The notes beneath the pieces are model-generated. The model saw nothing but the letters and a program-made list of their open reading frames with translations. It searched no databases and was not told the DNA's origin. From Meiothermus sp. (GTDB taxonomy: Bacteria; Deinococcota; Deinococci; Deinococcales; Thermaceae), in assembly GCF_026004115.1 (NCBI RefSeq), contig NZ_BPIM01000001.1, positions 496,001 to 560,000 on the forward strand: a stretch of 64,000 bases of DNA, given 5' to 3'. Of this stretch, positions 1 to 64,000 are shown one piece after another. Position 1 is the stretch's first letter. Every line of letters begins with the position of its first letter. Position numbers and translations under genes: made by a program.

Positions 1-581
1 TGGGCCTGATGTGGTACTTCCTGATAACCCAGCCCCTGCAGGGCCGCATCCCAGAGATTCAGGCCGAAGTCGATCGCCTGACCACCGAACGGGATCGGGG
101 TCGCGCAGCCCAACGGGCGCTGCCTCAGTTGCGTGAAACCATCGCCCGCTTGGATGCCGAACGCCAGCAGTTCCTGCGCGAGTTGCCGCCCACCGAGCAG
201 CTAGGCCGGGTGCTGAGTTCCCTGGCCCAGACCGCCCGCGAGAGCGGGGTGGTCTTGCGCACCCTCAGCCGCGGGGCAGGCGACAACCAGGGCGTAGCCA
301 ACGTGCGGGCCACCAACCTGGCCATGCAGGTCGAGTCTCCCTTCCCCGAGTTATATGTGTTCTTGCGCAACCTCGAGGGCTTCCAGCGCTTCGCTACGGT
401 CTCGGGGCTCAACCTGACCCTCGGGGGGAGTGCTACCGCTACGGTAGGCCAGGCCACCAACCCCACCATCAACACCAGCCTGACCATGACCGTCTACACC
501 TACACCGGACAGGCCCAGCCGGCCCAGGGTGGACAACCCCCACAGCCGGGTCAGCCTGGCCAGCCCGGAGGTCAGCCATGA
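1..581 (+). CDS. pilO: PilO-like type IV pilus inner-membrane platform protein (5' partial)
   Basis: The gene enters from the left edge; the frame is open from base 3, so the true start lies outside. The visible part begins in the end of an N-terminal membrane helix (GLMWYFLITQPL), followed by a charged coiled-coil stretch (about residues 20-60 of the visible part) and then a ferredoxin-like alpha/beta domain, the architecture of PilO. PilO pairs with PilN and links the inner-membrane platform to the secretin. The C-terminus ends in a Gln/Pro/Gly-rich tail (GQPPQPGQPGQPGGQP), unusual for PilO and reminiscent of the Pro-rich linker of the next protein. The stop overlaps the ATG of the next gene by 4 bp, so the two are translationally coupled. 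Assignment rests on fold pattern plus the pilO-pilW-pilQ order known in Thermus. Confidence 0.85.
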   Translation, partial: GLMWYFLITQPLQGRIPEIQAEVDRLTTERDRGRAAQRALPQLRETIARLDAERQQFLRELPPTEQLGRVLSSLAQTARESGVVLRTLSRGAGDNQGVANVRATNLAMQVESPFPELYVFLRNLEGFQRFATVSGLNLTLGGSATATVGQATNPTINTSLTMTVYTYTGQAQPAQGGQPPQPGQPGQPGGQP

Positions 582-1666
582 ACTTCCTCCAGCGCATGCC
601 CCAATCGGCCAAGGTGGCTCTGGTGGCAGCCCTGTTGGTGGGGGCCGTGGCGACCTGGTATCTGGGCTTCTTCCGGCCCAGCCAGACTGCGCAGCAGCCC
701 ACCACCCCGACCCCCACACCTGCGCCGGTGGAGCCAGGCACGGCCACCAACCCCGCTACACCTCCTACCACCACCGCCCGGCCCCTCGAGGTGCTTCCCT
801 TGCCCTTCCTGGTCACGGAAGCTGCCCGGCCCACCGAGCCAGCAGATCGGGGCGAAATTCCTGCCAGCGCGGCTTTGACCCGGCCTCGGGTAACGGTGCC
901 GCCCAACCCCTTTGTACCCCTGGTCATCGAAACCACGCCGCCTGCCGTGGCCCAGCCCACCGGGCCGGCCCCGGCTATCGTCAGCCGGCCAACCCCCACC
1001 CCTCCGGTGGTTTCGCAACCCATCCCGAGCCAGATGGCCCGGGTGCAGGTGCGCCAGCCCGCCACCCCGTTGCCGCGCCCCAGCCTGCCGGGCACCCGGC
1101 CCACACCTGGGGTCACGACCTCTCCCACCAGCACCGCAACCCCTCCCACCCCCCCCTCCGGTCAGGCTCGCCTGGCCCAGGGGACTTCCCGTGCTAGCTT
1201 GCCTGGCTTGGTTAGCCTGGGTTCGGGTTCGCTGCCCATCCGGCTGGCCCCCCTGGACCGTGAACTGACCACCGTCCTGAGCGAAACCCCCAAGGAAGCA
1301 GCAGCCCTGGATATCGAACCTGGGACGGCCACTGCCACCGGCAGTGGCAGCCTGGATTTCGCGCGGGCCGAGATTGACGCCCGGCTGACCCAGGTGCTCG
1401 AGCCCCGCAGCAGCCTGGCCAGGGGCCAGGAAGCTGTACAGGAGAGCAACCTGGCCCGTTTCGTGCGCGAGCAAAACCTGAAGCTCTCGGGCGTAGTACT
1501 GGGGCCAACCAGCGTGGCCATTTTCCAGAGCAAAGATGGCTTTACGGTGCTGCCCGTGGGCCGTACCCTTCCCGGAAGCGATGTGCTGCTCAGAAGCCTG
1601 AGCGCCAAAGAAGCCCTCTTGGTACAAGGTTCGGAAACCCTGAACCTGACGATGGATAACCCCTAG
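578..1666 (+). CDS. pilW: PilW-like type IV pilus accessory protein
   Basis: A 362-residue protein between pilO and pilQ, the place occupied in Thermus by pilW, which is needed for pilus biogenesis and DNA uptake. It has a short cytoplasmic N-terminus, one membrane helix (about residues 10-30), a long Pro/Thr/Ala-rich linker (about 35-200) that could span the periplasm, and a small C-terminal domain with a PilP-like beta pattern (KLSGVVLGPTSVAIFQSKDG, about 300-320). I infer that it plays the PilP role of connecting PilN/O to the secretin. It starts in the ATGA overlap with pilO and ends 9 bp before the preferred pilQ start. Sequence similarity to Thermus PilW is inferred from position and layout, not from a search. 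Confidence 0.7.
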   Translation: MNFLQRMPQSAKVALVAALLVGAVATWYLGFFRPSQTAQQPTTPTPTPAPVEPGTATNPATPPTTTARPLEVLPLPFLVTEAARPTEPADRGEIPASAALTRPRVTVPPNPFVPLVIETTPPAVAQPTGPAPAIVSRPTPTPPVVSQPIPSQMARVQVRQPATPLPRPSLPGTRPTPGVTTSPTSTATPPTPPSGQARLAQGTSRASLPGLVSLGSGSLPIRLAPLDRELTTVLSETPKEAAALDIEPGTATATGSGSLDFARAEIDARLTQVLEPRSSLARGQEAVQESNLARFVREQNLKLSGVVLGPTSVAIFQSKDGFTVLPVGRTLPGSDVLLRSLSAKEALLVQGSETLNLTMDNP

Positions 1667-1675
1667 GCGGTGAAT

Positions 1676-3208
1676 ATGAAGCGTTTTCTTGCCCTTTTGG
1701 TGGTGTTGAGTCTGGCGCTGGCCCAGGGTACTTTGCCCCGGGATGCGCGCTTCGACCAACCCGTAAGCAACATTGGCACCAACCTTCCCTTGCCCACCTT
1801 GCTCGACGCCCTGGCCCGCAGTGTGGGGCTCTCCCCCATCCTGCGCGATGTGCCTAACGTCAACGTCACGGCAGATATCGACAAAAAGCCCTTCCGTCAG
1901 GTCTGGGAACTGCTAATCAACACCTACGGGGACGGACGTATCACCTACGCCCTCCTGGACAACAACGTCATCGTGGTAGGGCCGAAGGAAGTAGTGGATC
2001 GGGCCCGTGGTCAAACCACCCAGCCTACCCCACAACCCAGCGAGCCGGTTGCGCGCGAGTTCTATCAGGTGCGCTCGGGCGACCCGGCTGCGCTGGCCAA
2101 CTTTGTGCAACAAGAGGTCCCGGGCGTTACGGTACGCGCCGTACCCGGCCAAAATGTCCTCTCCATCAGCGGCCCCGCCCGCCAGGTGACCGAGGCCCTC
2201 AACTTCCTGCAGCGCATAGATGTGCCCAGGGCCACCGTGGCCGCCGCGCCGGTAGTACAAAAATCCTTCGCTCTATCCCATGCGCGCGCCAGTGAGCTAG
2301 CGGATGTACTGAGCAAGGCCATTGCCGCCCAGGCCCAAGGCCAGGCCGCGCCCGCGCAAGGGCAGGCCCAGGCCGCAGCCCCTGCCGCACCCCAGGTCAC
2401 GGTGGTAGCCGAACCCCGCACCAACACAATCATCGTGACCGGCTCGGCCGAGCAGATTGCCCTGGCCGAGCGCCTGATTCCCACCCTGGACCGCCCTGTT
2501 CAGCAAGTCCAGTTGCAAATTCGAGTACAGGCAGTCTCGGGCGAGGTCATCCGCAACCTCGGCATCAAATGGGAGACCGTCTCGGGGGGCAACCTGATTG
2601 CCAGCTTCCTCTCCACGGGCCTCAACCTGATTTTTGATGCCACCCGCAGCCTGGCCTCGCTTAACATCCGGGCGGTGCTGGATGCCCTGGAGAAGCAGCA
2701 GCTTTCCCGCCGCTTGAGCGATGCCAATGTGCTGGTAGAAGACAACTACGGGGCCGATACCTCCGACCTGCGGGCCACTGGGGCACGGGGCGCGGAGATT
2801 AAGGTAGGCGGCCGTCTTCTGATTCCCATTAAGATTAGTGACCAGGTTTCGGTACGCGAGTTCGACTATGGGCTGCTGGTGCGGGTGCGTCCGCAAATCT
2901 CGGCCGATGGGAATATCTTGCTCGAGGTCTACACCCAGACCGGCGGCGACCCTGCCGATGGCCCCGCAGGCAGCATCCGTATCCCTCAACAATCCACCCT
3001 CTCCAAGCTCCGCATCCGCGACGGCCAGACGGTGGTGTTGGGTGGCCTGATTCAAAAGGTTACCGACACCTCCGAGAGCAAGGTTCCTCTGTTGGGCGAC
3101 ATTCCCCTGTTGGGCGAGCTTTTCAAACAGCGCACCTCCTCCATTAAGGACGATGAACTGATCGTGATTATTACCGGCAACATCGTCAAGGACGCTGCCC
3201 AACGCTAA
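1676..3208 (+). CDS. pilQ: PilQ-type secretin
   Basis: Outer-membrane secretin through which the type IV pilus emerges and DNA can enter. I chose ATG 1676, not in-frame GTG 1670, because AGGCGG (1665-1670) then sits 5 bp upstream as a ribosome site. The protein (510 residues) has a Sec signal (KRFLALLVVLSLALAQG), an N0/STN-like domain (about 25-105), an N1 KH-like domain (about 125-185), a second KH-like domain interrupted by an Ala/Gln/Pro insert (about 190-290), and the secretin beta-barrel domain to the end, with the hallmark VPLLGDIPLLGELF near the C-terminus. It is clearly shorter than the roughly 757-residue Thermus thermophilus PilQ, so several N-domains are missing. It is the last gene of the pil operon and is followed by a strong terminator. 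Confidence 0.92.
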   Translation: MKRFLALLVVLSLALAQGTLPRDARFDQPVSNIGTNLPLPTLLDALARSVGLSPILRDVPNVNVTADIDKKPFRQVWELLINTYGDGRITYALLDNNVIVVGPKEVVDRARGQTTQPTPQPSEPVAREFYQVRSGDPAALANFVQQEVPGVTVRAVPGQNVLSISGPARQVTEALNFLQRIDVPRATVAAAPVVQKSFALSHARASELADVLSKAIAAQAQGQAAPAQGQAQAAAPAAPQVTVVAEPRTNTIIVTGSAEQIALAERLIPTLDRPVQQVQLQIRVQAVSGEVIRNLGIKWETVSGGNLIASFLSTGLNLIFDATRSLASLNIRAVLDALEKQQLSRRLSDANVLVEDNYGADTSDLRATGARGAEIKVGGRLLIPIKISDQVSVREFDYGLLVRVRPQISADGNILLEVYTQTGGDPADGPAGSIRIPQQSTLSKLRIRDGQTVVLGGLIQKVTDTSESKVPLLGDIPLLGELFKQRTSSIKDDELIVIITGNIVKDAAQR

Positions 3209-3226
3209 AGCATCGCTCCGCCTTAC

Positions 3227-3256
3227 AAGCCGGGTTTTTTGTCCCGGCTTTTTTGT
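3227..3256 (+). terminator. Rho-independent terminator of the pil operon
   Basis: The inverted repeat AAGCCGGG / CCCGGCTT (3227-3234 and 3243-3250) has a T-rich loop and is followed by a run of T. It lies 19 bp after the pilQ stop. Confidence 0.9.
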
Positions 3257-3281
3257 TTGATTTGAACCCCGTGCCGGTATG

Positions 3282-3415
3282 ATGGCAGATTCGGTTAGTT
3301 CGTCACCGAATGGAGACGCTTTCTTCGCCGACCGACAGGGAGGGGTGTGCTCTAGCATTCAAAAAGACAACCTATGGGTTTTTGGTTTTGTGAACTGTCT
3401 TTTTGAATCTGGTAT
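3282..3415 (+). repeat. Modular intergenic repeat, copy 1 (short form A-C-D)
   Basis: First of five related elements in the window. It starts with a CAGATTCGGTTAGTTCGTCACC-type left module, then a GAGACGCTTTCTTCGCCG module, and ends in a hairpin whose arms are ATTCAAAAAGACA (3357-3369) and TGTCTTTTTGAAT (3396-3408), finishing at GAATCTGGTAT. Both ends carry GATTC/GAATC inverted repeats. It lies between the pil terminator and the aroC promoter. There is no coding frame. It is 134 bp long and lacks the central 'GCGATACCGCCCC' module found in copies 2, 3 and 4. Confidence 0.9.
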
Positions 3416-3529
3416 GAGTTCTGGTTGCTCGAGCTACCCCGGCCCCCAAAAAACGCCCTTCACAGACGTGGCCGCCCATCCTGGGCCACAGTTCTCTTCA
3501 GAACCTCTATCTCTACAAACCCAGCCACC

Positions 3530-3550
3530 GACCATTGACCATAGACCCTG
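3530..3550 (+). repeat. Tandem degenerate heptamers (GACCATN)
   Basis: Three consecutive 7-bp units GACCATT, GACCATA and GACCCTG lie in the spacer before aroC. Related heptamer runs occur at 9692, 16472, 18299 and 62573. Confidence 0.7.
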
Positions 3551-3562
3551 GACGCTCTTACT

Positions 3563-3591
3563 TTGGACATCACGGCTGGTTGTGCTAGATT
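3563..3591 (+). promoter_or_regulatory. Leaderless promoter of aroC
   Basis: TTGGAC (3563-3568), a 17-bp spacer, then TAGATT (3586-3591). The ATG of aroC begins 7 bp after the -10, where transcription should start. There is no Shine-Dalgarno sequence. The arrangement predicts a leaderless mRNA, common in Deinococcus-Thermus. Confidence 0.75.
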
Positions 3592-3597
3592 CTGTTC

Positions 3598-4749
3598 ATG
3601 CGTTTTCTAACTGCTGGAGAATCCCACGGGCCGCAGCTTACTGGTATCGTGGAGGGCCTGCCCAGCCAGCTACCCCTGACGGTAGAAGACATCAACCCCT
3701 GGCTCAAGAAACGCCAGGGGGGGTATGGGCGTGGGCGACGGATGGTGATCGAGACCGACACGGTAGAGTTCATGAGCGGGGTGCGGGCCGGACGTACCAC
3801 CGGCGCCCCGGTGACGCTGGTAATCAAGAACGCCGACTACCGCAACTGGCTCGAGATTATGGATCCAGCCCCCGGCAACGAGCCACGCAAGAAAGCCCTC
3901 ACCGCTGCCAGGCCCGGCCACGCCGACCTGGCGGGCGGGGTTAAGTACGGACACAAAGATTTGCGCGATGTGCTCGAGCGGGCCTCGGCCCGCGAGACCG
4001 CCATGCGCGTTGCGGTGGGAGCGATTGCCCACAAGCTGCTCTCGTTTTTTGGGGTAGAGAGTGCCTCTTTTGTAGATGGCATGGCCGGGGTCTGGAGTGA
4101 AGTACCGTTCGACTGGAGTCTGAAGGAACGCATCGAGGAAAGCCCGGTACGAATGACCGATCCCCAGGCCGAAGCCGAGGTTATCCGCCGGGTGGACGAG
4201 GCCAAGGCCGGGGGCGACACCCTCGGGGGTATTATCGAGGTCCGCTTTAAGGGGCTGGTCATGGGGCTGGGTTCCCAGATGCACTGGGAACGCAAGCTCG
4301 ACGGGCGCATCGCCCAGATGGTCATGAGCATCCCGGCCATTAAGGGGGTAGAAATCGGCACCGGCTTTGGCAACGCCATGAAACTGGGTTCACAAGTCCA
4401 CGACCCCATCTACTGGGAAGATAGCCGAGGCTACTACCGCCAGAGCAACCGCGCCGGCGGCACCGAAGCCGGCATGACCACCGGAGAGGAACTGGTCGTG
4501 CGGGCCGCCCTCAAACCTATCGCCACGCTGATGAAGCCGCTGCCCACGGTGGACGTGGTTACCCACCAGCCCGCCGACGCGGCCCGCGAGCGCTCCGACG
4601 TGACCGCCGTACCCGCAGCCAGCGTGATTCTAGAAGCGCTGGTGGGCATCGTGCTGGCCCAGGCCTACCTGGAAAAGTTTGGTGGCGACACCCTGGACGA
4701 GCTGGTTGAGCGGGTCGAACGATACAAAGAGCGGGTGCTGGCGTACTAG
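3598..4749 (+). CDS. aroC: Chorismate synthase
   Basis: Catalyses the last shikimate-pathway step, 5-enolpyruvylshikimate-3-phosphate to chorismate, using reduced FMN. The 383-residue length is normal. Family motifs are plain: N-terminal GESHGPQLTGIVEGLP (residues 7-22), RRMVIETDTVEFMSGVRAGRTTGAPV (begins about residue 46; key residues R-R, E-x-D, SGVR), the RPGHADLAG segment (about 103-111), RASARETA (about 128-135), and the C-terminal VTHQPADAARERSD with the conserved Arg and Asp. The ATG sits at the predicted transcription start, so the mRNA is probably leaderless. aroK and aroB follow on the same strand after a 185-bp spacer, forming a shikimate gene cluster. Confidence 0.97.
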   Translation: MRFLTAGESHGPQLTGIVEGLPSQLPLTVEDINPWLKKRQGGYGRGRRMVIETDTVEFMSGVRAGRTTGAPVTLVIKNADYRNWLEIMDPAPGNEPRKKALTAARPGHADLAGGVKYGHKDLRDVLERASARETAMRVAVGAIAHKLLSFFGVESASFVDGMAGVWSEVPFDWSLKERIEESPVRMTDPQAEAEVIRRVDEAKAGGDTLGGIIEVRFKGLVMGLGSQMHWERKLDGRIAQMVMSIPAIKGVEIGTGFGNAMKLGSQVHDPIYWEDSRGYYRQSNRAGGTEAGMTTGEELVVRAALKPIATLMKPLPTVDVVTHQPADAARERSDVTAVPAASVILEALVGIVLAQAYLEKFGGDTLDELVERVERYKERVLAY

Positions 4750-4934
4750 CTTCCGCTTGAGTGCTCGCAATTCCCCAGAAATCGGGGAAGCATAAAAGGA
4801 AATATTGGTGAAAAACAGCAAAAAACAGCAACACAAGGGGGGCGCTGGCTTTGGACTGAACCCTTCGTCTGCGCCCATCTGCATTGCACATCTTCTCCCA
4901 CCAACCCCCAACCCCCGGCCTCCAACCCCCTTTT

Positions 4935-5480
4935 ATGATTGAGATTGAGCGCCCCGTGACCTGGGTAGCCCTCACGGGTTTTATGGGGGTGGGCAAGAGC
5001 CGCATCGGGCGGGAACTGGCTCGCGAACTCATGCTGCACTTTATCGACCTGGATCGGTATATCGAGCGTGAGATGGGCCTCTCAGTTGCCGACATTTTCC
5101 GCCACCTCGGCGAGCCCACCTTTCGCCAACTCGAGGCCGAGGCCGTAAATGAACTTACCCAAAAAGATTTTCTGGTACTCTCACTGGGAGGGGGCACCTT
5201 CGTGAACGCAGAAAACCGCCAGCGGCTGTTGCGACGGGGGCCGGTGGTGGCACTGTGGGCCAGCCCGGAGACCATCCTCGAGCGGGTCAGCCGCCGCCCC
5301 GGACAGCGCCCGATGCTCGAGAACCCCGATCCCCTCGAGCGCATCCAGAGGCTCCTGGCCGAACGAGAGTCTATCTACCGCCAGGCCACCCTACATGTCT
5401 CTACCGATGGTCGACGGATTCCCGACGTAGTAGACGAGATTATTGACCGACTGTGGGATTATGCGGAAGCTGAAGATTAA
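4935..5480 (+). CDS. aroK: Shikimate kinase
   Basis: Phosphorylates shikimate with ATP. I start it at ATG 4935 (MIEIERPVTWVALTGFMGVGKS), giving 181 residues, the usual size. An upstream in-frame start would add residues encoded by the C-rich spacer. Visible sites are the Walker A loop GFMGVGKS (15-22), shikimate-binding DLDRYIE (about 37-43), LGGGTF (about 88-93) and the lid Arg region RPGQRPMLE (about 120-128). The last 20 bp overlap the start of aroB, so the two genes are coupled. The 185-bp spacer after aroC has a small TTCCCC/GGGGAA hairpin (near 4772-4790) and a C-rich tract before the start codon, with no clear Shine-Dalgarno. Confidence 0.95.
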   Translation: MIEIERPVTWVALTGFMGVGKSRIGRELARELMLHFIDLDRYIEREMGLSVADIFRHLGEPTFRQLEAEAVNELTQKDFLVLSLGGGTFVNAENRQRLLRRGPVVALWASPETILERVSRRPGQRPMLENPDPLERIQRLLAERESIYRQATLHVSTDGRRIPDVVDEIIDRLWDYAEAED

Positions 5481-6528
5481 ACACCCCATCCCCTACCCGA
5501 TCCATATCGGGTTCGACCTCGAGGTACCCCAGGCCGAAGGCCCCCGGGCCATGATTTTCGACCTGGCCGTACAGGACTACGCCAAGAAGCTGGCCGCCCG
5601 GCTGGATATTTCAGCGGGCCTGGGCCTGCCGGGCGGCGAGGGCGTGAAGAGCCTGGCCGCCTACGGCAAAGCCCTATCCTGGCTGGCGCAGCAGGCCCTT
5701 CCCCGCGACACCACCCTCTATATTGTGGGCGGCGGCTCCCTCACCGACCTGGGAGGGTTTATTGCGGCCACTTACCTGCGGGGCGTGAGTTATATCAGCC
5801 TGCCCACCACCACCCTGGCCATGGTAGATGCCTCGCTGGGCAACAAAACCGGCATCAACCTGCCGGAGGGTAAAAACCTGGTGGGGGCCTTCCATGCCCC
5901 CGAGGGCGTCTATGCCGATCTCGAGACCCTTCAAACCCTTCCCCTCCCCACCTTCAAGCAGGGGCTGGTCGAAGCCTTCAAGCACGGCCTCATCGCCGGG
6001 GACGAACTGCTGGTGAATGTGGAACCGCTCTCGCTGGATTGGGAAGGTTTCGAGAACTACCTGGCCCGCGCCATCGCGGTCAAGTTGCAGATTGTGGAGG
6101 CCGACCCCACCGAGCAAAACGAGCGCCGCAAGCTAAACCTGGGGCACACCCTGGCCCATGCCCTCGAGGGCGCCACCTTTGGCACCATGCCCCACGGGGT
6201 CGCGGTGGCCTACGGCCTGCTCTTTGCGGCCCTGCTGGGCCGTGCCCACGGCGGCAACGACCTGGTGCCCACCGTACTCAAGCTGTTGCAGTGGCTCTCC
6301 CCGCCCCCGCCCCCCCGCTTTAGCTGGGACGACCTGACTCCCTTCCTCAGCCGGGACAAGAAAAAGGTGGGCAAGGCCCTCAACTGGGTGGTACCCAAGG
6401 ACATGGGCTGGCTCGAGATTCACCCGGTACTGCAAGAGGTACTGCTGGGCTGCTACGAAGAGTTCCTCAGTCTGGTGTCTACCCTGCAAAGCAGCCCCAT
6501 CCCAAAAAGCCAGACCGAGCAGGTCTGA
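5461..6528 (+). CDS. aroB: 3-dehydroquinate synthase
   Basis: NAD- and metal-dependent cyclase of the shikimate pathway (DAHP to 3-dehydroquinate). I use ATG 5461 inside the end of aroK (355 residues); a TTG at 5443 is possible. Recognisable elements are GGGSLTDLGGFIAATYLRG (begins about residue 86), the PTTTLAMVDASLGNKTGIN segment (key Thr, Asp, Lys), the NLVGAFHAPEGVY loop, and the metal-ligand region LNLGHTLAHALE with a later MPHGVAVAYG His. Length and motif order are normal. The stop codon at 6528 coincides with the left end of repeat copy 2. Confidence 0.96.
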   Translation: MRKLKIKHPIPYPIHIGFDLEVPQAEGPRAMIFDLAVQDYAKKLAARLDISAGLGLPGGEGVKSLAAYGKALSWLAQQALPRDTTLYIVGGGSLTDLGGFIAATYLRGVSYISLPTTTLAMVDASLGNKTGINLPEGKNLVGAFHAPEGVYADLETLQTLPLPTFKQGLVEAFKHGLIAGDELLVNVEPLSLDWEGFENYLARAIAVKLQIVEADPTEQNERRKLNLGHTLAHALEGATFGTMPHGVAVAYGLLFAALLGRAHGGNDLVPTVLKLLQWLSPPPPPRFSWDDLTPFLSRDKKKVGKALNWVVPKDMGWLEIHPVLQEVLLGCYEEFLSLVSTLQSSPIPKSQTEQV

Positions 6529-6691
6529 TACCGGATTCAAAAAGATAATCATCCAAACCAAAGATCCCCCAGAGGTTGTCTTTTTGAATCCAGAAGCCCA
6601 CCCTTCCAAGGGGCGGTATCGCTCTCTGCTACGCGGATCACTCCGGTCGGGTTGGTTCGTTAGCGTTCGGTAGCGAATCTGAATCTGGTAC
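6528..6691 (-). repeat. Modular intergenic repeat, copy 2 (A-B-D, reversed)
   Basis: A 164-bp element in the opposite orientation to copy 1. Its hairpin arms are GGATTCAAAAAGA (6533-6545) and TCTTTTTGAATCC (6579-6591). The outer ends read ATACCGGATTC and GAATCTGGTAC. It keeps the central module (GCGGTATCGC, TACGCGGATCAC on the plus strand) but lacks the GAGACGCTTT module present in copies 1, 3, 4 and 5. It fills the space between the convergent genes aroB and ndh. Confidence 0.9.
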
Positions 6692-6705
6692 GAGTTTTGC
6701 GAAAC

Positions 6706-7989
6706 CTACGCCTTCGCTGGCTCCTGGGCGGGTTCGTTCAACACCGGGAAGCTATGGCGGTTGTGCATAATGCGCACGGCAAAGTCGTAGGTGAAGTAGC
6801 TGTAGGCCCAGTTGGACAGCACCATCATGCGGTTGCGAAAGCCAATCAGGTAATAAAGGTGTACCGCCAGCCAGGCCCCCCAGGCCGGAAAACCGTGCAT
6901 TTTCAGGTGGCCAATCTCGGCGATGGCATGGCTGCGCCCCAGGGTTGCCATGCTGCCCTTGTCTTTGTATCGGAAGACCTGTTTCTCTTGCCCGCGCAGC
7001 TCCCGCAGGATGTTTTGGGCTGCCAGCACCCCTTGCTGCATGGCAGTGGGGGCTACCTGGGGATGAGGCCGGCCGTCTTTGTGCTCCAAAAAGTTCATGT
7101 CACCCGCCACATAGACGGAGGGGTGCTCGGGCACGTACAGCTCGGGGGTGGTTGCCACCCGGTTGCCCCGGGTAATGGGCAGCCCCGGCAGAGCCTGTCC
7201 GGTTACCCCTGCGCTCCAGACCACGGTAAAGCTTGGGATGGTAGAGCCGCTTTGCAGACGAACGGCATCCGGGGTCACTTCGGTCACCCGCTCGCCAAAC
7301 CGCAGCTCCACCCCCAGCTTTTCCAGGAAACGCTGCGCATACTGTGCCGATGAAGGCGCAAAAGCATCCAACAGGCGGGTGCTGTTTTCAATCAGGATGA
7401 CCCGGATTTCGGAGAGATCGAGGTCGGGGTAGTCGCGGGCAATTACATGTCGGCGCACCTCACCCAGCGCCCCGGCCAGCTCCACCCCGGTCGGCCCACC
7501 GCCTACCACCACAAAGGTCAGCAGGGCCTTGCGCCTCTCGGGGTCGGAGGTACGCACTGCCTCTTCGCAGGCCGAGAGAATCCGGTCGCGGATTTTCATG
7601 GCATCCTCGAGGTCTTTGAGGCCATAGCCGTACCTGGCGACGCCCGGTAAGCCAAAGTCGTTGGTGCGGGTGCCGGTACCGACCATCAGATAGTCGTAGG
7701 GCACCGGACGACCCTCCACCCACAAGACCCGTGCTTTGGGGTCTACCCCCTCGGCTGTGCCCAGCAGGAAGCGGGCGTTTTTGTGTTTGCGCAGGAAAGC
7801 CCGTACCGGAAAGGCAATCTGGGGGGCCTCGAGGCCCGCCGTGGCCACCTGGTACAACAGCGGCTGAAACAGGTGGTAGTTGTTGCGGTCTACCAGCGTG
7901 ACCTGCACCCCCGGTTCACGGGAAAGCACACGCACCGCGTGCAAACCAGCAAAACCAGCTCCCAGCACCACCACGTGTTTACCACTCAT
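6706..7989 (-). CDS. ndh: Type II NADH:quinone oxidoreductase (NDH-2)
   Basis: Single-subunit FAD enzyme that oxidises NADH and reduces membrane quinone without pumping protons. It is 427 residues long. An N-terminal FAD Rossmann motif VVLGAGFAGL (7-16) is followed by NYHLFQPLLYQVATAGL, the NDH-2 signature near the flavin and quinone. The second nucleotide-binding motif VVVGGGPTGVELAG comes near residue 163, and VYVAGDMNF marks the second FAD contact. The amphipathic C-terminal part (VHLYYLIGFRNRMMVL) is the usual membrane-attachment region. AGGAGG lies 8 bp before the ATG. It is convergent with aroB; its upstream region holds overlapping palindromes. Confidence 0.95.
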   Translation of the reverse strand: MSGKHVVVLGAGFAGLHAVRVLSREPGVQVTLVDRNNYHLFQPLLYQVATAGLEAPQIAFPVRAFLRKHKNARFLLGTAEGVDPKARVLWVEGRPVPYDYLMVGTGTRTNDFGLPGVARYGYGLKDLEDAMKIRDRILSACEEAVRTSDPERRKALLTFVVVGGGPTGVELAGALGEVRRHVIARDYPDLDLSEIRVILIENSTRLLDAFAPSSAQYAQRFLEKLGVELRFGERVTEVTPDAVRLQSGSTIPSFTVVWSAGVTGQALPGLPITRGNRVATTPELYVPEHPSVYVAGDMNFLEHKDGRPHPQVAPTAMQQGVLAAQNILRELRGQEKQVFRYKDKGSMATLGRSHAIAEIGHLKMHGFPAWGAWLAVHLYYLIGFRNRMMVLSNWAYSYFTYDFAVRIMHNRHSFPVLNEPAQEPAKA

Positions 7990-8012
7990 CTGGATCCTCC
8001 TCGGGACACCCT

Positions 8013-8055
8013 CCTGGGCTTAGCCAGGGACTTTTGTCCCTTTAGACGGATTGTA
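8013..8055 (-). promoter_or_regulatory. Candidate ndh promoter with overlapping palindromes
   Basis: On the minus strand TACAAT (8055-8050) is a good -10; the -35 is weak. Downstream of it lie two overlapping inverted repeats, AGGGAC-TTTT-GTCCCT (8026-8041) and CCTGG-GCTTAG-CCAGG (8013-8028), in the predicted 5' UTR. They could be an operator or an RNA switch; which is unknown. Confidence 0.45.
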
Positions 8056-8126
8056 CTTCTTTTCACAAGACACCAGGAAAGCTTCCTTACATTTTGCGGC
8101 CCTGCACTTGTGCCCAGGCTGCCCGT

Positions 8127-9677
8127 CTAGCGCTGCTGAAAACTCCGCTCGATCAGGGTCAATAAGAGCATGCACAAACCCATCAACACCACCGCCAAGA
8201 CCACGGCTTCATAAAAAGGCAACGCGCCTGGTCTGCCCAGCCGCTCGTAGATGGCCAGAGAAAGGGTGGCCCATTCGGGGCGTTGCAGGGTCAGGGTGGC
8301 GCCAAACTCGCCCATAATCGCGGCCAGAGCCAGCGCCGCCCCGGAAAGCGCCGATTTCTGCACCAGGGGCCACTCTACCCGTACAAAGCGACGCCAGGGG
8401 CCCGCGCCCAGCACCCGAGCTGCCTCCACAACCCCTTTGGGCATGGCCCGCAAAGCGGGCAGCAAGGCCCGCCCCAACAAGGGGTAGCTGAGCAGCGCAT
8501 AGGCTGCAATCAGAACCAGGAGCGAACCGCGCAACCCCGGATAGGCCAGCAGGTAGCCCAGTCCGATGGCTACCGGCGAGACCATCAGCGGCAGCAGACC
8601 CAGCCCATCCAGTAAGCGGTGTCCGCGCCAGACCGCGTAGGCATACAGGACACCCAGGGGCAGCACCAGCAGAAGGGCCAGGCCAGCAAAACCCAGGGTG
8701 TTGAGCAGGGCCAGCATGCCAGGGGTAAAGTCGGGGTTGTGCCACACGCTCACCCAGGCTTGGGGTCGCTCGAGGGCCCGCAGCAGCAAGCTCCAGAGGG
8801 GGCTATAAAGCACCAGAAAGAACCCCCAAACCAGGAGCGCAAGACCTATGGCTTTGCGGGGTGCCAGCGGCAAGGGGGTGCCATAGCCGCCAATGCCCAG
8901 TACCAGCCGTTCTTGCAGGCGCAGATAGACCGTCAAGACCAGAAGGGTCACGGCCAGTTGCATCAGCACCAGGGCCGTGGCCTCGGGGAAGGCCAGCCGC
9001 TGGGCCAGGGCGTAATAGGTTTCGACCTCGAGCGTCGCCCAGCGGGGCCCGCCCAGCAAGAGCGGCACTCCAAAACTGGTAAAGCTGTACAGGAACACCA
9101 GGCTGCCTCCCGAAAAAAGGGCAGGCCCCAGCAGTGGGATACCTACCCGCCAGTAGGCCCGCAGTGGGGTAGCGCCCAGGGTGCGGGCAGCGGCCAGGGG
9201 GGTTTGCAGAGCCGGCAGCAAAGCCACCAGGGGCCGCAGCACCAGGCCCAGGTTATAGAGCATACTGGCCCAGAACAGCACCCAGGCGGTGCCGTATAGG
9301 TTGAGACCCAGCATTCCCTTCGGCCCCACCAGGCTCAGGAAGCCCATCGCCACGACCAGGGTAGGCAGCACAAACGGCACGATGGAAAAACCCAGCAGAA
9401 ACTCCCGCCCAGGGAAGCGATAGCGAAAGGCATAGGCCAGTGGCAGGGCCAGCCCGATGCACAAGAGCGACGAGCCCAGCCCGTAGGCCAGGCTCCATAC
9501 CAGCCGCGAAGCGTAGTAGGGGTTGGCCAAAGCTACCTGCAACCCCTCCCCCAAGCCGAGCGCCATTATGCGCCCCAGGGGGTAAACCAGGGCCAGGGCC
9601 AGGAAAACCAGCACCGGCAGGCCCAGCCACCCGTGCAGGTTGGCGTGGGGCCTCGAGGTTCCCTTGGGGGTCTGCAT
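8127..9677 (-). CDS. thiP: Thiamine ABC transporter permease, fused double domain
   Basis: Integral membrane permease of 516 residues with two homologous halves, about 12 helices. Both cytoplasmic EAA-type loops that contact the ATPase are visible: AARTLGATPLRAYWRVGIPLL, split by 3-4 residues from the consensus, and EAARVLGAGPWRRFVRVEWPL (written here as two pieces: EAARVLGAGPW and RRFVRVEWPL). ThiP, FbpB and SfuB share this fused layout; the thiamine assignment comes from thiB immediately upstream and the TPP riboswitch. I prefer ATG 9677 over the TTG at 9689. No clear ribosome site is seen and the 116-bp gap to thiB contains heptamer repeats. No ATPase gene (thiQ) follows. Confidence 0.85.
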   Translation of the reverse strand: MQTPKGTSRPHANLHGWLGLPVLVFLALALVYPLGRIMALGLGEGLQVALANPYYASRLVWSLAYGLGSSLLCIGLALPLAYAFRYRFPGREFLLGFSIVPFVLPTLVVAMGFLSLVGPKGMLGLNLYGTAWVLFWASMLYNLGLVLRPLVALLPALQTPLAAARTLGATPLRAYWRVGIPLLGPALFSGGSLVFLYSFTSFGVPLLLGGPRWATLEVETYYALAQRLAFPEATALVLMQLAVTLLVLTVYLRLQERLVLGIGGYGTPLPLAPRKAIGLALLVWGFFLVLYSPLWSLLLRALERPQAWVSVWHNPDFTPGMLALLNTLGFAGLALLLVLPLGVLYAYAVWRGHRLLDGLGLLPLMVSPVAIGLGYLLAYPGLRGSLLVLIAAYALLSYPLLGRALLPALRAMPKGVVEAARVLGAGPWRRFVRVEWPLVQKSALSGAALALAAIMGEFGATLTLQRPEWATLSLAIYERLGRPGALPFYEAVVLAVVLMGLCMLLLTLIERSFQQR

Positions 9678-9691
9678 ACTTGAAAGCAAAT

Positions 9692-9714
9692 GCCGATGGC
9701 CGATAGCTCATAGC
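9692..9714 (+). repeat. Tandem degenerate heptamers (GCCGATN)
   Basis: Units GCCGATG, GCCGATA, GCTCATA and a partial GCC lie with exact 7-bp period in the thiB-thiP spacer, the reverse complement of the GGCTATN/GACCATN pattern seen at other loci. Confidence 0.65.
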
Positions 9715-9793
9715 CAGGGGGACACTTCGATTGGCCCCAGGGCTAACGTTATCCCACCAACGGGGCCCCTAGCGTGAAGAGCCTGTGCCCAAT

Positions 9794-10849
9794 TTACCGC
9801 CGCGCCCTGACCGCATCGGCGCTCTGGCCTTGTACCACCACCTGCGTCCACTCCCGAATCCAGCGCTCACGGTTCTGGGCGATCTGCTGGGGCGAAAGGC
9901 GGGCCGGCTCAGAAGGCACCTCGGCGAAGCGGAACACCTCGGGCAAGCGGGCCTCGCGCCGGGCCGGGTAGACCCACATCTGGGTGGGGATGTTCTCCTG
10001 GGCTGGCTTGGAAACCAGCCAGTCCACAAAGCGCTGGGCCGCCCCCAGGTTGCGCGTACCCTTCAGGATACCCACATACTCCACCTGGAAAAACGAGCTC
10101 TTGGGCAAAAACAGGTTGGCGGTAGGGGGCTCAGCAGGTTTGGGTTTGGCCTCGCTGTAGTAAAGCTCAGCCGCCGGGCTGGTACTGTAGGAGACCACCA
10201 GGGGTCGATCGCCCCCGGCGCGGGTAAAGTGGGTGTAGTAGGCATCGCTCCAGCCGCTCACCACGCGCACGCCGTTCTTGCGCAGGTCTTCCCAAAAGCC
10301 CAGGTAGCGGTCTTCGCCAAAAGCCGCTACCGTGGCTAGCAAAAAGGCCAGCCCTGGGGAGCTGCTAGCGGGGTTCTGCACCACCAGCAGGCGGGCAAAC
10401 TCGGGCGAGGCCAGGTCGGCAAAGCGCGCTGGCAGGGGCTTGTCTTTGAAGTAATCGCGGTCGTAGTTGAGGGCCACGTAGCCAAAGTCCACCGGGGTGG
10501 CCCGGAAGGTCTGGTCGAGCAGGAGTTCGGGGCGCAGGGCCGGTAGTTCGGGGGAGCGGTAGGGTTGGAGGATGTCGGCCTGCAGGGCGCGGGAGAGCAG
10601 GGTGTTGTCGAAGCCGTAAATTACGTCCGCGATGGGCGCCCCCTTGCTCAGAATGGCCTTGTTGAGCATCTCCCCGGCATCGCCCCCCTTGAGAAAGCGC
10701 AGGCGAATCCCCGACTGGCGCTCGAACTGGGCCAGGAGGGCCTTGTCCAGGTTGAAGCTGTCGTGGGTCAGGACGGTCAGGGTGGGGGCCTGGGCTGCCG
10801 TAATCTGCAATCCCAGCAGCAAAACACTTATCCACAGCTTTATCCACAT
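9794..10849 (-). CDS. thiB: Thiamine-binding periplasmic protein
   Basis: Solute-binding protein that delivers thiamine or its phosphates to ThiP. The 351-residue protein starts with a Sec signal (MWIKLWISVLLLGLQITAAQA) and continues with the ThiB-type core: LTVLTHDSFNLDKALL, RFLKGGDAGEMLNKAILSKG split around residues 50-70, and DVIYGFDNTLLSRAL (about 75-90), all typical of the ThiB/TbpA family. The conserved tail WVYPARREARLPEVF is also typical. A TPP riboswitch precedes it, and its ribosome site (AGGAGGGG) lies inside the expression-platform hairpin, so both transcription and translation should fall when TPP is abundant. Confidence 0.92.
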   Translation of the reverse strand: MWIKLWISVLLLGLQITAAQAPTLTVLTHDSFNLDKALLAQFERQSGIRLRFLKGGDAGEMLNKAILSKGAPIADVIYGFDNTLLSRALQADILQPYRSPELPALRPELLLDQTFRATPVDFGYVALNYDRDYFKDKPLPARFADLASPEFARLLVVQNPASSSPGLAFLLATVAAFGEDRYLGFWEDLRKNGVRVVSGWSDAYYTHFTRAGGDRPLVVSYSTSPAAELYYSEAKPKPAEPPTANLFLPKSSFFQVEYVGILKGTRNLGAAQRFVDWLVSKPAQENIPTQMWVYPARREARLPEVFRFAEVPSEPARLSPQQIAQNRERWIREWTQVVVQGQSADAVRARR

Positions 10850-10993
10850 AAAAATCCCCTCCTATCACCGGGAGGGGAACGAACCTGAGCGGCGGGTGGT
10901 TAGCCCCTGTCACGCTTCCTACGTCGGTGTTAGCCGATTCAGGTTCCAAGGGTATTTCTCAGCCTGCACAGTTGTGCAAGCACCCCCGGTGAC
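10850..10993 (-). ncRNA. TPP riboswitch (THI element) with terminator / SD-sequestering hairpin
   Basis: The minus strand carries the conserved thi-box parts in order: GGGGTGC, GGCTGAGA, TACCCTTGGAACCTGA, CGGCTAACACCG and GTAGGAAGCGTGAC. Helix P1 forms between GTCAC (10993-10989) and GTGAC (10913-10909). After the aptamer comes a hairpin with arms CCCCTCC / GGAGGGG (10877-10871 and 10862-10856), immediately followed by TTTTT and then the thiB ATG. The downstream arm contains the Shine-Dalgarno AGGAGGGG, so the same hairpin can end transcription or block the ribosome. Confidence 0.95.
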
Positions 10994-11032
10994 AAATCTG
11001 ATGATATTATCAAATTCTTCTACTGCAAAGCC

Positions 11033-11860
11033 TCAGCTCACGGTTTGCGTAGCCACCACCCAGAAGCGGGGGTACCTGGTTCGCAGTTTTTGGGCCACAA
11101 ACCGGGCTTCCTCGGCATCCTGGGCGAAGCCAAAAAGGCTCGAGCCCGACCCGGACATCAAGACCCCACGCAGCCCGGTTCGGCGCAGCTCGAGCTTGAG
11201 CTCCTGCAGATAAGGCACCAGCCGGAAAACCGGCTGCTCGAGGGTGTTCCAGTACGGGGGCTCCTCGCCTGCGCGTATGGCGTGCAGGATGCCCGGCAGG
11301 TCTAGCTCGGGCTGCCACTCCTCGGGGCGAAGCTCCCGGTAGGCTTCGGCTGCCGAGACCGCAATGCCCGGATTGAGCAGTACCAGGTGGACCTCGAGCG
11401 GTTCCAGCGGTCTCAGTCGCTCACCCACCCCGCGCGCTTCAGCCAACCCGGCCTCGAGAAAAAACGGCACGTCGGCCCCCAGCTTCAGAGCCAGGGCAGG
11501 CAGGTTGGCAGGGGCTGGATAAAGTTTCGAGAGCGCCCGCAGTGCCGCCGCCGCATCCGAAGAGCCCCCACCCAGCCCGGCGGCTAAGGGGAGGTGCTTC
11601 TCCAGCACCACCTTCACCCCGCCCGGCCAGCCCACGGCGTTAAGATAGGCCACCACGGCCTTGTAGACCAGGTTATCGGGGTTGGCCGGCAGGTTAGAGC
11701 CCCGCACTTCCAGCTCCACCCCCTCGGGAATGGCCTCCAAAAAAAGCCGGTCGGCCACCCGCAATGCAGCAAACACGGTGTGGAGCTCGTGGTAGCCATC
11801 GGCCCGCCGGCCCAACACCGAGAGGCCCAGGTTGACCTTGGCCGGGGCTAGGAGTTCCAT
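11033..11860 (-). CDS. ispE: 4-diphosphocytidyl-2-C-methyl-D-erythritol kinase
   Basis: GHMP-family kinase of the MEP isoprenoid pathway that phosphorylates the 2-OH of CDP-ME. It is 275 residues long. PAKVNLGLSV (6-15, catalytic Lys and substrate Asn) lies at the N-terminus, GYHELHTVF (22-30) follows, and the ATP loop PLAAGLGGGSSDAA covers 91-104 with the catalytic Asp upstream of it. VLMSGSGSSLFGF near the C-terminus is motif 3. The start overlaps the end of ispD by 13 bp, giving an ispD-ispE operon for consecutive steps of the same pathway. Confidence 0.95.
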   Translation of the reverse strand: MELLAPAKVNLGLSVLGRRADGYHELHTVFAALRVADRLFLEAIPEGVELEVRGSNLPANPDNLVYKAVVAYLNAVGWPGGVKVVLEKHLPLAAGLGGGSSDAAAALRALSKLYPAPANLPALALKLGADVPFFLEAGLAEARGVGERLRPLEPLEVHLVLLNPGIAVSAAEAYRELRPEEWQPELDLPGILHAIRAGEEPPYWNTLEQPVFRLVPYLQELKLELRRTGLRGVLMSGSGSSLFGFAQDAEEARFVAQKLRTRYPRFWVVATQTVS

Positions 11861-12486
11861 ACCCGCGCCAGTCCTTCCGCCAGAAGCAGATCCTCGGGGT
11901 AGGTGATTTTGAACATCCGACGGTCGCCCTCCACCAGCGCTACGGGGTGGCCTTGCCAGCGCACCAACTGGGCATCGTCGGTGAACTCGAGGCCCTCCAC
12001 CCGGGCTTTCAAATGGGCTTGCAGCAACACCTCGCGCCGAAAACCCTGGGGGGTCTGTACCAGCCGGTGGTGCTCGCGGGGGATGACTGCTCCGTACCGG
12101 CCCGACTGCTCCTTCACCAGGGTATCGGGCACCGGAACCGCCAGGGTAGCTGCACCCGATGCCCGCACCTCACCCAGCAGGCGTTCAACTGCCGCGCGCA
12201 CCACAAAAGGGCGGGCCACATCATGCACCAACACAATTTCGCCCGCAGCCACCTGCACCAGATTGCACACGCTTTGCTGGCGGGTTGCTCCTCCCGGCAC
12301 GGTCAGAACAGATAGGCCCGTGTCCTCAAACCCCTTCGGCAGAGCCACAATGATCTCATCGGCCCAGGCAAAACCCTCCAGTACCCACTCCAAAAGGGTC
12401 TTTTCGCCCACCTTCAAAAACGCTTTAGGCCCCCGCCCGATTCGCTCGCCCGAACCGGCGGCAGGCAGCAAGACCGAAACCTTCAC
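11848..12486 (-). CDS. ispD: 2-C-methyl-D-erythritol 4-phosphate cytidylyltransferase
   Basis: Makes CDP-ME from MEP and CTP, the step before IspE. I choose GTG 12486 (MKVSVLLPAAGSGERIG), giving 212 residues; upstream in-frame codons encode a non-homologous extension. The CTP-binding loop PAAGSGERIGRGPKAF is at about 8-23, with LVHDVARPFV (the metal and substrate Asp region) near residue 100 and the C-terminal TYPEDLLLAEGL normal for IspD. TACGAT lies 7 bp before the GTG, so this gene may also be leaderless, but no convincing -35 is visible. It is divergent from uppP across 138 bp. Confidence 0.93.
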   Translation of the reverse strand: MKVSVLLPAAGSGERIGRGPKAFLKVGEKTLLEWVLEGFAWADEIIVALPKGFEDTGLSVLTVPGGATRQQSVCNLVQVAAGEIVLVHDVARPFVVRAAVERLLGEVRASGAATLAVPVPDTLVKEQSGRYGAVIPREHHRLVQTPQGFRREVLLQAHLKARVEGLEFTDDAQLVRWQGHPVALVEGDRRMFKITYPEDLLLAEGLARVWNS

Positions 12487-12624
12487 GCCTGGAATCGTAC
12501 CGTAAAAAGCAGGGAGACGGGCGACCCGACAGCGAAGGCTTGTTGCTCCCGTCAATGTTGGCAGCTCGGTCTTGAATGCCCAAATCCCCATCTGGCCTTC
12601 ATCTTGCGTGGTATTCTCTGGGGC

Positions 12625-13401
12625 GTGACGTTTTTTGAGGCATTCATTCTGGGGATGTTGGAGGGCCTGACCGAGTTTTTGCCCATCTCCTCCACCGGCC
12701 ACCTGACCCTGGCGGCTCACCTCATGGGCCTGGACATCGAGAACAACCCTTTTATCAAAAGCTTTGTGATTGTGATTCAGCTTGGGGCCATCCTGGCTGT
12801 GCTGGCGCTGTACTTCAAGCGCTTCTTGCGGGATATGGAGGTGTGGAAGCGCATAATCGTAGCCTTCATTCCTACCGGCATCCTGGGGTTTTTGCTGGCC
12901 GATGTGATTGAAAATGTATTCCTGGGCAACGACCTGATTGTGGTGGTGAACCTGATTGGGGTGGGTGTTCTTTTACTCTTTGTGGATCGCTGGCTGCAGC
13001 ACCACAAGCGCTACGACGATGTGAACCAGATGCCCGTGCCTCAGGCGGTGTTGATTGGCCTGTTTCAAGCCGTAGCCATGATGCCAGGAGTCTCGCGCAG
13101 TGGGGCCACCATTGTGGGGGGCATGGCCCTGGGGCTCTCGCGCAAGGCAGCCGCCGAGTTTTCCTTCATTCTGGCCGTGCCCACCATGCTCTCGGCCACC
13201 GGATTTTCCCTGTTGCGCAACCTGAACGAATTCAGGGCGGACAGTTGGGGTCTACTGGCCGTGGGTTTCATCACTGCTTTTGTGGCGGCCCTGCTTACGG
13301 TGCGCTGGTTGCTGGGCTTTGTGAGCCGCAATAGCTTTGTGCCCTTTGCCGTGTATCGCATTGTGATTGGCGTGGTGTACGCGGTGTTCTTTTTGCGCTA
13401 G
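12625..13401 (+). CDS. uppP: Undecaprenyl-diphosphatase
   Basis: Membrane phosphatase (BacA/UppP) that recycles undecaprenyl diphosphate for cell-wall synthesis. GTG 12625 gives MTFFEAFILGMLEGLTEFLP, 258 residues. Both active-site motifs are present: EGLTEFLPISSTGHL (13-27) and PGVSRSG (154-160). About seven membrane helices are evident. TATTCT lies 7 bp before the GTG, hinting at a leaderless transcript, although the -35 is poor. Its lipid substrate is built from IspD/IspE products, so the divergent arrangement with ispDE makes metabolic sense. The stop overlaps that of the convergent ubiX-like gene by 4 bp. Confidence 0.95.
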   Translation: MTFFEAFILGMLEGLTEFLPISSTGHLTLAAHLMGLDIENNPFIKSFVIVIQLGAILAVLALYFKRFLRDMEVWKRIIVAFIPTGILGFLLADVIENVFLGNDLIVVVNLIGVGVLLLFVDRWLQHHKRYDDVNQMPVPQAVLIGLFQAVAMMPGVSRSGATIVGGMALGLSRKAAAEFSFILAVPTMLSATGFSLLRNLNEFRADSWGLLAVGFITAFVAALLTVRWLLGFVSRNSFVPFAVYRIVIGVVYAVFFLR

Positions 13402-13988
13402 TCGAGCTCGAGCTCGGCCATCTCCTTCCAGCGCGGCGCCCGGGGATAATCCAGCCCAAACAAGTCCAGGATGCGCTGGGTGATGAAGGCCAGCAAGTCG
13501 TCTATTTGCCGGGGCTTGTGGTAAAAGCCCGGTGCGGCTGGCAGAATAATGGCTCCGGCCTGGGCGGCCTTGACCATGGCCTCGAGGCTGGGCAAAGGCA
13601 GGGGCGCCTCGCGCGGCACCAGCACCAGGGGGCGGCGTTCCTTCAGGGTAACGTAGGCCGCACGGGTCAGCAGGTTGTCGGCCAGGCCATAGGCCACCTT
13701 AGAAAGGGTGGTCGCGCTACAGGGCACAATCACCATGCCCACAGTGCGAAAACTGCCCGAGGCCACCGCCGCGCCCAGGTCGCTGCTGCGGTGTACCACG
13801 TGGGCCAGGGCTTCCACCGCCTCCACGCTTTGCTCGGCTTCCTCCACCAGCACCCGCTTGGCCCCCTGGGTCATCACCAGGTGGGTCTCGAGGCCCTGAA
13901 TACGGCGCAGGGTTTGCAACAGGTCGAGGGCATAGGGCATCCCGGAAGCCCCCGAAAGCCCCACCACCAGACGCTTGGGTACGCTCAT
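13398..13988 (-). CDS. ubiX: UbiX-family flavin prenyltransferase
   Basis: Links a dimethylallyl group to FMN to make the prenyl-FMN cofactor of UbiD-type decarboxylases. From ATG 13988 (MSVPKRLVVGLSGASGMPYA) it is 196 residues, the normal size. Visible motifs are GLSGASGMPYA (10-20), the VASGSF FMN/phosphate segment, and VIVPCSATTLSKVAYGLADN with the conserved Ser and Lys, then RPLVLVPREAPLP and PAAPGFYHKP, all diagnostic of UbiX/Pad1. TACACT lies 6 bp before the ATG, a leaderless-type spacing with a weak -35. No UbiD gene is in the window. Confidence 0.93.
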   Translation of the reverse strand: MSVPKRLVVGLSGASGMPYALDLLQTLRRIQGLETHLVMTQGAKRVLVEEAEQSVEAVEALAHVVHRSSDLGAAVASGSFRTVGMVIVPCSATTLSKVAYGLADNLLTRAAYVTLKERRPLVLVPREAPLPLPSLEAMVKAAQAGAIILPAAPGFYHKPRQIDDLLAFITQRILDLFGLDYPRAPRWKEMAELELD

Positions 13989-14130
13989 GGGCCAAGTGTA
14001 CTGGCTGGCAAGGCTTGCAAATGCAGCACGGGCCGCAGGTGCATGCAGGCCCATGTGAGACTTTTACTCTCGCCATCTACTTTGTTTTGGTTTTAGTATT
14101 GGGCCTTCAGGCGCGGGATTCCGACCCTTC

Positions 14131-15507
14131 TCAATCTTCTTCGGGTGGCTGCCAGGGCATCCCGCTAAAGAACTCCCGCACCAGCCGACCCACCAGCCCC
14201 CCCAAAGCCAAGAGGGCAACCAGGTTGGGAATGGCCATCAGGCCGTTCAGGGTGTCGGCCACACTAGTCAGGGCCGCCAGACCCCCCAGCGGCCCCACAA
14301 AAGCAAAGGCCACAAAGGTCAGGCGGTAGGGCCAGCGGATGCCCTCGCCAAACAGGTAGGCCGCCCCTTCCTCGCCGTAGAAGCCCCAGGAAACCATGGT
14401 TCCCAGGGCAAAAATGGCCAACATCAACCCCAGCACCGCCACTCCCAGCGGATGCTCGGCAAACAAGAAGCGGGCAGCCTCCACCCGGTCACCCCCCAAA
14501 AAGCGCTGCCAGAGGCCACTGGCAATAAAGGTCAGGGCCATCAGGGTGGTTACCCCCAGGCTCACGAGCATCTCGGTCAGGCCCCAGAAGCCCTGCCGCA
14601 CCGGATGGTCGACCTGGGCCTGGGCGTGGGCGATGGCTGCCGAGCCCAGCCCCGCTTCGTTGGCAAAAATGCCCCGCCCAACACCTGCTTTGAGAATTTC
14701 TGCCAGGCCCAGCGAGACGGCAGCTCCGGCGGCGCCCCCAGCAGCAGCCTGAAAGCTAAAAGCCGAGGAGACAATCAGGGCCAGCGCACCAGGAATATCC
14801 CCAAGGTGGATCAAAAGCAGGGGCAGAATCCCCGCCAGGAACAGGAGCAGCTTGAGCGGTACCATCACCTGGGCAAAGCGGGCAATCAAGCGAATGCCTC
14901 CGGCCAGCAGCACCCCTACCAGCAGTGCTACCAGCAAGCCGGTGATGGCCGGGGGCACATTAAACTCCTGTGCGAAGGCAGCACCCACCGCACCTGCTTG
15001 CGAAAGATTGCCAATACCAAAAGCAGCTATGGCTGTAAATAAGGCAAATAGCCCAGCCAACCAGGCAAACCGCCTGCCCAGGCCATAGCGAATGTAGAGC
15101 ATGGGCCCCCCCATGACCGAACCATCGGTAAACTGGCGGCGGAAATGGATCGCCAGCACCGCCTCGGCGAACTTGGTGGCCATGCCCACCAGATAGGCCA
15201 CCCACATCCACAGCACCGCCCCAGGCCCGCCCATCAGCACGGCACCCACCATGCCGATGAGGTGGCCGGTTCCGATGGTGGCCGACATAGCGACCATAGC
15301 GGCCTGAAAGGGCGTGATCTGGCCCCCGAAGCGCTGGAAGCGCTCGCGGATGGCCCCAAACGTCTCGCGCAGGGCGATACCCAGCCGGCTGAACTGGGGA
15401 AAGCCGGTGCGAAAAGAGAGATAAAAGCCCACCAGGATAAAGATGAGCATCATCCATTCGCCGTAAACGGCCCGGTTGACGAAATCGTTTAAGTAAAGGA
15501 TATCCAT
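14131..15507 (-). CDS. Alanine/glycine:cation symporter (AGCS) family protein
   Basis: Secondary transporter that imports Ala or Gly with Na+ or H+. It is 458 residues long with about ten membrane helices. The family signature region runs PFQAAMVAMSATIGTGHLIG (about 63-82), with the glycine-rich GTGHLIGMVGAVLMGGPGA following, and later GVGRGIFANEAGLGSAAIAHA, the second AGCS hallmark. AGGGTGAG supplies the ribosome site. It follows the DUF4388 gene by 14 bp on the same strand, so the two may be co-transcribed. The substrate cannot be told from sequence alone; alanine is the family default. Confidence 0.9.
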   Translation of the reverse strand: MDILYLNDFVNRAVYGEWMMLIFILVGFYLSFRTGFPQFSRLGIALRETFGAIRERFQRFGGQITPFQAAMVAMSATIGTGHLIGMVGAVLMGGPGAVLWMWVAYLVGMATKFAEAVLAIHFRRQFTDGSVMGGPMLYIRYGLGRRFAWLAGLFALFTAIAAFGIGNLSQAGAVGAAFAQEFNVPPAITGLLVALLVGVLLAGGIRLIARFAQVMVPLKLLLFLAGILPLLLIHLGDIPGALALIVSSAFSFQAAAGGAAGAAVSLGLAEILKAGVGRGIFANEAGLGSAAIAHAQAQVDHPVRQGFWGLTEMLVSLGVTTLMALTFIASGLWQRFLGGDRVEAARFLFAEHPLGVAVLGLMLAIFALGTMVSWGFYGEEGAAYLFGEGIRWPYRLTFVAFAFVGPLGGLAALTSVADTLNGLMAIPNLVALLALGGLVGRLVREFFSGMPWQPPEED

Positions 15508-15521
15508 AGCTCACCCTTGTT

Positions 15522-16307
15522 CTACCCAACCTCCGGCCAGGCTTCCACCAGCATTCCCCGGCCCAGACGCAGCTGACGCAAGTCACGCTCAAAAAGCCCC
15601 AGCCGGCCCTGCATGTTGATGCGAGGCTCGGCGCGCAGGGTGGTCTCCTGGCTTTTGGTACGCAGCCGCACCCGGAACGGGCCTCCCAGCAAACCTTGCC
15701 ACTGCGCATATAGATTTTCGTCTATCACCGCTACCCCCTGCCCTCCGCCGTATAAAGAGAGTACTACCAGGGGTTCGGGTCTAATTTCCAGGTGCAACCG
15801 GGCCTCGAGCAGACCCTGCCGCAAGAGTTTGCTGAGTACCTGGGCAGTCTCGAGGGGCGAAAGACGCGGGTTCATAAGGGTTTTTGCAATACTCTGCCCC
15901 TGTGCGTAGGTGAGCACGGCCAGCTCCAACGGGCTTAGCTTGGTCTTCGCCGGGACCCCCTTTCCCTTCAGTATCAGGCCCCAGTTCTCGGGCAGGCTGA
16001 TTTCCTTCCAGGCTTCAAACTGGTGCAGGATGAGCTGGTGGGTCTCGAGGCTGGGCTCAATGCTGCGTTCGTGGGTTTGCCTTTCGGACTCAAAGCGAAA
16101 TGGCGCCGAGTGAACGCCGGCCAGGAGCTCGAGGGCCTCCAAACCCCGCAGCGAACCTGCTTCAGCATGTACCGGATGCCCTCCAGACAAGTAGATACAC
16201 CCTGAGAAGTTGGGGTGCTCAATGAACAAAGCCCCGCCCCTGGCCGCTCCCATCAGGGTCTCCAGGAGGCGCAAAAGGGGAAACTCCGCCAGGTTGCCGC
16301 TCAACAC
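15522..16307 (-). CDS. DUF4388 (PATAN-like) domain protein
   Basis: A 261-residue cytoplasmic protein from GTG 16307, chosen because GGAGGTGAG sits just upstream. The N-terminal 90 residues (LSGNLAEFPLLRLLETLMGA, then GALFIEHPNFSGCIYLSGG) match the DUF4388 pattern found in gliding and signalling proteins of Thermus, Deinococcus and myxobacteria. The middle holds a helical stretch, and the C-terminal 60 residues form an unassigned beta-rich piece. No receiver or catalytic domain is seen. I infer a signalling or scaffold role. A promoter with an overlapping palindrome precedes it. Confidence 0.7.
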   Translation of the reverse strand: MLSGNLAEFPLLRLLETLMGAARGGALFIEHPNFSGCIYLSGGHPVHAEAGSLRGLEALELLAGVHSAPFRFESERQTHERSIEPSLETHQLILHQFEAWKEISLPENWGLILKGKGVPAKTKLSPLELAVLTYAQGQSIAKTLMNPRLSPLETAQVLSKLLRQGLLEARLHLEIRPEPLVVLSLYGGGQGVAVIDENLYAQWQGLLGGPFRVRLRTKSQETTLRAEPRINMQGRLGLFERDLRQLRLGRGMLVEAWPEVG

Positions 16308-16347
16308 GTTCTCACCTCCCCTCGCTTTAGAACTCGCTCCTGCGCAT

Positions 16348-16377
16348 ATTATCGGGCGCGACCTGGTTATTGTAACC
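16348..16377 (-). promoter_or_regulatory. Promoter of the DUF4388-AGCS pair with a palindrome at the -35
   Basis: On the minus strand TTACAA (16375-16370), a 16-bp spacer and GATAAT (16353-16348). The 13-bp palindrome GGTTA-TTG-TAACC (16365-16377) covers the -35 hexamer and could be an operator. Confidence 0.6.
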
Positions 16378-16471
16378 GCAAGAAACAAAGTGGCTTGGTT
16401 CAAATGAGCCAGACACACGGCCAGGACAGGATTGCCGCGGATAACCCCTATTGGGAATCGGCCCAAGGCTT

Positions 16472-16492
16472 GCGATAAGCTATGAGCTGTCC
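16472..16492 (+). repeat. Tandem degenerate heptamers abutting a start codon
   Basis: GCGATAA, GCTATGA and GCTGTCC run with exact 7-bp period straight into the ATG of the esterase gene. The first unit provides GATAAG, which with TTGGGA (16451-16456) and a 17-bp spacer would be the promoter. Confidence 0.6.
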
Positions 16493-17191
16493 ATGTCGAA
16501 CGTTCTGGTTTTGCACGGTTTTACCTCCCACCCCGTCCTGACCATGGGGCCGCTGCCCGAAACGCTGCGGAAGGCCAGCTTTAACGTTGCCCAACCCGCT
16601 CTTCCTGGCCACGGAACCAGGCCCGAAGACCTGCGCGGCGTGCGCTGGCAGGACTGGCTCCAGACCGCCCGCGCGGCCTACCTGGCGCTGCCGGAACCCA
16701 GGGCCGTGGTGGGGCTCTCCATGGGCGGCCTGCTGGCGGGTTGGCTGGCCGCAGAGCACAAAACCGCCGCGCTGGTGGCCCTGGCCCCGGCCTTGGGGCT
16801 CAAAAACCGCATGGCCTACCTGGCCCCCCTGTTGCATTATTTCAAACCCTGGGCCTTCAGCACCGACCCTGCCGAAGAGGCTAGAAGGCGCGAGCGAAGC
16901 CCCAACTACCCCAACTTTCCCACCAGGGCGCTGGCTGAGTTGATTGCCCTCCAGCAGCGCGTGCCGGAACTATTGCCGCGGGTCTGGGCGCCTGCTTTGG
17001 TGCTCGAGGCTACCCAGGACGACACGGTACCCGAGGCCGCCGTGCGCCGCTATTTTGCTCTTATCGGCGGCCCGCACAAGGAGTACCGTAGCTACCCCAG
17101 CCAGCACGACATGCTCTTAGACCCCCTGGCCCAGCAAATCTCCGACGATATTGTGGCCTGGTTACGCGACAAACTCCCGGCGCAAAAGTAG
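16493..17191 (+). CDS. Alpha/beta-hydrolase, carboxylesterase type
   Basis: A 232-residue single-domain serine hydrolase similar in layout to the thermophilic carboxylesterase Est30. The oxyanion-loop segment is VLVLHGFTSHP (4-14), the nucleophile elbow GLSMGG is near residues 79-84, a likely acid Asp lies in EATQDDTVPE (about 178-187), and the catalytic His is in PSQHDML (about 202-208). ATG 16493 is chosen because upstream sequence is heptamer repeat. The natural substrate is unknown; short-chain esters or lysophospholipids are typical. The 229 bp after it hold a pair of direct repeats and no gene. Confidence 0.87.
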   Translation: MSNVLVLHGFTSHPVLTMGPLPETLRKASFNVAQPALPGHGTRPEDLRGVRWQDWLQTARAAYLALPEPRAVVGLSMGGLLAGWLAAEHKTAALVALAPALGLKNRMAYLAPLLHYFKPWAFSTDPAEEARRRERSPNYPNFPTRALAELIALQQRVPELLPRVWAPALVLEATQDDTVPEAAVRRYFALIGGPHKEYRSYPSQHDMLLDPLAQQISDDIVAWLRDKLPAQK

Positions 17192-17290
17192 CGAACCCTA
17201 CTGGTCTGGTAACCAGGAAATCGGCATACACTACGACCCCTCTGAATAAGCTGTACATCGCAATTTTGGGCATTCAACGCGCTTCGACAT

Positions 17291-17347
17291 GTACCACAAA
17301 ATAAGTTACCTGTAACACGTACCGCAAAAATAAGCTACCTGTGCAAC
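17291..17347 (+). repeat. Two imperfect 28-29 bp direct repeats
   Basis: The unit GTACCRCAAAA(A)TAAGYTAC followed by CTGTRAC-like sequence occurs twice in tandem (17291-17318 and 17319-17347). It is AT-richer than the surroundings. It may be the remnant of a mobile-element end or a protein-binding repeat; I cannot decide. Confidence 0.5.
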
Positions 17348-17420
17348 AGCAAGGACACCCCGGCTCTATTGAGTATGAGTAAAAGCCGCGCTGCCCATCT
17401 GTTGAGACTTTCTCCATCGG

Positions 17421-18083
17421 CTAGCGGCGAACCTCGAGCTCGAGCTTCACGTTGCCCCGCCTGGTCTGGCCCAGCACCTTTTTGACCACCAGGCTGCCCA
17501 GCCCTTCGGCCAGCAGGGTGTCGCCCTCGGTTAGTTCGTCCTTGGCCGAGGCGGTTTTGCCCCGCAACCTGACCTTGCCCGCCTTGACCCCCTGGGCAAA
17601 GTAGGTGCGCGAAACCCCGAAGCCTTTGGCCCCCACCACATCCACCCGCAGGCTGGGCACCACCACGCTGCGGGTGCGCTCGCGCACCTGGGGCAACTGC
17701 TCAGGGGTGGCGAGCTGGGCCTCGAGGCCGGCCTCTTGCAGGATTTTGAGCCCTTTGGGCAGCGTCGCCAGGAAAAAGCCCTCTTGGGTCTCTTCCAGGT
17801 CGCCCAAGAGACCCGGCTCCAATAGGGTCCGGAGTTTGTCTTCCAGGGCCTCGAGGTCGCCCTCAAAGCGCAATAGCAACACCAGGACAGGGTCGGCCAC
17901 CGCCGGGATATGCTCGGGGAACAGCACCGCCACCCGACGGGAGGCCATCGGCAGGCCCCCAAAGGTCTCGAGGCGAACCCCCTCTTGCTTCGCCAGTCGG
18001 CGCAACTCGTCCAGTGCATCGGCCTCCATAAAGGGGGTCTGCACCACCCGTCCCTCCCGGGCTTTTTTCAGGTATTCCTGCAT
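17421..18083 (-). CDS. YlmH-like S4-domain RNA-binding protein
   Basis: A 220-residue protein of the YlmH type, which in Firmicutes is linked to cell division and to ribosome rescue. I prefer ATG 18083 because GGAGGAG lies 4 bp before it; an upstream ATG at 18128 is possible. The N-terminal half resembles YlmH (VRLETFGGLPMASRRVAVLF, about 35-54). The C-terminal S4 fold covers about 140-205 (VDVVGAKGFGVSRTYFAQGV, then GKVRLRGK and LTEGDTLLAEGLG). No neighbours of the usual ylmEFGH-divIVA cluster are present here. Confidence 0.8.
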   Translation of the reverse strand: MQEYLKKAREGRVVQTPFMEADALDELRRLAKQEGVRLETFGGLPMASRRVAVLFPEHIPAVADPVLVLLLRFEGDLEALEDKLRTLLEPGLLGDLEETQEGFFLATLPKGLKILQEAGLEAQLATPEQLPQVRERTRSVVVPSLRVDVVGAKGFGVSRTYFAQGVKAGKVRLRGKTASAKDELTEGDTLLAEGLGSLVVKKVLGQTRRGNVKLELEVRR

Positions 18084-18298
18084 GATCTCCTCCATAGCTT
18101 TTCGCAGGTCACAGGTCTCAAGTCGCATGCTGCGTCCAAAAGTAGTTCAACTGGCTGGGGTTCAACTCGAGGTGCCCATATATGTTTGTCACCCCACGGC
18201 GAGCATGTATTACGCGGTAACGGTCTATGGTAACTTGAGCAGAATTCGACCTGCCCTTCATGGGGGCGAGCCGATATACTGCTGGACTTTTAACCCCT

Positions 18299-18333
18299 GG
18301 CTATAGGCTATAGACCATCGACCATAGACATCT
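18299..18333 (+). repeat. Five tandem degenerate heptamers
   Basis: GGCTATA, GGCTATA, GACCATC, GACCATA and GACATCT lie in exact 7-bp register in the spacer between the S4 gene and the ABC exporter. This is the clearest example of the family. Confidence 0.8.
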
Positions 18334-18354
18334 TTCTTTGCGCTTTCGATTATT

Positions 18355-20028
18355 TCAACCCCTCCACAGCCCCGCGTACACCCCCCCAAGGGCCATGAGC
18401 TCCACATGGGGACCGAGCTCCACAATCCGGCCATTCTCCATGACCACAATCTGGTCGGCGTGCTGCACGGTAGAAAGGCGGTGGGCCACGACCACCACTG
18501 TACGGCCCGGACGGACGGCTTCCAAAGCCGCTACCACCTGCCCCTCGCTGTGCTTATCCAGGGCGCTGGTAATCTCGTCGAGCAGGAGAATTTTGGCCTC
18601 GCGTAAGAGCGCCGCCGCAATCGCCAGGCGCTGCCGCTGTCCCACCGAGAGCCCGCCCCCTTCTTCATCCAGCAGGGTTTGCAGGCTTACCTCGGGGTGC
18701 AGGCCCACAGTCTGCAAGGCTTTTTGCATGGCCTCTGGGATTGCGCCCGGGGCCAGCACCGCCAGGTTTTCCTGTACAGTTCCGGCAAAGAGCATGGGCT
18801 CCTGGGGCACCCAGGCCATGCGGGCGCGCAGCCAGGCCGCATCGTAGCTTTGCAGGTCACGTCCGTCCAGCAAAACCTGCCCTTTGCTCGGCGGGTAGAG
18901 GCCCAGTAGTACCCGCAGGAGGGTGCTTTTGCCCGCCCCCGAGGGCCCCACAATAGCGGTGAAGGAGCCGGGCTCCAGGCACAGGTTGAGGTTTTGCAGG
19001 GTGGCCGCACTGTCCGGATAGCTGTAGCTCAGGTGGCGAAGCTCGAGCCTCCCCTCCAGGGATTCGGGGCGAAGCGCACCCATGGGAGGCGCATAGGGAA
19101 GGCCCAGCAACTCCACCACACGGGCCGCCGCCCCTTCGGCCTGGGCAAACCCGGTGCCCACCCGGCTCAAAACTTGCAAGGGGGCAATGGCCAGGGCCAA
19201 CAAGGTTAGGAACGCAGTCAGATCGCCGGGGGTCATCTGCCCCCGCTGCACCGCACCCACCCCCAGAAAGAGCAGCAGGCCCAAAAGCAAGGTGGTCGCA
19301 AGCTGCCCCAGGGGCAGATTCAGGGCCGAAATCAGGCTGCGGGTAAGCCCCAAGCGGTATTGTTGAAGGTTGCTGTGACGAAACCGGGCGCGCATGAAGT
19401 CTTCGAGGTGCAAGGCCCGAATCAGCTCCAGGCGCCCAAACCCTTCGGCCATGCGGCCAGCCAACCGCTCCAAGGCAGCCTGGGTACGCCGGCTGTAATG
19501 GGTCACCCAGGTTCCAATCCAGCCCAGCAGCAGCGCCATCGGTAATAACACGAGCAGTAGGTACAAGGTGAGTTCGGTGTAGTGGAGCAGGAGTTGCCAG
19601 AGCAAAGCTAGAAGCAGAACCCCCTGCCCCAAAAGCCCCCCCAGGCTATAGAACAGAAAACCCTCGAGCTCCTTCAAATCGGCAATGAGCCGCCCCGTCA
19701 GCCCACCGGGCGAAGTCGGGAGGGCCATCAGGTGGGTCTTAAGCAGGTGCTCGAAGACCCGCTCCCGCCAGACCGCCGGAACCTTGACCGAAAGGTAGCC
19801 CATAAAGGCTTCCAGCGCATACCCGCTCACCACCAATAGCAACAATAGCCCCGCCCCCACCCAGAGCACCTCGCCCAAACGGTCAAACTGTCCTGCCAGC
19901 ACCTGGTCAAAGAGCGGCTTGACCACCCGGCCCGGCAGCCAGGCTTGCGCCACAGCGGGCAAAACCGCCAGCCCTGCCGCCAGCAGGATGTGCGGCCAAA
20001 AAGAGCGCAGGAGTCGGAGGAGGTTCAT
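18355..20028 (-). CDS. MsbA-like ABC exporter (fused TM and ATPase domains)
   Basis: A 557-residue half-transporter that works as a homodimer. The N-terminal 310 residues form the six-helix exporter domain. The ATPase domain follows with Walker A GPSGAGKST (about 362-370), the ABC signature LSVGQRQRLAIAAAL and Walker B ILLLDEITSALD, then the H-loop VVAHRLSTV. It is the last gene of the lpx-type cluster and lies 59 bp after the LpxB-like gene, which suggests that it flips the lipid product, as MsbA does for lipid A. TATCCC lies 6 bp before the ATG with TTAGCC 17 bp further up, a possible leaderless promoter of its own. Multidrug export is the alternative. Confidence 0.85.
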   Translation of the reverse strand: MNLLRLLRSFWPHILLAAGLAVLPAVAQAWLPGRVVKPLFDQVLAGQFDRLGEVLWVGAGLLLLLVVSGYALEAFMGYLSVKVPAVWRERVFEHLLKTHLMALPTSPGGLTGRLIADLKELEGFLFYSLGGLLGQGVLLLALLWQLLLHYTELTLYLLLVLLPMALLLGWIGTWVTHYSRRTQAALERLAGRMAEGFGRLELIRALHLEDFMRARFRHSNLQQYRLGLTRSLISALNLPLGQLATTLLLGLLLFLGVGAVQRGQMTPGDLTAFLTLLALAIAPLQVLSRVGTGFAQAEGAAARVVELLGLPYAPPMGALRPESLEGRLELRHLSYSYPDSAATLQNLNLCLEPGSFTAIVGPSGAGKSTLLRVLLGLYPPSKGQVLLDGRDLQSYDAAWLRARMAWVPQEPMLFAGTVQENLAVLAPGAIPEAMQKALQTVGLHPEVSLQTLLDEEGGGLSVGQRQRLAIAAALLREAKILLLDEITSALDKHSEGQVVAALEAVRPGRTVVVVAHRLSTVQHADQIVVMENGRIVELGPHVELMALGGVYAGLWRG

Positions 20029-20087
20029 ATAGAGGGGATAGGGGGCAGGGCGATGGAGGCTAAATGCACAGGCGCAAAAACTCGACT

Positions 20088-21257
20088 TCAGGAGTTGGCC
20101 AGCACATACGCCACCAGCTTATCGGCTCCGGGCTCTGCTTCCAGGCGCCCCAGTCTGGCCCGGACTTCCTGGGCCCGCTCCTGGCGCAGCAGTTCCAACC
20201 CGGCCAGCGCTACCTCGGTGGGGCTAAAGACCCCGCGTAGCTCTGGGAAAACCCGCTCATTCAGCCACTGGTTCGGCAAGGCCAGGTGGGGAATGCGCGA
20301 GACCAGGCCCCGCACAAACCTTTGCTTGAAGGGCCGGGCCCCGGGCAGGCTCAGAAGCCAGTGCCAGAGGCCCTCCAGCGGCAGCATCTCCGGCTTGTGC
20401 AAGGGCAACAACACCAGCGAGGGGAGGCCGGCCAGGGCCAGCTCGAGGGTGTTGGTGCCGGGAATGGTAATGGCCAGCGAGGCCTGGCGCATGGCCGCAT
20501 AGCGCTCAGGTTCATCCAGCACGGCCACCTCGAGGCCATGCAGGGTACGCAAACCTGCCCCTTCCCAGCTAGCCCCCACACCCCCGATGTCCTGCACCCG
20601 ATGCGCTTGCAAAGCCTCCTCCACAACCGCTTCTGGTAAAAGGCGACTCTTAACCCAGGCAAAACGAAGCTGTGGCTTCTCTTTCGCCATCTGTTCCGCT
20701 GCCGCCAGCAAAAACCCCAGCAGGTAGCGGGCTGCAAAAGGGCGGCTGCCCGCAAACAGCAACACATCGGCGGGCTGGGTGGGTTGCCTGGAGGCTTGGT
20801 TCAGGGCATCCACCACCAGATTTCCTACCACCACTACGCGGGTAGGATCTACTCCCCGGGCTTGCATGGCGCTTTTGGTGCGCTCAGAGTCGACCAGCAC
20901 TGCCCGCAGCCCGGGGTGATGGGCCTTGGCATCGAAGGTATAGGAAAAAGCCGGATAGCCGGTAGCCTTGCTCAGCAGAACCGCATCGCGCGGGGCGCCC
21001 CCCAGCATCAGCACCAACCCCCGCCCTTTGGCTTTTCCCCGCAGAAGCCTACGGGCCAGCTCCGAGCGCCCCGAGATCGCGTCGAGCTCGAGCGCTTTGG
21101 CTTTGGTTTGCTCCGTTCCAGCGGCAAACTGATCCCGGATTAAAAAGAGCTCAATCCAAGCTCCCGGTGCTACTCGTCGCAAGCGCGACAGCACCGGCGG
21201 CACCCAGGTCGAAAGTTCGCCAGGGCCGTTGGTCAGGAGCAGGATTTCATCCAGCAT
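20088..21257 (-). CDS. LpxB-like glycosyltransferase
   Basis: A 389-residue GT-B type protein in the position where lpxB stands in lipid A clusters. The N-terminus reads ILLLTNGPGELSTWVPPV rather than the GEASGD loop of classical LpxB, so it belongs to a divergent LpxB-related group. The C-terminal domain has TIPGTNTLELALAGLPSLV (about 262-280), closely matching the sugar-nucleotide-binding GT-xEAA/LPxV region of LpxB. I infer that it joins two acylated sugars or adds a sugar to the acylated product. No signal or membrane helix is seen; it would be peripheral on the inner membrane. It lies 99 bp downstream of lpxA. Donor and acceptor are unproven. Confidence 0.75.
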   Translation of the reverse strand: MLDEILLLTNGPGELSTWVPPVLSRLRRVAPGAWIELFLIRDQFAAGTEQTKAKALELDAISGRSELARRLLRGKAKGRGLVLMLGGAPRDAVLLSKATGYPAFSYTFDAKAHHPGLRAVLVDSERTKSAMQARGVDPTRVVVVGNLVVDALNQASRQPTQPADVLLFAGSRPFAARYLLGFLLAAAEQMAKEKPQLRFAWVKSRLLPEAVVEEALQAHRVQDIGGVGASWEGAGLRTLHGLEVAVLDEPERYAAMRQASLAITIPGTNTLELALAGLPSLVLLPLHKPEMLPLEGLWHWLLSLPGARPFKQRFVRGLVSRIPHLALPNQWLNERVFPELRGVFSPTEVALAGLELLRQERAQEVRARLGRLEAEPGADKLVAYVLANS

Positions 21258-21356
21258 GTTGCGCTCGGTTCGGCGTCATTCCAGCATCTAGCCGCAGGTT
21301 TTTGCCCAAGCATCGCTATCTGGCTTAAAACTTTATGTGCAGCGTGCTGGACTGCA

Positions 21357-22142
21357 TTACCCCTCAAAACTCGGCTTCCCCCGCACAAAACCCGACAGGT
21401 TGCGTTTGGAAGGAGCCGCCAAAAAGGCCTTCAGGGTTCGCACCTCTTCGGTATCGGGCAGGTTGTCGAGGGGCCTGCCTTCGCGTACCGCCCGGAAGGC
21501 TTGCTCGAGGGCCCGGTAGCGCTCGCCGCTCACCCCAGCCCGGCGCAAACCCACCGTATTCAGGCGGTAATGCAGCGCCGGGCTGCCCTCCGCTAGCGAA
21601 AACGGCAGGACATCCCGGGTGGGTTTGGAGAGGGCCCCCACCATGGCCCGGGTTCCAATGCGTACAAACTGGTGGATGCCAGCCAGCCCCCCCACCACAG
21701 CATAATCGCCGATCTCCACATGCCCTGCCACGGCCACGCTCTGGGTCAGAATCACCCCGTTGCCCACCTGGGCATCGTGCCCCACGTGCACATGGCCCAT
21801 CAGGTAGCAGCCCGAACCCACACGGGTGGGCTGTTCTTCTCTGGTGGAACGGTGCAGTATCACCCCCTCGCGCAAGACCGTGTTGGCCCCCACCTCGAGC
21901 CAGGTCTCCTGACCGCGAAAGCTCAGGTCTTGCGGCACCCCCCCCAGCACCGCGTGTGGCCCTACCTTGACGCCTGCCGCCAGCCGCACAAAGGGGTGGA
22001 TCACCACATGGGCCCCAATCTCGACCCCGGGGCCAATCTCACAGGGTCCCTCAATCACCGCATAGGGCCCTACCTTCACATCGGAGGCCAGCAGGGCCCG
22101 GGGCGAGACCACCGCGGTGGGGTGGATGGCCAGCCGACTCAC
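21357..22142 (-). CDS. lpxA: UDP-N-acetylglucosamine O-acyltransferase
   Basis: First acyltransferase of lipid A synthesis: moves a 3-hydroxyacyl group from ACP to UDP-GlcNAc or an amino analogue. It is 261 residues long, against 262 in E. coli. A left-handed beta-helix of hexapeptide repeats (I/V-G-x4) runs from about 5 to 185, followed by a helical C-terminus (NTVGLRRAGVSGERYRALEQ). The catalytic His is H122 in HVHVGHDAQVG, and QDLSFRGQET (71-80) and AGIHQFVRIG are also LpxA hallmarks. The ATG overlaps the fabZ stop (ATGA), so the two are coupled. Confidence 0.94.
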   Translation of the reverse strand: MSRLAIHPTAVVSPRALLASDVKVGPYAVIEGPCEIGPGVEIGAHVVIHPFVRLAAGVKVGPHAVLGGVPQDLSFRGQETWLEVGANTVLREGVILHRSTREEQPTRVGSGCYLMGHVHVGHDAQVGNGVILTQSVAVAGHVEIGDYAVVGGLAGIHQFVRIGTRAMVGALSKPTRDVLPFSLAEGSPALHYRLNTVGLRRAGVSGERYRALEQAFRAVREGRPLDNLPDTEEVRTLKAFLAAPSKRNLSGFVRGKPSFEG

Positions 22143-22582
22143 GAGACCGCGCCCCCTGTGTCGGAGCGTAGCACAAAGGTCAGGGTGGCCTCGGCCCGCA
22201 GTTCGCCTTCCACCCGGGCCTCGACCCTGACCTTGCCCAATCCCCGCCGGTAGGCCAGCAGTTCCCCTTCTAACATGAGGGTATCGCCTGGGATCACCGG
22301 CTTCTTGAAACGGGCCTCCTCAACCCCCACCAAAAACACCAGCCCCCCGGGCCGGTACTCGGGCTGCTGGGTGACTACCGCCACCGAGCCCTGGGCCATG
22401 GCCTCGATCAGCAGCACCCCCGGCATGATGGGGTAGCCCGGAAAGTGCCCCTGAAAGTGGGGTTCGTTGAAGGTCACGTTTTTAATGGCCCGAAAGCGCT
22501 TCTCGTCGGCTTCCAGAACCCGGTCTATCAGCAAGAAGGGGTAGCGATGGGGCAGAAACTTGAGGATTTCGTAAATGTCCAC
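22139..22582 (-). CDS. fabZ: (3R)-hydroxyacyl-ACP dehydratase
   Basis: Hot-dog-fold dehydratase of fatty acid elongation that competes with LpxA and LpxD for 3-hydroxyacyl-ACP. It is 147 residues long. LPHRYPFLLIDRV (10-22) and the active-site segment EPHFQGHFPGYPIMPGVLLIE (written EPHFQGHFPGYP then IMPGVLLIE; H46 and E60 catalytic) are intact. In many diderms fabZ sits between lpxD and lpxA as part of the lipid A operon, and it is placed the same way here, with a Gfo/Idh gene upstream across a 204-bp spacer that contains two strong hairpins. Confidence 0.95.
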   Translation of the reverse strand: MDIYEILKFLPHRYPFLLIDRVLEADEKRFRAIKNVTFNEPHFQGHFPGYPIMPGVLLIEAMAQGSVAVVTQQPEYRPGGLVFLVGVEEARFKKPVIPGDTLMLEGELLAYRRGLGKVRVEARVEGELRAEATLTFVLRSDTGGAVS

Positions 22583-22687
22583 GGCTTAATACTAAGGGTT
22601 TGGCGCAAGGGGAAAAACCATCCCACCGCAGTAGATGACGTTTTTTGGTTTACTTTGGGCTTGCGGCGTTCTGATCGCGTTTCCCAC

Positions 22688-22758
22688 ATTTACGCTACAC
22701 ACAGTGCAGCGTAAATTACCCCACACGCCATAACATCCAAAGGATGCTTTGTGGGGTA
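22688..22758. other. Two adjacent perfect hairpins between the oxidoreductase and fabZ
   Basis: Hairpin 1 has arms ATTTACGCT / AGCGTAAAT (22688-22696, 22708-22716). It is followed directly by hairpin 2 with outer arms TACCCCACA / TGTGGGGTA (22717-22725, 22750-22758) and a nested CATCC-AAA-GGATG (22734-22746). No T-run follows on either strand, so these look like RNA-processing, attenuation or protein-binding structures within the lpx cluster. Confidence 0.7.
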
Positions 22759-22786
22759 TTCGTGGGAACCGCTCTGAGCTGGCTTT

Positions 22787-23749
22787 TTAGCGGGTCATTA
22801 CCGGTTGCAAAGCGTGGGAGAGATCGAGGGCCAGCTCGAGGGCTTGCAGGTCGTCCTCGAGGGTGACCAGCGAAGGCTCTCCCTTTTGAATTCGATCCAC
22901 AAAGTGCTTGAGCTGGCGGCGCAAGGGATTGTCGTTGTGGATGGCGATGCGCTCGGTCTGTACCTGGGTGCGCCCGTTGGGCTCCACCCGGTCGGGGTCG
23001 GGTTGTACTGGTGGCGAGCGGTGCAACGACAGTTCGGTAAACTCGCTATTAAAATCCAGCCGCAGCACCTCACCGGGCTGGGTAATGGTCAGGGAGCGTT
23101 CAGCCTGAGGGGAAATCCGGCTGGCCGTAAACAGGGCCCGCGCGCCCGAAGGGAAATCCACCACGGCCTGGGCAAACTCGTCCAGACCTTCTACCTGCCG
23201 CCCCACCACGCTGTAGCGCAGCGGTTTTTCCCGCAAAAGCAGCAGCACCAGATCCAGGTCATGGATCATTAGGTCGAGCACCACCCCAATATCGCGTATG
23301 CGCCGGTTGTTGCCCATGCGGCGGGCTTCCAGCACCCAGGGGGTGTTGACCATATTCATGAGGTCGCCCACCGCTCGGTAGAAGCGCACAATATGCCCTA
23401 CCTGCAAAACCACCCCCCGCTGTTCGGCCAGCCGTACCAGCTCCCGCGCCTCCTGCATGGTGCGGGTCATGGGCTTTTCCAGCAGCACATGCACCCCAGC
23501 CTCTAAAAACATTCGGGCCTGCTCGTAGTGAAAGGAGGTCGGCGACGCAATCGAGACCGCCTGCACCCTGCCCAGCAGATCCTCCGGGCTGGCATAGGCC
23601 GGTACTTCCAGGTCCTGCTCGATGGCAGCCTGGCGAAAAGGATCGGGGTCGGCTACCCCAACCAGCCGAACCCCTGGCAACCCTGCGTAGACCTGCGCGT
23701 GGTACGTGCCCATCACCCCCACACCCACAACGCCCACATTTAGCTCCAT
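22787..23749 (-). CDS. Gfo/Idh/MocA-family oxidoreductase (GnnA-like candidate)
   Basis: NAD(P)-dependent sugar oxidoreductase of 320 residues from ATG 23749, chosen for GAGGAT 4 bp upstream. The Rossmann motif VGVVGVGVMGTYHA (about 4-17) and the catalytic-lysine motif HVLLEKPMTRTM (about 89-100) are clear. In Acidithiobacillus and Leptospira the family member GnnA oxidises the 3-OH of UDP-GlcNAc so that GnnB can aminate it for amide-linked lipid A, and gnnA lies next to lpxA. Position between lpxC and fabZ suggests a similar role, but no GnnB-type aminotransferase is in the window, so this is inference. Confidence 0.8.
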   Translation of the reverse strand: MELNVGVVGVGVMGTYHAQVYAGLPGVRLVGVADPDPFRQAAIEQDLEVPAYASPEDLLGRVQAVSIASPTSFHYEQARMFLEAGVHVLLEKPMTRTMQEARELVRLAEQRGVVLQVGHIVRFYRAVGDLMNMVNTPWVLEARRMGNNRRIRDIGVVLDLMIHDLDLVLLLLREKPLRYSVVGRQVEGLDEFAQAVVDFPSGARALFTASRISPQAERSLTITQPGEVLRLDFNSEFTELSLHRSPPVQPDPDRVEPNGRTQVQTERIAIHNDNPLRRQLKHFVDRIQKGEPSLVTLEDDLQALELALDLSHALQPVMTR

Positions 23750-23923
23750 AGAATCCTCGTAACGTGATGCACAAACCCTGCGTTCCAAGCAGGATGATAC
23801 ACTTAACCCCTATTTACAACCAATTTTTGGGGGGCTGGCCTTTAGCAATGGCTCAGGAAAGTCACAGCCTTGTGAAAAGAAGGCCCCCCAACCCTGAGGG
23901 CAGTGGGCCATCCGGCCAAGAAA

Positions 23924-24676
23924 TTAGCTCTGGAGTAGCTTGGCCAGCTCCACATGCAGCCGATGGGAACTGCGGTGCGCCACGAAACGGCCCAGGTAGG
24001 GCCGACCGGCCAAGTACAAATCGCCCAGAAAATCCAGGGCCTTGTGCCAGACCGGCTCATGTAGCATACGGGGGGTGTTGACAAAGCTGTGCTCGCTAAA
24101 GACCAGGGCATTATCCAGTGAGGCTCCTTTAATGAGCCCGCGGGCCCGCATGGCCTCCACCTCCTGTAAAAAGCCAAATGTGCGGGCCGAGGCCAGCTCT
24201 TCCAGCGGCGTGGGTGGGCACTCTACCTGCTGGTAGCCGATTTTGGGATGGGTGAAAAGAATGGTGGTGGTCAGGGAAAAACCTTCGGCTGGCTGGGCCA
24301 TCGCGCTACTGCGCCCCTCCTCTACCCGGATGGTTCCAGCTACCGAAACCGGTGGGGGGCCCAGCGCTGCAAATCCCTTCAAGGCCGCCAGCCATTCTTG
24401 CGCGCTGCCGTCCAGGATGGGAATCTCCGGGCCGGTTACCTCAACTACCAGGCCCTCCCAGATGCCCCGAATGTAGAGGGCTGCCAGCAGGTGTTCAACC
24501 GTCATCAAGCGCTGGTGCTGGTAGCCCAGCACCGTGCAGCGCGTAGTATCAATTACTGTAGAAGCCAAAGGGCGAAACTCGAGCCCCCCCACCCGAAAAC
24601 GCACCGGCCCCTCGGCTGGATGAAACCGTACAGAGCTGGGTTCGCCAGTGTGCAGGCCGATGCCACGAATCGTCAT
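23924..24676 (-). CDS. lpxC: UDP-3-O-acyl-N-acetylglucosamine deacetylase
   Basis: Zinc amidase that commits UDP-acyl-GlcNAc to lipid A. It opens with TIRGIGLHTGEPSSVRFHPA (2-21), the LpxC N-terminal signature. Zinc ligands H62 (in TVEHLLAAL), H211 and D215 (in HKALDFLGDL), the catalytic E61, and H238 (in HRSSHRLH) are all present. At 250 residues it is shorter than the usual 290-305, mainly because the C-terminus stops just after H238 and some insert loops are small. It starts 27 bp after lpxD and has no obvious ribosome site. Confidence 0.92.
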   Translation of the reverse strand: MTIRGIGLHTGEPSSVRFHPAEGPVRFRVGGLEFRPLASTVIDTTRCTVLGYQHQRLMTVEHLLAALYIRGIWEGLVVEVTGPEIPILDGSAQEWLAALKGFAALGPPPVSVAGTIRVEEGRSSAMAQPAEGFSLTTTILFTHPKIGYQQVECPPTPLEELASARTFGFLQEVEAMRARGLIKGASLDNALVFSEHSFVNTPRMLHEPVWHKALDFLGDLYLAGRPYLGRFVAHRSSHRLHVELAKLLQS

Positions 24677-24703
24677 TGGGGTTCCAGTTAAATGGTATAG
24701 AGA

Positions 24704-25699
24704 TTATTTTTGCAGCTCCTTCAAGAATTGCCGCAGACTGCGCTCCGCCGTCGCCAACCAGTCCAGCACGGCCAGGCGCCGCCAGTGCTTGCGAAGGGGC
24801 TGGGCGGGAATGCCGCCGGCCCAGGTCTCGCCCGGAGGCACGTCTTTCGAAATCCCACTGCCGCCCGTTAGCCTGGCTCCTTTACCTATGCGCACATGGT
24901 CGGAGAGCACCACCCACCCGCCCATCAGCACGTCGTCCCCCACGACCGAGCTGCCACCAATCGCGCTACTACCCACCATCACCACACCTTTGCCAATTTG
25001 GACGTTGTGGCCAATATCGGTGAGGTCGCCGATTTTGCTGCGGGCCCCGATACGGGTCTCCCCTACCACGCTGCGCTGTACCACGCAGTTGGCCCCCAGC
25101 TCGACCCCATCCTCCAAGACCACCCGGCCGGTGTGGGGCAGCCGTTCTCCATTCTGAAACCCAAACCCCACCACCCCCAGGACAGAGCCTGCCCCAATTT
25201 TGCAATCCGCGCCAAGCCAGGTATTGCGGTAGAGGGTCACCCGGGGCTCGAGCACCGTCCGGGGGCCCACCTCCACCCCCTCGCCCACATAGCAGTACGG
25301 TGCAATTACCGCTCCCGCAGCCACTCGAGCTCCCCGGCACACCAGTACATACGCCCCAACCGAGGCGGTGGGGTCTACCTGAGCCCCGGCTTCGATGGTG
25401 GCGCTGGGGTGAACCCCCACACCAGCCCAGGTTTCGCGCTCATCAAAAAGGGCCAGAATCCGCGACCAGGCTTGATGTACCGCCGGCACACGAATCCGAC
25501 TGATGGTATCTGGGCAAGGGCTGGTTTCGTCCAGTATTAAAGCTGCACCACTGGCCAGGGCAACCTCGAGATACCTCGCCTCGCGCACCACCACCAGCTC
25601 GCCCGGCCCGGCCCGGTCGGGGGCTGCCAGGCGCTCAATTTCGAGGTCGGGGCCCTCGAGGCGCCCTCCTATCTCCTGGGCAATTTCAGAAAGCAACAT
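24704..25699 (-). CDS. lpxD: UDP-3-O-acylglucosamine N-acyltransferase
   Basis: Adds the second, amide-linked 3-hydroxyacyl chain. The 331-residue protein has an N-terminal uridine-binding domain (about 1-95, with GPGELVVVRE), a long left-handed beta-helix (about 96-290), and a C-terminal helix (HWRRLAVLDWLATAERSLRQ). The catalytic His corresponds to H231 in LTDIGHNVQIG, and GAGSVLGVVGFGFQ (169-182) is the classic LpxD segment. As the first gene of the cluster it is preceded by a promoter 12 bp upstream of the ATG. Confidence 0.94.
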   Translation of the reverse strand: MLLSEIAQEIGGRLEGPDLEIERLAAPDRAGPGELVVVREARYLEVALASGAALILDETSPCPDTISRIRVPAVHQAWSRILALFDERETWAGVGVHPSATIEAGAQVDPTASVGAYVLVCRGARVAAGAVIAPYCYVGEGVEVGPRTVLEPRVTLYRNTWLGADCKIGAGSVLGVVGFGFQNGERLPHTGRVVLEDGVELGANCVVQRSVVGETRIGARSKIGDLTDIGHNVQIGKGVVMVGSSAIGGSSVVGDDVLMGGWVVLSDHVRIGKGARLTGGSGISKDVPPGETWAGGIPAQPLRKHWRRLAVLDWLATAERSLRQFLKELQK

Positions 25700-25711
25700 A
25701 GTTCAAGCAAA

Positions 25712-25741
25712 TCGATAGCCCTGGAGGGCATCTATGGCCAA
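25712..25741 (-). promoter_or_regulatory. Probable promoter of the lpx-type cluster
   Basis: Minus strand: TTGGCC (25741-25736), an 18-bp spacer and TATCGA (25717-25712), with the lpxD ATG 12 bp further on, giving a very short leader. Confidence 0.55.
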
Positions 25742-25832
25742 TGATCCAAAGTCCGTAGTAAGTGATGAAAAGCCCTTAACCTTTTTGGCTTTCAACGCTA
25801 GGCGCTCGACCCCTCCGGCTTTCGACCCACCA

Positions 25833-26879
25833 TTACCGCTTTAGTACGTTGTCGGAAGTAACCAGGGCATCCCGCAACACGTGCAGCATGTCGAGGGCCC
25901 GGCCCGTGCCCAGCGCCACCGCTTCCACCGCATTTTCGGCCACCACCACCGGTACCCCCGTGGCCTCCTGAAGCAACAGGTCCAGGTTGCGCAGCAAGGC
26001 CCCCCCGCCGGTCAGCAAAATGCCCCGGTCGATGATATCGGCCACCAGTTCGGGGGGGGTGGTCTCGAGGACGCTCTTCACGCCCTGGACAATCTTTTCC
26101 AGGGGTTCCTTGAGGGCCTCTACCACATCGTCGGTGGTCACTTCGATGCTCTTGGGCAGGCCCGAAATCAGGTCGCGACCACGGACTTCGGCCACCGCAC
26201 CCTGATCACCAGGCGTACGCTTGGCGGCGCCAATTTTGATCTTGAGCTCTTCCGCCGTGCGTTCTCCGATCAGCAAGTTGTACTTATTACGGATGTAGCG
26301 AATGATGGACTCGTCGAACTCGTTACCGGCAATCCGCAGACTGGTGGCGCGCACAATGCCGCCCAGCGAAATCACCGCAATATCGCTGGATCCCCCCCCA
26401 ATATCCACCACCATGCTGCCGGTCGGTTCAGCAATCTTGATACCAGCCCCGATGGCCGCCGCCAGGGGTTCGTCGATCAGGTAGGCCCGCTTAGCACCGG
26501 CTTCCACAATTGCTTGCACCACCGCCCGACGCTCGACCTCGGTTACGCCGGAAGGCACGCCCACCATCACCTGTGGTCTGAAAAAACGCAGGGGGGGCAG
26601 AACCTTTTTGATAAAGAGGGTGAGCATCCGCTCAGTTAGGGTATAGTCAGCAATTACACCATCCTTGAGCGGGCGGGCCGCCACGATGTTGCCAGGCGTG
26701 CGCCCCAGCATCCGGTAGGCTTCGGCCCCCACTGCCTTGACCTCTTTGGTGTCACTTACCATAGCAATAACCGAAGGTTCGCGCAGTACAATTCCTTTAC
26801 CACGCACATAAATCAGCACCGAGGCGGTGCCCAGATCAATACCCACATCCTCGCCGCGAAACGAAAACATCCCAGCCAT
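25833..26879 (-). CDS. mreB: MreB rod-shape actin homologue
   Basis: Forms filaments under the inner membrane that guide cell-wall synthesis in rod-shaped cells. The 348-residue length is normal. The actin-fold nucleotide motifs are intact: phosphate 1 VGIDLGTASVLIYV (about 12-25), connect 1 AAIGAGIKIAEPTGSMVVDIG (the final part, SMVVDIGGGSSDIAV, is phosphate 2), adenosine ILLTGGGALLRNLD and connect 2 (about 287-330). The start ATG sits 8 bp after a TACAAT -10, so the mRNA has little or no leader. No mreC or mreD follows; the spacer to lpxD is 133 bp and shows no gene. Confidence 0.97.
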   Translation of the reverse strand: MAGMFSFRGEDVGIDLGTASVLIYVRGKGIVLREPSVIAMVSDTKEVKAVGAEAYRMLGRTPGNIVAARPLKDGVIADYTLTERMLTLFIKKVLPPLRFFRPQVMVGVPSGVTEVERRAVVQAIVEAGAKRAYLIDEPLAAAIGAGIKIAEPTGSMVVDIGGGSSDIAVISLGGIVRATSLRIAGNEFDESIIRYIRNKYNLLIGERTAEELKIKIGAAKRTPGDQGAVAEVRGRDLISGLPKSIEVTTDDVVEALKEPLEKIVQGVKSVLETTPPELVADIIDRGILLTGGGALLRNLDLLLQEATGVPVVVAENAVEAVALGTGRALDMLHVLRDALVTSDNVLKR

Positions 26880-26887
26880 AGCGCTTC

Positions 26888-26915
26888 ATTGTACAGGTTT
26901 GCATTAGAAGCGCAA
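26888..26915 (-). promoter_or_regulatory. Promoter of mreB with near-leaderless spacing
   Basis: Minus strand: TTGCGC (26915-26910), a 16-bp spacer and TACAAT (26893-26888), then 8 bp to the ATG. Confidence 0.7.
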
Positions 26916-27147
26916 AACACAGCGTCTTGCCGCTAAAGCGGTTCTGGGAAGGAACCCAGCAATCTCCTGGTGCAAAAGACTGTACAGAAGTAATTTTTAC
27001 CACCAGGATTAGCAGCAAAGATAGAGGGAGCCGCGATAGTTGAACAACCCGTTACCACAAGCCAGGTGCCAAAGACATATCAATCTGCAACAAGATCCGC
27101 CCAACCGAAGTAGTGTTGCTGATAGGTATTTGTGGCCTCGAGCCTCA

Positions 27148-27708
27148 TCATGGCAAGTCTTCTGGATAGTTGGCATTAATAAACAAATACCGCCCAAAAC
27201 GATCTTCTAGCTCGGTCTTGTCCAGCGCCACATGGGGTATGCTCTGTAAAAGGGCCTGCATCTTGAGCTCTCCCGCCCCCAACCTGCGCAACACCTCGGG
27301 CTCGAGGGACCTGTGGTACAGCGATCCAAGCGGCTCAAAAAAACCACGCTCGACAGCCACCACAGCCAGGCTTCCGGGCTTTATTTGCGCCAACATAAAA
27401 TCCCAAAAGCCTGCGTTGAAAAAAGGCTGATCACAGGCTGCAACCGCCACCCAGTCGTGTTTGGCGTGAGCTAGCGCAGCATGAAGCCCGGATAGGGTAT
27501 CGCCACCCCGCCGAAGATCCTGGTATACCGTCCCAAAGCCAGGGTAGGGGCGGTTGGCCACCACAAAGACCTCCGACGCCCCGCTCATCGACTCCAGCAC
27601 CCATCCGATCAGGGGCTTACCTCGGTACACATACATAGCCTTATCCTGCCCAAATCGGCTGGAAAGCCCTCCCGCCAACACTGCCCCGCTCCAGGTCGCT
27701 GGTTTCAT
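27148..27708 (-). CDS. mobA: Molybdenum cofactor guanylyltransferase
   Basis: Converts molybdopterin cofactor to the guanine dinucleotide form used by DMSO-reductase-family enzymes. Of 186 residues, the GTP-binding loop GAVLAGGLSSRFGQDKA (8-24) and the second motif AACDQPFF (about 93-100) are clear, with GGDTLSGLHAAL (about 67-78) also typical. The window encodes two enzymes that need this cofactor, the TtrA/PsrA-type protein and AioA, although both lie some 17-30 kb away. A 10-bp perfect palindrome CCTGTACAGG (27728-27737) sits 20 bp upstream of the start. The spacer back to mreB (268 bp) has no recognisable gene. Confidence 0.93.
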   Translation of the reverse strand: MKPATWSGAVLAGGLSSRFGQDKAMYVYRGKPLIGWVLESMSGASEVFVVANRPYPGFGTVYQDLRRGGDTLSGLHAALAHAKHDWVAVAACDQPFFNAGFWDFMLAQIKPGSLAVVAVERGFFEPLGSLYHRSLEPEVLRRLGAGELKMQALLQSIPHVALDKTELEDRFGRYLFINANYPEDLP

Positions 27709-27876
27709 CTTGCTATCATCATAATGTCCTGTACAGGCTGACCCGCCGATCTGGCTAACATCTCAATAATTAACCCACACCTACCACCAGTATTTGCTGG
27801 GGGCCCACATACTCAAGCCCAAAACGTCACGCCTCTCAGCGCGGCACAGCACCAATCTAACCGCATGCCCTCGCTC

Positions 27877-28026
27877 AGTATGTCAACGGTACTCGCTGAA
27901 GCGCTGACATTCTCATGACATACTTGGCCGACTGTTATGGTTGGGGTTCAGAATACCCCTACCCGGCTTGAAAAGGCCTAGTAACTATGCGTTTGACAAG
28001 GCCTTGACGCACACCAGCCATACTCT
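27877..28026 (+). promoter_or_regulatory. Candidate Pho-type control region of pstS
   Basis: The 336-bp spacer upstream of pstS has no gene but holds ordered signals. AGTATGTCA (27877-27885) and TGACATACT (27916-27924) form a perfect 9-bp inverted repeat. TGACAT is repeated at 27905 and 27916, an 11-bp step. TTGAC is repeated at 27993 and 28004, again an 11-bp step, followed 11 bp later by TACTCT (28021-28026) as a -10. Eleven-bp direct repeats in place of a -35 are how PhoB/PhoP sites look in other bacteria. GGAGG (28032-28036) is the pstS ribosome site. The first 160 bp of the spacer show nothing else apart from the CCTGTACAGG palindrome near mobA. Confidence 0.55.
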
Positions 28027-28044
28027 AGGTCGGAGGTAGCAAGA

Positions 28045-29016
28045 ATGAAGAAAGTCCTCGTTGCAGCTTTAGCCCTGTTTAGCCTGGCCCAAGCCCAGCA
28101 GATCCGCGCCGATGGATCTTCCACGGTGTATCCGATTACCCAATCGGTAGCCGAAGAGTTCAACATCGTGCGGCCCGACGTAAAGGTCACGGTAGCCTTT
28201 TCGGGCACCGGAGGTGGTTTCAAAAAGTTCTGCGTGGGCGAGACCGACCTGCAAAACGCTAGCCGCCCCATCACCAAGTCCGAAATGGATGAATGCCGTA
28301 AAAACGGTATTGAGTACATCGAACTTCCGGTGGCTTTCGACGGCCTGACCGTGGTAGTAAACCCTCAGAATACCTGGGCGCAGTGCCTGACGGTTGCCGA
28401 GCTGAAGAAAATCTGGGAGCCCGACTCCAAAATTTCCTTCTGGAACCAGGTACGCCCCAACTTCCCGGTGCGCCAGCTTGTCCTGTACGGCGCGGGCACC
28501 GACTCCGGTACCTTCGACTACTTTACTGAAGCGATCAACGGAAAGGCCAAAGCCATCCGTAAGGACTTCTTCCCATCCGAAGACGACAACGTGCTGGTAC
28601 GCGGGGTCGAGGGCAACGTTAATGCCATGGGCTTCTTTGGCTACGCCTACTACGTAGAAGAAAAGGGCAAGCTCAAAGCGCTGGCCATCGACAACGGCAA
28701 GGGCTGCGTTGCGCCTACCGAAGCCACCATCAACAACGGCACCTATGCGCCTCTTTCGCGGCCCTTGTTCATCTACGTGAACCTCAAAAGCCTCAACGAA
28801 AAGCGCTCTCTACAGGATTTTGTAAACTTCATGCTGACCAATAGCCGGGCCCGCACCGCTATTCGCAAGACCGGCTATGTGCTCCTGCCCGATGAAGCCT
28901 ATCGCATTGGTAAGGTGCTGGTAGACAAGCGGGTCAAAGGTTCGGTTTTTAGCGGTATTGAACCTGGCACCCCCCTGGTTGAAATCATGAAGAAGCTCGA
29001 GGCTGAGGCCAAGTAA
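28045..29016 (+). CDS. pstS: Phosphate-binding protein
   Basis: Periplasmic phosphate receptor of the high-affinity Pst system. It is 323 residues long with a Sec signal ([19 protein letters not shown]) and the PstS phosphate-site segments [18 protein letters not shown] (about 22-39), [17 protein letters not shown] (about 53-69), and [16 protein letters not shown] (about 152-167), with Ser, Gly-Thr-Gly and Ser-Gly-Thr in the usual places. GGAGG lies 8 bp before the ATG. It is the first gene of pstSCAB and is followed by an internal hairpin terminator, which should give more PstS than permease. Confidence 0.96.
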
Positions 29017-29024
29017 TCGAACCA

Positions 29025-29060
29025 ACCCTGCCCTCCCGGTGGAGGGCAGGGTATTATTTT
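29025..29060 (+). terminator. Intra-operon attenuator after pstS
   Basis: A perfect 12-bp stem ACCCTGCCCTCC / GGAGGGCAGGGT (29025-29036, 29041-29052) with a 4-nt loop, then ATTATTTT. It lies 8 bp after pstS and 27 bp before pstC, so it likely ends most transcripts while letting some through. Confidence 0.85.
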
Positions 29061-29086
29061 GAAAGTTAAAAGAGTAGAAGACTTGT

Positions 29087-30007
29087 ATGAACACATCCAC
29101 TTCAACTACATGGGCTTCCAAAAAGCCGGGCCGAAGCCCTGGGGAACGGCTGGTCGAGGCTATACTCTTTGCAACTTCGCTGGTTTCAGTGCTCACCACC
29201 GCCGCAGTGATAGTGGTGCTTTTTAGCGAGACGTTTCAATTTTTTCTTCGCATACCCCTAACCGAGTTTTTGTTTGCCCCGGAGTGGACCCCGCTTTTTG
29301 CCGAGCCCCGATATGGCATTGGTGCATTGCTGGCCGGCACTTTTTTATTCACAGCCATCGGTCTAGTGATTGCCATTCCGCTGGGTCTGCTCACGGCTGC
29401 CTATCTTGCCGAATACGCCCCCCATGAGCAAAGCATCAGGGTCAAAGGGATCATGGAACTGCTCGAGGGCGTACCCACAGTGGTTTTTGGCTACTTTGCC
29501 CTGCTGTTCTTAACGCCCATACTGCAAAACCTTATTCCCGGCCTAAACCTCTTCAATCCTATTTCGGCCGGGTTGGTTTTGGGTTTTGCAATTTTGCCCT
29601 ATATCTCCAACGTAGCTTCCGACGCCATGATGGCTGTACCGCGCAGCCTGCGGGAAGCCGCTTATGCGCTGGGCGCAACCAAGTTTGAAGTGGTCACCAA
29701 GGTGGTTTTTCCTGCCGCTGTTTCGGGCATTGTGGCAGCCATCATCCTGGCTACCAGTCGGGCCGTCGGTGAAACCATGATTGCGGCCATTGCGGCTGGG
29801 CAGCGCCCCATCCTTACCCTGGATCCACGCGAGACCATTGCCACCATGACCTCTTACATCGTGCAGGCCGCCACCGGCGACCAGCCGGCAGGTTCTCTGG
29901 CCTCGCGCGCCCTTTTCTCCGTAGGGGCCACCCTTTTCCTGCTCACACTGGGCTTCAACATACTCGCCCAACGCATTGTAGAGCGCTACCGCGAGAGGTA
30001 CGAATAA
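29087..30007 (+). CDS. pstC: Phosphate ABC transporter permease PstC
   Basis: One of the two membrane channel subunits. It has 306 residues and six membrane helices, the first at about 25-50. The binding-protein-dependent permease motif is [20 protein letters not shown] (about 188-207), contacting PstB. FGYFALLFLTPILQN and ETMIAAIAAGQRP are PstC-like. Its stop overlaps the pstA ATG by one base (TAATG). No strong ribosome site precedes ATG 29087; translation may rely on the upstream AAAAGAG. Confidence 0.94.
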   Translation: MNTSTSTTWASKKPGRSPGERLVEAILFATSLVSVLTTAAVIVVLFSETFQFFLRIPLTEFLFAPEWTPLFAEPRYGIGALLAGTFLFTAIGLVIAIPLGLLTAAYLAEYAPHEQSIRVKGIMELLEGVPTVVFGYFALLFLTPILQNLIPGLNLFNPISAGLVLGFAILPYISNVASDAMMAVPRSLREAAYALGATKFEVVTKVVFPAAVSGIVAAIILATSRAVGETMIAAIAAGQRPILTLDPRETIATMTSYIVQAATGDQPAGSLASRALFSVGATLFLLTLGFNILAQRIVERYRERYE

Positions 30008-31224
30008 TGCAACGAGGCCTTATTCAAGATTCGTCGCAAAATCCGCAGAAACAGCAGCGCGACCGCATCAATCGCGTCTTCGCTCGAGCCGTAGTCGTAC
30101 CCACCGTAATTGCTCTCGCTCTGATCGCGGTCTTGCTTCTCGATACGCTCTACGACACCGTCTCGGTTCAGGTCGTAGAGGTTACCGAAACAAGTGGTAA
30201 GAGCTTCGCACTTGGGCAAGCCCTGACCGCTGATCAGGTAATCCGGCTCGAGCTCGCTGCTCAAGGTAAATCCGAGGAAGAAATTGCTGCCTTCATGAGC
30301 GACCCTGATGAAATGCGGATTTTCCGCTTGCGCAACCGCGTTGAGTTGATGTGGGCAACCCAGGATGGCCCCATGCGTTGGGTAGTGAGCAGCCTGGACG
30401 ACATACGCATAAAAAACCTAAGCTTAATAGAGGGCTTACGCCAGTGGAACGAGCTCAAGCAGGGTTTGAAAGAAAACCAACAACTTCGGCTCAACCCCTG
30501 GCTCGACTACTCTTTTCTTACCCGTGACCCTTCTCGCAACCCTATCTCTGCTGGACTTCGCGTGGCGCTGTTCGGCACCATTTGGTTGCTCACCATGACC
30601 CTTTTGATAAGCATCCCCATTGGGGTAGGCACCGCCATTTACCTCGAGGAGTACGCACCCAAAAACCGCCTTACACGGTTTATCGAGGTCAACCTGCGCA
30701 ACCTGGCCGGTGTTCCGAGTATTGTGTTCGGGCTGTTGGGATTGGCGGTATTTGTTCGAGGCATGCAGCTTGGCCCAACCCTGATGGCGGCAGCCTTGAC
30801 CATGGCTTTGCTTATCATGCCCACCATTTCCATCGCAGCTCGGGAGGCCTTGAGGTCTGTTCCAGACTCTATGCGCTTGGCGGCATATGCGCTGGGCGCC
30901 ACCAAGTGGCAGATGATTTCAAAGGTCGTGCTTCCAGCGACCATTCCAGGTATGGCCACCGGGGTTATTCTGGCGGCCGCTCGAGCGATTGGAGAAGCTG
31001 CGCCTTTGCTAATGGTTGGTGCAGCCGCCTATGTGGCTTTCATACCTAGAGGGCCGTTTTCAGAGTATACGGTTCTCCCGGTGCAAATTTACCTCTGGAT
31101 CTCTGCCAACCTGAGTGAGTTTGCCAATACTGCAGCTGCCGGGATTGTGGTGTTGTTGCTTACGCTGGGCGGGCTATATGCCCTGGCCTTCTGGGTTCGA
31201 CGCAAGTATAGAGTGGAGTGGTAG
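30007..31224 (+). CDS. pstA: Phosphate ABC transporter permease PstA with extra periplasmic domain
   Basis: The second membrane channel subunit. The C-terminal 220 residues are typical PstA, with six helices less the first and the ATPase-contact loop [20 protein letters not shown] (about 296-315). The protein has 405 residues, about 110 more than usual. The excess is a roughly 130-residue hydrophilic segment (about 51-180) between helix 1 and helix 2, predicted to face the periplasm and rich in charged helices ([20 protein letters not shown], then [20 protein letters not shown]). Its role is unknown; contact with PstS is one possibility. Coupled to pstC at the start; pstB begins 2 bp after the stop. 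Confidence 0.93.
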
Positions 31225-31226
31225 AC

Positions 31227-32033
31227 ATGGTTCAGGAAGTTGCGATTGGTCACGAAACGGTACGGTGGGAGCCAGTGCCCGCCGAAGATGCGGTAGTTCA
31301 GGTGCAAAACCTCAACCTTTTTTACGGTAAGCACCAGGCCCTATACAATGTTTCTGTCAATTTTCCCCGCAACAAAATCACGGCAATCATCGGACCTTCC
31401 GGGTGCGGAAAGTCCACTTTATTGCGTTCTTTGAACCGCATGAACGACCTGGTGCCAGGTGTGCGCTTAGAGGGCAAAGTAATCTATGAAGGGGTCGATA
31501 TCTACAACACTCAGGTCGACCCTGTGGAAGTGCGACGGCACATTGGAATGGTCTTTCAAAAACCCAACCCGTTCCCAAAGACTATTTTCGAAAATGTGGT
31601 ATTCGGACTTCGTCTACAAGGTCAGAAAACAGGCCTGGACGAGGTTGCGCAAAGGGCTCTAGAGCGAGCCGCTCTTTGGGATGAGGTCAAAGACAAGCTT
31701 GGTGAGATCGCTCTGCGCCTATCCGGTGGACAACAACAACGTCTGTGCATTGCACGGGCCATTGCTACCGAGCCGCCTCTGCTTCTTTTGGATGAACCTA
31801 CCAGCGCCCTTGATCCCATCGCAACTGAGCGGATTGAGTCACTTTTGATTGAACTCAAGCAACATTACTCTCTGGTAATTGTTACACACAACATGCAGCA
31901 GGCCGCACGCATTGCAGATCGTACTGTTTTTATGCATCTAGGCGTGCTTATTGAAGAAGGCCCTACCAATCAAATGTTCACCAATCCCAGAGATAAGCGC
32001 ACCGAAGCCTACATCACCGGCCGTTTCGGGTAA
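31227..32033 (+). CDS. pstB: Phosphate ABC transporter ATPase PstB
   Basis: ATPase that drives phosphate import. It has 268 residues from ATG 31227; a GTG at 31218 inside pstA is possible, but GGAG 31215-31218 fits the ATG better. Walker [10 protein letters not shown] (56-64), the signature [14 protein letters not shown], Walker [13 protein letters not shown] and the H-loop [14 protein letters not shown] are complete, and the last is the specific PstB form. No phoU or pho two-component gene follows; the operon ends 53 bp before the convergent pth. Confidence 0.97.
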
Positions 32034-32086
32034 GTCTTGAAATCTTGGGCTGACTTTCACAATTCTGTAAAAACTCGTCTTAGCGA

Positions 32087-32695
32087 TCAATTGGCTTGTT
32101 CAGACTCTGCTCGTTTGGGCGGTTCGGCCAGGTTGAGACCATTGAATTTCTTCTGGCAGGCATCTATGCCCTCGGTAGCCCAGGTCTGGGCTGCTTCGGC
32201 GGCGGTCTGGATGACCTTGTCCATCAGCAAGGCCAAATCGGGAGGAAAACCTGTTAGCACCCAGCTCGCACCCTCCTCGGGCGTAGGGGGCTTACCAATT
32301 CCGATACGCAGTCGATGAAAATCCCTAGTTCCCAAATGGGTTGAAATGGACTCCAGGCCGTAGTTCCCTGCGTTGCTCCCACCTACTTTGAAGCGCAGTC
32401 TTCCGGGTGGCAAATCCAGCTCGTCGTGGATCACCAGAATGCGCTCGGGTGGAACTTTGTAAAACCGGGCCAGAGGTGCCACAGCTTCCCCAGTAGCGTT
32501 ATAGAAAGTGGTGGGCTTGACCAGTAGACCTGAAACCTGCTCCCCGGAAGCCTTCAGAAACTCGATCTCAGCAATAAAGGCTTTGCCCTTGTGCCGAAAA
32601 TTCGAAGCAAGTCGGTCGAGCACCCAAAACCCCACATTGTGCTTGGTTCGAGCGTACTGCAAACCCGGGTTTCCCTGTCCAACAATCAGGAACAT
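32087..32695 (-). CDS. pth: Peptidyl-tRNA hydrolase
   Basis: Releases peptides from tRNAs dropped by the ribosome. ATG 32695 (MFLIVGQGNPGLQYARTKHN) gives 202 residues; a longer upstream frame exists but runs into the rplY end. The catalytic His20 region (ARTKHNVGFWVLD), Asn in GNPG, and Asp93 region (IHDELDLPPGRLRFKVGG) are intact. The loop that is GGHNGL in E. coli reads AGNYGL here, so the His113 and Asn114 equivalents are Asn and Tyr; this is a contact with the tRNA 3' end and may be lineage-specific. It follows rplY, the common rplY-pth pair, after a strong hairpin. Confidence 0.94.
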   Translation of the reverse strand: MFLIVGQGNPGLQYARTKHNVGFWVLDRLASNFRHKGKAFIAEIEFLKASGEQVSGLLVKPTTFYNATGEAVAPLARFYKVPPERILVIHDELDLPPGRLRFKVGGSNAGNYGLESISTHLGTRDFHRLRIGIGKPPTPEEGASWVLTGFPPDLALLMDKVIQTAAEAAQTWATEGIDACQKKFNGLNLAEPPKRAESEQAN

Positions 32696-32707
32696 GTCTA
32701 AAATGTC

Positions 32708-32746
32708 GAGGGCCGAAAGCCGGGAAAACCGCAGCTTTCGGCCCTC
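32708..32746 (-). other. Intercistronic hairpin between rplY and pth
   Basis: A perfect 13-bp stem GAGGGCCGAAAGC / GCTTTCGGCCCTC (32708-32720, 32734-32746) with a 13-nt loop. It ends 12 bp before the pth ATG and is followed only by a weak T stretch (CATTTTAG), so it could attenuate, protect the rplY mRNA end, or set pth translation. Confidence 0.75.
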
Positions 32747-32762
32747 CATAAGGGCAGGAGAG

Positions 32763-33383
32763 TTACTTCTCCTCTTCGGTCTTACCCTTCTTAATGACTT
32801 CGACTTCGGTGGGTGCGGCTGCGGCCTGGGCGGCCAGCTTTTCTGCATCTTCGGGCGGTACAATCGCCACAACGGTATCGCGGGGGTTCATGGCCAGCTT
32901 GACGCCTTGGGGTAGGGTTAGCTCGTCGGCATGGATGCTGTCGCCAATGCGCAAGTTGCTGACGTCAACCTCAATATAAGGCGGAATGGCCTTGGGCGAG
33001 ACCTTGAGCTGGATGTCGTTGTTGACAAGCTGGAGCACACCCCCTTCACGCACACCCTGTGCGGTACCGATAATCTTGACCGGAATCCACATCTGTACAG
33101 GTTCATCCGAGAGGGCGTAGAAGTCTACGTGGTCGGGGCGGCGACGGCGCTTATCCAGGTTAACCTGGCGCACCAGGGTATCTACAGTTTTACCGTTCTC
33201 GAGCTCGAGGGTAATCACGTGGTGGATGCCTGCGGCCATGAAGACCTTGTTAAACTCCTTGAGATCCACCGCCACTTTGTAGTTTTCTTGCCGATTGTAG
33301 ACCACACCGGGCAGTTTGCCGGCGTCGCGCAGTGCCGCAGGATTTTCATTCCCACGGCTTTGAGCTTTGATGCGGTATTCCAT
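32763..33383 (-). CDS. rplY: Ribosomal protein L25 (TL5/CTC type)
   Basis: 5S rRNA-binding protein of the large subunit; the long form is known as TL5 in Thermus. ATG 33383 with GGAGGAAGG just upstream gives 206 residues. The N-terminal L25 domain (about 1-90) has MEYRIKAQSRG, LPGVVYNRQ and VRQVNLDKRRRRPDHVDFYAL in pieces, and the C-terminal TL5 domain (about 91-185) follows with KIIGTAQGVREGGVLQL. The tail is Lys/Glu-rich. Co-transcribed with pth. Confidence 0.96.
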   Translation of the reverse strand: MEYRIKAQSRGNENPAALRDAGKLPGVVYNRQENYKVAVDLKEFNKVFMAAGIHHVITLELENGKTVDTLVRQVNLDKRRRRPDHVDFYALSDEPVQMWIPVKIIGTAQGVREGGVLQLVNNDIQLKVSPKAIPPYIEVDVSNLRIGDSIHADELTLPQGVKLAMNPRDTVVAIVPPEDAEKLAAQAAAAPTEVEVIKKGKTEEEK

Positions 33384-33764
33384 TGCCTTCCTCCGAAACT
33401 TTCCCTTGGCTGCACATTGGCCAGTCCAGGATTTTGCTTTGGTCACACCACAGCATTCGTGTGGGGGTCAAAACACAAGCCTTCAAAGTGTACCATAACC
33501 CCCGCTCATTAGAAAAGCCGGATTTGGGGTAGTTGTGCCGCCAGCAGTCGGGCTGTGGCCTGGTTCGGCGGGGCATGGCGGCTGCGTTTTAAGGCTTTTA
33601 GCAAGGCCGGGCTTTCTTGTAAAAACAGAATACAGCTTTTTATCAGTGATACGAGAGGCCCTGTCCAGGGGGTAGCAGCCCTACATTGCTGAGCAGAAAA
33701 TCAAGTTCTGAACGTTCTTAATAAATGAAATGGTCAAGCCGACTAGACAAAAGAGCAATTATGT
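33384..33764. other. Non-coding spacer between rplY and the ssb leader
   Basis: No credible gene is seen. On the minus strand, TGGTACACT (about 33495-33487) is an extended -10 that could drive rplY. The half nearer ssb is AT-rich. Confidence 0.5.
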
Positions 33765-33770
33765 TATAAT
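33744..33770 (+). promoter_or_regulatory. Extended -10 promoter of the ssb-like transcription unit
   Basis: A perfect TATAAT (33765-33770) preceded by TGT (33762-33764), the extended -10 form, with TAGACA (33744-33749) as a close -35. The transcript would carry a leader of about 460 nt before the SSB-like gene, containing one small open frame and a CTGACCGYAACGCAC motif repeated at 33844 and 34210. Confidence 0.7.
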
Positions 33771-33926
33771 CTCAGCTCATCCGAGTTGGTACAAAACCAA
33801 ACGGGGGAAGGAACCAAACGCAAACGTAGATGAACTGAAGAACTGACCGCAACGCACGAACGAGCCGCCCGAAACACCAAGCCCCTAGCAGAAGCGTCCC
33901 TGTGGCGCAGACCGAAACGGAAGTGG

Positions 33927-34091
33927 ATGATGAAAAAGCTCGAGCTCCCCCTGCACCCCCACCTGGAAAGCATCTTTGGCTACACCGGCGACGCCCCCCA
34001 GGTTGTGTTCTATTGGGAACCCGAAAACAAAAAGCTGATGTACGACGATGGCCTCGAGGGCAGTACAGCCAGCGCCAGGGCCTGTCGGTAG
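33927..34091 (+). CDS. Small hypothetical protein in the ssb leader
   Basis: A 54-residue frame starting at ATG 33927 (or 33930), beginning MMKKLELPLHPHLESIFGYT and continuing DAPQVVFYWEPENKKLMYDD. Codon choice (CTC GAG, CTG, GGC) and composition look like a real protein, unlike overlapping frames, which are Pro/Arg-rich. GGAAG lies shortly upstream. I do not recognise the family. It could be a short protein co-expressed with the SSB-like protein or a regulatory leader frame. The C-terminus (STASARACR) is less convincing, and a frameshift into the neighbouring frame cannot be excluded. Confidence 0.4.
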   Translation: MMKKLELPLHPHLESIFGYTGDAPQVVFYWEPENKKLMYDDGLEGSTASARACR

Positions 34092-34236
34092 AAGCAGCGC
34101 AAACTGAAGAACGCAAGTTAAATATCAAGGGTCAAGCGCCAAAAACCAATGCGGATAGCGCGCCAATCCATCAGCCCCGACTCAAGAACTCAAGAACTAC
34201 CTGCTAAATCTGACCGTAACGCACAAGGAGAAAAAC

Positions 34237-34974
34237 ATGTCCACCAACCTAGTCCTCATCAGTGGCGTCCTCAGCAAGCACGAGCTTCGCTATACCCCCA
34301 AAGGCACCCCGGTGCTCGAGGTCTCCCTCATCGGCAAGCGGGCCGTCGGCGAGAACCACCTCTTCTCCCGCGCCGACCTCACCTTCTATGGCAAGCTGGC
34401 CGAGCGTTGGGCCGATCAACTGGCAGACGGACAGGCCTACCAGGCCATGGGCCGCCTGGTTTACGAGTCCTGGGAGGCAGACGGCGTAAAGGGCTCACGC
34501 TTGCGCATTGTGGGCGAGGAACTCTTCAAGCTGGAAAACGCCGACGTGCGCGAGGAAGAAAAAGGCCCGGTGCTATACGGGGCCATGAACCGGGTGATTT
34601 TGTCGGGCGGCCTGACTGCCGACCCCGAAATTCGCCAGACCTCACTCAAAACCCCGGTGGCCAGGGCCAGCCTGGGCTTCTCGAGTTGGGAGGCTTCGGC
34701 AGGACAGGCCCGCAGCCACTATATCGAGCTGGAAGCCTGGCGCGACCTGGCGGTGCAGTTTGCCGATCTCAAGAAGGGTTCGCAGGTACTCCTGGAAGGC
34801 TCGCTCAAAACCGAGGTCTGGGAAAACAAAGAAAACAAGACCAAGCGCTACAAGCGTCTTCTGGAAGTAGAGCGCGTGACCCCCCTGGCCCGCATCCGCA
34901 GCGCCGAGCGCAACCCAGAAGAGCCCCCAATGGTCAAAGGCAACAAGGTAAAAACCAAGACCAAAGCCGCCTAG
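34237..34974 (+). CDS. SSB-family protein with two OB folds and no acidic tail
   Basis: A 245-residue protein with two tandem OB-type domains (about 1-110 and 115-220), the layout of Deinococcus-Thermus single-stranded DNA-binding proteins. Domain 1: NLVLISGVLSKHELRYTPKGTPVLEVSLIG (residues 4-33; conserved Gly, Tyr-Thr, Pro). Domain 2: MNRVILSGGLTADPEIRQT (residues 117-135), then RSHYIELEAWRDLAVQFADL. The usual acidic C-terminus (DDLPF-like) that recruits repair proteins is absent; the end is basic (KVKTKTKAA). AAGGAG precedes the ATG. I infer a specialised paralogue rather than the main replication SSB, but a lineage-specific SSB is possible. Confidence 0.7.
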   Translation: MSTNLVLISGVLSKHELRYTPKGTPVLEVSLIGKRAVGENHLFSRADLTFYGKLAERWADQLADGQAYQAMGRLVYESWEADGVKGSRLRIVGEELFKLENADVREEEKGPVLYGAMNRVILSGGLTADPEIRQTSLKTPVARASLGFSSWEASAGQARSHYIELEAWRDLAVQFADLKKGSQVLLEGSLKTEVWENKENKTKRYKRLLEVERVTPLARIRSAERNPEEPPMVKGNKVKTKTKAA

Positions 34975-35011
34975 ATTGCTACTACAGATGCATCGCTGAG
35001 TCAAGGCCGTT

Positions 35012-35045
35012 GAGGCGCACAACCTGTGCGCCTCTATGTTTTCTT
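35012..35045 (+). terminator. Hairpin terminator after the SSB-like gene
   Basis: A perfect 10-bp stem GAGGCGCACA / TGTGCGCCTC (35012-35021, 35025-35034) with a 3-nt loop, followed by TATGTTTTCTT. The rest of the 215-bp spacer has a small ATGAGCC/GGCTCAT hairpin at 35117-35143 and no gene. Confidence 0.75.
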
Positions 35046-35189
35046 GTGGACGGCTTAACGGTGAAATCTATCCGCGATGATTTCGATGTTGCCCAAGCAG
35101 TTTGCCTCTAGCCCTCATGAGCCATATTGCACGTTCGGCTCATACCCCCACCCAGTCGGACATCTGCGCTGGAGCGGAACAGCTCAACT

Positions 35190-36764
35190 TCAGTCCAGTC
35201 GCTCGTAAGCGGGCAGGGTCAGGAACTCCTTGAACTCGGGTTGTAACACCAGTTCGTCCAGGAGCTGTGCGGCTTGCTCGAGGTTCTTCATGCCCGCCAG
35301 CTTGGCCATCTCTTCCTGTTTGAGCTGTGCATACAACTCTGGGGTGAAGGTACGCCCGTCCTCTAGTTTTGCCCCCTTGCGCAGCCACTGCCACAGTTGC
35401 GAACGAGAAATTTCGGCGGTAGCGGCGTCTTCCATCAGGTTGAAAATAGCCACTGCCCCGCTCCCGCCCAGCCAGGCCGCCATGTACTGAAGCTCCACGC
35501 TGATGTTGTTGCGAATCCCAGCCTCGGTGATCTTGCCGCCCGGCACATTGAAGTCAATCAGGTGCTCGGACTTGATCTTGCCATCCACGTCCTCGCGCAG
35601 GCGGTCTTTCTGGTTGGGCCTGTCACCCAGCACCTTGTCGAAGACTGCCAGAGCCACCGGCACCAGATCGGGGTGGGCCACCCAGGTGCCGTCGAAGCCG
35701 TCGCCCGATTCGCGTTCTTTGTCCCTGGTGACCTGCTCGATGGCCTTGGCGTTGACCTCGGGATCTTTGCGGCTGGGGATAAAGGCCGACATACCCCCAA
35801 TGGCGTGGGCACCGCGCTTATGGCAGGTGCGTACCAGCAGCTCGGTGTAGGCCCGCATGAAAGGCACCGTCATGGTGACCTGGGCCCGGTCGGGGAAGAG
35901 TACCTCGTGGGTGGCAAACTTTTTGATGCAGCTAAAGATGTAGTCCCAGCGCCCGGCATTAAGACCGGCAGCATGCTCGCGCAGTTCGTAGAGGATTTCC
36001 TCCATCTCGAAGGCGGCCAGGATGGTCTCGATCAGTACCGTAGCCCGGATGGTGCCCTGGGGAATGCCCAGGTAGCTCTGGGCAAACTTGAAGACCTCGT
36101 TCCAGAGGCGGGCCTCGAGGTGGCTCTCGAGCTTGGGCAGATAGAAGTAGGGCCCGCTACCCCGCCGCAGTAGCTCGTGGGCATTGTGGAAAAAGTACAG
36201 TCCGAAGTCGAACAGGCTTCCTGACATGGGTTCGCCATCCACCAGCACGTGTCGCTCCACCAGGTGCCAGCCCCTGGGGCGCACCAGCAAAGTAGCGATT
36301 TTCTCGCCCAGCTTGTATTCCTTTTCCGGCGTGCTGAGGCTGATGGTGCGGCGCACCGCATCCATCAGGTTCTGCTGGCCCTGCACCACGTTCTCCCAGG
36401 TCGGCGAAAGGGAGTCCTCGCAGTCGGCCATGAAGACCTTGGCCCCCGAGTTGAGGGCGTTGATCATCATCTTGCGCTCGGTGGGGCCGGTAATTTCAAC
36501 CCGGCGGTCGTTGAGGTCGGGCGGAGCAGGCGCCACTTTCCAATCGCCTTCGCGCATGAAACGGGTATGAGGTAAGAAACCCGGTTTCTCGCCTGCCTCG
36601 ATGCGCCTGGCAACTTCGGCGCGACGCTGCAGCAAACCTTTACGAACAGCGTTAAATTCACGCTGGAGTCCGGCTATAAAGGCCAGGGCCTCTGGGGTCA
36701 GCACGGTATCGGAGGCGGGAAGTTTGGGGCCGATAATCTGTACACCTTGGGGCATCTCGCTCAT
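35190..36764 (-). CDS. aceB: Malate synthase A
   Basis: Condenses glyoxylate with acetyl-CoA to malate in the glyoxylate shunt. From ATG 36764 (GGAG upstream) it has 524 residues, normal for isoform A. Visible family segments are [20 protein letters not shown] (about 93-112, with the catalytic Asp/Glu and Mg site), [19 protein letters not shown] (signature region, about 157-175), [16 protein letters not shown] (about 242-257) and [16 protein letters not shown] (about 355-370). It is divergent from an IclR regulator; a palindromic operator lies between them. No isocitrate lyase is in the window. Confidence 0.96.
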
Positions 36765-36821
36765 TGGGGTCTCCTGGTAGGGTGAACGGGGCACAGAACT
36801 CCCTGCCCCTTTCCCGGCCCA

Positions 36822-36888
36822 AGCCTAGCCCCTGGAAAATGAGTTTGTCAACCAGTGAGATTATTTTGCATCTATTGAAAATTATCTC
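36822..36888 (-). promoter_or_regulatory. aceB promoter and IclR-type operator
   Basis: Minus strand: consensus TTGACA (36851-36846), an 18-bp spacer and TAGGCT (36827-36822). Just upstream, GAGATTATTTT (36857-36867) and AAAATTATCTC (36878-36888) form an 11-bp inverted repeat with one mismatch and a 10-bp centre. The palindrome lies between aceB's -35 and the iclR start, a good place for autoregulation by the IclR protein. Confidence 0.7.
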
Positions 36889-36909
36889 CCACTATCCTAA
36901 GCTGAAGTC

Positions 36910-37707
36910 ATGGAAACCAAGCGACGCCCAGGGCGCAGCCGCTCCACCGAAGTAAGCGAGGTACGTACCCTCGAGCGCGGTCTGCACCTGCTGGAAGTGT
37001 TGTCCGAGGCCGAGACCCTCTCCCTCTCGGAACTCTCCCGTAAAACCGACCTCTCCCCCAGCACCGCTTACCGGCTCCTGGAAACCCTGCGCCGCCGGGG
37101 CTTTGTCGACTGGGACGAGGCCAAAGGCCTGTGGAAGGTGGGCCTGCGGGCCTATCAGGTGGGCTCGGCCTTTCTCACCCGGGGCGGGCTGATCGAGGCG
37201 GCTTCCCCGGAGATGGAAAAACTGGTAGACGAACTCAACGAGACCGTCAACTTAGCAGTACTGGACGGCCACGAGGTCATCTACATCGCTCAGGTAGAAG
37301 GACGGCAGCTCATCCGCATGTTTACCCGCATCGGGGCCCGGGCTCCCATCTACTGCACCGGGGTGGGCAAGGCGCTGTTACTGGAGCACAGCGAGACCGA
37401 GGTACGGCGCATTGTGGGCGCAGGACCATTCAAGCCCTACACCGCCAAAACCATAACTACCCTCGAGCATTTCTTGCAAACCCTGCAAGAAGCCCGCCAA
37501 CGCCGCTACGTGCTTGACGACGAAGAACGCGAGGACGGGGTGCGCTGCATCGCTGCCCCCATCCACGACAACCGGGGTAAGGTGGTGGCCTCGATGTCGC
37601 TCTCGGCCCCCGCAACCCGCATCCCCGACGAGCGGCTCAGCGAGCTGGGCGCTCGAGTACGCCAGGCAGCCGACGCGGTCTCGGCACGGCTGGGCTGGTC
37701 GGCGTAG
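36910..37707 (+). CDS. IclR-family transcriptional regulator
   Basis: A 265-residue regulator with an N-terminal winged helix (about 17-80, LSLSELSRKTDLSPSTAYRLLETLRRRGFV in two parts) and a C-terminal GAF-like effector domain (about 95-260). The latter has the IclR signature regions FTRIGARAPIYCTGVGKALL and DDEEREDGVRCIAAPIHDN. In enterobacteria IclR represses aceBA and senses glyoxylate or pyruvate; divergence from aceB with a shared palindrome makes control of malate synthase the best guess. Effector unknown. Confidence 0.93.
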   Translation: METKRRPGRSRSTEVSEVRTLERGLHLLEVLSEAETLSLSELSRKTDLSPSTAYRLLETLRRRGFVDWDEAKGLWKVGLRAYQVGSAFLTRGGLIEAASPEMEKLVDELNETVNLAVLDGHEVIYIAQVEGRQLIRMFTRIGARAPIYCTGVGKALLLEHSETEVRRIVGAGPFKPYTAKTITTLEHFLQTLQEARQRRYVLDDEEREDGVRCIAAPIHDNRGKVVASMSLSAPATRIPDERLSELGARVRQAADAVSARLGWSA

Positions 37708-37717
37708 TGGGCAGACT

Positions 37718-38767
37718 TCAGGTCACCGGCTCTACCTGTACCCGAATCGCCTCGAGGCTCAACCCCACCCGCACCACGCTAAAGCGCTCTCCAGGCGCCG
37801 AAGGGCCGTCGTAGCCCATCGTTTGAGGGGTTTTGTAGAAACGCACCCGAACACCCAGGGCGCTGAAGCCATCCTCCGGGCTGGCTCTAAACGATAACCC
37901 GGTGGCCGCCTGATCGGCGCTCTGCACCAGGCGGGCCAGCATCCGGGATAAGGCATACGGCGCAAAGATATCGGTGCTCAAAAGGTTTTTCAGTTCCGGG
38001 TCAGGCATCTGGATGAGGCTGCGGCTGGGGTGTATCTGGAATTGCCCCAGGGCCAAGTCGTAGCGGTCTCCCTGGGCCAGCAAACTCACCTGCCAGCCAG
38101 CCCGGGTGCGCTCGAGGAAAGCCACGTGACTTTCGCCCGCTACCTCCCAGGGGCCCTGCTTCGGCATCACCAGCGCGGTGTTTTCGTCCACACCCACGCC
38201 GAGCCCTACCCCGGCTTGCTCCATCGCCGACATCAGCCGCCCAAAGCGCCCCCAGGCCAGAAAATGCTGGTCTACCTGCAGGCTTTTGACCAACCCCAAC
38301 CCAGGCTGCAAGGAAAGCGTCTCTCCGTCACCCAAGCAGGTGTCCAGGCTCTGGCCCCCGGCAATCATCGGGTCGGCCATTGCCGCTGTGCCGGCGCTGC
38401 TGCCAACCACCCCGGCTCCTTCTGCAAACTGACGCCTCAATAGCGCCAGGACTGGGGTTCCCAGCAAAGCCCGGGTAATCTGGCGTTGATCCCCCCCCGC
38501 AAAGAAAAACCCCGAGCAGCTTTGCACTTGCGAGCGCACGGCAGGGTCGTAGGCGAGGATACCGGCGTTTTCAACCGTGATGCCAATGTGTTGGGGATCA
38601 AAGCCCTGTGCCCTGAACAGGGCCGCATTCACTTCCCAGCTTTGGGCCGGGTTGCTGCTGGCGGTAGTAAAGATGCCGATGCGGGGACCGCAGTGCTCGA
38701 GGATCTTCCCAAACACCGACTGGTTGTCGGCCTTGAGCGCCCCTCCTACCAGAATGACAGTTCCCAT
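37718..38767 (-). CDS. Cyanophycinase-like S51 peptidase
   Basis: A 349-residue serine peptidase of family S51, whose members cut cyanophycin (Asp-Arg polymer) or alpha-aspartyl peptides. The nucleophile is Ser124 in VVGSSAGTAAM, GGDQRQITRAL (91-101) is the upstream Gly-Gly-Asx loop, and DQHFLAWGRFGRL (166-178) is the cyanophycinase His segment. There is no secretion signal, so it would act in the cytoplasm. No cyanophycin synthetase is in the window, so the substrate may be an imported or stored peptide. The stop is only 10 bp from the convergent iclR stop. Confidence 0.87.
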   Translation of the reverse strand: MGTVILVGGALKADNQSVFGKILEHCGPRIGIFTTASSNPAQSWEVNAALFRAQGFDPQHIGITVENAGILAYDPAVRSQVQSCSGFFFAGGDQRQITRALLGTPVLALLRRQFAEGAGVVGSSAGTAAMADPMIAGGQSLDTCLGDGETLSLQPGLGLVKSLQVDQHFLAWGRFGRLMSAMEQAGVGLGVGVDENTALVMPKQGPWEVAGESHVAFLERTRAGWQVSLLAQGDRYDLALGQFQIHPSRSLIQMPDPELKNLLSTDIFAPYALSRMLARLVQSADQAATGLSFRASPEDGFSALGVRVRFYKTPQTMGYDGPSAPGERFSVVRVGLSLEAIRVQVEPVT

Positions 38768-38824
38768 TTTCTAAACAAACCGAGATTTCTCCCGGCCCTG
38801 ACACCCATGCGTAGTTGCTGGCGG

Positions 38825-39265
38825 TTAGCCGATACGGGCCTCCACGTATTCCCGTTCGCCTGCCACAATTTTCCGAGCGAGTTCGATGTCTTTGGGGTAC
38901 TCTTTGCCCCGGTTAATCAGATAGGTCTCGTAGCGCCCAATTTCGAAGTGTTCAACCACTTGCTTAAGGGCCTTGCCCAGGTCAAACTCCTTGCAGGAAA
39001 AAATATCCACGCTGATAAAACGCTGGCTGGGGAAGGTATGAATGGCGATGTGGCTTTCGGCGATAATCACCACCCCCGTAATCCCTTCCGCCTGGCCTGG
39101 CATGGCTGGATAGCGCTGCACTACCGGCGGCAGCACCTTGGTCATCTCCATCTCTTCGGGTAGCCGATCGAGTACCTGACGAATCAGCTCGAAGTCGGCC
39201 AGTTTTTCTGCATTTGCGTGGTAGCCGTCTATCATCAGGTGCGGGCCAAAACCGAACAGTTCCAA
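38825..39265 (-). CDS. speD: S-adenosylmethionine decarboxylase proenzyme
   Basis: Makes decarboxylated AdoMet for polyamine synthesis; Thermaceae use it for long and branched polyamines. The proenzyme cleaves itself between Glu70 and Ser71 in IAESHIAIHTFP to make the pyruvoyl group; His76 and Cys91 (VDIFSC) are the processing and proton-donor residues. I choose TTG 39265 (MELFGFGPHLMIDGYHAN, 146 residues) because GGAGG lies 8 bp upstream; an ATG at 39301 would add 12 non-conserved residues. A consensus promoter lies about 110 bp upstream. No spermidine synthase is adjacent. Confidence 0.93.
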   Translation of the reverse strand: MELFGFGPHLMIDGYHANAEKLADFELIRQVLDRLPEEMEMTKVLPPVVQRYPAMPGQAEGITGVVIIAESHIAIHTFPSQRFISVDIFSCKEFDLGKALKQVVEHFEIGRYETYLINRGKEYPKDIELARKIVAGEREYVEARIG

Positions 39266-39375
39266 CCTCGTAACCTCCAAAAGCTTGCGGCTTTCAAGCA
39301 CCAGGCTCTGCCTCTATGCCTTGTCCGCAGCCCTCTGCTGGACGGCCACCCAAGGGTCGTCCTCAACAGCCCATC

Positions 39376-39404
39376 ATTATGGGCCCCTGGGGGGAAGGTG
39401 TCAA
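39376..39404 (-). promoter_or_regulatory. Promoter of speD
   Basis: Minus strand: TTGACA (39404-39399), a 17-bp spacer and CATAAT (39381-39376). The leader to the TTG start would be about 100 nt. Confidence 0.75.
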
Positions 39405-39465
39405 CCAATGGAGGAAAAAACCGTTCTGTACAAAAAATCGGCGCGTTTCGTAGCAAGTAGATTGG

Positions 39466-39551
39466 AATAACTGTTATTAATTACACCAGTCCTCTCCAAG
39501 AGCCAATGTGTGCCTTTTTAGTATCCATACCTGCCCTAAAGCGGGTATAGT
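39466..39551 (+). promoter_or_regulatory. sdh promoter region with an AT-rich palindrome
   Basis: TATAGT (39546-39551) is a -10 placed 10 bp before the first sdh ATG; no good -35 is seen. AATAAC-T-GTTATT (39466-39478) is a perfect 13-bp palindrome about 70 bp upstream, a candidate site for an activator. Confidence 0.45.
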
Positions 39552-39560
39552 CTAGGGGAA

Positions 39561-40313
39561 ATGAGCACCAAACCTGTGACAGGTACTAAAAAACGGTTAA
39601 CAGATCGGCAAGACAACTGGTGGATCGAGCCCCTCTTTACGGTGTTGAGCCTGGGCTTGTTTGGGTTGTATGCCATGTGGGTGGCCTGGAATCGCCAGCA
39701 CTACGAGTTCGGGCCTTATGTATCGCCCTTCTACTCGATTCCCATTCCGGGAGTACATGCCCGCGACCTGGATTGGCTGGCGATTTCACCCGCTTTCCTG
39801 GTGCTGTGGATTCCGCTGGGTTTCCGCGCCACCTGCTACTACTACCGCAAAGCCTACTATCGGGCTTTCTTCTGGGATCCACCGGCTTGTGCGGTTCCTG
39901 AACTGCGCAAATCGTACAGCGGCGAACGGGCCTTCCCTTTTGTGCTCAACAACCTGCACCGCTACTTCTGGTATCTCTCCATCCCGGTCATGATCTTCCT
40001 CTGGTACGAAGCCATCAAAGCCTTCTTCTTCAGCGATGGTTTTGGCATTGGGGTGGGCAGCCTGATCATGCTGGCCAACGTAATTCTGCTCTCTTACTAC
40101 ACCTTCTCCTGCCATGCCTGGCGGCATATCGCCGGAGGCTGCCTTAACTGCATGTCCAAGCACAAAACCCGCTATAACCTGTGGCAGCGTATCACCCGCA
40201 TCAACGAGAGCCACGGGTTCTGGGCTGTAATCAGCATGTTTTCGGTATGGTTTACCGACGTCTACATTCGCCTGTGCTCCATGGGCACCATCACCGATTT
40301 CCGCTTTTTCTAA
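39561..40313 (+). CDS. Succinate dehydrogenase membrane anchor, single large subunit (Sdh1-like)
   Basis: A 250-residue membrane protein with about five helices (near 28-48, 72-92, 130-150, 160-182, 215-238) directly upstream of sdhA and sdhB. It does not resemble the small paired SdhC/SdhD of Thermus; size and position match the single anchor of actinobacterial Sdh1-type complexes. His and Cys residues in HRYFWYLSIP, CHAWRHIAGGCLNC and RINESHGFW could bind quinone or a cofactor. GGGGA precedes the ATG, and sdhA starts 12 bp after the stop with its own AGGAG. The subunit role is inferred from context and topology. Confidence 0.7.
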   Translation: MSTKPVTGTKKRLTDRQDNWWIEPLFTVLSLGLFGLYAMWVAWNRQHYEFGPYVSPFYSIPIPGVHARDLDWLAISPAFLVLWIPLGFRATCYYYRKAYYRAFFWDPPACAVPELRKSYSGERAFPFVLNNLHRYFWYLSIPVMIFLWYEAIKAFFFSDGFGIGVGSLIMLANVILLSYYTFSCHAWRHIAGGCLNCMSKHKTRYNLWQRITRINESHGFWAVISMFSVWFTDVYIRLCSMGTITDFRFF

Positions 40314-40325
40314 AGGAGCCAGATC

Positions 40326-42155
40326 ATGGAATCCTACACAACCTATGACTACGACGTACTGGTAATTGGCGCGGGTGGCGCGGGTCTACGGGCTGCCATT
40401 GCGGCCATTGAAAAAGGGGCCAGGGTAGGGGTGGTTACCAAGAGCCTCTTGGGCAAGGCCCACACCGTGATGGCCGAGGGGGGCATGGCTGCCGCTATGG
40501 GCAACGTGCGCTCCGAGGATAACTGGAAGGTGCACTTCCGCGACACCCTCAAGGGCGGGGGGATGCTCAACAACTGGAAGATGGTGGAGAACTACACCAA
40601 AGAAGCGCCCGACCGGGTGCGCGAGTTGGAGCGGTGGGGCGCGGTCTTTGATCGTACCCCCGATGGCAAAATCAACCAGCGCAACTTTGGCGGGCACTCC
40701 TATCCCCGGCTGGCCCACGTGGGCGACCGTACCGGTCTCGAGCTCATTCGCACCCTGCAAGACCACGCTGTGAAAATGGGCATTAACGCCCATATGGAAA
40801 CCACCATCTATCGCCTACTGACAGAGGGTGGCGCGGTGGTGGGGGCGCTAGGCTTCAACCGCCAGACGGGCGAATTCCTGGTCTTCCGGGCCAAGGCCGT
40901 GGTGCTGGCCACTGGGGGTCTGGGGCGCATCTACCAGATCACCTCCAACTCCTGGGAGTGCACCGGCGATGGCTTCTCGCTGGCCAGTATGGTGGGCGCC
41001 GATCTGATCGATATGGAGTTCATCCAGTTTCACCCCACCGGCATGGTCTGGCCTCCCAGTGTTATGGGTATCCTGGTCACTGAAGGGGTACGGGGTGAAG
41101 GGGGCGTTCTCAAAAACAGCGAGGGCAAGCGCTTCATGTTCGACAACGTGCCCGAGCGCTACAAAGGTGAGTTCGCCGAAACCGAGGAGGAAGCTGAGCG
41201 CTGGCTGCAAGGCGACCGCAACGCCCGGAGACCCCCAGAGCTCCTTACCCGCGATGTGGTGGCCAGGGCCATTCGTAAGGAAGTCAACGAAGGCCGGGGG
41301 AGCCCCCACGGGGGCGCTTACCTGGATATCGCCAGCCGCCGCCCTGCTGATTACATTAAAAAGAAGCTCCCAAGCATGTACCACCAGTTCATGAAACTGG
41401 GCAACCTGGACATCACCAAAGAACCCATGGAGGTAGGTCCAACCTGCCACTACGTGATGGGGGGCATCCGGGTAGACCCCGATACCCAGGCCACCAACGT
41501 GCCGGGACTATACGCTGCAGGCGAGGTGGCTGGAGGGCTACACGGCGCTAACCGCCTGGGGGGCAACTCACTGTCCGACCTGGTGGTTTTTGGGCGTCGG
41601 GCTGGTATGGCCGCTGCCGAGTACGCAGCCAAACAGACCGGCTCTTATCAGGTAGACGAGGCTCAGGTGCGGGCCTACATTGCCGAAGCCCTGCAACCAT
41701 TCAACAACCCCCAGGGCGAAAACCCCTTTGCGCTTATGAAAGAACTTCGCGCCACCATGCAGAAAAACGCAGGCATTATGCGCGAAGAAAATGAGCTCAA
41801 AACACAGCTCGAGATTCTGGCCAACCTCAAAAAGCGCGCCTGGAACACCTCGGTTTCGGGAGGCCGGGCCTACAACCCCGGCTGGCACACGGCCCTGGAC
41901 ATGCGGCTGATGGTCGAGATTTCCGAGGCAGTGGTACTTGCAGCCCTGGCCCGCAAGGAAAGCCGGGGTGGCCACGCACGCCTGGACTATCCCGACCCCG
42001 ACCCCACTTTTGCCAAACTTAACCACATCATCCGGCGCAGCAGCGATGGAACCCTCCATGTGGTAGCTGAACCGCTGCCTGAAATGCCCGAAGACCGGCG
42101 AAAGATAGCCGAGGCCAAAGACCTCAAAGAACTCAGCGACAAGGTAGGTGCGTGA
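40326..42155 (+). CDS. sdhA: Succinate dehydrogenase / fumarate reductase flavoprotein subunit
   Basis: Oxidises succinate to fumarate (or the reverse) and passes electrons to SdhB. It has 609 residues. The FAD motif DVLVIGAGGAGLRAAIAA is at about 9-26, the covalent-flavin His is in KAHTVMAEGG, the substrate segment is QFHPTGM, the active-site region is HGGAYLDIASR, and GGIRVDPDT with GLYAAGEVAGGLHGANRLGG (20 residues) completes the FAD domain. AGGAG lies 8 bp before the ATG. The stop overlaps the region just before the sdhB start. Confidence 0.95.
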   Translation: MESYTTYDYDVLVIGAGGAGLRAAIAAIEKGARVGVVTKSLLGKAHTVMAEGGMAAAMGNVRSEDNWKVHFRDTLKGGGMLNNWKMVENYTKEAPDRVRELERWGAVFDRTPDGKINQRNFGGHSYPRLAHVGDRTGLELIRTLQDHAVKMGINAHMETTIYRLLTEGGAVVGALGFNRQTGEFLVFRAKAVVLATGGLGRIYQITSNSWECTGDGFSLASMVGADLIDMEFIQFHPTGMVWPPSVMGILVTEGVRGEGGVLKNSEGKRFMFDNVPERYKGEFAETEEEAERWLQGDRNARRPPELLTRDVVARAIRKEVNEGRGSPHGGAYLDIASRRPADYIKKKLPSMYHQFMKLGNLDITKEPMEVGPTCHYVMGGIRVDPDTQATNVPGLYAAGEVAGGLHGANRLGGNSLSDLVVFGRRAGMAAAEYAAKQTGSYQVDEAQVRAYIAEALQPFNNPQGENPFALMKELRATMQKNAGIMREENELKTQLEILANLKKRAWNTSVSGGRAYNPGWHTALDMRLMVEISEAVVLAALARKESRGGHARLDYPDPDPTFAKLNHIIRRSSDGTLHVVAEPLPEMPEDRRKIAEAKDLKELSDKVGA

Positions 42156-42157
42156 AT

Positions 42158-42928
42158 ATGTCAACCGTCACCTTCAAAGTTTTCCGAGGGGATCGAAACG
42201 GCGGTGAGCTAAAAGATTACGCCGTTGAGGTACAAGAGGGCATGGTGGTGCTGGATGCCATCCACCAGATTCAGGCCGAGCAGGCTCCCGACCTGGCCTG
42301 CCGCTGGAACTGCAAAGCCGGCAAGTGCGGCTCGTGCGGGGCCGAAGTGAATGGGAAGCCCACCTTGATGTGCATGACCCGGCTGGACACCATTGATACC
42401 AGCAAGCCTGTCACCGTGCGGCCCATGAAGACCTTCCCGGTCATCCGAGACCTGGCCACCGATGTGAAGTGGAACTACGAAGCCAATAAGAAAATCAAGC
42501 CTTTTACCCCAGCCCCTGGCACCGACTGGATCATGTTCCAGGAAGACGTGGATCGGGTACAGGAGTTCAGGAAGTGCATCGAATGTTTCTTGTGCCAGAA
42601 TGTATGCCACGTACTGCGGGAACACGACGAAAAAACCGGTTTTATCGGGCCGCGGCTGCTCGTGCGCACGGCCAGCCTGGAAATGCACCCGCTGGACATT
42701 GAAAACCGCCTGGACATGCTCAAAAATGAGGGCGGCATTGGTTACTGCAACATCACCAAGTGCTGCACCGAGGTCTGCCCCGAGCACATCCACATTACCG
42801 ATAATGCCATCATCCCACTCAAGGAGCGGGTGGTGGACGAGTACTACGACCCTGTACTGGGCTTCTTCCGGCGCTTGTTCGGCAGCAAGAAACGCGCTGA
42901 GCCCAGCGGTCAGGCGGCGGACGACTAA
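42158..42928 (+). CDS. sdhB: Succinate dehydrogenase / fumarate reductase iron-sulfur subunit
   Basis: Carries three iron-sulfur clusters between the flavin and the membrane quinone site. ATG 42158 gives 256 residues; GTG 42152 overlaps the sdhA stop and is possible. The [2Fe-2S] loop is CRWNCKAGKCGSCG (about 48-61) with a distal Cys in LMC, the [4Fe-4S] motif is CIECFLCQNVC (about 144-154), and the [3Fe-4S] motif is CNITKCCTEVCP (about 197-208). The last gene of the operon; a strong terminator follows. Confidence 0.95.
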   Translation: MSTVTFKVFRGDRNGGELKDYAVEVQEGMVVLDAIHQIQAEQAPDLACRWNCKAGKCGSCGAEVNGKPTLMCMTRLDTIDTSKPVTVRPMKTFPVIRDLATDVKWNYEANKKIKPFTPAPGTDWIMFQEDVDRVQEFRKCIECFLCQNVCHVLREHDEKTGFIGPRLLVRTASLEMHPLDIENRLDMLKNEGGIGYCNITKCCTEVCPEHIHITDNAIIPLKERVVDEYYDPVLGFFRRLFGSKKRAEPSGQAADD

Positions 42929-42946
42929 ATAATCCGGTGCTCCGAT

Positions 42947-42990
42947 CTCCTCTCCGGGATGCTATGAGCTAGCTGGAGAGGAGTTTTTTT
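42947..42990 (+). terminator. Terminator of the sdh operon
   Basis: A 9-bp stem CTCCTCTCC / GGAGAGGAG (42947-42955, 42975-42983) followed by seven T. The loop contains GCTATGA-GCTAGCT, two heptamers of the family seen in other spacers. Confidence 0.9.
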
Positions 42991-42998
42991 AGCTCATG

Positions 42999-43197
42999 AT
43001 ACCGGATTCAAAAAGATAATCATCCAAACCAAAGATCCCCCAGAGGCTATCTTTTTGAATCCTAGAGCACACCCCTCCCTGTCGGACGGCGAAAAAAGCG
43101 TCTCCATTCCAAGGGGCGGTATCGCCCTCCGCTACGCGGATAACTTCAGTCGGGTTAGGTCGTCACCGTTCAGTGATGATTTAACCGAATATGGTAT
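42999..43197 (-). repeat. Modular intergenic repeat, copy 3 (full form A-B-C-D, reversed)
   Basis: A 199-bp element bounded by ATACCGGATTC and CGAATATGGTAT. All four modules are present: the hairpin with arms GGATTCAAAAAGATA / TATCTTTTTGAATCC (about 43003-43061), the GGGGTGTGCTCTAG and GAGACGC block, the GCGATACCGCCCC block, and the GTTAGGTCGTCACC block. The remaining 196 bp to the next gene have no recognisable feature except TTGACA near 43338. Confidence 0.9.
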
Positions 43198-43393
43198 TAG
43201 ACCTGAAGTCATCGACTGTGCTATGGGTCGCTTCCAAGGTGTCGCTGGTTGAGAGGAGTTCACCCCATATCCCAAAGTTGGTATTAAGCACCTGCTGCTA
43301 TTAAGGGCTATGCGATGTCCTGCTGCAGAAGGCTTTTGTTGACAGGCAACTTGCGAACCTTTGAAATTGGTGCAAAATGATAAGAAAGTTATT

Positions 43394-44473
43394 ATGACGC
43401 CGCAAGCCATTCTCGAGGACATTGACCCCACCGCTCCCCTACGGGCCAGGGCCTATTTTTTTATCCTGCCGGTGGTGGTCTGGGCTGCCCTATTTGCCTG
43501 GTCACAGCTCGACATTGCTAAAGAGGAAACTTTTTATGAGAAGTATTCTTTGTTGATTATGGCCATCTGGCTGGGGTTGTGCTGGATTGGGTTGTTGATT
43601 CCCAGATGGGTCAATTTTCACACCGTCGAGCATGGGGTTTTTTGGAGCGCCGCACTCTTAATGGTGCTTAATGTTTACTACAACCTCCTGGTTGTGAGCA
43701 GCGAAGGATTGTGGAACTCCTCGCTGTGGATTGCGGTAGTGTTTGTGATGGCCTATTTCGTGTTTAAGCCTCGCCAGGCCTGGTTGGTTTCGTTAGGAAT
43801 TTTTTCGGCCTTTGTATTCTTAGGTTTACTAACCGTGGTGCCCCAAACCTTACAGGGAATACCCCTCGACCAGAACGCAGTAGTGCAGCTTTACGTCTCG
43901 CAATTATGTTACTTGATACTGTTCCGGTTGCTGGTGCTCTCTAAAGAACACTCCATGCAGGTGCGCCTCGAGGCCGCCAGGTTGTATTGGCTGGCCCATA
44001 CCGATCCACTAACCAACATCGCCAACCGCCGCTCTATTATGGAAGCCCTGCACAGGGCCCTCGAGCACCACCAAAAAACCGGCGAACCCCTTTCGCTGGT
44101 GTTGCTCGATCTAGATTACTTCAAGCGAATTAACGATCAATACGGGCACGAGATGGGCGACAAAGTGCTAACCCACACCGCTCAGGTCTTGCAGCAGAAC
44201 CTGCGCCAGAGCGACCAACTCGGACGTTGGGGCGGTGAAGAGTTTGTGATATTGCTACCCAATACCCCCCTTCAGGAAGCCCGCAAGTTATGCGAGCGTC
44301 TCCAGACGCTACTGGCCGAGAATACCCCGGACAGACCGCTCCCCGTTTCGGCCAGCTTTGGCGTTGCCACAGCGGCGCCAGACGACACCCCCGACTCCTT
44401 GATCTCGAGGGCCGACACGGCCATGTATATGTCCAAGCAAGCGGGGGGCAATCGGGTGGAAGTTGCAGGCTAG
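43394..44473 (+). CDS. Membrane diguanylate cyclase (GGDEF)
   Basis: Synthesises cyclic di-GMP. ATG 43394 gives 359 residues; a TTG upstream (43361) would add 11. The N-terminal 190 residues form about six membrane helices without a recognised sensor domain. The GGDEF domain (about 200-358) has the catalytic GGEEF at 280-284 and the product-inhibition site RQSD at 271-274, so it is likely active and feedback-controlled. DPLTNIANRRSIMEAL marks the domain start. It stands alone between repeat copies 3 and 4; a link to the pilus genes is possible but unsupported by position. Confidence 0.92.
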   Translation: MTPQAILEDIDPTAPLRARAYFFILPVVVWAALFAWSQLDIAKEETFYEKYSLLIMAIWLGLCWIGLLIPRWVNFHTVEHGVFWSAALLMVLNVYYNLLVVSSEGLWNSSLWIAVVFVMAYFVFKPRQAWLVSLGIFSAFVFLGLLTVVPQTLQGIPLDQNAVVQLYVSQLCYLILFRLLVLSKEHSMQVRLEAARLYWLAHTDPLTNIANRRSIMEALHRALEHHQKTGEPLSLVLLDLDYFKRINDQYGHEMGDKVLTHTAQVLQQNLRQSDQLGRWGGEEFVILLPNTPLQEARKLCERLQTLLAENTPDRPLPVSASFGVATAAPDDTPDSLISRADTAMYMSKQAGGNRVEVAG

Positions 44474-44525
44474 GCACATAGTCTGAAAGACACGGGCATG
44501 GATGTAACGTTTTCCCTCTATTGAA

Positions 44526-44835
44526 ACGAGATTTGGTTAGTTCGTCACTACTCGGCGACGGCTCAACCCGACCACAGTTAAGTTGCGCCAGGGTAGGTTG
44601 GCGAAACCAGCAGATGCAGCAATCGCGTGCCTGGCGCAATTCCCCCTACAGGCGTTTCGGTTTTCATATCACATTTCGATGATGGAGACACTTATCCGCG
44701 TAGCGAAAGGCGATACCGCGCCTTGGAACGGGAGACGCTTATTTTCGCTGACCTCGAGAGAGGGTGTGCTCTGAGATTCTAAAAGACAGCCTCTGAGGTT
44801 TTTGGTTTTGTCAATTGTCTTTTTGCATCCGGCAT
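44526..44835 (+). repeat. Modular intergenic repeat, copy 4 (longest, with insert)
   Basis: A 310-bp element with the same left module (GATTTGGTTAGTTCGTCACT), the central GCGATACCGC block, the GAGACGCTT block and the end hairpin (GATTCTAAAAGACAG / TTGTCTTTTTGCATC, diverged). It contains an extra block of about 90 bp that itself has a 10-bp inverted repeat TTGCGCCAGG / CCTGGCGCAA (44583-44592, 44630-44639). It is the most diverged copy. Confidence 0.85.
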
Positions 44836-44842
44836 GAATAGC

Positions 44843-44873
44843 AAAAATCCCAAGCAGCGGGCTTGGGATTTTT
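44843..44873. terminator. Bidirectional terminator between the cyclase and the molybdoenzyme
   Basis: A perfect 13-bp stem AAAAATCCCAAGC / GCTTGGGATTTTT (44843-44855, 44861-44873) has A- and T-runs on both sides, so it can stop transcription from both convergent genes. Confidence 0.9.
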
Positions 44874-44887
44874 GGTGAGGTAGAAGG

Positions 44888-47800
44888 CTACACCGGCTCG
44901 AGCCGAACCTTGGTGTCGTAGAAGACTGCGCTACCGCCTGCGATGTCCGAGAGGGTCACATCCTTGAGCACCGGGTCGACCCGCATGGCCGCATTTGCAT
45001 GTATACCGGTCGCTCGCCGAGGGTCACTGCGCACGACCTTTCCATTCACCTCAATGTTGGCAGCCCCGTAGCTCCAGTGACCATAGCCCAGCGAAAAAGC
45101 CACACTGCCGGGGCGGAGTCCGGGCACCACCTTGACCTTGCCGATCATGGGCTTTTTCTGGCCATTACCTAAATCCCAGACTCCCTCAGGGTTACTCCTG
45201 GAGACCACCTTGACCCTCTGCCCATCGCGTAGCCCCAAGCGTCTGGCATCCTCTGTTGGAACAGCGATAAAGTTCTCCGGCTGCACGTTGAGTAGCCAGT
45301 AGTTGGAGATGGTCCGGCTCTTGGTCATGGTGATGATACGGTGGGTAAGCAGGTTGAGCTCGTAGCCTTCCGCCGCGTCGGCAATAGGCTGGCCGGTTGA
45401 ATCCAGATAGGCAGGGAAATACGCCGCTAAAGGATAGTAGGGCTGGCCGGTCATGGCATCCTTGGCGCCAGCCTGCTTCTCGAGGTACAGATTGACCTGT
45501 TTACCGTATTTGTGGGCCACCGTACCATCCTCCAGGAAAGCTTTTTTGAAGTCTTCAAAGCGTCCTCCGCGGTTCATCACATACACCGCACGACGCCAGT
45601 GTGCCTCACCAATGGCTGCTTTCCAGCGCTCGAGGTCGAACACGCTCTTGGGCAAGTGGTTACGGGCTTTGGCGAAGTACTCGAGCTCTTCGTCGTCTGC
45701 CTCTGGCACGGCCTTGCTGCCATCCTTGGCCTCGCCATAGGCCAGGTTGGCCACCATCTTCAGATAAAAGTCCTCGGGCCGCTTGAAGGGCAGACCACCC
45801 ACAAAACCCTGCTCACCAAAACCCGGCATGCCCAGCTTCTCGGCAAGGGCCAGGAGCATGGCTTCCATCGAAATGGGCATCTCCTCCCCAAAAACCTTTA
45901 CCGTTTCAGGAATCGGCGCAATGGTAGGCTGGCGAAGAGGCTGGGTTTTCCAGATTACGTTGGGGTGCGAGCCGTGGAACTCCCACCGCTCAAGGTAAGA
46001 GAGGTCTGGAAAGATGTAGTCGGCGTATGCGTAGCTATCCCCCACTACGATGTCCGAGGCCACAATCAGGCCAATCTTATCTGGGTCGAGCATGGCCTCA
46101 ATCTGGGTATGACCGGCGGGCAGGGCATAGGCTGGAGAGCCCATGTAGTGGAATAGAATTTTTACAGGATAGGGATAGCCCTGAGCTGCTGAGGGGAGTA
46201 CCTCCTGGTAGACATCGGATGCGTTGTAATACCAGGGACGCTTGGCGGGATATCCCTCAAAAATCGTCGTGTTTTCATACTTCACGCCATGACGAATGAT
46301 GGAGATTCCAAAGGGGGCGAGTTTCCTGGGATGGAGCTCCTTTAGGAAGAAGGGGCCTTCGGCTTTTTCACCCAGTATGTCGTAGGTGCTGTTTTGTACC
46401 AGTCCACCCTGCCAGTCGTGACTACCGATCAGCGCTGCCAGGGTGTACCAGGCAAGCACATTGTAAAAGCCGTTGGTGTGCTGACTAACACCACGGTGAA
46501 TATCGATGGCAGCCCTCTTGCCATGGTTGGTGAACTCGTAAGCTAGCCAAGCAATGTCCTCTGGCTGGATGCCGGCGATCCGGGCCCAGCCCTCGAGGCT
46601 TTCTTTGTTGGCTTCATCACGGATTAGTTCCAACACACTCTTGACCCGGATGCCATTCAAGGTCGTATTCACAAACAAATCGCCTACAACGGCTTCCTCC
46701 TCGCTTTGCACATCAATACGAGTCGGGATTCCTTTGACCATGGCGATGGGCGGGTCGAACTCGACGGTCGTGTCCTTAACAGTTTTCTGAAAAGCAGGAA
46801 GTCCCAGGTCGCTGGCCCGCAGTAGCTTGGCCGGGAAGCCTTTATCGTCGAGTTTGACCAACCAGGCTGCATTGCTCCAGGTCGGCTCACCAACTGACTT
46901 TGCGGCAGCCTTGTTCGCTGCCGAGAGGTATTTGCGGTCATAACGGCCCTGTTCTAGAATCCAGCGAATCATCCCCAGGGCAATGGCCGCATCGGTACCG
47001 GGCTTGGGAGCAATCCAGCGCGCCGCGTGCGCTACAGCCTTCTGAGCGCGAGGATCAATCACCGCAAATTTGAGCCTTCCCTCAGCGACGGCCTGCGTAA
47101 TGCGGTTAACCCGCAGGGGGGGCCCATAACCACCCTCATAAACATTGGAACCCACAAAAATAGCAAACTCGGCTCCACTCAGATCGCCTTGCCAGTAGAA
47201 CTTCTTTCCTCCGGTCCAGTCGAACTTGCCCTTTTTCTCGTCAAAGTCGAGTTGCTCGCTCATAGCCTTGCCGGTGAAGTAGAGCGAGCCCTGGCAAACC
47301 GTGGTGTGACCATGCTGGTTAATCGTGCCAAACCCCGAGTCAAAAAACCATTTGAAGAAATCAGTGCGTCCGCCTTTGAGGCGCCCCCAGCTGAAGACCA
47401 CCTGATTATTTTTGGGACCCAGATCGGGGTGATCGGGGTCAATCAGGGTATCCAGGTAGTCCTTGAAATCAACCTTGAACTGCTCCACAAGGGCTTTCTT
47501 TTTGACCTTGTCTTTTTCGGCCCAAATGGCATCCACGGCCTTGCCCATAGCCTTCATGACCTTGGGATCGCGCAAAGCCCAGTAGTCCTTGAGAGCAGGA
47601 TAGTTCCTGGTGTCACCTATTGAGGCAAAAATCTGCCCCCCCTCAACGATTTCCCGTATGGCCTCCTCAAATGGAACCTCTACCCACTTACCGCTACCCC
47701 GGGGCCCTGCTCTTTTGAGCACCTTGCGGATTCTGTACGGGTCGTAGACGCTCTGAATACCCGACTGCCCCTTTGGACACAGCGCCCCATCTACACGCGC

Positions 47801-48094
47801 CATACGCTTTAGGTCGGTGTTGTAGGGCAGGTGAGGGTACATGGTCCAGGGCGTAATGGGATTACCGTCAATCTTAGCAGCTACGCCCTCATATAGCTTG
47901 ACCTTGATGGGGCAGCCGGTATTGCACTGCAAGCAAACAGAGTACAAGGTATTCTCGGCCTCTTGGATGGGGTAGCTACCTGGTACGCTTGCAGCCTTGG
48001 CCTGCAACGCCTCGGCAGTGTGCTTGCCCAGCAGAGCCCCCCCGCCCCCAATAACCCCCAACTTGAGTAAATCGCGGCGTGGTATGTTTTTCAT
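44888..48094 (-). CDS. Molybdopterin oxidoreductase catalytic subunit, TtrA/SrdA/PsrA type
   Basis: Large periplasmic enzyme of the DMSO-reductase family with 1068 residues, close in size to tetrathionate reductase TtrA. A twin-arginine signal (IPRRDLLKLGVIGGGGALLG) precedes a [4Fe-4S] motif with C54, C57, C61 and C106. HTTVCQGSLYFTG contains the likely Mo-ligand Cys. A long insert (about 150-240) is typical of TtrA and SrdA rather than PsrA. The C-terminal Mo-bis-MGD domain is complete (LLTHRIITMTKSRTISNYWL). The substrate cannot be fixed: tetrathionate, polysulfide, selenate or arsenate are candidates. It is the third gene of its operon and overlaps the NrfD-like stop by 4 bp. Confidence 0.85.
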   Translation of the reverse strand: MKNIPRRDLLKLGVIGGGGALLGKHTAEALQAKAASVPGSYPIQEAENTLYSVCLQCNTGCPIKVKLYEGVAAKIDGNPITPWTMYPHLPYNTDLKRMARVDGALCPKGQSGIQSVYDPYRIRKVLKRAGPRGSGKWVEVPFEEAIREIVEGGQIFASIGDTRNYPALKDYWALRDPKVMKAMGKAVDAIWAEKDKVKKKALVEQFKVDFKDYLDTLIDPDHPDLGPKNNQVVFSWGRLKGGRTDFFKWFFDSGFGTINQHGHTTVCQGSLYFTGKAMSEQLDFDEKKGKFDWTGGKKFYWQGDLSGAEFAIFVGSNVYEGGYGPPLRVNRITQAVAEGRLKFAVIDPRAQKAVAHAARWIAPKPGTDAAIALGMIRWILEQGRYDRKYLSAANKAAAKSVGEPTWSNAAWLVKLDDKGFPAKLLRASDLGLPAFQKTVKDTTVEFDPPIAMVKGIPTRIDVQSEEEAVVGDLFVNTTLNGIRVKSVLELIRDEANKESLEGWARIAGIQPEDIAWLAYEFTNHGKRAAIDIHRGVSQHTNGFYNVLAWYTLAALIGSHDWQGGLVQNSTYDILGEKAEGPFFLKELHPRKLAPFGISIIRHGVKYENTTIFEGYPAKRPWYYNASDVYQEVLPSAAQGYPYPVKILFHYMGSPAYALPAGHTQIEAMLDPDKIGLIVASDIVVGDSYAYADYIFPDLSYLERWEFHGSHPNVIWKTQPLRQPTIAPIPETVKVFGEEMPISMEAMLLALAEKLGMPGFGEQGFVGGLPFKRPEDFYLKMVANLAYGEAKDGSKAVPEADDEELEYFAKARNHLPKSVFDLERWKAAIGEAHWRRAVYVMNRGGRFEDFKKAFLEDGTVAHKYGKQVNLYLEKQAGAKDAMTGQPYYPLAAYFPAYLDSTGQPIADAAEGYELNLLTHRIITMTKSRTISNYWLLNVQPENFIAVPTEDARRLGLRDGQRVKVVSRSNPEGVWDLGNGQKKPMIGKVKVVPGLRPGSVAFSLGYGHWSYGAANIEVNGKVVRSDPRRATGIHANAAMRVDPVLKDVTLSDIAGGSAVFYDTKVRLEPV

Positions 48095-49212
48095 TCGATC
48101 ACCTCAAGTTTCTTTTCACGATTCAAAAACCAGACCACTCCATACGCAATGGCAATGGCCAACGCTACCGAGAAGGCGACCACCGACCACTCAAACAGGG
48201 TGGGAAGATAGGTATAGCTCAGGCGACGGTCACGGTAGGCGTTAACCAGGCCCTCGAGCTGGGGCTGTACCTGACTGGGGATGACCAGGTTCAGGCGGAC
48301 CGACAAAAACATCGAAGATGCCAATAGTCCCGCTATGCCCACAGCCAACGGGTTACGCGGCGATAGCGCCAAAAGCAGGATAGGTATTATCATGCCCAGC
48401 AAAAGATGAAAAATCCAAAACACAAACCAATACGGTCCGAAAAGCACCCCCATCAAGGCCTCAAACTCATGCCCTACCTGATACCACATGGGAATGGAGT
48501 ACTCGGCCCACTCTATAAGCAAGTACATCAACAAAAGGCCTAGCATGATTCGCCCTAGCAGCCAAACCCGATCCGCATAGTCTTTATCCTTACGGCTAAA
48601 AAACACCGTTGCGAAGGTCACCAGGGCTATTCCCGAAAGCACACCCCCAAACAAGAACAGAATTGGGAATACCGGACTGTGCCAGAGGCTCTGGGCTACT
48701 ACCGTGCCAAAAAGCGCGCCGGCGGCTCCGGGATAGAAGACCACCAGCGGGGTACCAACCATCAGTGCGATACGGGTAAGGCTCGGAAGGCCGCGCCAAA
48801 GACCATACAACACCAGCACTGTAGCAATGGCATAAGCCGTGTACAGCCAGACCATCCAGGCCATCATGGAGGAAAAATGGGGTCGTAGAAAGACATTAAA
48901 AACCCGCTCCATGTGACCCAGATCGAACCAAACCGTTACTAAAGCCGCTCCTAGACAGGCCAGCGCGATAGCCAGGGCTAAGGGAGCAATCGGACGAAGG
49001 CGCTCTACTCCAAATACGTGGCCCAGCACCGCTACCACAAAAGCACCTGCCGAGAGTCCGGCAAAAAAGATATATGTGGCTACCCATAATCCCCAAGGAA
49101 TGTAACTCCCATAAGCGGCCAGGTCACGGCTGCTGGTAAAGCGCAGGAATACCCCCACCACGCCCACCAGCGCCAGGATTGCAAACAAAATCCAACCTAC
49201 CGTGCGACTCAT
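48091..49212 (-). CDS. NrfD/PsrC-type membrane quinone subunit
   Basis: A 373-residue integral membrane protein with about nine helices, of the NrfD/PsrC/TtrC family, that exchanges electrons between quinone and the Fe-S subunit. SYIPWGLWVATYIFFAGLSA (about 36-55) is the family's first quinone-site helix, and the paired GVVGVFLRF and LLGMIIPILLL stretches are also typical. It lies 9 bp after the Fe-S gene and overlaps the catalytic gene (ATGA), so the order is Fe-S, anchor, catalytic. Confidence 0.88.
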   Translation of the reverse strand: MSRTVGWILFAILALVGVVGVFLRFTSSRDLAAYGSYIPWGLWVATYIFFAGLSAGAFVVAVLGHVFGVERLRPIAPLALAIALACLGAALVTVWFDLGHMERVFNVFLRPHFSSMMAWMVWLYTAYAIATVLVLYGLWRGLPSLTRIALMVGTPLVVFYPGAAGALFGTVVAQSLWHSPVFPILFLFGGVLSGIALVTFATVFFSRKDKDYADRVWLLGRIMLGLLLMYLLIEWAEYSIPMWYQVGHEFEALMGVLFGPYWFVFWIFHLLLGMIIPILLLALSPRNPLAVGIAGLLASSMFLSVRLNLVIPSQVQPQLEGLVNAYRDRRLSYTYLPTLFEWSVVAFSVALAIAIAYGVVWFLNREKKLEVIE

Positions 49213-49221
49213 GTTTTCCTC

Positions 49222-50112
49222 CTAGACCAAGTAGTAGACCCGTGGCTCTGTCCCGAGTTCCTCTTTGAGTCGGGTGGCGTTCGGCTTATGAATAAGCTGG
49301 GAAACCAGTGAGTTGGGGTCGTTGGCATCCCCAAAAAAAGTAGCCCGCCCGATACAGCTTGTTACACACTGTGGGAGCAGCCCGTGCTGCAGACGGTGAC
49401 GGCAAAAGTGACATTTGCGAGCATTACCCACCGGGCTTTTGTGTCCCTCGGGTTTCCATTCCTTACCATATTCGAACATCGGCAGCTCTTCGTAGGGCAT
49501 TTTTCCCTGGCCGGGGGTGCCGTCGGTCCAGCGGTCGCCAAAATCTGAGGTGCGAGCTTGGTAGGGACAGGCCGTAAGGCAGTATCGGCAGCCAATACAG
49601 GCGTTATAGTCAATGTCCACAATGCCATCTTCACTTTTCCAGGTTGCCCCGACCGGGCAGACCGGCACGCAAGGAGGCTTGTCACACTGCATGCAGGGAC
49701 GGGGTGTGAAGCGCCAGGAGACGTTGGGAAACTCACCTATCTGCTCCTCGATAACCGGACGATACACCACCCCCGGCGGAAGCTTGTTTTCCACCGCGCA
49801 GGCAATGGTACAGGCGTGACAGCCCACACATTTGCGGGTATCAATTACCATCACCCATTTGGGCGTGACGCCTCGTTGCTGAGCAGCCTCGAGTTCTCGT
49901 TGCATCCTTACCAGCACATCTTCGTACTCGAGCTCGGGCTGGATCGGGCCATCTGGCGCTCGGCTGGGTAGCTGCAGCGGTTTCTTAACCTCTTCAGCCT
50001 TGACCGCAGCCCCCCCCATCACCATTCCGGCAAAAACCGTACTGGCGAACTTACCCAAGAAAGCCCTGCGGTTTTCTAGATCTTGGGTCTGACCGACACC
50101 GTTTTGTGGCAT
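49222..50112 (-). CDS. Four-cluster ferredoxin subunit (TtrB/PsrB type)
   Basis: Electron-transfer subunit with 296 residues. It has a twin-arginine signal ([18 protein letters not shown]) and four [4Fe-4S] motifs, with Cys groups in [11 protein letters not shown] (about 97-107), [29 protein letters not shown] and [26 protein letters not shown] is 7 bp before the ATG. As the first gene it sets the operon start; Tat signals on both this and the catalytic subunit place the enzyme on the periplasmic side. Confidence 0.92.
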
Positions 50113-50596
50113 ACGCCGCCTCCTGTAACCAAGGCTAGCGGGTATCGAAGGGGCAGTTGTCCTTATGTTTATTACTGCTCACATATTCTGATTTTGCGCA
50201 ATCAAGTTTCAAGCTGTGCTAGAGGAAATAAATCAGGTGTGATACTGCCGGAGATGAGTTTGAGACGGTATTGGTAGAAAGGTATCCGCTGCTTTCAGCA
50301 TGAGGTGTACCCCCGTTTCAACCAAAGTCAAAACTAACCCCGAACTCTTTTTGCAGCCTCAATCACTGCAAATTACATAGCGAAAGCTGACTTCCGCAGT
50401 ACACAACAAGCGGCCAAAGTGGGGCCTTGCATACAACGGTGACAACCTCGAGAGAGGTTGGGGGGATTTGCTGTTTGGGTTTATTGGTTGATTTTGGGAC
50501 ACACCCTTCAGCATGATCCTTCACCCGCGAACAAGCCGAAGCTGGTAAAAGTAAAGCCTCGAGACATGTTGGGGTGGGAAGCTTATTATAGGCCAC
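50113..50596. other. 484-bp spacer without a credible gene
   Basis: Upstream of the ferredoxin gene. It contains TTGCGCAA (50194-50201, an 8-bp palindrome in the likely promoter area of the redox operon) and a perfect hairpin CAACCTC-GAGA-GAGGTTG (50443-50460). Short open frames here have no protein-like composition. AT content is higher than in the flanking genes. Confidence 0.5.
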
Positions 50597-51322
50597 TCAA
50601 AGCTGTGAAACTCTGTACAGGGTCACCAGTACAATGAGCACACCAAATATCTGCTTGATTCGAGCTGGAGGAACGTACAGGCTGGTGAGCCTCGAGCCTA
50701 GATACGACCCCAGGGCACCAAAAAGCAGCAATGTGATCGTCATGCTAGAGTCGAGCCGAGCCGTTTCAAGGTGGGGCAGGAACGAAGAAAAAGACGGTGG
50801 GGTGACCGCAAAAGCATTGATGCCGGCGGCCTGTTTAGGATTGTGTCCAGTCAGGATAAGCGTGGGCATTAGCAAGAAACCCGGCCCCACACCCAAAAAT
50901 CCAGATAAGATCGAGATGGGGGCAGCCAGGGCCAGAGCCAGGGTAAAGTTCTCCTTGGCTACAGCTGCCTTGACGGGACGGAACAGGTTGAAGGCCAAGT
51001 AAGCCACCGCCCCCAGGTAAATCCACCAAACCCACTGCACCTGTACGCGTTGTACCAGCCAAGCCCCCAACGGAGCGAACAAGGTAGTCACCAACGCCAA
51101 AAAAAGCGCTTTGCGCCAGTCCACATGGCCGCTTTGAGCAAAACCGAACACTGCAAACAGGGCCGTCACCCCATTCAGCAGAAGCGACAATGGCTGCACC
51201 TGATGCACCAGATCGGGCAGAAAAAAAGACAGAAAGGGCACTGCAGCAAAAGCCACGCCCAGCCCCAGCATCCCCGAGACTACGGCCAGAACAAACAATC
51301 CGCCCACCAGCAAAGCACTCAT
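50597..51322 (-). CDS. TauE/SafE-family sulfite exporter-like protein
   Basis: Membrane protein of 241 residues and about eight helices in two repeats, each with a glycine-rich motif (SGMLGLGVAFAAVPFLSFFL, then SGFLGVGPGFLLMPTLILTG), the TauE/SafE/YfcA pattern. The family exports sulfite, sulfoacetate or other sulfur anions. ATG 51322 with GGGAGG upstream overlaps the osmC stop (ATGA). Co-transcription with OsmC- and DsrE-like genes under an ArsR regulator suggests a sulfur-compound detoxification unit. Confidence 0.88.
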   Translation of the reverse strand: MSALLVGGLFVLAVVSGMLGLGVAFAAVPFLSFFLPDLVHQVQPLSLLLNGVTALFAVFGFAQSGHVDWRKALFLALVTTLFAPLGAWLVQRVQVQWVWWIYLGAVAYLAFNLFRPVKAAVAKENFTLALALAAPISILSGFLGVGPGFLLMPTLILTGHNPKQAAGINAFAVTPPSFSSFLPHLETARLDSSMTITLLLFGALGSYLGSRLTSLYVPPARIKQIFGVLIVLVTLYRVSQL

Positions 51323-51723
51323 GGCACCACCTCCCAGGTGCCCTCGAGTTGCACCGCTTGTGCTAAGGTTTGCAGTACCGTGCTGTTGCGCTGGGCCAGC
51401 ACCACTAGCTGCTGCAGCCGCTCTTGGGGTGCTGGGCTTTGTAGATGTAAATTGTATTGGATCTGCATCAGGGTAGGGGGCTTGTCCTGTCGGGTAGCTT
51501 CTAGTTTCACCCATGCGCCATCAAGTGGAATTTGCGAGGCCTTGGCCACAAACTGTAAACCCGTGAGCAAGCAGGCTCCTGCCGCCGCTAGTAGCGTCTC
51601 CACTGGGTTGAAGCCTGCTTCCGTGTCAGCCCGGCGGGCCCCTAGCTCTAGCGTATAAGAGCGAACAGAGGCCCGTGCATGCTGTGAATCTATCCGTTCA
51701 ACCCGAACTTGATAAGTTTGCAC
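51319..51723 (-). CDS. OsmC-family protein with one active-site cysteine
   Basis: A 134-residue OsmC/Ohr-fold protein. The first family Cys is present (C51 in AAAGACLLTGL), but the second, usually in a CPV motif, is replaced by Ser (S114 in RNSTVLQTL). Proteins with both Cys act as thiol peroxidases; one-Cys members have other, largely unknown roles, some in persulfide or sulfur metabolism. It is 8 bp downstream of the DsrE-like gene and coupled to tauE. Here the sulfur context favours reactive sulfur handling over organic peroxide removal. Confidence 0.87.
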   Translation of the reverse strand: MQTYQVRVERIDSQHARASVRSYTLELGARRADTEAGFNPVETLLAAAGACLLTGLQFVAKASQIPLDGAWVKLEATRQDKPPTLMQIQYNLHLQSPAPQERLQQLVVLAQRNSTVLQTLAQAVQLEGTWEVVP

Positions 51724-51731
51724 ACTCCCTC

Positions 51732-52076
51732 CTAGAAGCTTATGACCGTTGCGCCCTCAAGGGCATATTCCACAAACTTGTCCCGTGCGTAGGCCAGCCG
51801 AAAGCCCCGCTGCTTGAAAGATTCCTCAGCGCCTAGTGCCTTGGCAGTGTTCAAGCATGTATAGACCGGTACTCCCGCTGCAATAAGCCCATCCAGGGTT
51901 GCGTTGTAGTCTTCTAGGGCCGGGTTCAAAAGAGCCCTTTCAGCCGGACCAAAGATATACACCTCCAGATCTACAGCCCGTTCTTGCATCACCTGGCGAA
52001 TCCGCTCAGCAACATGCGAGCCCGCCCCTAGTGAGCTTTCGTCGGCGTGGAAAACGTGAATCACTACTTTTCTCAT
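51732..52076 (-). CDS. DsrE/DsrF-like sulfur-relay protein
   Basis: A 114-residue DsrE-fold protein from ATG 52076 (AAGGAG upstream). Short alpha/beta subunits of this family carry persulfide on a conserved Cys; here the single candidate is in PVYTCLNTAKALG (about 70-82). The start KVVIHVFHAD and the FGPAERALLN loop fit the family. It is the first gene of the three-gene operon dsrE-osmC-tauE, opposite the arsR-type gene and controlled by a palindromic site in the shared promoter region. Confidence 0.82.
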   Translation of the reverse strand: MRKVVIHVFHADESSLGAGSHVAERIRQVMQERAVDLEVYIFGPAERALLNPALEDYNATLDGLIAAGVPVYTCLNTAKALGAEESFKQRGFRLAYARDKFVEYALEGATVISF

Positions 52077-52109
52077 CTTTTGTCTCCTTTTTACATCAAC
52101 CATCCTTGA

Positions 52110-52196
52110 TTCAATACTTATTGAAGTATATTGCGCACGCCCTGGTAGCGCAAGGACATCTGTCGGCTTGACCCGGCCAAAGCGAGTCGTTAGACT
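52110..52196. promoter_or_regulatory. Divergent promoters and operator of the arsR / dsrE-osmC-tauE unit
   Basis: Minus strand (dsrE): TTGCGC (52153-52148), a 17-bp spacer and TATACT (52130-52125). Plus strand (arsR): TTGACC (52168-52173), a 17-bp spacer and TAGACT (52191-52196). The perfect palindrome TTCAATA-CT-TATTGAA (52110-52125), overlapped by ATACTT-ATTG-AAGTAT (52114-52129), covers the dsrE -10 and start point, the expected position for an ArsR-type repressor. Confidence 0.8.
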
Positions 52197-52202
52197 CGCA
52201 TC

Positions 52203-52517
52203 GTGAACAATTCAATCAACATTGATGTAATGGTGCAAGGCTATCAGGCCTTGGCGGATCCAACGCGTTTGCGGATCTTGAAGCTACTTGAACATAGCAC
52301 GCACTGCGTATGCGAAATCCAAGCAGGGCTAAGAGATATCGCCCCTAATCTATTGTCCCACCACCTGCGGGTGCTGCGCGAGGCCGGGCTGGTACATGCC
52401 CTCAGGCGAGGGCGCTGGATTGACTACTCGTTGAACGAAGCAACCCTGAAGCAGCTTCGCGAGGCCATACCCCAACCCCAGGCCCATTCCACTTTGTGCA
52501 CCTGTGAGGCGTTATGA
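52203..52517 (+). CDS. ArsR/SmtB-family repressor with paired cysteines
   Basis: A 104-residue winged-helix regulator. The DNA-recognition region is LLSHHLRVLREAGLV (50-64). C35 and C37 in HCVCEIQ match the alpha-3 CVC sensor of arsenic/antimony ArsR proteins, and a second pair, C99 and C101, lies at the C-terminus (LCTCEAL). It could sense As(III), a soft metal, or reactive sulfur species. GTG 52203 is 7 bp from the -10, so the mRNA is predicted leaderless. It is divergent from the sulfur operon and overlaps the following broken gene by 4 bp. Confidence 0.92.
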   Translation: MNNSINIDVMVQGYQALADPTRLRILKLLEHSTHCVCEIQAGLRDIAPNLLSHHLRVLREAGLVHALRRGRWIDYSLNEATLKQLREAIPQPQAHSTLCTCEAL

Positions 52518-52741
52518 ACAGCGTACCGCTAAGGCGAACCTCTCTCTGGCTGACGGTAGGGCGGGCGGCCCTGGAACGCATGCGTAAACCCCTCGAGGTG
52601 TAAAAAATCACCGAAATCCCGGAGATACTGGCCTATGGCGTGGTGCAGACCCCGGCACTGGTGGTAGGAGAAAAGGTTCTGGTGGCCGGGTTTGTGCCCT
52701 CATCTCGGCAGATTCAGGAGATGCTTCAGGGCAAAGTCTAG
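52514..52741 (+). pseudogene. Degraded small thioredoxin-like gene
   Basis: After arsR, an ATG in the ATGA overlap opens a frame that ends at TAA 52601. Reading through that stop gives a typical C-terminus of the small 'redox-active disulfide' thioredoxin family: KITEIPEILAYGVVQTPALV then VGEKVLVAGFVPSSRQIQEM, ending at TAG 52739-52741. The TAA would be GAA (Glu) by a single base change (LEVEKITEI). The N-terminal part lacks the family's CxxC, so it has degraded further. A gene of this kind beside arsR is common in arsenic loci. The last bases overlap the end of the convergent antiporter gene. Confidence 0.75.
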
Positions 52742-53664
52742 GCCAGGCCGCTGATCTCGAGGATAAACAGCGCATACATCACCAAAAACAGCATGCCCTC
52801 CCAGCTCGAGATACGCCTGTCCTGCACCAGTAAATAAAACAAAAGCGAAGCACCCACCACAAAGGGCAGGGCAAACCCCGTAAGTTCGGGCGGCGCCTTG
52901 ACCGTACCATAGACAGCCCCCGCCCCCACCACCACCAGCGCATTGAACACACAAGAGCCCAGGATGTTGCCCACCGCCAGCGAGGCTTTGCCCTGCCGAG
53001 CGGCGGTAATGCTCACCACCAGCTCGGGCAGGGTTGTGCCCAGGGCCAGAACCGTAACGGCCACAATGGCCGTTGGCACGCCCAGGACAGTGGCCAGACC
53101 CTGGAGGCTGTTCACCGTCCATTCGGCCCCGAAGTAGATGCCCACTGCGCTGAGCGCCACCTGCACCATATCGCGCAGGGCAATGGGGGGGCGCACTGCA
53201 CCGTCGGGCCCGCTGCTACCTTCTTTCAGCAAATAGGCCACATAGACCCCGTAGACAGCCAGCAAGCATAGGCCCTCGACCCGGCCCACTATCCCATCCG
53301 ACATCGCCACCCCCAACACAAAAGCCGAACCCACCAGAAAGTGCAGGTCAATGGCGATATAGGCCTCGCCCAGGTATACCGGTCGTAGCACCGAAAACAC
53401 CGTGCTGACCCCCAAAATCAGGAGCAGATTGGAAACGTTAGCCCCCAGCACGTTGCCGCTCACTATCTGGGAGACCCCCTGGCTTACCGAAAAAAGCCCG
53501 GTGATGAGTTCGGGCAGTGAAGTACCCACGCCCACGATAATCACGCCCACCATAAAGCCGGAAAGACCCAAAGCCAGGCCGATACGCTCGGCAGCCCCTG
53601 TAAACAAGCGCGCCGCCAGCAGCAGCAAAGCCAGACTGCCAACAAAGGTAAGCAATAGCAACAT
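52738..53664 (-). CDS. CaCA-family Na+/Ca2+ (or cation/proton) antiporter
   Basis: A 308-residue membrane protein with two homologous five-helix halves. Each half has the alpha-repeat ion site: GTSLPELITGLFSV with GNVLGANVSNLLLILGVS, and GTTLPELVVSITAARQG with GNILGSCVFNALVVVGA. This is the YrbG/CaxA-like layout. It probably exports Ca2+ or another cation. The gene is transcribed towards the arsR side and is followed upstream by repeat copy 5. There is no evidence linking it functionally to the arsenic and sulfur genes around it. Confidence 0.92.
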   Translation of the reverse strand: MLLLLTFVGSLALLLLAARLFTGAAERIGLALGLSGFMVGVIIVGVGTSLPELITGLFSVSQGVSQIVSGNVLGANVSNLLLILGVSTVFSVLRPVYLGEAYIAIDLHFLVGSAFVLGVAMSDGIVGRVEGLCLLAVYGVYVAYLLKEGSSGPDGAVRPPIALRDMVQVALSAVGIYFGAEWTVNSLQGLATVLGVPTAIVAVTVLALGTTLPELVVSITAARQGKASLAVGNILGSCVFNALVVVGAGAVYGTVKAPPELTGFALPFVVGASLLFYLLVQDRRISSWEGMLFLVMYALFILEISGLA

Positions 53665-53727
53665 AGGGCCTCCTCAAAGCACCATACCCAAAAGCCTCGA
53701 GCAGGTGCAATGTAGCGGGTCGGCCTC

Positions 53728-53886
53728 ATACCAGATTCGGTTAGTTCGTCACCAAAGGGTGACGAACTAACCCGACCGAAGGGAGACGCTTTCTTCGCCG
53801 ACCGACAGGGAGGGGTGTGCTCTAGGATTCAAAAAGACAGCCTCTGGTGTTTTTGGTTTTGCAAACTGTCTTTTTGAATCCGGTAT
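53728..53886 (+). repeat. Modular intergenic repeat, copy 5 (best-preserved short form A-C-D)
   Basis: A 159-bp element bounded by ATACCAGATTC and GAATCCGGTAT. It has two perfect hairpins: GGTTAGTTCGTCACC / GGTGACGAACTAACC (53739-53753, 53758-53772) and GGATTCAAAAAGACAG / CTGTCTTTTTGAATCC (53825-53840, 53866-53881). In the 342-bp gap between the antiporter and the Cys-rich protein gene nothing else is recognisable. Confidence 0.92.
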
Positions 53887-54006
53887 CACCACCCCTGGGC
53901 TGGCTCATGCGATAGCGCATGCCTCGGCAGCTCGGCAGCAAGGGTGCCGGGAAAGGGCCATCTATTTATCGCCTGGATTCGTAGCAAAAAAAGTGCGATT
54001 TTCTGG

Positions 54007-54225
54007 TCACGCGCTGCAGCCGCCCTCGGCGCAAGACTGCTCTTGCTGTTTGGGGGGGCAGGGCACGTCGCCGTAACTACAAAACACGCAACAGTCACCC
54101 GGCTTGGGCCGCATCCAGAAGCCGCAGTAGGAACACACGTAAAAATGCTGGCAGGCCTCGGTGGGCATAGTCAGGGTCTCCTGCCGGTGGCAGGAGGGAC
54201 AGGTAAGGGTGGAGGTGGGGATCAT
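54007..54225 (-). CDS. Small cysteine-rich metal-binding-type protein (GDCCVFCSYG)
   Basis: A 72-residue protein with twelve Cys. An N-terminal zinc-ribbon-like part (CPSC ... CSYC, about 9-34) is followed by the striking GDCCVFCSYGDVPCPPKQ (about 43-60) and a Cys-containing tail (CAEGGC). I do not know a proven function. The start overlaps the stop of the upstream ArsR gene (ATGA), so the two are made together, and the cluster lies beside arsenite oxidase. I infer metal(loid) binding. Confidence 0.75.
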   Translation of the reverse strand: MIPTSTLTCPSCHRQETLTMPTEACQHFYVCSYCGFWMRPKPGDCCVFCSYGDVPCPPKQQEQSCAEGGCSA

Positions 54226-54569
54226 CGGGCGCGCTCGAGCCGGTGCAAGCGGTGGGAGGTGCGGAGGGTCTCGAGGTCGTGCAAGAGCCCCTCGAGGCCT
54301 GCGGGCTGCAGCCGGTAGTACGACCAGCGCCCAGCCCTTACCACTTCAATCAGACCGGCCTCTCGCAGCACCTTAAGGTGGTGGCTTACCGTGGGAGCAG
54401 CCAAACCCAAACGTTCTTGCAAGTGACAGAAGCAAGCCCCCAAAGCTGCACCGCAGCGGGGGTCGCGCACGGTGTGCTCGTCGGGTAACTCGGCCAGCAG
54501 GCGCACCAGGCGCAAGCGTGCTGGGTCGGCCAGGGCTTTCAGGCGAGCAATTGCCAGTTCATCGTTCAC
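54222..54569 (-). CDS. ArsR-family repressor with Cys triad
   Basis: A 115-residue winged-helix regulator from GTG 54569. Recognition helix: APTVSHHLKVLREAGLI (58-74). Candidate ligands are C39, C46 and C48 (RCGAALGACFCHLQ), an arrangement found in As(III)-responsive ArsR proteins. TACACT lies 7 bp upstream of the GTG (leaderless-type spacing). It is divergent from aioBA across 375 bp, where a 9-bp inverted repeat adjoins the aioB promoter, so it is a good candidate regulator of arsenite oxidase and of its own operon. Confidence 0.9.
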   Translation of the reverse strand: MNDELAIARLKALADPARLRLVRLLAELPDEHTVRDPRCGAALGACFCHLQERLGLAAPTVSHHLKVLREAGLIEVVRAGRWSYYRLQPAGLEGLLHDLETLRTSHRLHRLERAR

Positions 54570-54835
54570 AAAAGGTAGTGTAGCTCAAAACCAGCCAGGC
54601 CTCCAGCATTAGGGGCCTTACCGCAATCTATAGGGGCAGAACCCGTTTCATTGCAGCCATCGCTGTTTTTCAACAAAAGTTTGTCCCTTCAGTCAAAATA
54701 TAAAACTTCCTTTGGCTTGCGAAAAGCAGAGCTTATAAGTAGCCTAACTTGTCGCCCTGGATAAACAGATGCGCCGCAAAGAAAACCCTCTGCAACGGCA
54801 TTTTGGCCGAGACAATCGGTCTTTGGCGTACATCT

Positions 54836-54890
54836 CGTGTCGCACATTGATGCAACACGATATTGACATTCATCGGCACTGTTCGATAAT
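54836..54890 (+). promoter_or_regulatory. aioB promoter with adjacent palindrome
   Basis: TTGACA (54863-54868), a 16-bp spacer and GATAAT (54885-54890). CGTGTCGCA / TGCAACACG (54836-54844, 54851-54859) is a 9-bp inverted repeat with one mismatch that ends 3 bp before the -35. AAGGAGG precedes the aioB ATG. The rest of the 375-bp gap (54570-54835) shows no gene. Confidence 0.75.
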
Positions 54891-54944
54891 AATAAAACCT
54901 GTCCAAAAAGTACCAAACGGACACCTCTAAGGAGGAAATAAATT

Positions 54945-55424
54945 ATGGTTGTAAGCCGTAGACGCGTCGTGCAGGTTTTGGGTGGGGTCACTATGGCCTC
55001 GCTAACCGGTGCGGGTAAGGCCCAGTTCTGGTTCGCCCCCAGTCTGACCTACCCGGCCATCAAGGTTGGCAACGTCAACAGCCTCAAAAACAACGAGCCG
55101 GTCTATTTCAATTACCCCGATGCCCGCTCCCAGGGCATTCTGGTCAAGCTGGGGCGCCCTGCTATCGGCGGGGTGGGCCGCGAGCGGGATATTGTGGCCT
55201 TCTCGGCCGCCTGTACCCACATGGGCTGCGGGGTGCAGTACAAGGGTGGGCGGTTTCTCTGCCCCTGCCACTACTCCATGTTCGACCCGGCCAAAGCCGC
55301 AGCGGTTTACCAGGGCTTAGCCAGCACCGGACTGCCGCAAATTCAGCTCGGAATCGCACAAAACGGAGATATTTTTGCCAGGGCGGTCAACGGCCTGATC
55401 TGGGGCCGGGCCCGCAACATCTGA
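54945..55424 (+). CDS. aioB: Arsenite oxidase small (Rieske) subunit
   Basis: Carries a high-potential [2Fe-2S] cluster that takes electrons from AioA. It has 159 residues and a Tat-type signal (VVSRRRVVQVLGGVTMASL). Cluster ligands C90, H92, C106 and H109 lie in CTHMGC and CPCHYS; the disulfide pair C95/C108 is present. Tat export carries the AioA partner, which has no signal, to the periplasm. AAGGAGG is 9 bp before the ATG. The order aioB-aioA is the usual one. Confidence 0.96.
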   Translation: MVVSRRRVVQVLGGVTMASLTGAGKAQFWFAPSLTYPAIKVGNVNSLKNNEPVYFNYPDARSQGILVKLGRPAIGGVGRERDIVAFSAACTHMGCGVQYKGGRFLCPCHYSMFDPAKAAAVYQGLASTGLPQIQLGIAQNGDIFARAVNGLIWGRARNI

Positions 55425-55434
55425 GGGAGGGAAC

Positions 55435-58014
55435 ATGTCTAATATCGGTCGTCGAGATGCACTGCCCATTCCCCCCACCAACGCAGAAGTAAAAAACACG
55501 GTATGCCAGTACTGCACGGTGGGCTGCGGTTACAAGGTATACACCTGGCCGGTCGGCGCCCAGGGGGGCCTGGCCGCCAATCAGAACGCCTTTGGGGTGG
55601 ACCTGCGCAACCCCCAAAACCCCCTGGGTGGCCTGGTCTATACCGAGACCATGCACTCCATCGTGACCCGCAAGGATGGGCGTCAGTACCACGTGGTGAT
55701 CGTGCCGGCCAGCGACTCGCCCATTAACTTTAAGCGCGACCATTCCTCGCGCGGGGCCACCAACGCCGTGGCCACCTGGAGCGACGCCCGCGCTACCCAA
55801 GAGCGGCTCAAGTACCCCCTGCTGCGCATGGGCGACCAGTTCCAGGTCATCACCTGGGACGAGGCCCTCGCCATTCTGGCCGGGGTTGCCAAAGGCATCC
55901 GCGACAAGGACGGCAACGACGACAACATTGCCGTAAAAGCCTTCGACCACGGGGGCTCGGGAGCCGGTTTCGAAAACAACTGGGGTGTGGGTAGTTTGTT
56001 CTTCAAGGGCTTTAGCGTCAAACACATCGCCATCCACAACCGCCCGGCCTACAACTCCGAGGTCTGGGGTAGCCGCGAGCGGGGCGTGCACGAACTCAAC
56101 TACGACGCCATCGACGCCCGCCTGGCCGATACCATCGTGCTCTGGGGCGCCAACCCCTACGAGACGGCCAGCGTCTTCTACACCGAGCACATGCAGCCCA
56201 ACATTCAGGGAGCCACCCTGGAGGAAAAGCAGCGCAACCTGAGCCGCGGCGAGCCGGTCGAGGCCGGCTACATGATTGTGGTTGACCCCCGCCGCACCAG
56301 CAGCCTGACCATTGCCGAAAATATCGCCAAAGACCGTACCTTGCACCTCAGGCCCAACCTGGGCACCGACTACATCCTGGCCAACGCCATCGCGCGGGTG
56401 ATGTGGGAGCGCAAGTACTACAATCAGCGCTTCCTGGAAACCCGCACCGACATGGCCAAGTTTGAGGAGTACAAGGAAAAAAGCCTCAAAGTCGGTACCC
56501 CCTATGCCCAGTTCATGGCCGAGGTGGAGCGCATCACCGGGGTACGCCGCGCCGACATCGAGAAAGCAGCCGACTGGATTGCCAAACCCAAGGCCGGTGG
56601 TTTTGCCCGTCGTACCCTGACCATCTACGAAAAGGGCATCATCTGGAACATGAAGAACTACGACCAGGTTGCGGCCATTGTGCAGATGGCGGTACTGGGG
56701 AACAATGTGGGGCGGGCCGGTACCGGCTGCGGTCGCCTGGGCGGGCACCAGGAGGGCTATGTGCGTCCCCCCTCCCCCACCCCGGGCTCGATCTACAACG
56801 GCGGGCCGCCTGTTAACGTAGACAAATACCTGACCGACGGCAAGGGCAAGCTCTACTGGGTCATCGGCACCAATCCCTACCTCTCCACACCCAACAACCA
56901 GCTCTTCCGCAAGCGCATCCGCGAACGCACCAAGGCCCTCTCGGACTTCCTGGGGCAGTCGGGTGAGCCGGGTACCACGCAGGAGTGGGTTGCCAAAATC
57001 CTGGAAGGTCTGGATGCTACGGGCGGCCTGTTCATGGTGGTGCAGGATTTGTATCTGATTCATACTGCCCAGGACGCACATCTGGTACTCCCCGCGAGCG
57101 CCTGGGGCGAAGCCAATCAGACCTCGATAAACTGCAACAGCCGTTTGTTGCGCTTGTACGAAAAGTTCATGGACCCACCAGGCCAGGCCAAGCAAGACTG
57201 GGAAATCTGCAAGCTAATGGGCCTCAAGATGGCCGAGCTGTACCGCGCCGAAGGCAAGGAAGAGGAGGCCAAGCGTTTCGAGTTTGGCAAGAACTGGCGC
57301 ACCGACGAGGATGTCTTCCTGGACGGGGGCAACTCCTACCCCAACAACGCCATCCCGGCCAGCGAGGAAGCCACCCTGCCGGCCGAGTGCTACAAAGGGG
57401 TTACGTACGCCTTCTTGCGTCAGGTTGGGCAGCAGGGCATCCGTACCCCGGTGCGCGTAGAAAATGGCAAACCGGTGGGCACCCTGCGGCGCTACAGCGT
57501 GAAGTTTGGCACCAAAGACGGCAAGTTTAGCTGGTATGGAACCGACGACTGGGAAGGCTACCCCGAAGAGGTGGCGAAATACCTTCAGGGCGAGATGGCC
57601 CAGAAGTACCCCTTCTGGATGACCACCGGGCGGGCCCAGGCCATCTGGCAGACCATGTACAACGACCGCTTCCTGCCAGAAAAAATGAACACCCTGCCCA
57701 TGCCCTACATCGAGATCCACCCCCAGGACGCCCAGCGCCTTGGCTTGCGTGGCGGGGATCTGGCCCAGGTCTGGAACGAAGAGGGCAACGGTACGTTCCT
57801 GGTCTACGTTACCGATGCGGTACGGCCGGGTATGATTTTTGCCTTGCAGTACCACCACCTCGGCACTTCCAACAGCATGACCCCGGGATACACCGATCCC
57901 AAGACCACCATCCCCTGGTATAAAGGCACCCGCGTGGCCATCCGCAAGGTACGCGGTGCCCTGCCCGACCTGCAGAACAGCACCAGCTTCCTGCAGCAAA
58001 ACAAGTTTGATTAA
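55435..58014 (+). CDS. aioA: Arsenite oxidase large molybdopterin subunit
   Basis: Oxidises arsenite to less toxic arsenate, feeding electrons to AioB and then a cytochrome. The 859-residue length is normal. The [3Fe-4S] motif has C24, C27 and C31 (CQYCTVGC) with no fourth Cys, which is diagnostic of AioA. GCGRLGGHQEGYVRPP is a signature of the active-site funnel, and the C-terminal bis-MGD domain is complete (MTTGRAQAIWQTMYNDRFLP). GGGAGGGAAC precedes the ATG 10 bp after aioB. Its cofactor requires MobA, which is encoded at 27.1-27.7 kb. Confidence 0.97.
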   Translation: MSNIGRRDALPIPPTNAEVKNTVCQYCTVGCGYKVYTWPVGAQGGLAANQNAFGVDLRNPQNPLGGLVYTETMHSIVTRKDGRQYHVVIVPASDSPINFKRDHSSRGATNAVATWSDARATQERLKYPLLRMGDQFQVITWDEALAILAGVAKGIRDKDGNDDNIAVKAFDHGGSGAGFENNWGVGSLFFKGFSVKHIAIHNRPAYNSEVWGSRERGVHELNYDAIDARLADTIVLWGANPYETASVFYTEHMQPNIQGATLEEKQRNLSRGEPVEAGYMIVVDPRRTSSLTIAENIAKDRTLHLRPNLGTDYILANAIARVMWERKYYNQRFLETRTDMAKFEEYKEKSLKVGTPYAQFMAEVERITGVRRADIEKAADWIAKPKAGGFARRTLTIYEKGIIWNMKNYDQVAAIVQMAVLGNNVGRAGTGCGRLGGHQEGYVRPPSPTPGSIYNGGPPVNVDKYLTDGKGKLYWVIGTNPYLSTPNNQLFRKRIRERTKALSDFLGQSGEPGTTQEWVAKILEGLDATGGLFMVVQDLYLIHTAQDAHLVLPASAWGEANQTSINCNSRLLRLYEKFMDPPGQAKQDWEICKLMGLKMAELYRAEGKEEEAKRFEFGKNWRTDEDVFLDGGNSYPNNAIPASEEATLPAECYKGVTYAFLRQVGQQGIRTPVRVENGKPVGTLRRYSVKFGTKDGKFSWYGTDDWEGYPEEVAKYLQGEMAQKYPFWMTTGRAQAIWQTMYNDRFLPEKMNTLPMPYIEIHPQDAQRLGLRGGDLAQVWNEEGNGTFLVYVTDAVRPGMIFALQYHHLGTSNSMTPGYTDPKTTIPWYKGTRVAIRKVRGALPDLQNSTSFLQQNKFD

Positions 58015-58026
58015 GCCTCTATCCTG

Positions 58027-58055
58027 TACCCGCCTCCAAAATCTGGGGGCGGGTA
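58027..58055 (+). other. Hairpin after aioA overlapping a -10 element
   Basis: The arms TACCCGCC / GGCGGGTA (58027-58034, 58048-58055) form a stem with no T-run. TATACT (58054-58059) at its right edge is 8 bp from the next ATG, so the site may combine RNA end formation and a new near-leaderless promoter. Confidence 0.5.
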
Positions 58056-58067
58056 TACTTGCGCCAG

Positions 58068-58337
58068 ATGAAAAGCCTCGAGCAACGTGTCCGCGACTTT
58101 TTAAACCGACCCCTCCCCGACGAGGTGGCCCTCCACTACGAACCCGACTCCCTCACCGAAGTGTTTCTCAACACCTTTGTCCAGGGTCAGCCGCTGGATG
58201 CAGCTCTGGTACAGATGGGCAAAATTTGTCTGAGTCAAATGGATCAGACCATTGCGCAGGTAAGCACCGAGCCCGCGCGGGAATACTTCATCGAGTGTCG
58301 GAAATTGCTAACCGAGGTGTTGCAAACCGTGATGTGA
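58068..58337 (+). CDS. Small hypothetical protein
   Basis: An 89-residue, mostly helical soluble protein from ATG 58068 (MKSLEQRVRDFLNRPLPDEV), with no signal or membrane helix. I do not recognise the family. The codon pattern is normal for this genome, and TATACT 8 bp upstream may be its promoter. Its last 30 bp overlap the 3' end of convergent mnmA. No functional link to aioBA can be shown. Confidence 0.6.
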   Translation: MKSLEQRVRDFLNRPLPDEVALHYEPDSLTEVFLNTFVQGQPLDAALVQMGKICLSQMDQTIAQVSTEPAREYFIECRKLLTEVLQTVM

Positions 58338-59408
58338 AGTTTGGTTCCAGAGGTTGTACAGCGGCTTCTCGATAAAACCGCCCCCCAGCAGCCTGTCCCC
58401 CCGGTACAGCACCACCGACTGGCCGGGGGTAACGGCAAACTGGGGCTCCAGAAGCCGAATCGTCATCCGACCCGGGCTCATCTCCTGCACCGAAGCCGCT
58501 ACCGCCCTGGTGCGGTAGCGCACCTGTACCTCAAGCTGCGCGGGCAGGTCGGCGGGCTCTACCAGCAGGTTGACCTCGCGGGCCTCGAGCCCCCCCCACA
58601 AGCAAGCCTCCCGGGGCCCCACAATCACTTCGTTGGTGGCGGTATTAACCTGCACCACGTAGCGCTCGAGGTGGCTCTTCCACAGGCCCAGGCCCTTTTT
58701 CTGGCCCACCGTGTAAAACTGCGCCCCGCTGTGCTCCCCAATCTGCTGGCCCGTTTCCAGGTCGATGAGGGGCCCGGGACGAGCAACTATGTGACCGGCC
58801 AGAAAGTCCTTCAGGTCGCCCTGAACAAAGCAAATATTCTGGCTCTCGGGCTTTTTGGCGGTGGGCAGGCCAAACTGCTCGGCCAGGGCCCGCACCTGGG
58901 GCTTTTCCAGGTGCCCCACGGGGAAGAGCATGTGGGGGATGGCCTCTTTGGGCGTGCCCCACAGGAAGTAGGTCTGGTCTTTCTTGGGGTCGCCCCGGTA
59001 CAGCCCGCCGTCCCGGTTAATCACGTAGTGGCCGGTGGCCACGTAGTCGCAGCCCAGCATGCGGGCCTTTTTTAGAAGCGAGTCGAACTTGACCCGGGTG
59101 TTGCAGTTTACACAGGGGTTGGGGGTCTGGCCCGCCTGGTAGCCGGCAATAAAAGGGTCAATGATTTTGGCCTGAAACTCTTCGCGGTAATCGAGCAGGT
59201 AGAAGGGAATGCCAATGATGTCTGCGACCCGCCGGGCCTCGTAGGCGGCGTCAGGCGAGCAGCAGGTCTCGAAGCAGTCGTCTTGCTTGTTGTCGGGCCA
59301 GAAGCGCATCATGGCCCCGATCACCTCGTAGCCCTGGGCTTTAAGCAATGCCGCACTCACGGAGGAATCGACCCCCCCGCTCATGGCCGCCAGTACACGC
59401 TTGCTCAT
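58308..59408 (-). CDS. mnmA: tRNA-specific 2-thiouridylase
   Basis: Adds sulfur to U34 of tRNAs for Lys, Glu and Gln. The 366-residue length is normal. The PP-loop is SGGVDSSV (10-17). The catalytic Cys are in NPCVNCNTRVKF (first, about 104-115) and ESQNICFVQGD (second, persulfide-forming, about 202-212). GPREACLWGGLEAREV and the final beta-barrel domain are typical. No Shine-Dalgarno is clear. In thermophiles 2-thiolation stabilises tRNA, although the position-54 thiolation of Thermus is a different system. Confidence 0.96.
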   Translation of the reverse strand: MSKRVLAAMSGGVDSSVSAALLKAQGYEVIGAMMRFWPDNKQDDCFETCCSPDAAYEARRVADIIGIPFYLLDYREEFQAKIIDPFIAGYQAGQTPNPCVNCNTRVKFDSLLKKARMLGCDYVATGHYVINRDGGLYRGDPKKDQTYFLWGTPKEAIPHMLFPVGHLEKPQVRALAEQFGLPTAKKPESQNICFVQGDLKDFLAGHIVARPGPLIDLETGQQIGEHSGAQFYTVGQKKGLGLWKSHLERYVVQVNTATNEVIVGPREACLWGGLEAREVNLLVEPADLPAQLEVQVRYRTRAVAASVQEMSPGRMTIRLLEPQFAVTPGQSVVLYRGDRLLGGGFIEKPLYNLWNQTSHHGLQHLG

Positions 59409-59508
59409 AACGATCCGTAGAGCCCCCAGGCTCCCAGAGATTAAGTGTACCTGATGCTTTTAGGAGTTGGTGCACACTTTTTGCCACTAGAATATTTCCA
59501 GGTGAAGC

Positions 59509-60249
59509 ATGAAAAGTCTTGTATATCTGATGATTTTGCTCGGTACGGCCCTGGCCCAGGGAGCTTCCCTCGAGAACACCCGCTGGACGCTGGCCGCCTA
59601 TGCCCAGGGTGGGCGCTTTGTGCAGGTAGGGCCGGAGGTAGGGGCTACGCTCGAGTTTACCCAAAACCGCGTCGGCGGCCAGACCGGCTGCAACAGCTTT
59701 GGGGGCAACTATACCCTGGAGGGCGACACCCTGCGCTTTGGCCCCCTGATGCAAACCATGATGGCCTGCCCCGATGAAGCCATTAACCGTTTGGAACGTG
59801 CCTACTTGCAGGCCCTGGGGCAGGTGCAGGCCTACAGCCTGGAAGGCAGTGTGCTGCGCATGAAAAACCAGGCCGGCCAGACCCTCTTGATCCTGTCCCA
59901 GGCCCGGCCCCAGGCGATTCTCGGTGAGTGGACCGTAACCGCCATCCACAGCGGCAACGCCATTGCCTCTGTGGCCGAGGGCAGCAAACCCACCGTTGGC
60001 TTTGGCCAGGCCCGCATGGCTGGAAACACCGGCTGCAACCAGTTCTCGGCCCGCTACAGCCTGCAAAACTTTTCTCTGCAGGTTGGCCCTGTCGCCAGCA
60101 CCAAACGGGCCTGCCCCAGCGAGGCCCTGGCCCGCCAGGAAACTGCCCTGCTGCAGGCCCTGGAAAAAGTGGAGGGCTTCCGTATTGTGGGCCGACGGCT
60201 TACCCTCTACGATGCGGAAGGAAAAATCCTGATGAACCTGTCCCGCTGA
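59509..60249 (+). CDS. Secreted protein with two META (HslJ-like) domains
   Basis: A 246-residue exported protein: Sec signal (MKSLVYLMILLGTALAQG), then two tandem META domains (about 22-128 and 135-243). Each has the family core: TGCNSFGGNYTLEGDTLRFG plus MACPDEA, and TGCNQFSARYSLQN plus RACPSEA, with a conserved Cys pair in each. HslJ-type domains are linked to heat and drug tolerance and sit in the envelope. AGGTGA is the ribosome site, and TAGAAT (59488-59493) is a possible -10. Divergent from mnmA. Confidence 0.88.
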   Translation: MKSLVYLMILLGTALAQGASLENTRWTLAAYAQGGRFVQVGPEVGATLEFTQNRVGGQTGCNSFGGNYTLEGDTLRFGPLMQTMMACPDEAINRLERAYLQALGQVQAYSLEGSVLRMKNQAGQTLLILSQARPQAILGEWTVTAIHSGNAIASVAEGSKPTVGFGQARMAGNTGCNQFSARYSLQNFSLQVGPVASTKRACPSEALARQETALLQALEKVEGFRIVGRRLTLYDAEGKILMNLSR

Positions 60250-60278
60250 TGGGCTCACTCCCCGCTGGCAGTTTGTAA

Positions 60279-60857
60279 GTCAGGCATCACCGCCTTCGCT
60301 CTGAACGTAGTAAGGAAACAAATCCTCCACCGGCATCCGCCACCCCGGCAAGGGCAGGCTCGGCCTCGGCCACATCCCCCCGGCGGTATATGGTCGGGTG
60401 GCTGGGGGTCGCTGGCCCGGTAGACCCGCACCACCTCGACCCCCAGCATGTCCACATCCCAGACCACCAAGGTACCCGCCGCAAAATAGTCGGCGCGTTT
60501 CTGGGCCATCTCTTGCTCGGCTTTTTTGCCGTAATCGCCATCACTCCGAACTTCCACGGCAAATACCGGAGCCCCCTCCAGGAACTTCATCCCCGAGTGA
60601 GGGCCCACATAATAGGCCGCATCGGGGCTAAAGCTCTTTCGCCCAGGCAAGTCCACTGCAAAGCCCACGTTGTCACCAACCGCATAACCGTTTCGATGCG
60701 CCAGGGCGTACTCATGTAGGCTGAACAAAATCCTCATTGCGGCGAATCCGGGTAGAAATCCAGTTGGCGGCATGCGCACAATCTCCCCACCGACCAGCTC
60801 GGCCTTGCCGGGTTCTTTCATCAGGTCGTCCAGGGTGGCTTCCTTGACCTTGGGCAT
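60279..60857 (-). pseudogene. Frameshifted Uma2-family (PD-(D/E)XK) nuclease gene
   Basis: The first about 150 residues read as an Uma2/DUF820 protein: MPKVKEATLDDLMKEPGKAE, SPDAAYYVGPHSG, VFAVEVRSDGDYG and the catalytic-type Lys region. Near 60400 the frame switches: the family-like PTIYRRGDVAEAEPAL is in the +1 frame, and GWRMPVEDLFPYYVQSEGGD is in the next one, ending at the stop at 60281. Two extra bases (one in CAGCCACCC, one in CCTTGCCGG) explain this. The unshifted frame ends in Cys/Arg-rich nonsense at 60255. Either a decayed gene or two sequence errors. Confidence 0.8.
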
Positions 60858-60878
60858 GCCCTCAGTTTAGCGCAGTTG

Positions 60879-60955
60879 TTGACGGCCTGTGCTCCTCCAC
60901 CGTAGCATGAGGGTTGGGAGCAGTCCCGCACCTTTAATCCCGATCCCGTGAGGTC
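60879..60955 (+). promoter_or_regulatory. pyr operon promoter and PyrR-binding RNA element
   Basis: TTGACG (60879-60884), an 18-bp spacer and TAGCAT (60903-60908). In the leader, GATCCCGTGAGGTC (60942-60955) matches the PyrR-binding consensus (ARUCCNGNGAGGYU, with the closing pair changed to G-C). It abuts the AAGGAG ribosome site of the leader peptide, so UMP-bound PyrR would shield that site. Confidence 0.85.
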
Positions 60956-60969
60956 GGAAAGGAGAGAAA

Positions 60970-62548
<1,579 letters not shown>

Positions 62549-62572
62549 CAGCGCAGAGCACCCTTTGCAATT

Positions 62573-62593
62573 AACCATTTGCTATCGACTATC
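62573..62593 (+). repeat. Tandem degenerate heptamers before pyrC
   Basis: AACCATT, TGCTATC and GACTATC run in 7-bp register in the pyrB-pyrC spacer. Confidence 0.55.
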
Positions 62594-62614
62594 AGCACGA
62601 CCCAAAGGAGCCAC

Positions 62615-63931
62615 ATGAAGGGTGAAATCCTGATCAAAAACGCAAAACTGGCGGACGGGCGCGGTGAGCACGGCAGCGCCGACGTCCTGATTGGGGAAGG
62701 GCGCATTCTGTCGCTAGCGGGCGGCGATGCCTCAACGGTACTGGACGCAACCGGAAAGGTCTTGTCGCCGGGATTTTTCGACCCCCATGCACACCTGCGC
62801 GAGCCAGGACAGGAAGTGAAAGAAGACCTGCAAAGCGGCCTCACGGCGGCAGCCAAGGGAGGCTATACCGATGTGGTCTCGATGCCCAACACCTCGCCCG
62901 TGGTAGACAGTGCCGAGATTGTGCGGGCCCTCAAGGAAAAAGCTGCCCAGATTGGACGTGCCCGGCTCCACCCCGCTGCCGCCCTAACCCAGGGGCAGGA
63001 GGGTAAAATTCTGAGCGAGGCCCGGCTTTTGCGCGAGGCGGGGGCGGTTATGCTTACCGACGACGGGCGCACCAACGAAGACGCTGGGGTGCTGGCCCAG
63101 GGCCTCCAGTACGCCGCTTCGTGGGGGCTTCTGGTCTCGGTGCATGCCGAGGATGCCGGCCTGCGACGCGGCGGGGTCATGCACGAAGGGAAGGTTTCGT
63201 TTCGGCTGGGGCTACCGGGCAACCCGGCCTATGCCGAGAGCGCCCGTATTGCCCGCGACCTGGAGGTGGTGCGCTACGTGATACAGGGGCCGGGGATGGA
63301 GGCCCTGAGGTCGGAAAAAAGCCTGCTGCACATTCAGCACCTGAGCACCCGGCGCGGCCTCGAGCTGATTCGCCAGGGCAAGCAAGACGGCCTGCCCATC
63401 AGCACGGAGGTCGGGCCACATCACCTGACGCTAACCGATGAACATCTGGAAAGCCTCAACCCCATCTACAAAGTAGCCCCACCTTTGCGCACCCAGGCCG
63501 ATCTGGAGGCCCTGGTGGAAGGGCTTCTGGACGGCAGCATTGACTGCGTCGGCACCGACCACGCCCCCCACACACAAGACGAAAAAGAGCTGGATCTGCT
63601 GCGGGCCCCTTTTGGCATTCCCAACCTCGAGGTAGCCTGGCCGCTTCTGTACACCGAGCTGGTGCTCAAGCGCGGGTTTCCGCTGCCCATCTTGATAGAA
63701 CGCTTTACCGACGGCCCCAGGCGGGTACTGGGGTTTTCCCCCATTCACCTGACCGAGGGGGCCGAGGCCAGCCTGGTGCTGTGGCAGCCCAACAACCCAC
63801 GCCCGGTGGAGCCTTCTGCCTTTGCCTCTAAGGCCAAATATAGTCCATGGGAGGGCTGGACGTTGCAGGGCTGGCCGGTGCTTACCCTGGTCGAGGGCCG
63901 AAGGGTGTTTGCTTCAGAGCTGCCCCTCTAA
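62615..63931 (+). CDS. pyrC: Dihydroorotase (class I)
   Basis: Closes carbamoyl aspartate to dihydroorotate, the step after PyrB. ATG 62615 with AAGGAG upstream gives 438 residues. Metal ligands are H58 and H60 in [13 protein letters not shown], an Asp in [13 protein letters not shown], His in [10 protein letters not shown] and EVGPHHLTL, and the catalytic Asp in [13 protein letters not shown]. The type I length and motif spacing are normal. Confidence 0.96.
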
Positions 63932-63966
63932 TGTAATTCTCCAGGCAAGGCTTAAACTCGACAAGT

Positions 63967-64000
63967 ATGCGTCCTGTTGTCATCCTACTTGCGGTCGGCT
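63967..64000 (+). CDS. Start of an unidentified gene (3' partial)
   Basis: ATG 63967 opens MRPVVILLAVG and runs off the window. The hydrophobic start would suit a signal peptide or membrane helix. TAAACT (63953-63958) is a possible -10 close to the ATG. Too short to identify. Confidence 0.35.
   Translation, partial: MRPVVILLAVG

What the first reader, a model, noticed from the sequence alone, without database searches (positions are those of the whole stretch)
18355..25699. Lipid A-type biosynthesis cluster in a Deinococcus-Thermus relative
lpxD, lpxC, fabZ and lpxA keep all catalytic residues I can check (LpxC H62, E61, H211, D215, H238; LpxA H122; LpxD H231). They are joined by an LpxB-like transferase with an altered N-terminal loop and an MsbA-like exporter. 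The phylum is usually described as lacking lipopolysaccharide. LpxH/I, LpxK and Kdo transferase are not in the cluster, so the product may be an unusual acylated amino-sugar lipid rather than classical lipid A.
Basis: partly seen in the sequence, partly recalled or inferred. Interest (0 to 1): 0.7.

Follow-up and report, generated by a model that had tools for sequence, protein, structure and literature searches.

The report
Unusual lipid A-like pathway in Meiothermus
This heat-loving bacterium carries a working-looking gene set for the first steps of endotoxin (lipid A) synthesis, but it appears to start from a rarer diamino sugar and to finish with a different, uncharacterised sugar transferase, so its outer membrane may contain a lipid A-like molecule that nobody has yet identified.

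Summary
The cluster is real: lpxD, lpxC, fabZ and lpxA with catalytic residues intact, an LpxB-like transferase and an ABC exporter. Its probable partner aminotransferase (GnnB) lies elsewhere in the genome, next to an LptF/LptG gene. Together they predict UDP-GlcNAc3N as the starting sugar and all-amide acyl chains. Across 111 genomes of the phylum, LpxC occurs in 61 and the LpxB-like protein in 62 (59 shared), but LpxH, LpxI, Kdo transferase and canonical LpxB reach the cut-off in none. LpxK is absent from this genome. The LpxB-like protein is not just an LpxB with a changed loop. It belongs to a separate NGPGE-motif family that coexists with canonical LpxB in Aerophobetes and Cyanobacteria. 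It keeps the UDP-donor residues but lacks the predicted LpxB catalytic base. Best reading: LpxA/C/D make a UDP-linked acylated diamino sugar, the LpxB-like enzyme uses it on a non-standard acceptor, and MsbA-like/Lpt proteins export the product. Classical Kdo2-lipid A is unlikely; a Kdo-less disaccharide remains a serious rival. That lpx genes occur in Deinococcus-Thermus was already published (Antunes 2016). The chemistry is new and testable.

The parts
24704..25699 (-). lpxD, UDP-3-acyl-glucosamine N-acyltransferase; H231 (in IGHN) is the catalytic-type His
   Evidence: NCBIfam PRK00892 1.1e-77, TIGR01853 1.1e-68; PDB LpxD 3.8e-45; residue check
23924..24676 (-). lpxC, deacetylase with E61, H62, H211, D215, H238 in place
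   Evidence: Pfam LpxC 3.6e-67; PDB LpxC 2e-38 with alignment
22787..23788 (-). gnnA-like UDP-GlcNAc 3-dehydrogenase (Gfo/Idh/MocA fold); EKP motif with K105, D172, H176 invariant; true start probably the ATG at 23749
   Evidence: NCBIfam NF040723 5.7e-55; PDB 7bvj 9.4e-39; alignment A3
22139..22582 (-). fabZ, 3-hydroxyacyl-ACP dehydratase; overlaps lpxA by 4 bases
   Evidence: NCBIfam 7.9e-52
21357..22142 (-). lpxA, UDP-amino-sugar acyltransferase; H122 catalytic-type; K173 aligns with K171 of Leptospira LpxA
   Evidence: NCBIfam PRK05289 2.5e-83; PDB LpxA 2e-52, Leptospira 3hsq 1.1e-48 with alignment; A2
20088..21257 (-). LpxB-like GT-B glycosyltransferase, NGPGEL/PGTNTLE family; G170-S-R172, T268, E272 and LPN 327-329 kept, LpxB D98 equivalent not kept
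   Evidence: Pfam LpxB only 2.8e-5; A1; AlphaFold pLDDT 91; Foldseek GT-B incl. LpxB 5w8x 3.2e-8; family comparison
18355..20028 (-). MsbA-like ABC exporter (full-length, one membrane and one ATPase domain)
   Evidence: Pfam ABC_tran 6.4e-36, ABC_membrane 8.2e-28; MsbA model 9.5e-103 but under its cut-off
25833..26879 (-). mreB, the conserved upstream neighbour that marks the ancestral position of the cluster
   Evidence: Pfam 2.9e-137; same place across families f1, f3, f4, f5
23883..23901 (-). terminator-like hairpin between lpxC and gnnA; may split the cluster into two transcripts
   Evidence: consensus scan only; 13 found in region against 9.3 expected

Best explanation
The cluster makes the acylated sugar-nucleotide half of lipid A, but from a diamino sugar, and then leaves the classical route. 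GnnA oxidises UDP-GlcNAc at C3 and an unlinked GnnB-type aminotransferase makes UDP-GlcNAc3N. LpxA acylates the 3-amino group, LpxC removes the acetyl group and LpxD acylates the 2-amino group, giving UDP-2,3-diacyl-GlcN3N with only amide-linked 3-hydroxyacyl chains. With no LpxH, LpxI or canonical LpxB, this compound is not turned into lipid X and condensed. Instead the LpxB-like enzyme uses it as donor for an acceptor that is not lipid X. The ABC exporter flips the product and the LptF/G-LptA-type bridge carries it to the outer membrane. Shown by sequence: gene identities, catalytic residues, absences and co-occurrence. Inferred: sugar identity, donor, acceptor and transport.
For: GnnA identity. 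A GnnB candidate at G000:C1:1928181-1929323 groups by sequence with C3-keto-sugar aminotransferases (7b0d, QdtB, DesV-type 2oga, WbpE). It has orthologues of at least 72% identity in every genome of Meiothermus and its two LpxC-bearing sister genera and in G009, but at most 59% in g4 and 55% in Oceanithermus-like genomes, and lies 29-103 bases from an LptF/LptG gene in the ten genomes measured. It is the only full-length DegT-family enzyme of G009. The f3 genomes, whose full cluster lacks gnnA, also lack GnnB. LpxH 0/111, LpxI 0/111, canonical LpxB 0/111 over cut-off while controls ring, KdtA 0/111, LpxK absent in own genome. LpxB-like tracks LpxC: 59 shared of 61 and 62. It is a family separate from canonical LpxB and TIGR03492, all three side by side in Aerophobetes L193; LpxB-like sits near an ABC exporter there too. 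Donor residues kept, D98 equivalent lost. One complete-looking genome, G083, lost lpxC and lpxD but kept gnnA-fabZ-lpxA-LpxB-like-exporter.
Against: No lipid, enzyme or transcript data. LpxG-type hydrolases and other unknown UDP-diacylglucosamine hydrolases were not searched. Cyanobacteria also lack LpxH (they were listed with only lpxA/C/D/B in PMC3087551) yet make LPS, so a missing LpxH proves little. LpxB-like sits exactly where lpxB sits in other clusters. LpxA selectivity for the amino sugar cannot be read from sequence. D98 placement rests on a distant alignment. Published Meiothermus lipid work (PMC3035268, PMC3035272) reports no diaminoglucose lipid.
Confidence: 0.5

Rival explanations
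1. Kdo-less lipid A disaccharide, as in Cyanobacteria. The LpxB-like protein still acts as disaccharide synthase and an unrecognised hydrolase replaces LpxH/LpxI; the product is a GlcN3N disaccharide without Kdo, exported by MsbA-like and Lpt proteins.
For: Gene order lpxD-lpxC-fabZ-lpxA-lpxB matches the four-enzyme cluster described for Cyanobacteria and Dictyoglomi (PMC3087551; Dictyoglomus also ends in an LpxB-related protein, PMC5167688). LpxB superfamily membership with R201, T277, E281 and N316 equivalents kept. LptF/G in 110/111 and LptA-like in 102/111 genomes.
Against: Canonical LpxB coexists with this family in Aerophobetes L193 and a cyanobacterium L216, so the families are not simply the same enzyme. 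GExSGD motif and D98 equivalent missing. No LpxH/LpxI in any of 111 genomes.
Confidence: 0.35
2. Supply of 3-hydroxyacyl amides for the known tetraglycosyl glycerolipids: the cluster makes the N-(3-hydroxyacyl)-hexosamine of Meiothermus glycolipid GL-1b.
For: Meiothermus glycolipids carry 3-hydroxy fatty acids amide-linked to the hexosamine (PMC3035268, PMC3035272).
Against: The same N-acyl-hexosaminyl glycolipid is common to Thermus (PMC3035268), and the large sister genus g4, presumed Thermus, has no LpxC. Those glycolipids bear one acyl chain on a mono-amino sugar, which needs neither GnnA nor both LpxA and LpxD.
Confidence: 0.1
3. Remnant pathway: the genes are kept but the product is marginal or regulatory, as losses in related genera suggest.
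For: Whole cluster absent in g4 (presumed Thermus) and most f4 genomes; partial loss in G083.
Against: Catalytic residues and order are conserved over families f1, f3, f4 and f5, which drift would have erased.
Confidence: 0.05

Closest known systems
Four-enzyme lipid A cluster of Cyanobacteria and Dictyoglomi (Opiyo et al. 2010, PMC3087551)
   Same: Gene order lpxD-lpxC-fabZ-lpxA-lpxB-like, no LpxH, LpxK or Kdo transferase
   Different: gnnA inserted; canonical LpxB replaced by the NGPGE family, which Cyanobacteria carry in addition to canonical LpxB and outside any lpxA/C/D cluster found here
GlcN3N-type lipid A made with GnnA/GnnB (Acidithiobacillus, Campylobacter, Leptospira, rhizobia)
   Same: GnnA clustered with lpx genes, GnnB-type aminotransferase, all-amide primary acyl chains predicted
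   Different: Those organisms have canonical LpxB, LpxK and Kdo transferase (from general knowledge); GnnB here is linked to lptF/G instead
Escherichia coli Kdo2-lipid A (Raetz) pathway
   Same: LpxA, LpxC, LpxD chemistry and MsbA/Lpt-like export parts
   Different: No LpxH/LpxI, canonical LpxB, LpxK or KdtA
TIGR03492 lipid-A-disaccharide-synthase-related family
   Same: GT-B superfamily, N-terminal N-G-x-G/A-E motif
   Different: Separate clade; window protein scores 22 bits against a 219-bit cut-off

Membership tests
Kdo2-lipid A (Raetz) pathway | LpxA, LpxC and LpxD with catalytic residues | tested here: met
Kdo2-lipid A (Raetz) pathway | UDP-diacylglucosamine hydrolase LpxH or LpxI | tested here: not met
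   TIGR01854 0/111; PF06230 0/111; controls ring
Kdo2-lipid A (Raetz) pathway | LpxG-type hydrolase | not tested
Kdo2-lipid A (Raetz) pathway | LpxK kinase | tested here: not met
   PF02606 none in own genome; not searched in relatives
Kdo2-lipid A (Raetz) pathway | Kdo transferase KdtA | tested here: not met
   PF04413 0/111
Canonical LpxB | Curated equivalog cut-off (TIGR00215) | tested here: not met
   21 bits against 190; 0/111 over cut-off
Canonical LpxB | UDP-donor residues R201, T277, E281 | tested here: met
   R172, T268, E272 invariant in 15 relatives; residue roles from PMC5785501
Canonical LpxB | GExSGD loop and catalytic base D98 | tested here: not met
   NGPGEL loop and LGG in place of the D98 region; depends on a distant alignment
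GlcN3N-type lipid A | GnnA UDP-GlcNAc 3-dehydrogenase | tested here: met
   NF040723 5.7e-55, below that model's 450-bit cut-off; 7bvj 9.4e-39; catalytic Lys/Asp/His invariant
GlcN3N-type lipid A | GnnB aminotransferase | tested here: inconclusive
   Good candidate by family, distribution and lptF/G linkage; no diagnostic model for GnnB
GlcN3N-type lipid A | LpxA selective for UDP-GlcNAc3N | not testable with these tools
   Needs enzyme assay
Lpt export system | LptF/LptG permease and LptA-type protein | tested here: met
   110/111 and 102/111 genomes, including genomes without LpxC, so it must carry other lipids too
Lpt export system | LptD outer-membrane barrel domain | not tested
   Only the N-terminal OstA-type domain was searched

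The most novel reading that the evidence does not exclude
The NGPGE-family LpxB-like enzyme transfers an acylated GlcN3N residue from UDP onto a lipid other than lipid X (for example a glycerolipid or polyprenyl-linked acceptor). If so, it would form a saccharolipid class distinct from lipid A in Deinococcota, and a related glycosyltransferase-exporter module would operate in Aerophobetes and Sericytochromatia.
Probability: 0.4. Interest if true: 0.8.

Novelty: new variant of a known kind. Interest (0 to 1): 0.6.

Why it matters
The phylum Deinococcota is central to arguments about how outer membranes arose and were lost, and it is unclear what covers the outside of these cells. A conserved, active-looking LpxA/C/D pathway without LpxH, canonical LpxB, LpxK or Kdo transferase says there is probably a lipid A relative that lipid surveys have missed. 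The GnnA/GnnB finding says what to look for: 2,3-diaminoglucose with amide-linked 3-hydroxy fatty acids. The separate LpxB-like family gives a defined enzyme of unknown acceptor, and relatives that lack the whole cluster (genus g4, presumably Thermus) provide natural negative controls.

Tried and rejected
A methyltransferase conserved after the exporter in f3 and f5 was checked as a candidate for the missing hydrolase and rejected. The other full-length DegT aminotransferases of this genome (466442, 2089690, 450963) were considered for GnnB and rejected: no close orthologue in G009, whose single enzyme matches the 1928 kb gene. Using the residue before the catalytic His of LpxA as a mark of amino-sugar selectivity was dropped: Gly also occurs there in LpxA 4eqy, so it does not discriminate. 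The idea that the LpxB-like protein is simply TIGR03492 was rejected. The idea that the cluster was gained recently was rejected because its place behind mreB is the same in most lineages. The family tree of LpxB relatives does not settle whether the NGPGE proteins are one clade or surround canonical LpxB.
Full report
Observation. The window is part of a 3.35 Mb genome (G000:C1:496001-560000). On the - strand, downstream of mreB, lie lpxD, lpxC, an oxidoreductase, fabZ, lpxA, an LpxB-like gene and an ABC exporter. Gaps are 27, 135, 204, -4, 99 and 59 bases. A terminator-like hairpin between lpxC and gnnA is only a pattern match.

The missed gene. The oxidoreductase matches UDP-N-acetylglucosamine 3-dehydrogenase (5.7e-55, though below that archaeal model's cut-off). 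Its best solved relative is 7bvj (9.4e-39, the next at 3e-17), which from memory is GnnA of Acidithiobacillus ferrooxidans. GnnA oxidises the 3-OH of UDP-GlcNAc and GnnB transaminates it to UDP-GlcNAc3N (PMC5644692, PMC8036547). The gene is in the cluster in every searched locus of the Trueperaceae, Meiothermus and G009 lineages that covers the full cluster, and its EKP lysine and Asp/His pair are invariant. In lineage f3 the full cluster (for example G006, L048, L139) has no gnnA.

GnnB. The genome has four full-length DegT-family aminotransferases. One, at G000:C1:1928181-1929323, has orthologues of at least 72% identity in all genomes of Meiothermus and the two LpxC-bearing sister genera, and in G009; the best g4 match is 59% and the best Oceanithermus-like match 55%. 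G009 has just this one full-length DegT enzyme. In the ten genomes measured it sits 29-103 bases from an LptF/LptG gene, and in this genome it is about 74 bases downstream of one. Its solved relatives by sequence are C3-keto-sugar aminotransferases. f3 genomes have no match at 1e-60. Presence in Trueperaceae is at 42-56% identity, so orthology there is less sure.

What is absent. LpxI 0/111, Kdo transferase 0/111, LpxH 0/111, LpxK none in this genome. Canonical LpxB is over its cut-off in 0/111, while E. coli, Caulobacter, Synechococcus and Bacteroides controls all ring. LptF/G is in 110/111 and LptA-type domains in 102/111, including genomes without LpxC, so the Lpt bridge in this phylum must have other cargo as well.

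The LpxB-like protein. It scores only 2.8e-5 to Pfam LpxB. A profile of 15 relatives has invariant NGPGEL-T-W, G-R, PGTNTLE and LPN motifs. The AlphaFold model is confident (pLDDT 91) and is a GT-B fold near UDP-GlcNAc 2-epimerase, LpxB and MurG. A scan of named genomes found the family in Cyanobacteria, Sericytochromatia and Aerophobetes. In Aerophobetes locus L193 one stretch holds canonical LpxB (7702-8838), an LpxB-like protein (10013-11248), an ABC exporter (12659-14398) and TIGR03492 (15500-16729). The window protein is 32% identical over its full length to the L193 LpxB-like protein, but aligns with the L193 LpxB only in the donor half. A cyanobacterial locus, L216, also has canonical LpxB beside an LpxB-like gene. 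In LpxB, R201, T277 and E281 bind UDP and D98 is the predicted base (PMC5785501). The first three have equivalents here (R172, T268, E272); the D98 region reads LGG. So the donor side is kept and the acceptor side has changed. In the phylum this protein follows LpxC: 59 genomes have both, 2 only LpxC, 3 only LpxB-like, 47 neither. Genomes are related, so this is not 111 independent trials.

A natural deletion. G083 (CP070651.1, Trueperaceae bin86, one contig) has gnnA, fabZ, lpxA, LpxB-like and the exporter but no lpxD or lpxC between the upstream gene and gnnA, and no LpxC elsewhere. If the assembly is right, the downstream part can be kept without LpxC and LpxD, which would suit a product that is not classical lipid A.

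Mechanism. GnnA and GnnB make UDP-GlcNAc3N; LpxA, LpxC and LpxD convert it to UDP-2,3-diacyl-GlcN3N; the LpxB-like enzyme spends it on an acceptor that is probably not lipid X, since no enzyme that makes lipid X was found; the exporter and the Lpt bridge carry the product outward. K173 of LpxA aligns with K171 of Leptospira LpxA, which from memory limits acyl length there; Trueperaceae lack it, so chain length may differ between families. Steps up to LpxD rest on well-conserved enzymes; sugar identity, acceptor and transport are inference.

Known context. Lipid surveys report Meiothermus glycolipids with amide-linked 2- or 3-hydroxy fatty acids on galactosamine, sharing a basic structure with Thermus. 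Because g4, presumed Thermus, lacks LpxC, those glycolipids are unlikely to be the main product. Antunes et al. 2016 already inferred LPS genes in the Deinococcus/Thermus ancestor with later losses, and a four-enzyme lpx cluster was described for Cyanobacteria and Dictyoglomi in 2010. None of the papers found mentions GnnA, GnnB or the separate LpxB-like family in this phylum; the library holds only part of the literature.

Limits. Deinococcus itself appears to be missing from the 111 genomes.

Noticed in passing
L143 5648-9182 (CP070651.1, G083): A single-contig Trueperaceae genome has lost lpxD and lpxC cleanly but keeps gnnA, fabZ, lpxA, the LpxB-like gene and the exporter.
   Followed up: partly
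L106 7179-11858 (own genome about 1.928-1.933 Mb): The GnnB candidate lies about 74 bases downstream of an LptF/LptG gene, behind two unnamed genes (565 and 209 aa) without Pfam matches that look like envelope proteins.
   Followed up: partly
L057 6684-8372 and matching place in other f3 and f5 loci: A gene of about 560 aa with a weak SpoIVB-type peptidase S55 match (2.6e-4) sits between mreB and lpxD in Trueperaceae and f3, but not in Meiothermus.
   Followed up: no
whole phylum (110 of 111 genomes): LptF/LptG is almost universal in the phylum, including the large genus without LpxC, so it must transport something other than an LpxC product.
   Followed up: no
L180, L182, L193: In Aerophobetes and an unnamed bacterium the LpxB-like gene, an ABC exporter and a TIGR03492 gene lie close together without lpxA/C/D nearby, a possible glycolipid synthesis and export module.
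   Followed up: partly
G030: A Meiothermus genome rated 99% complete shows no LpxC and only a fragment of the LpxB-like gene; probably an assembly gap, possibly a recent loss.
   Followed up: no
window 55435-58014: Molybdopterin oxidoreductase with a Rieske_3 Fe-S domain, the make-up of arsenite oxidase large subunits.
   Followed up: no
window 44888-49212: Molybdopterin subunit (1068 aa) next to an NrfD-type membrane subunit: polysulfide reductase-like or alternative complex III-like genes.
   Followed up: no
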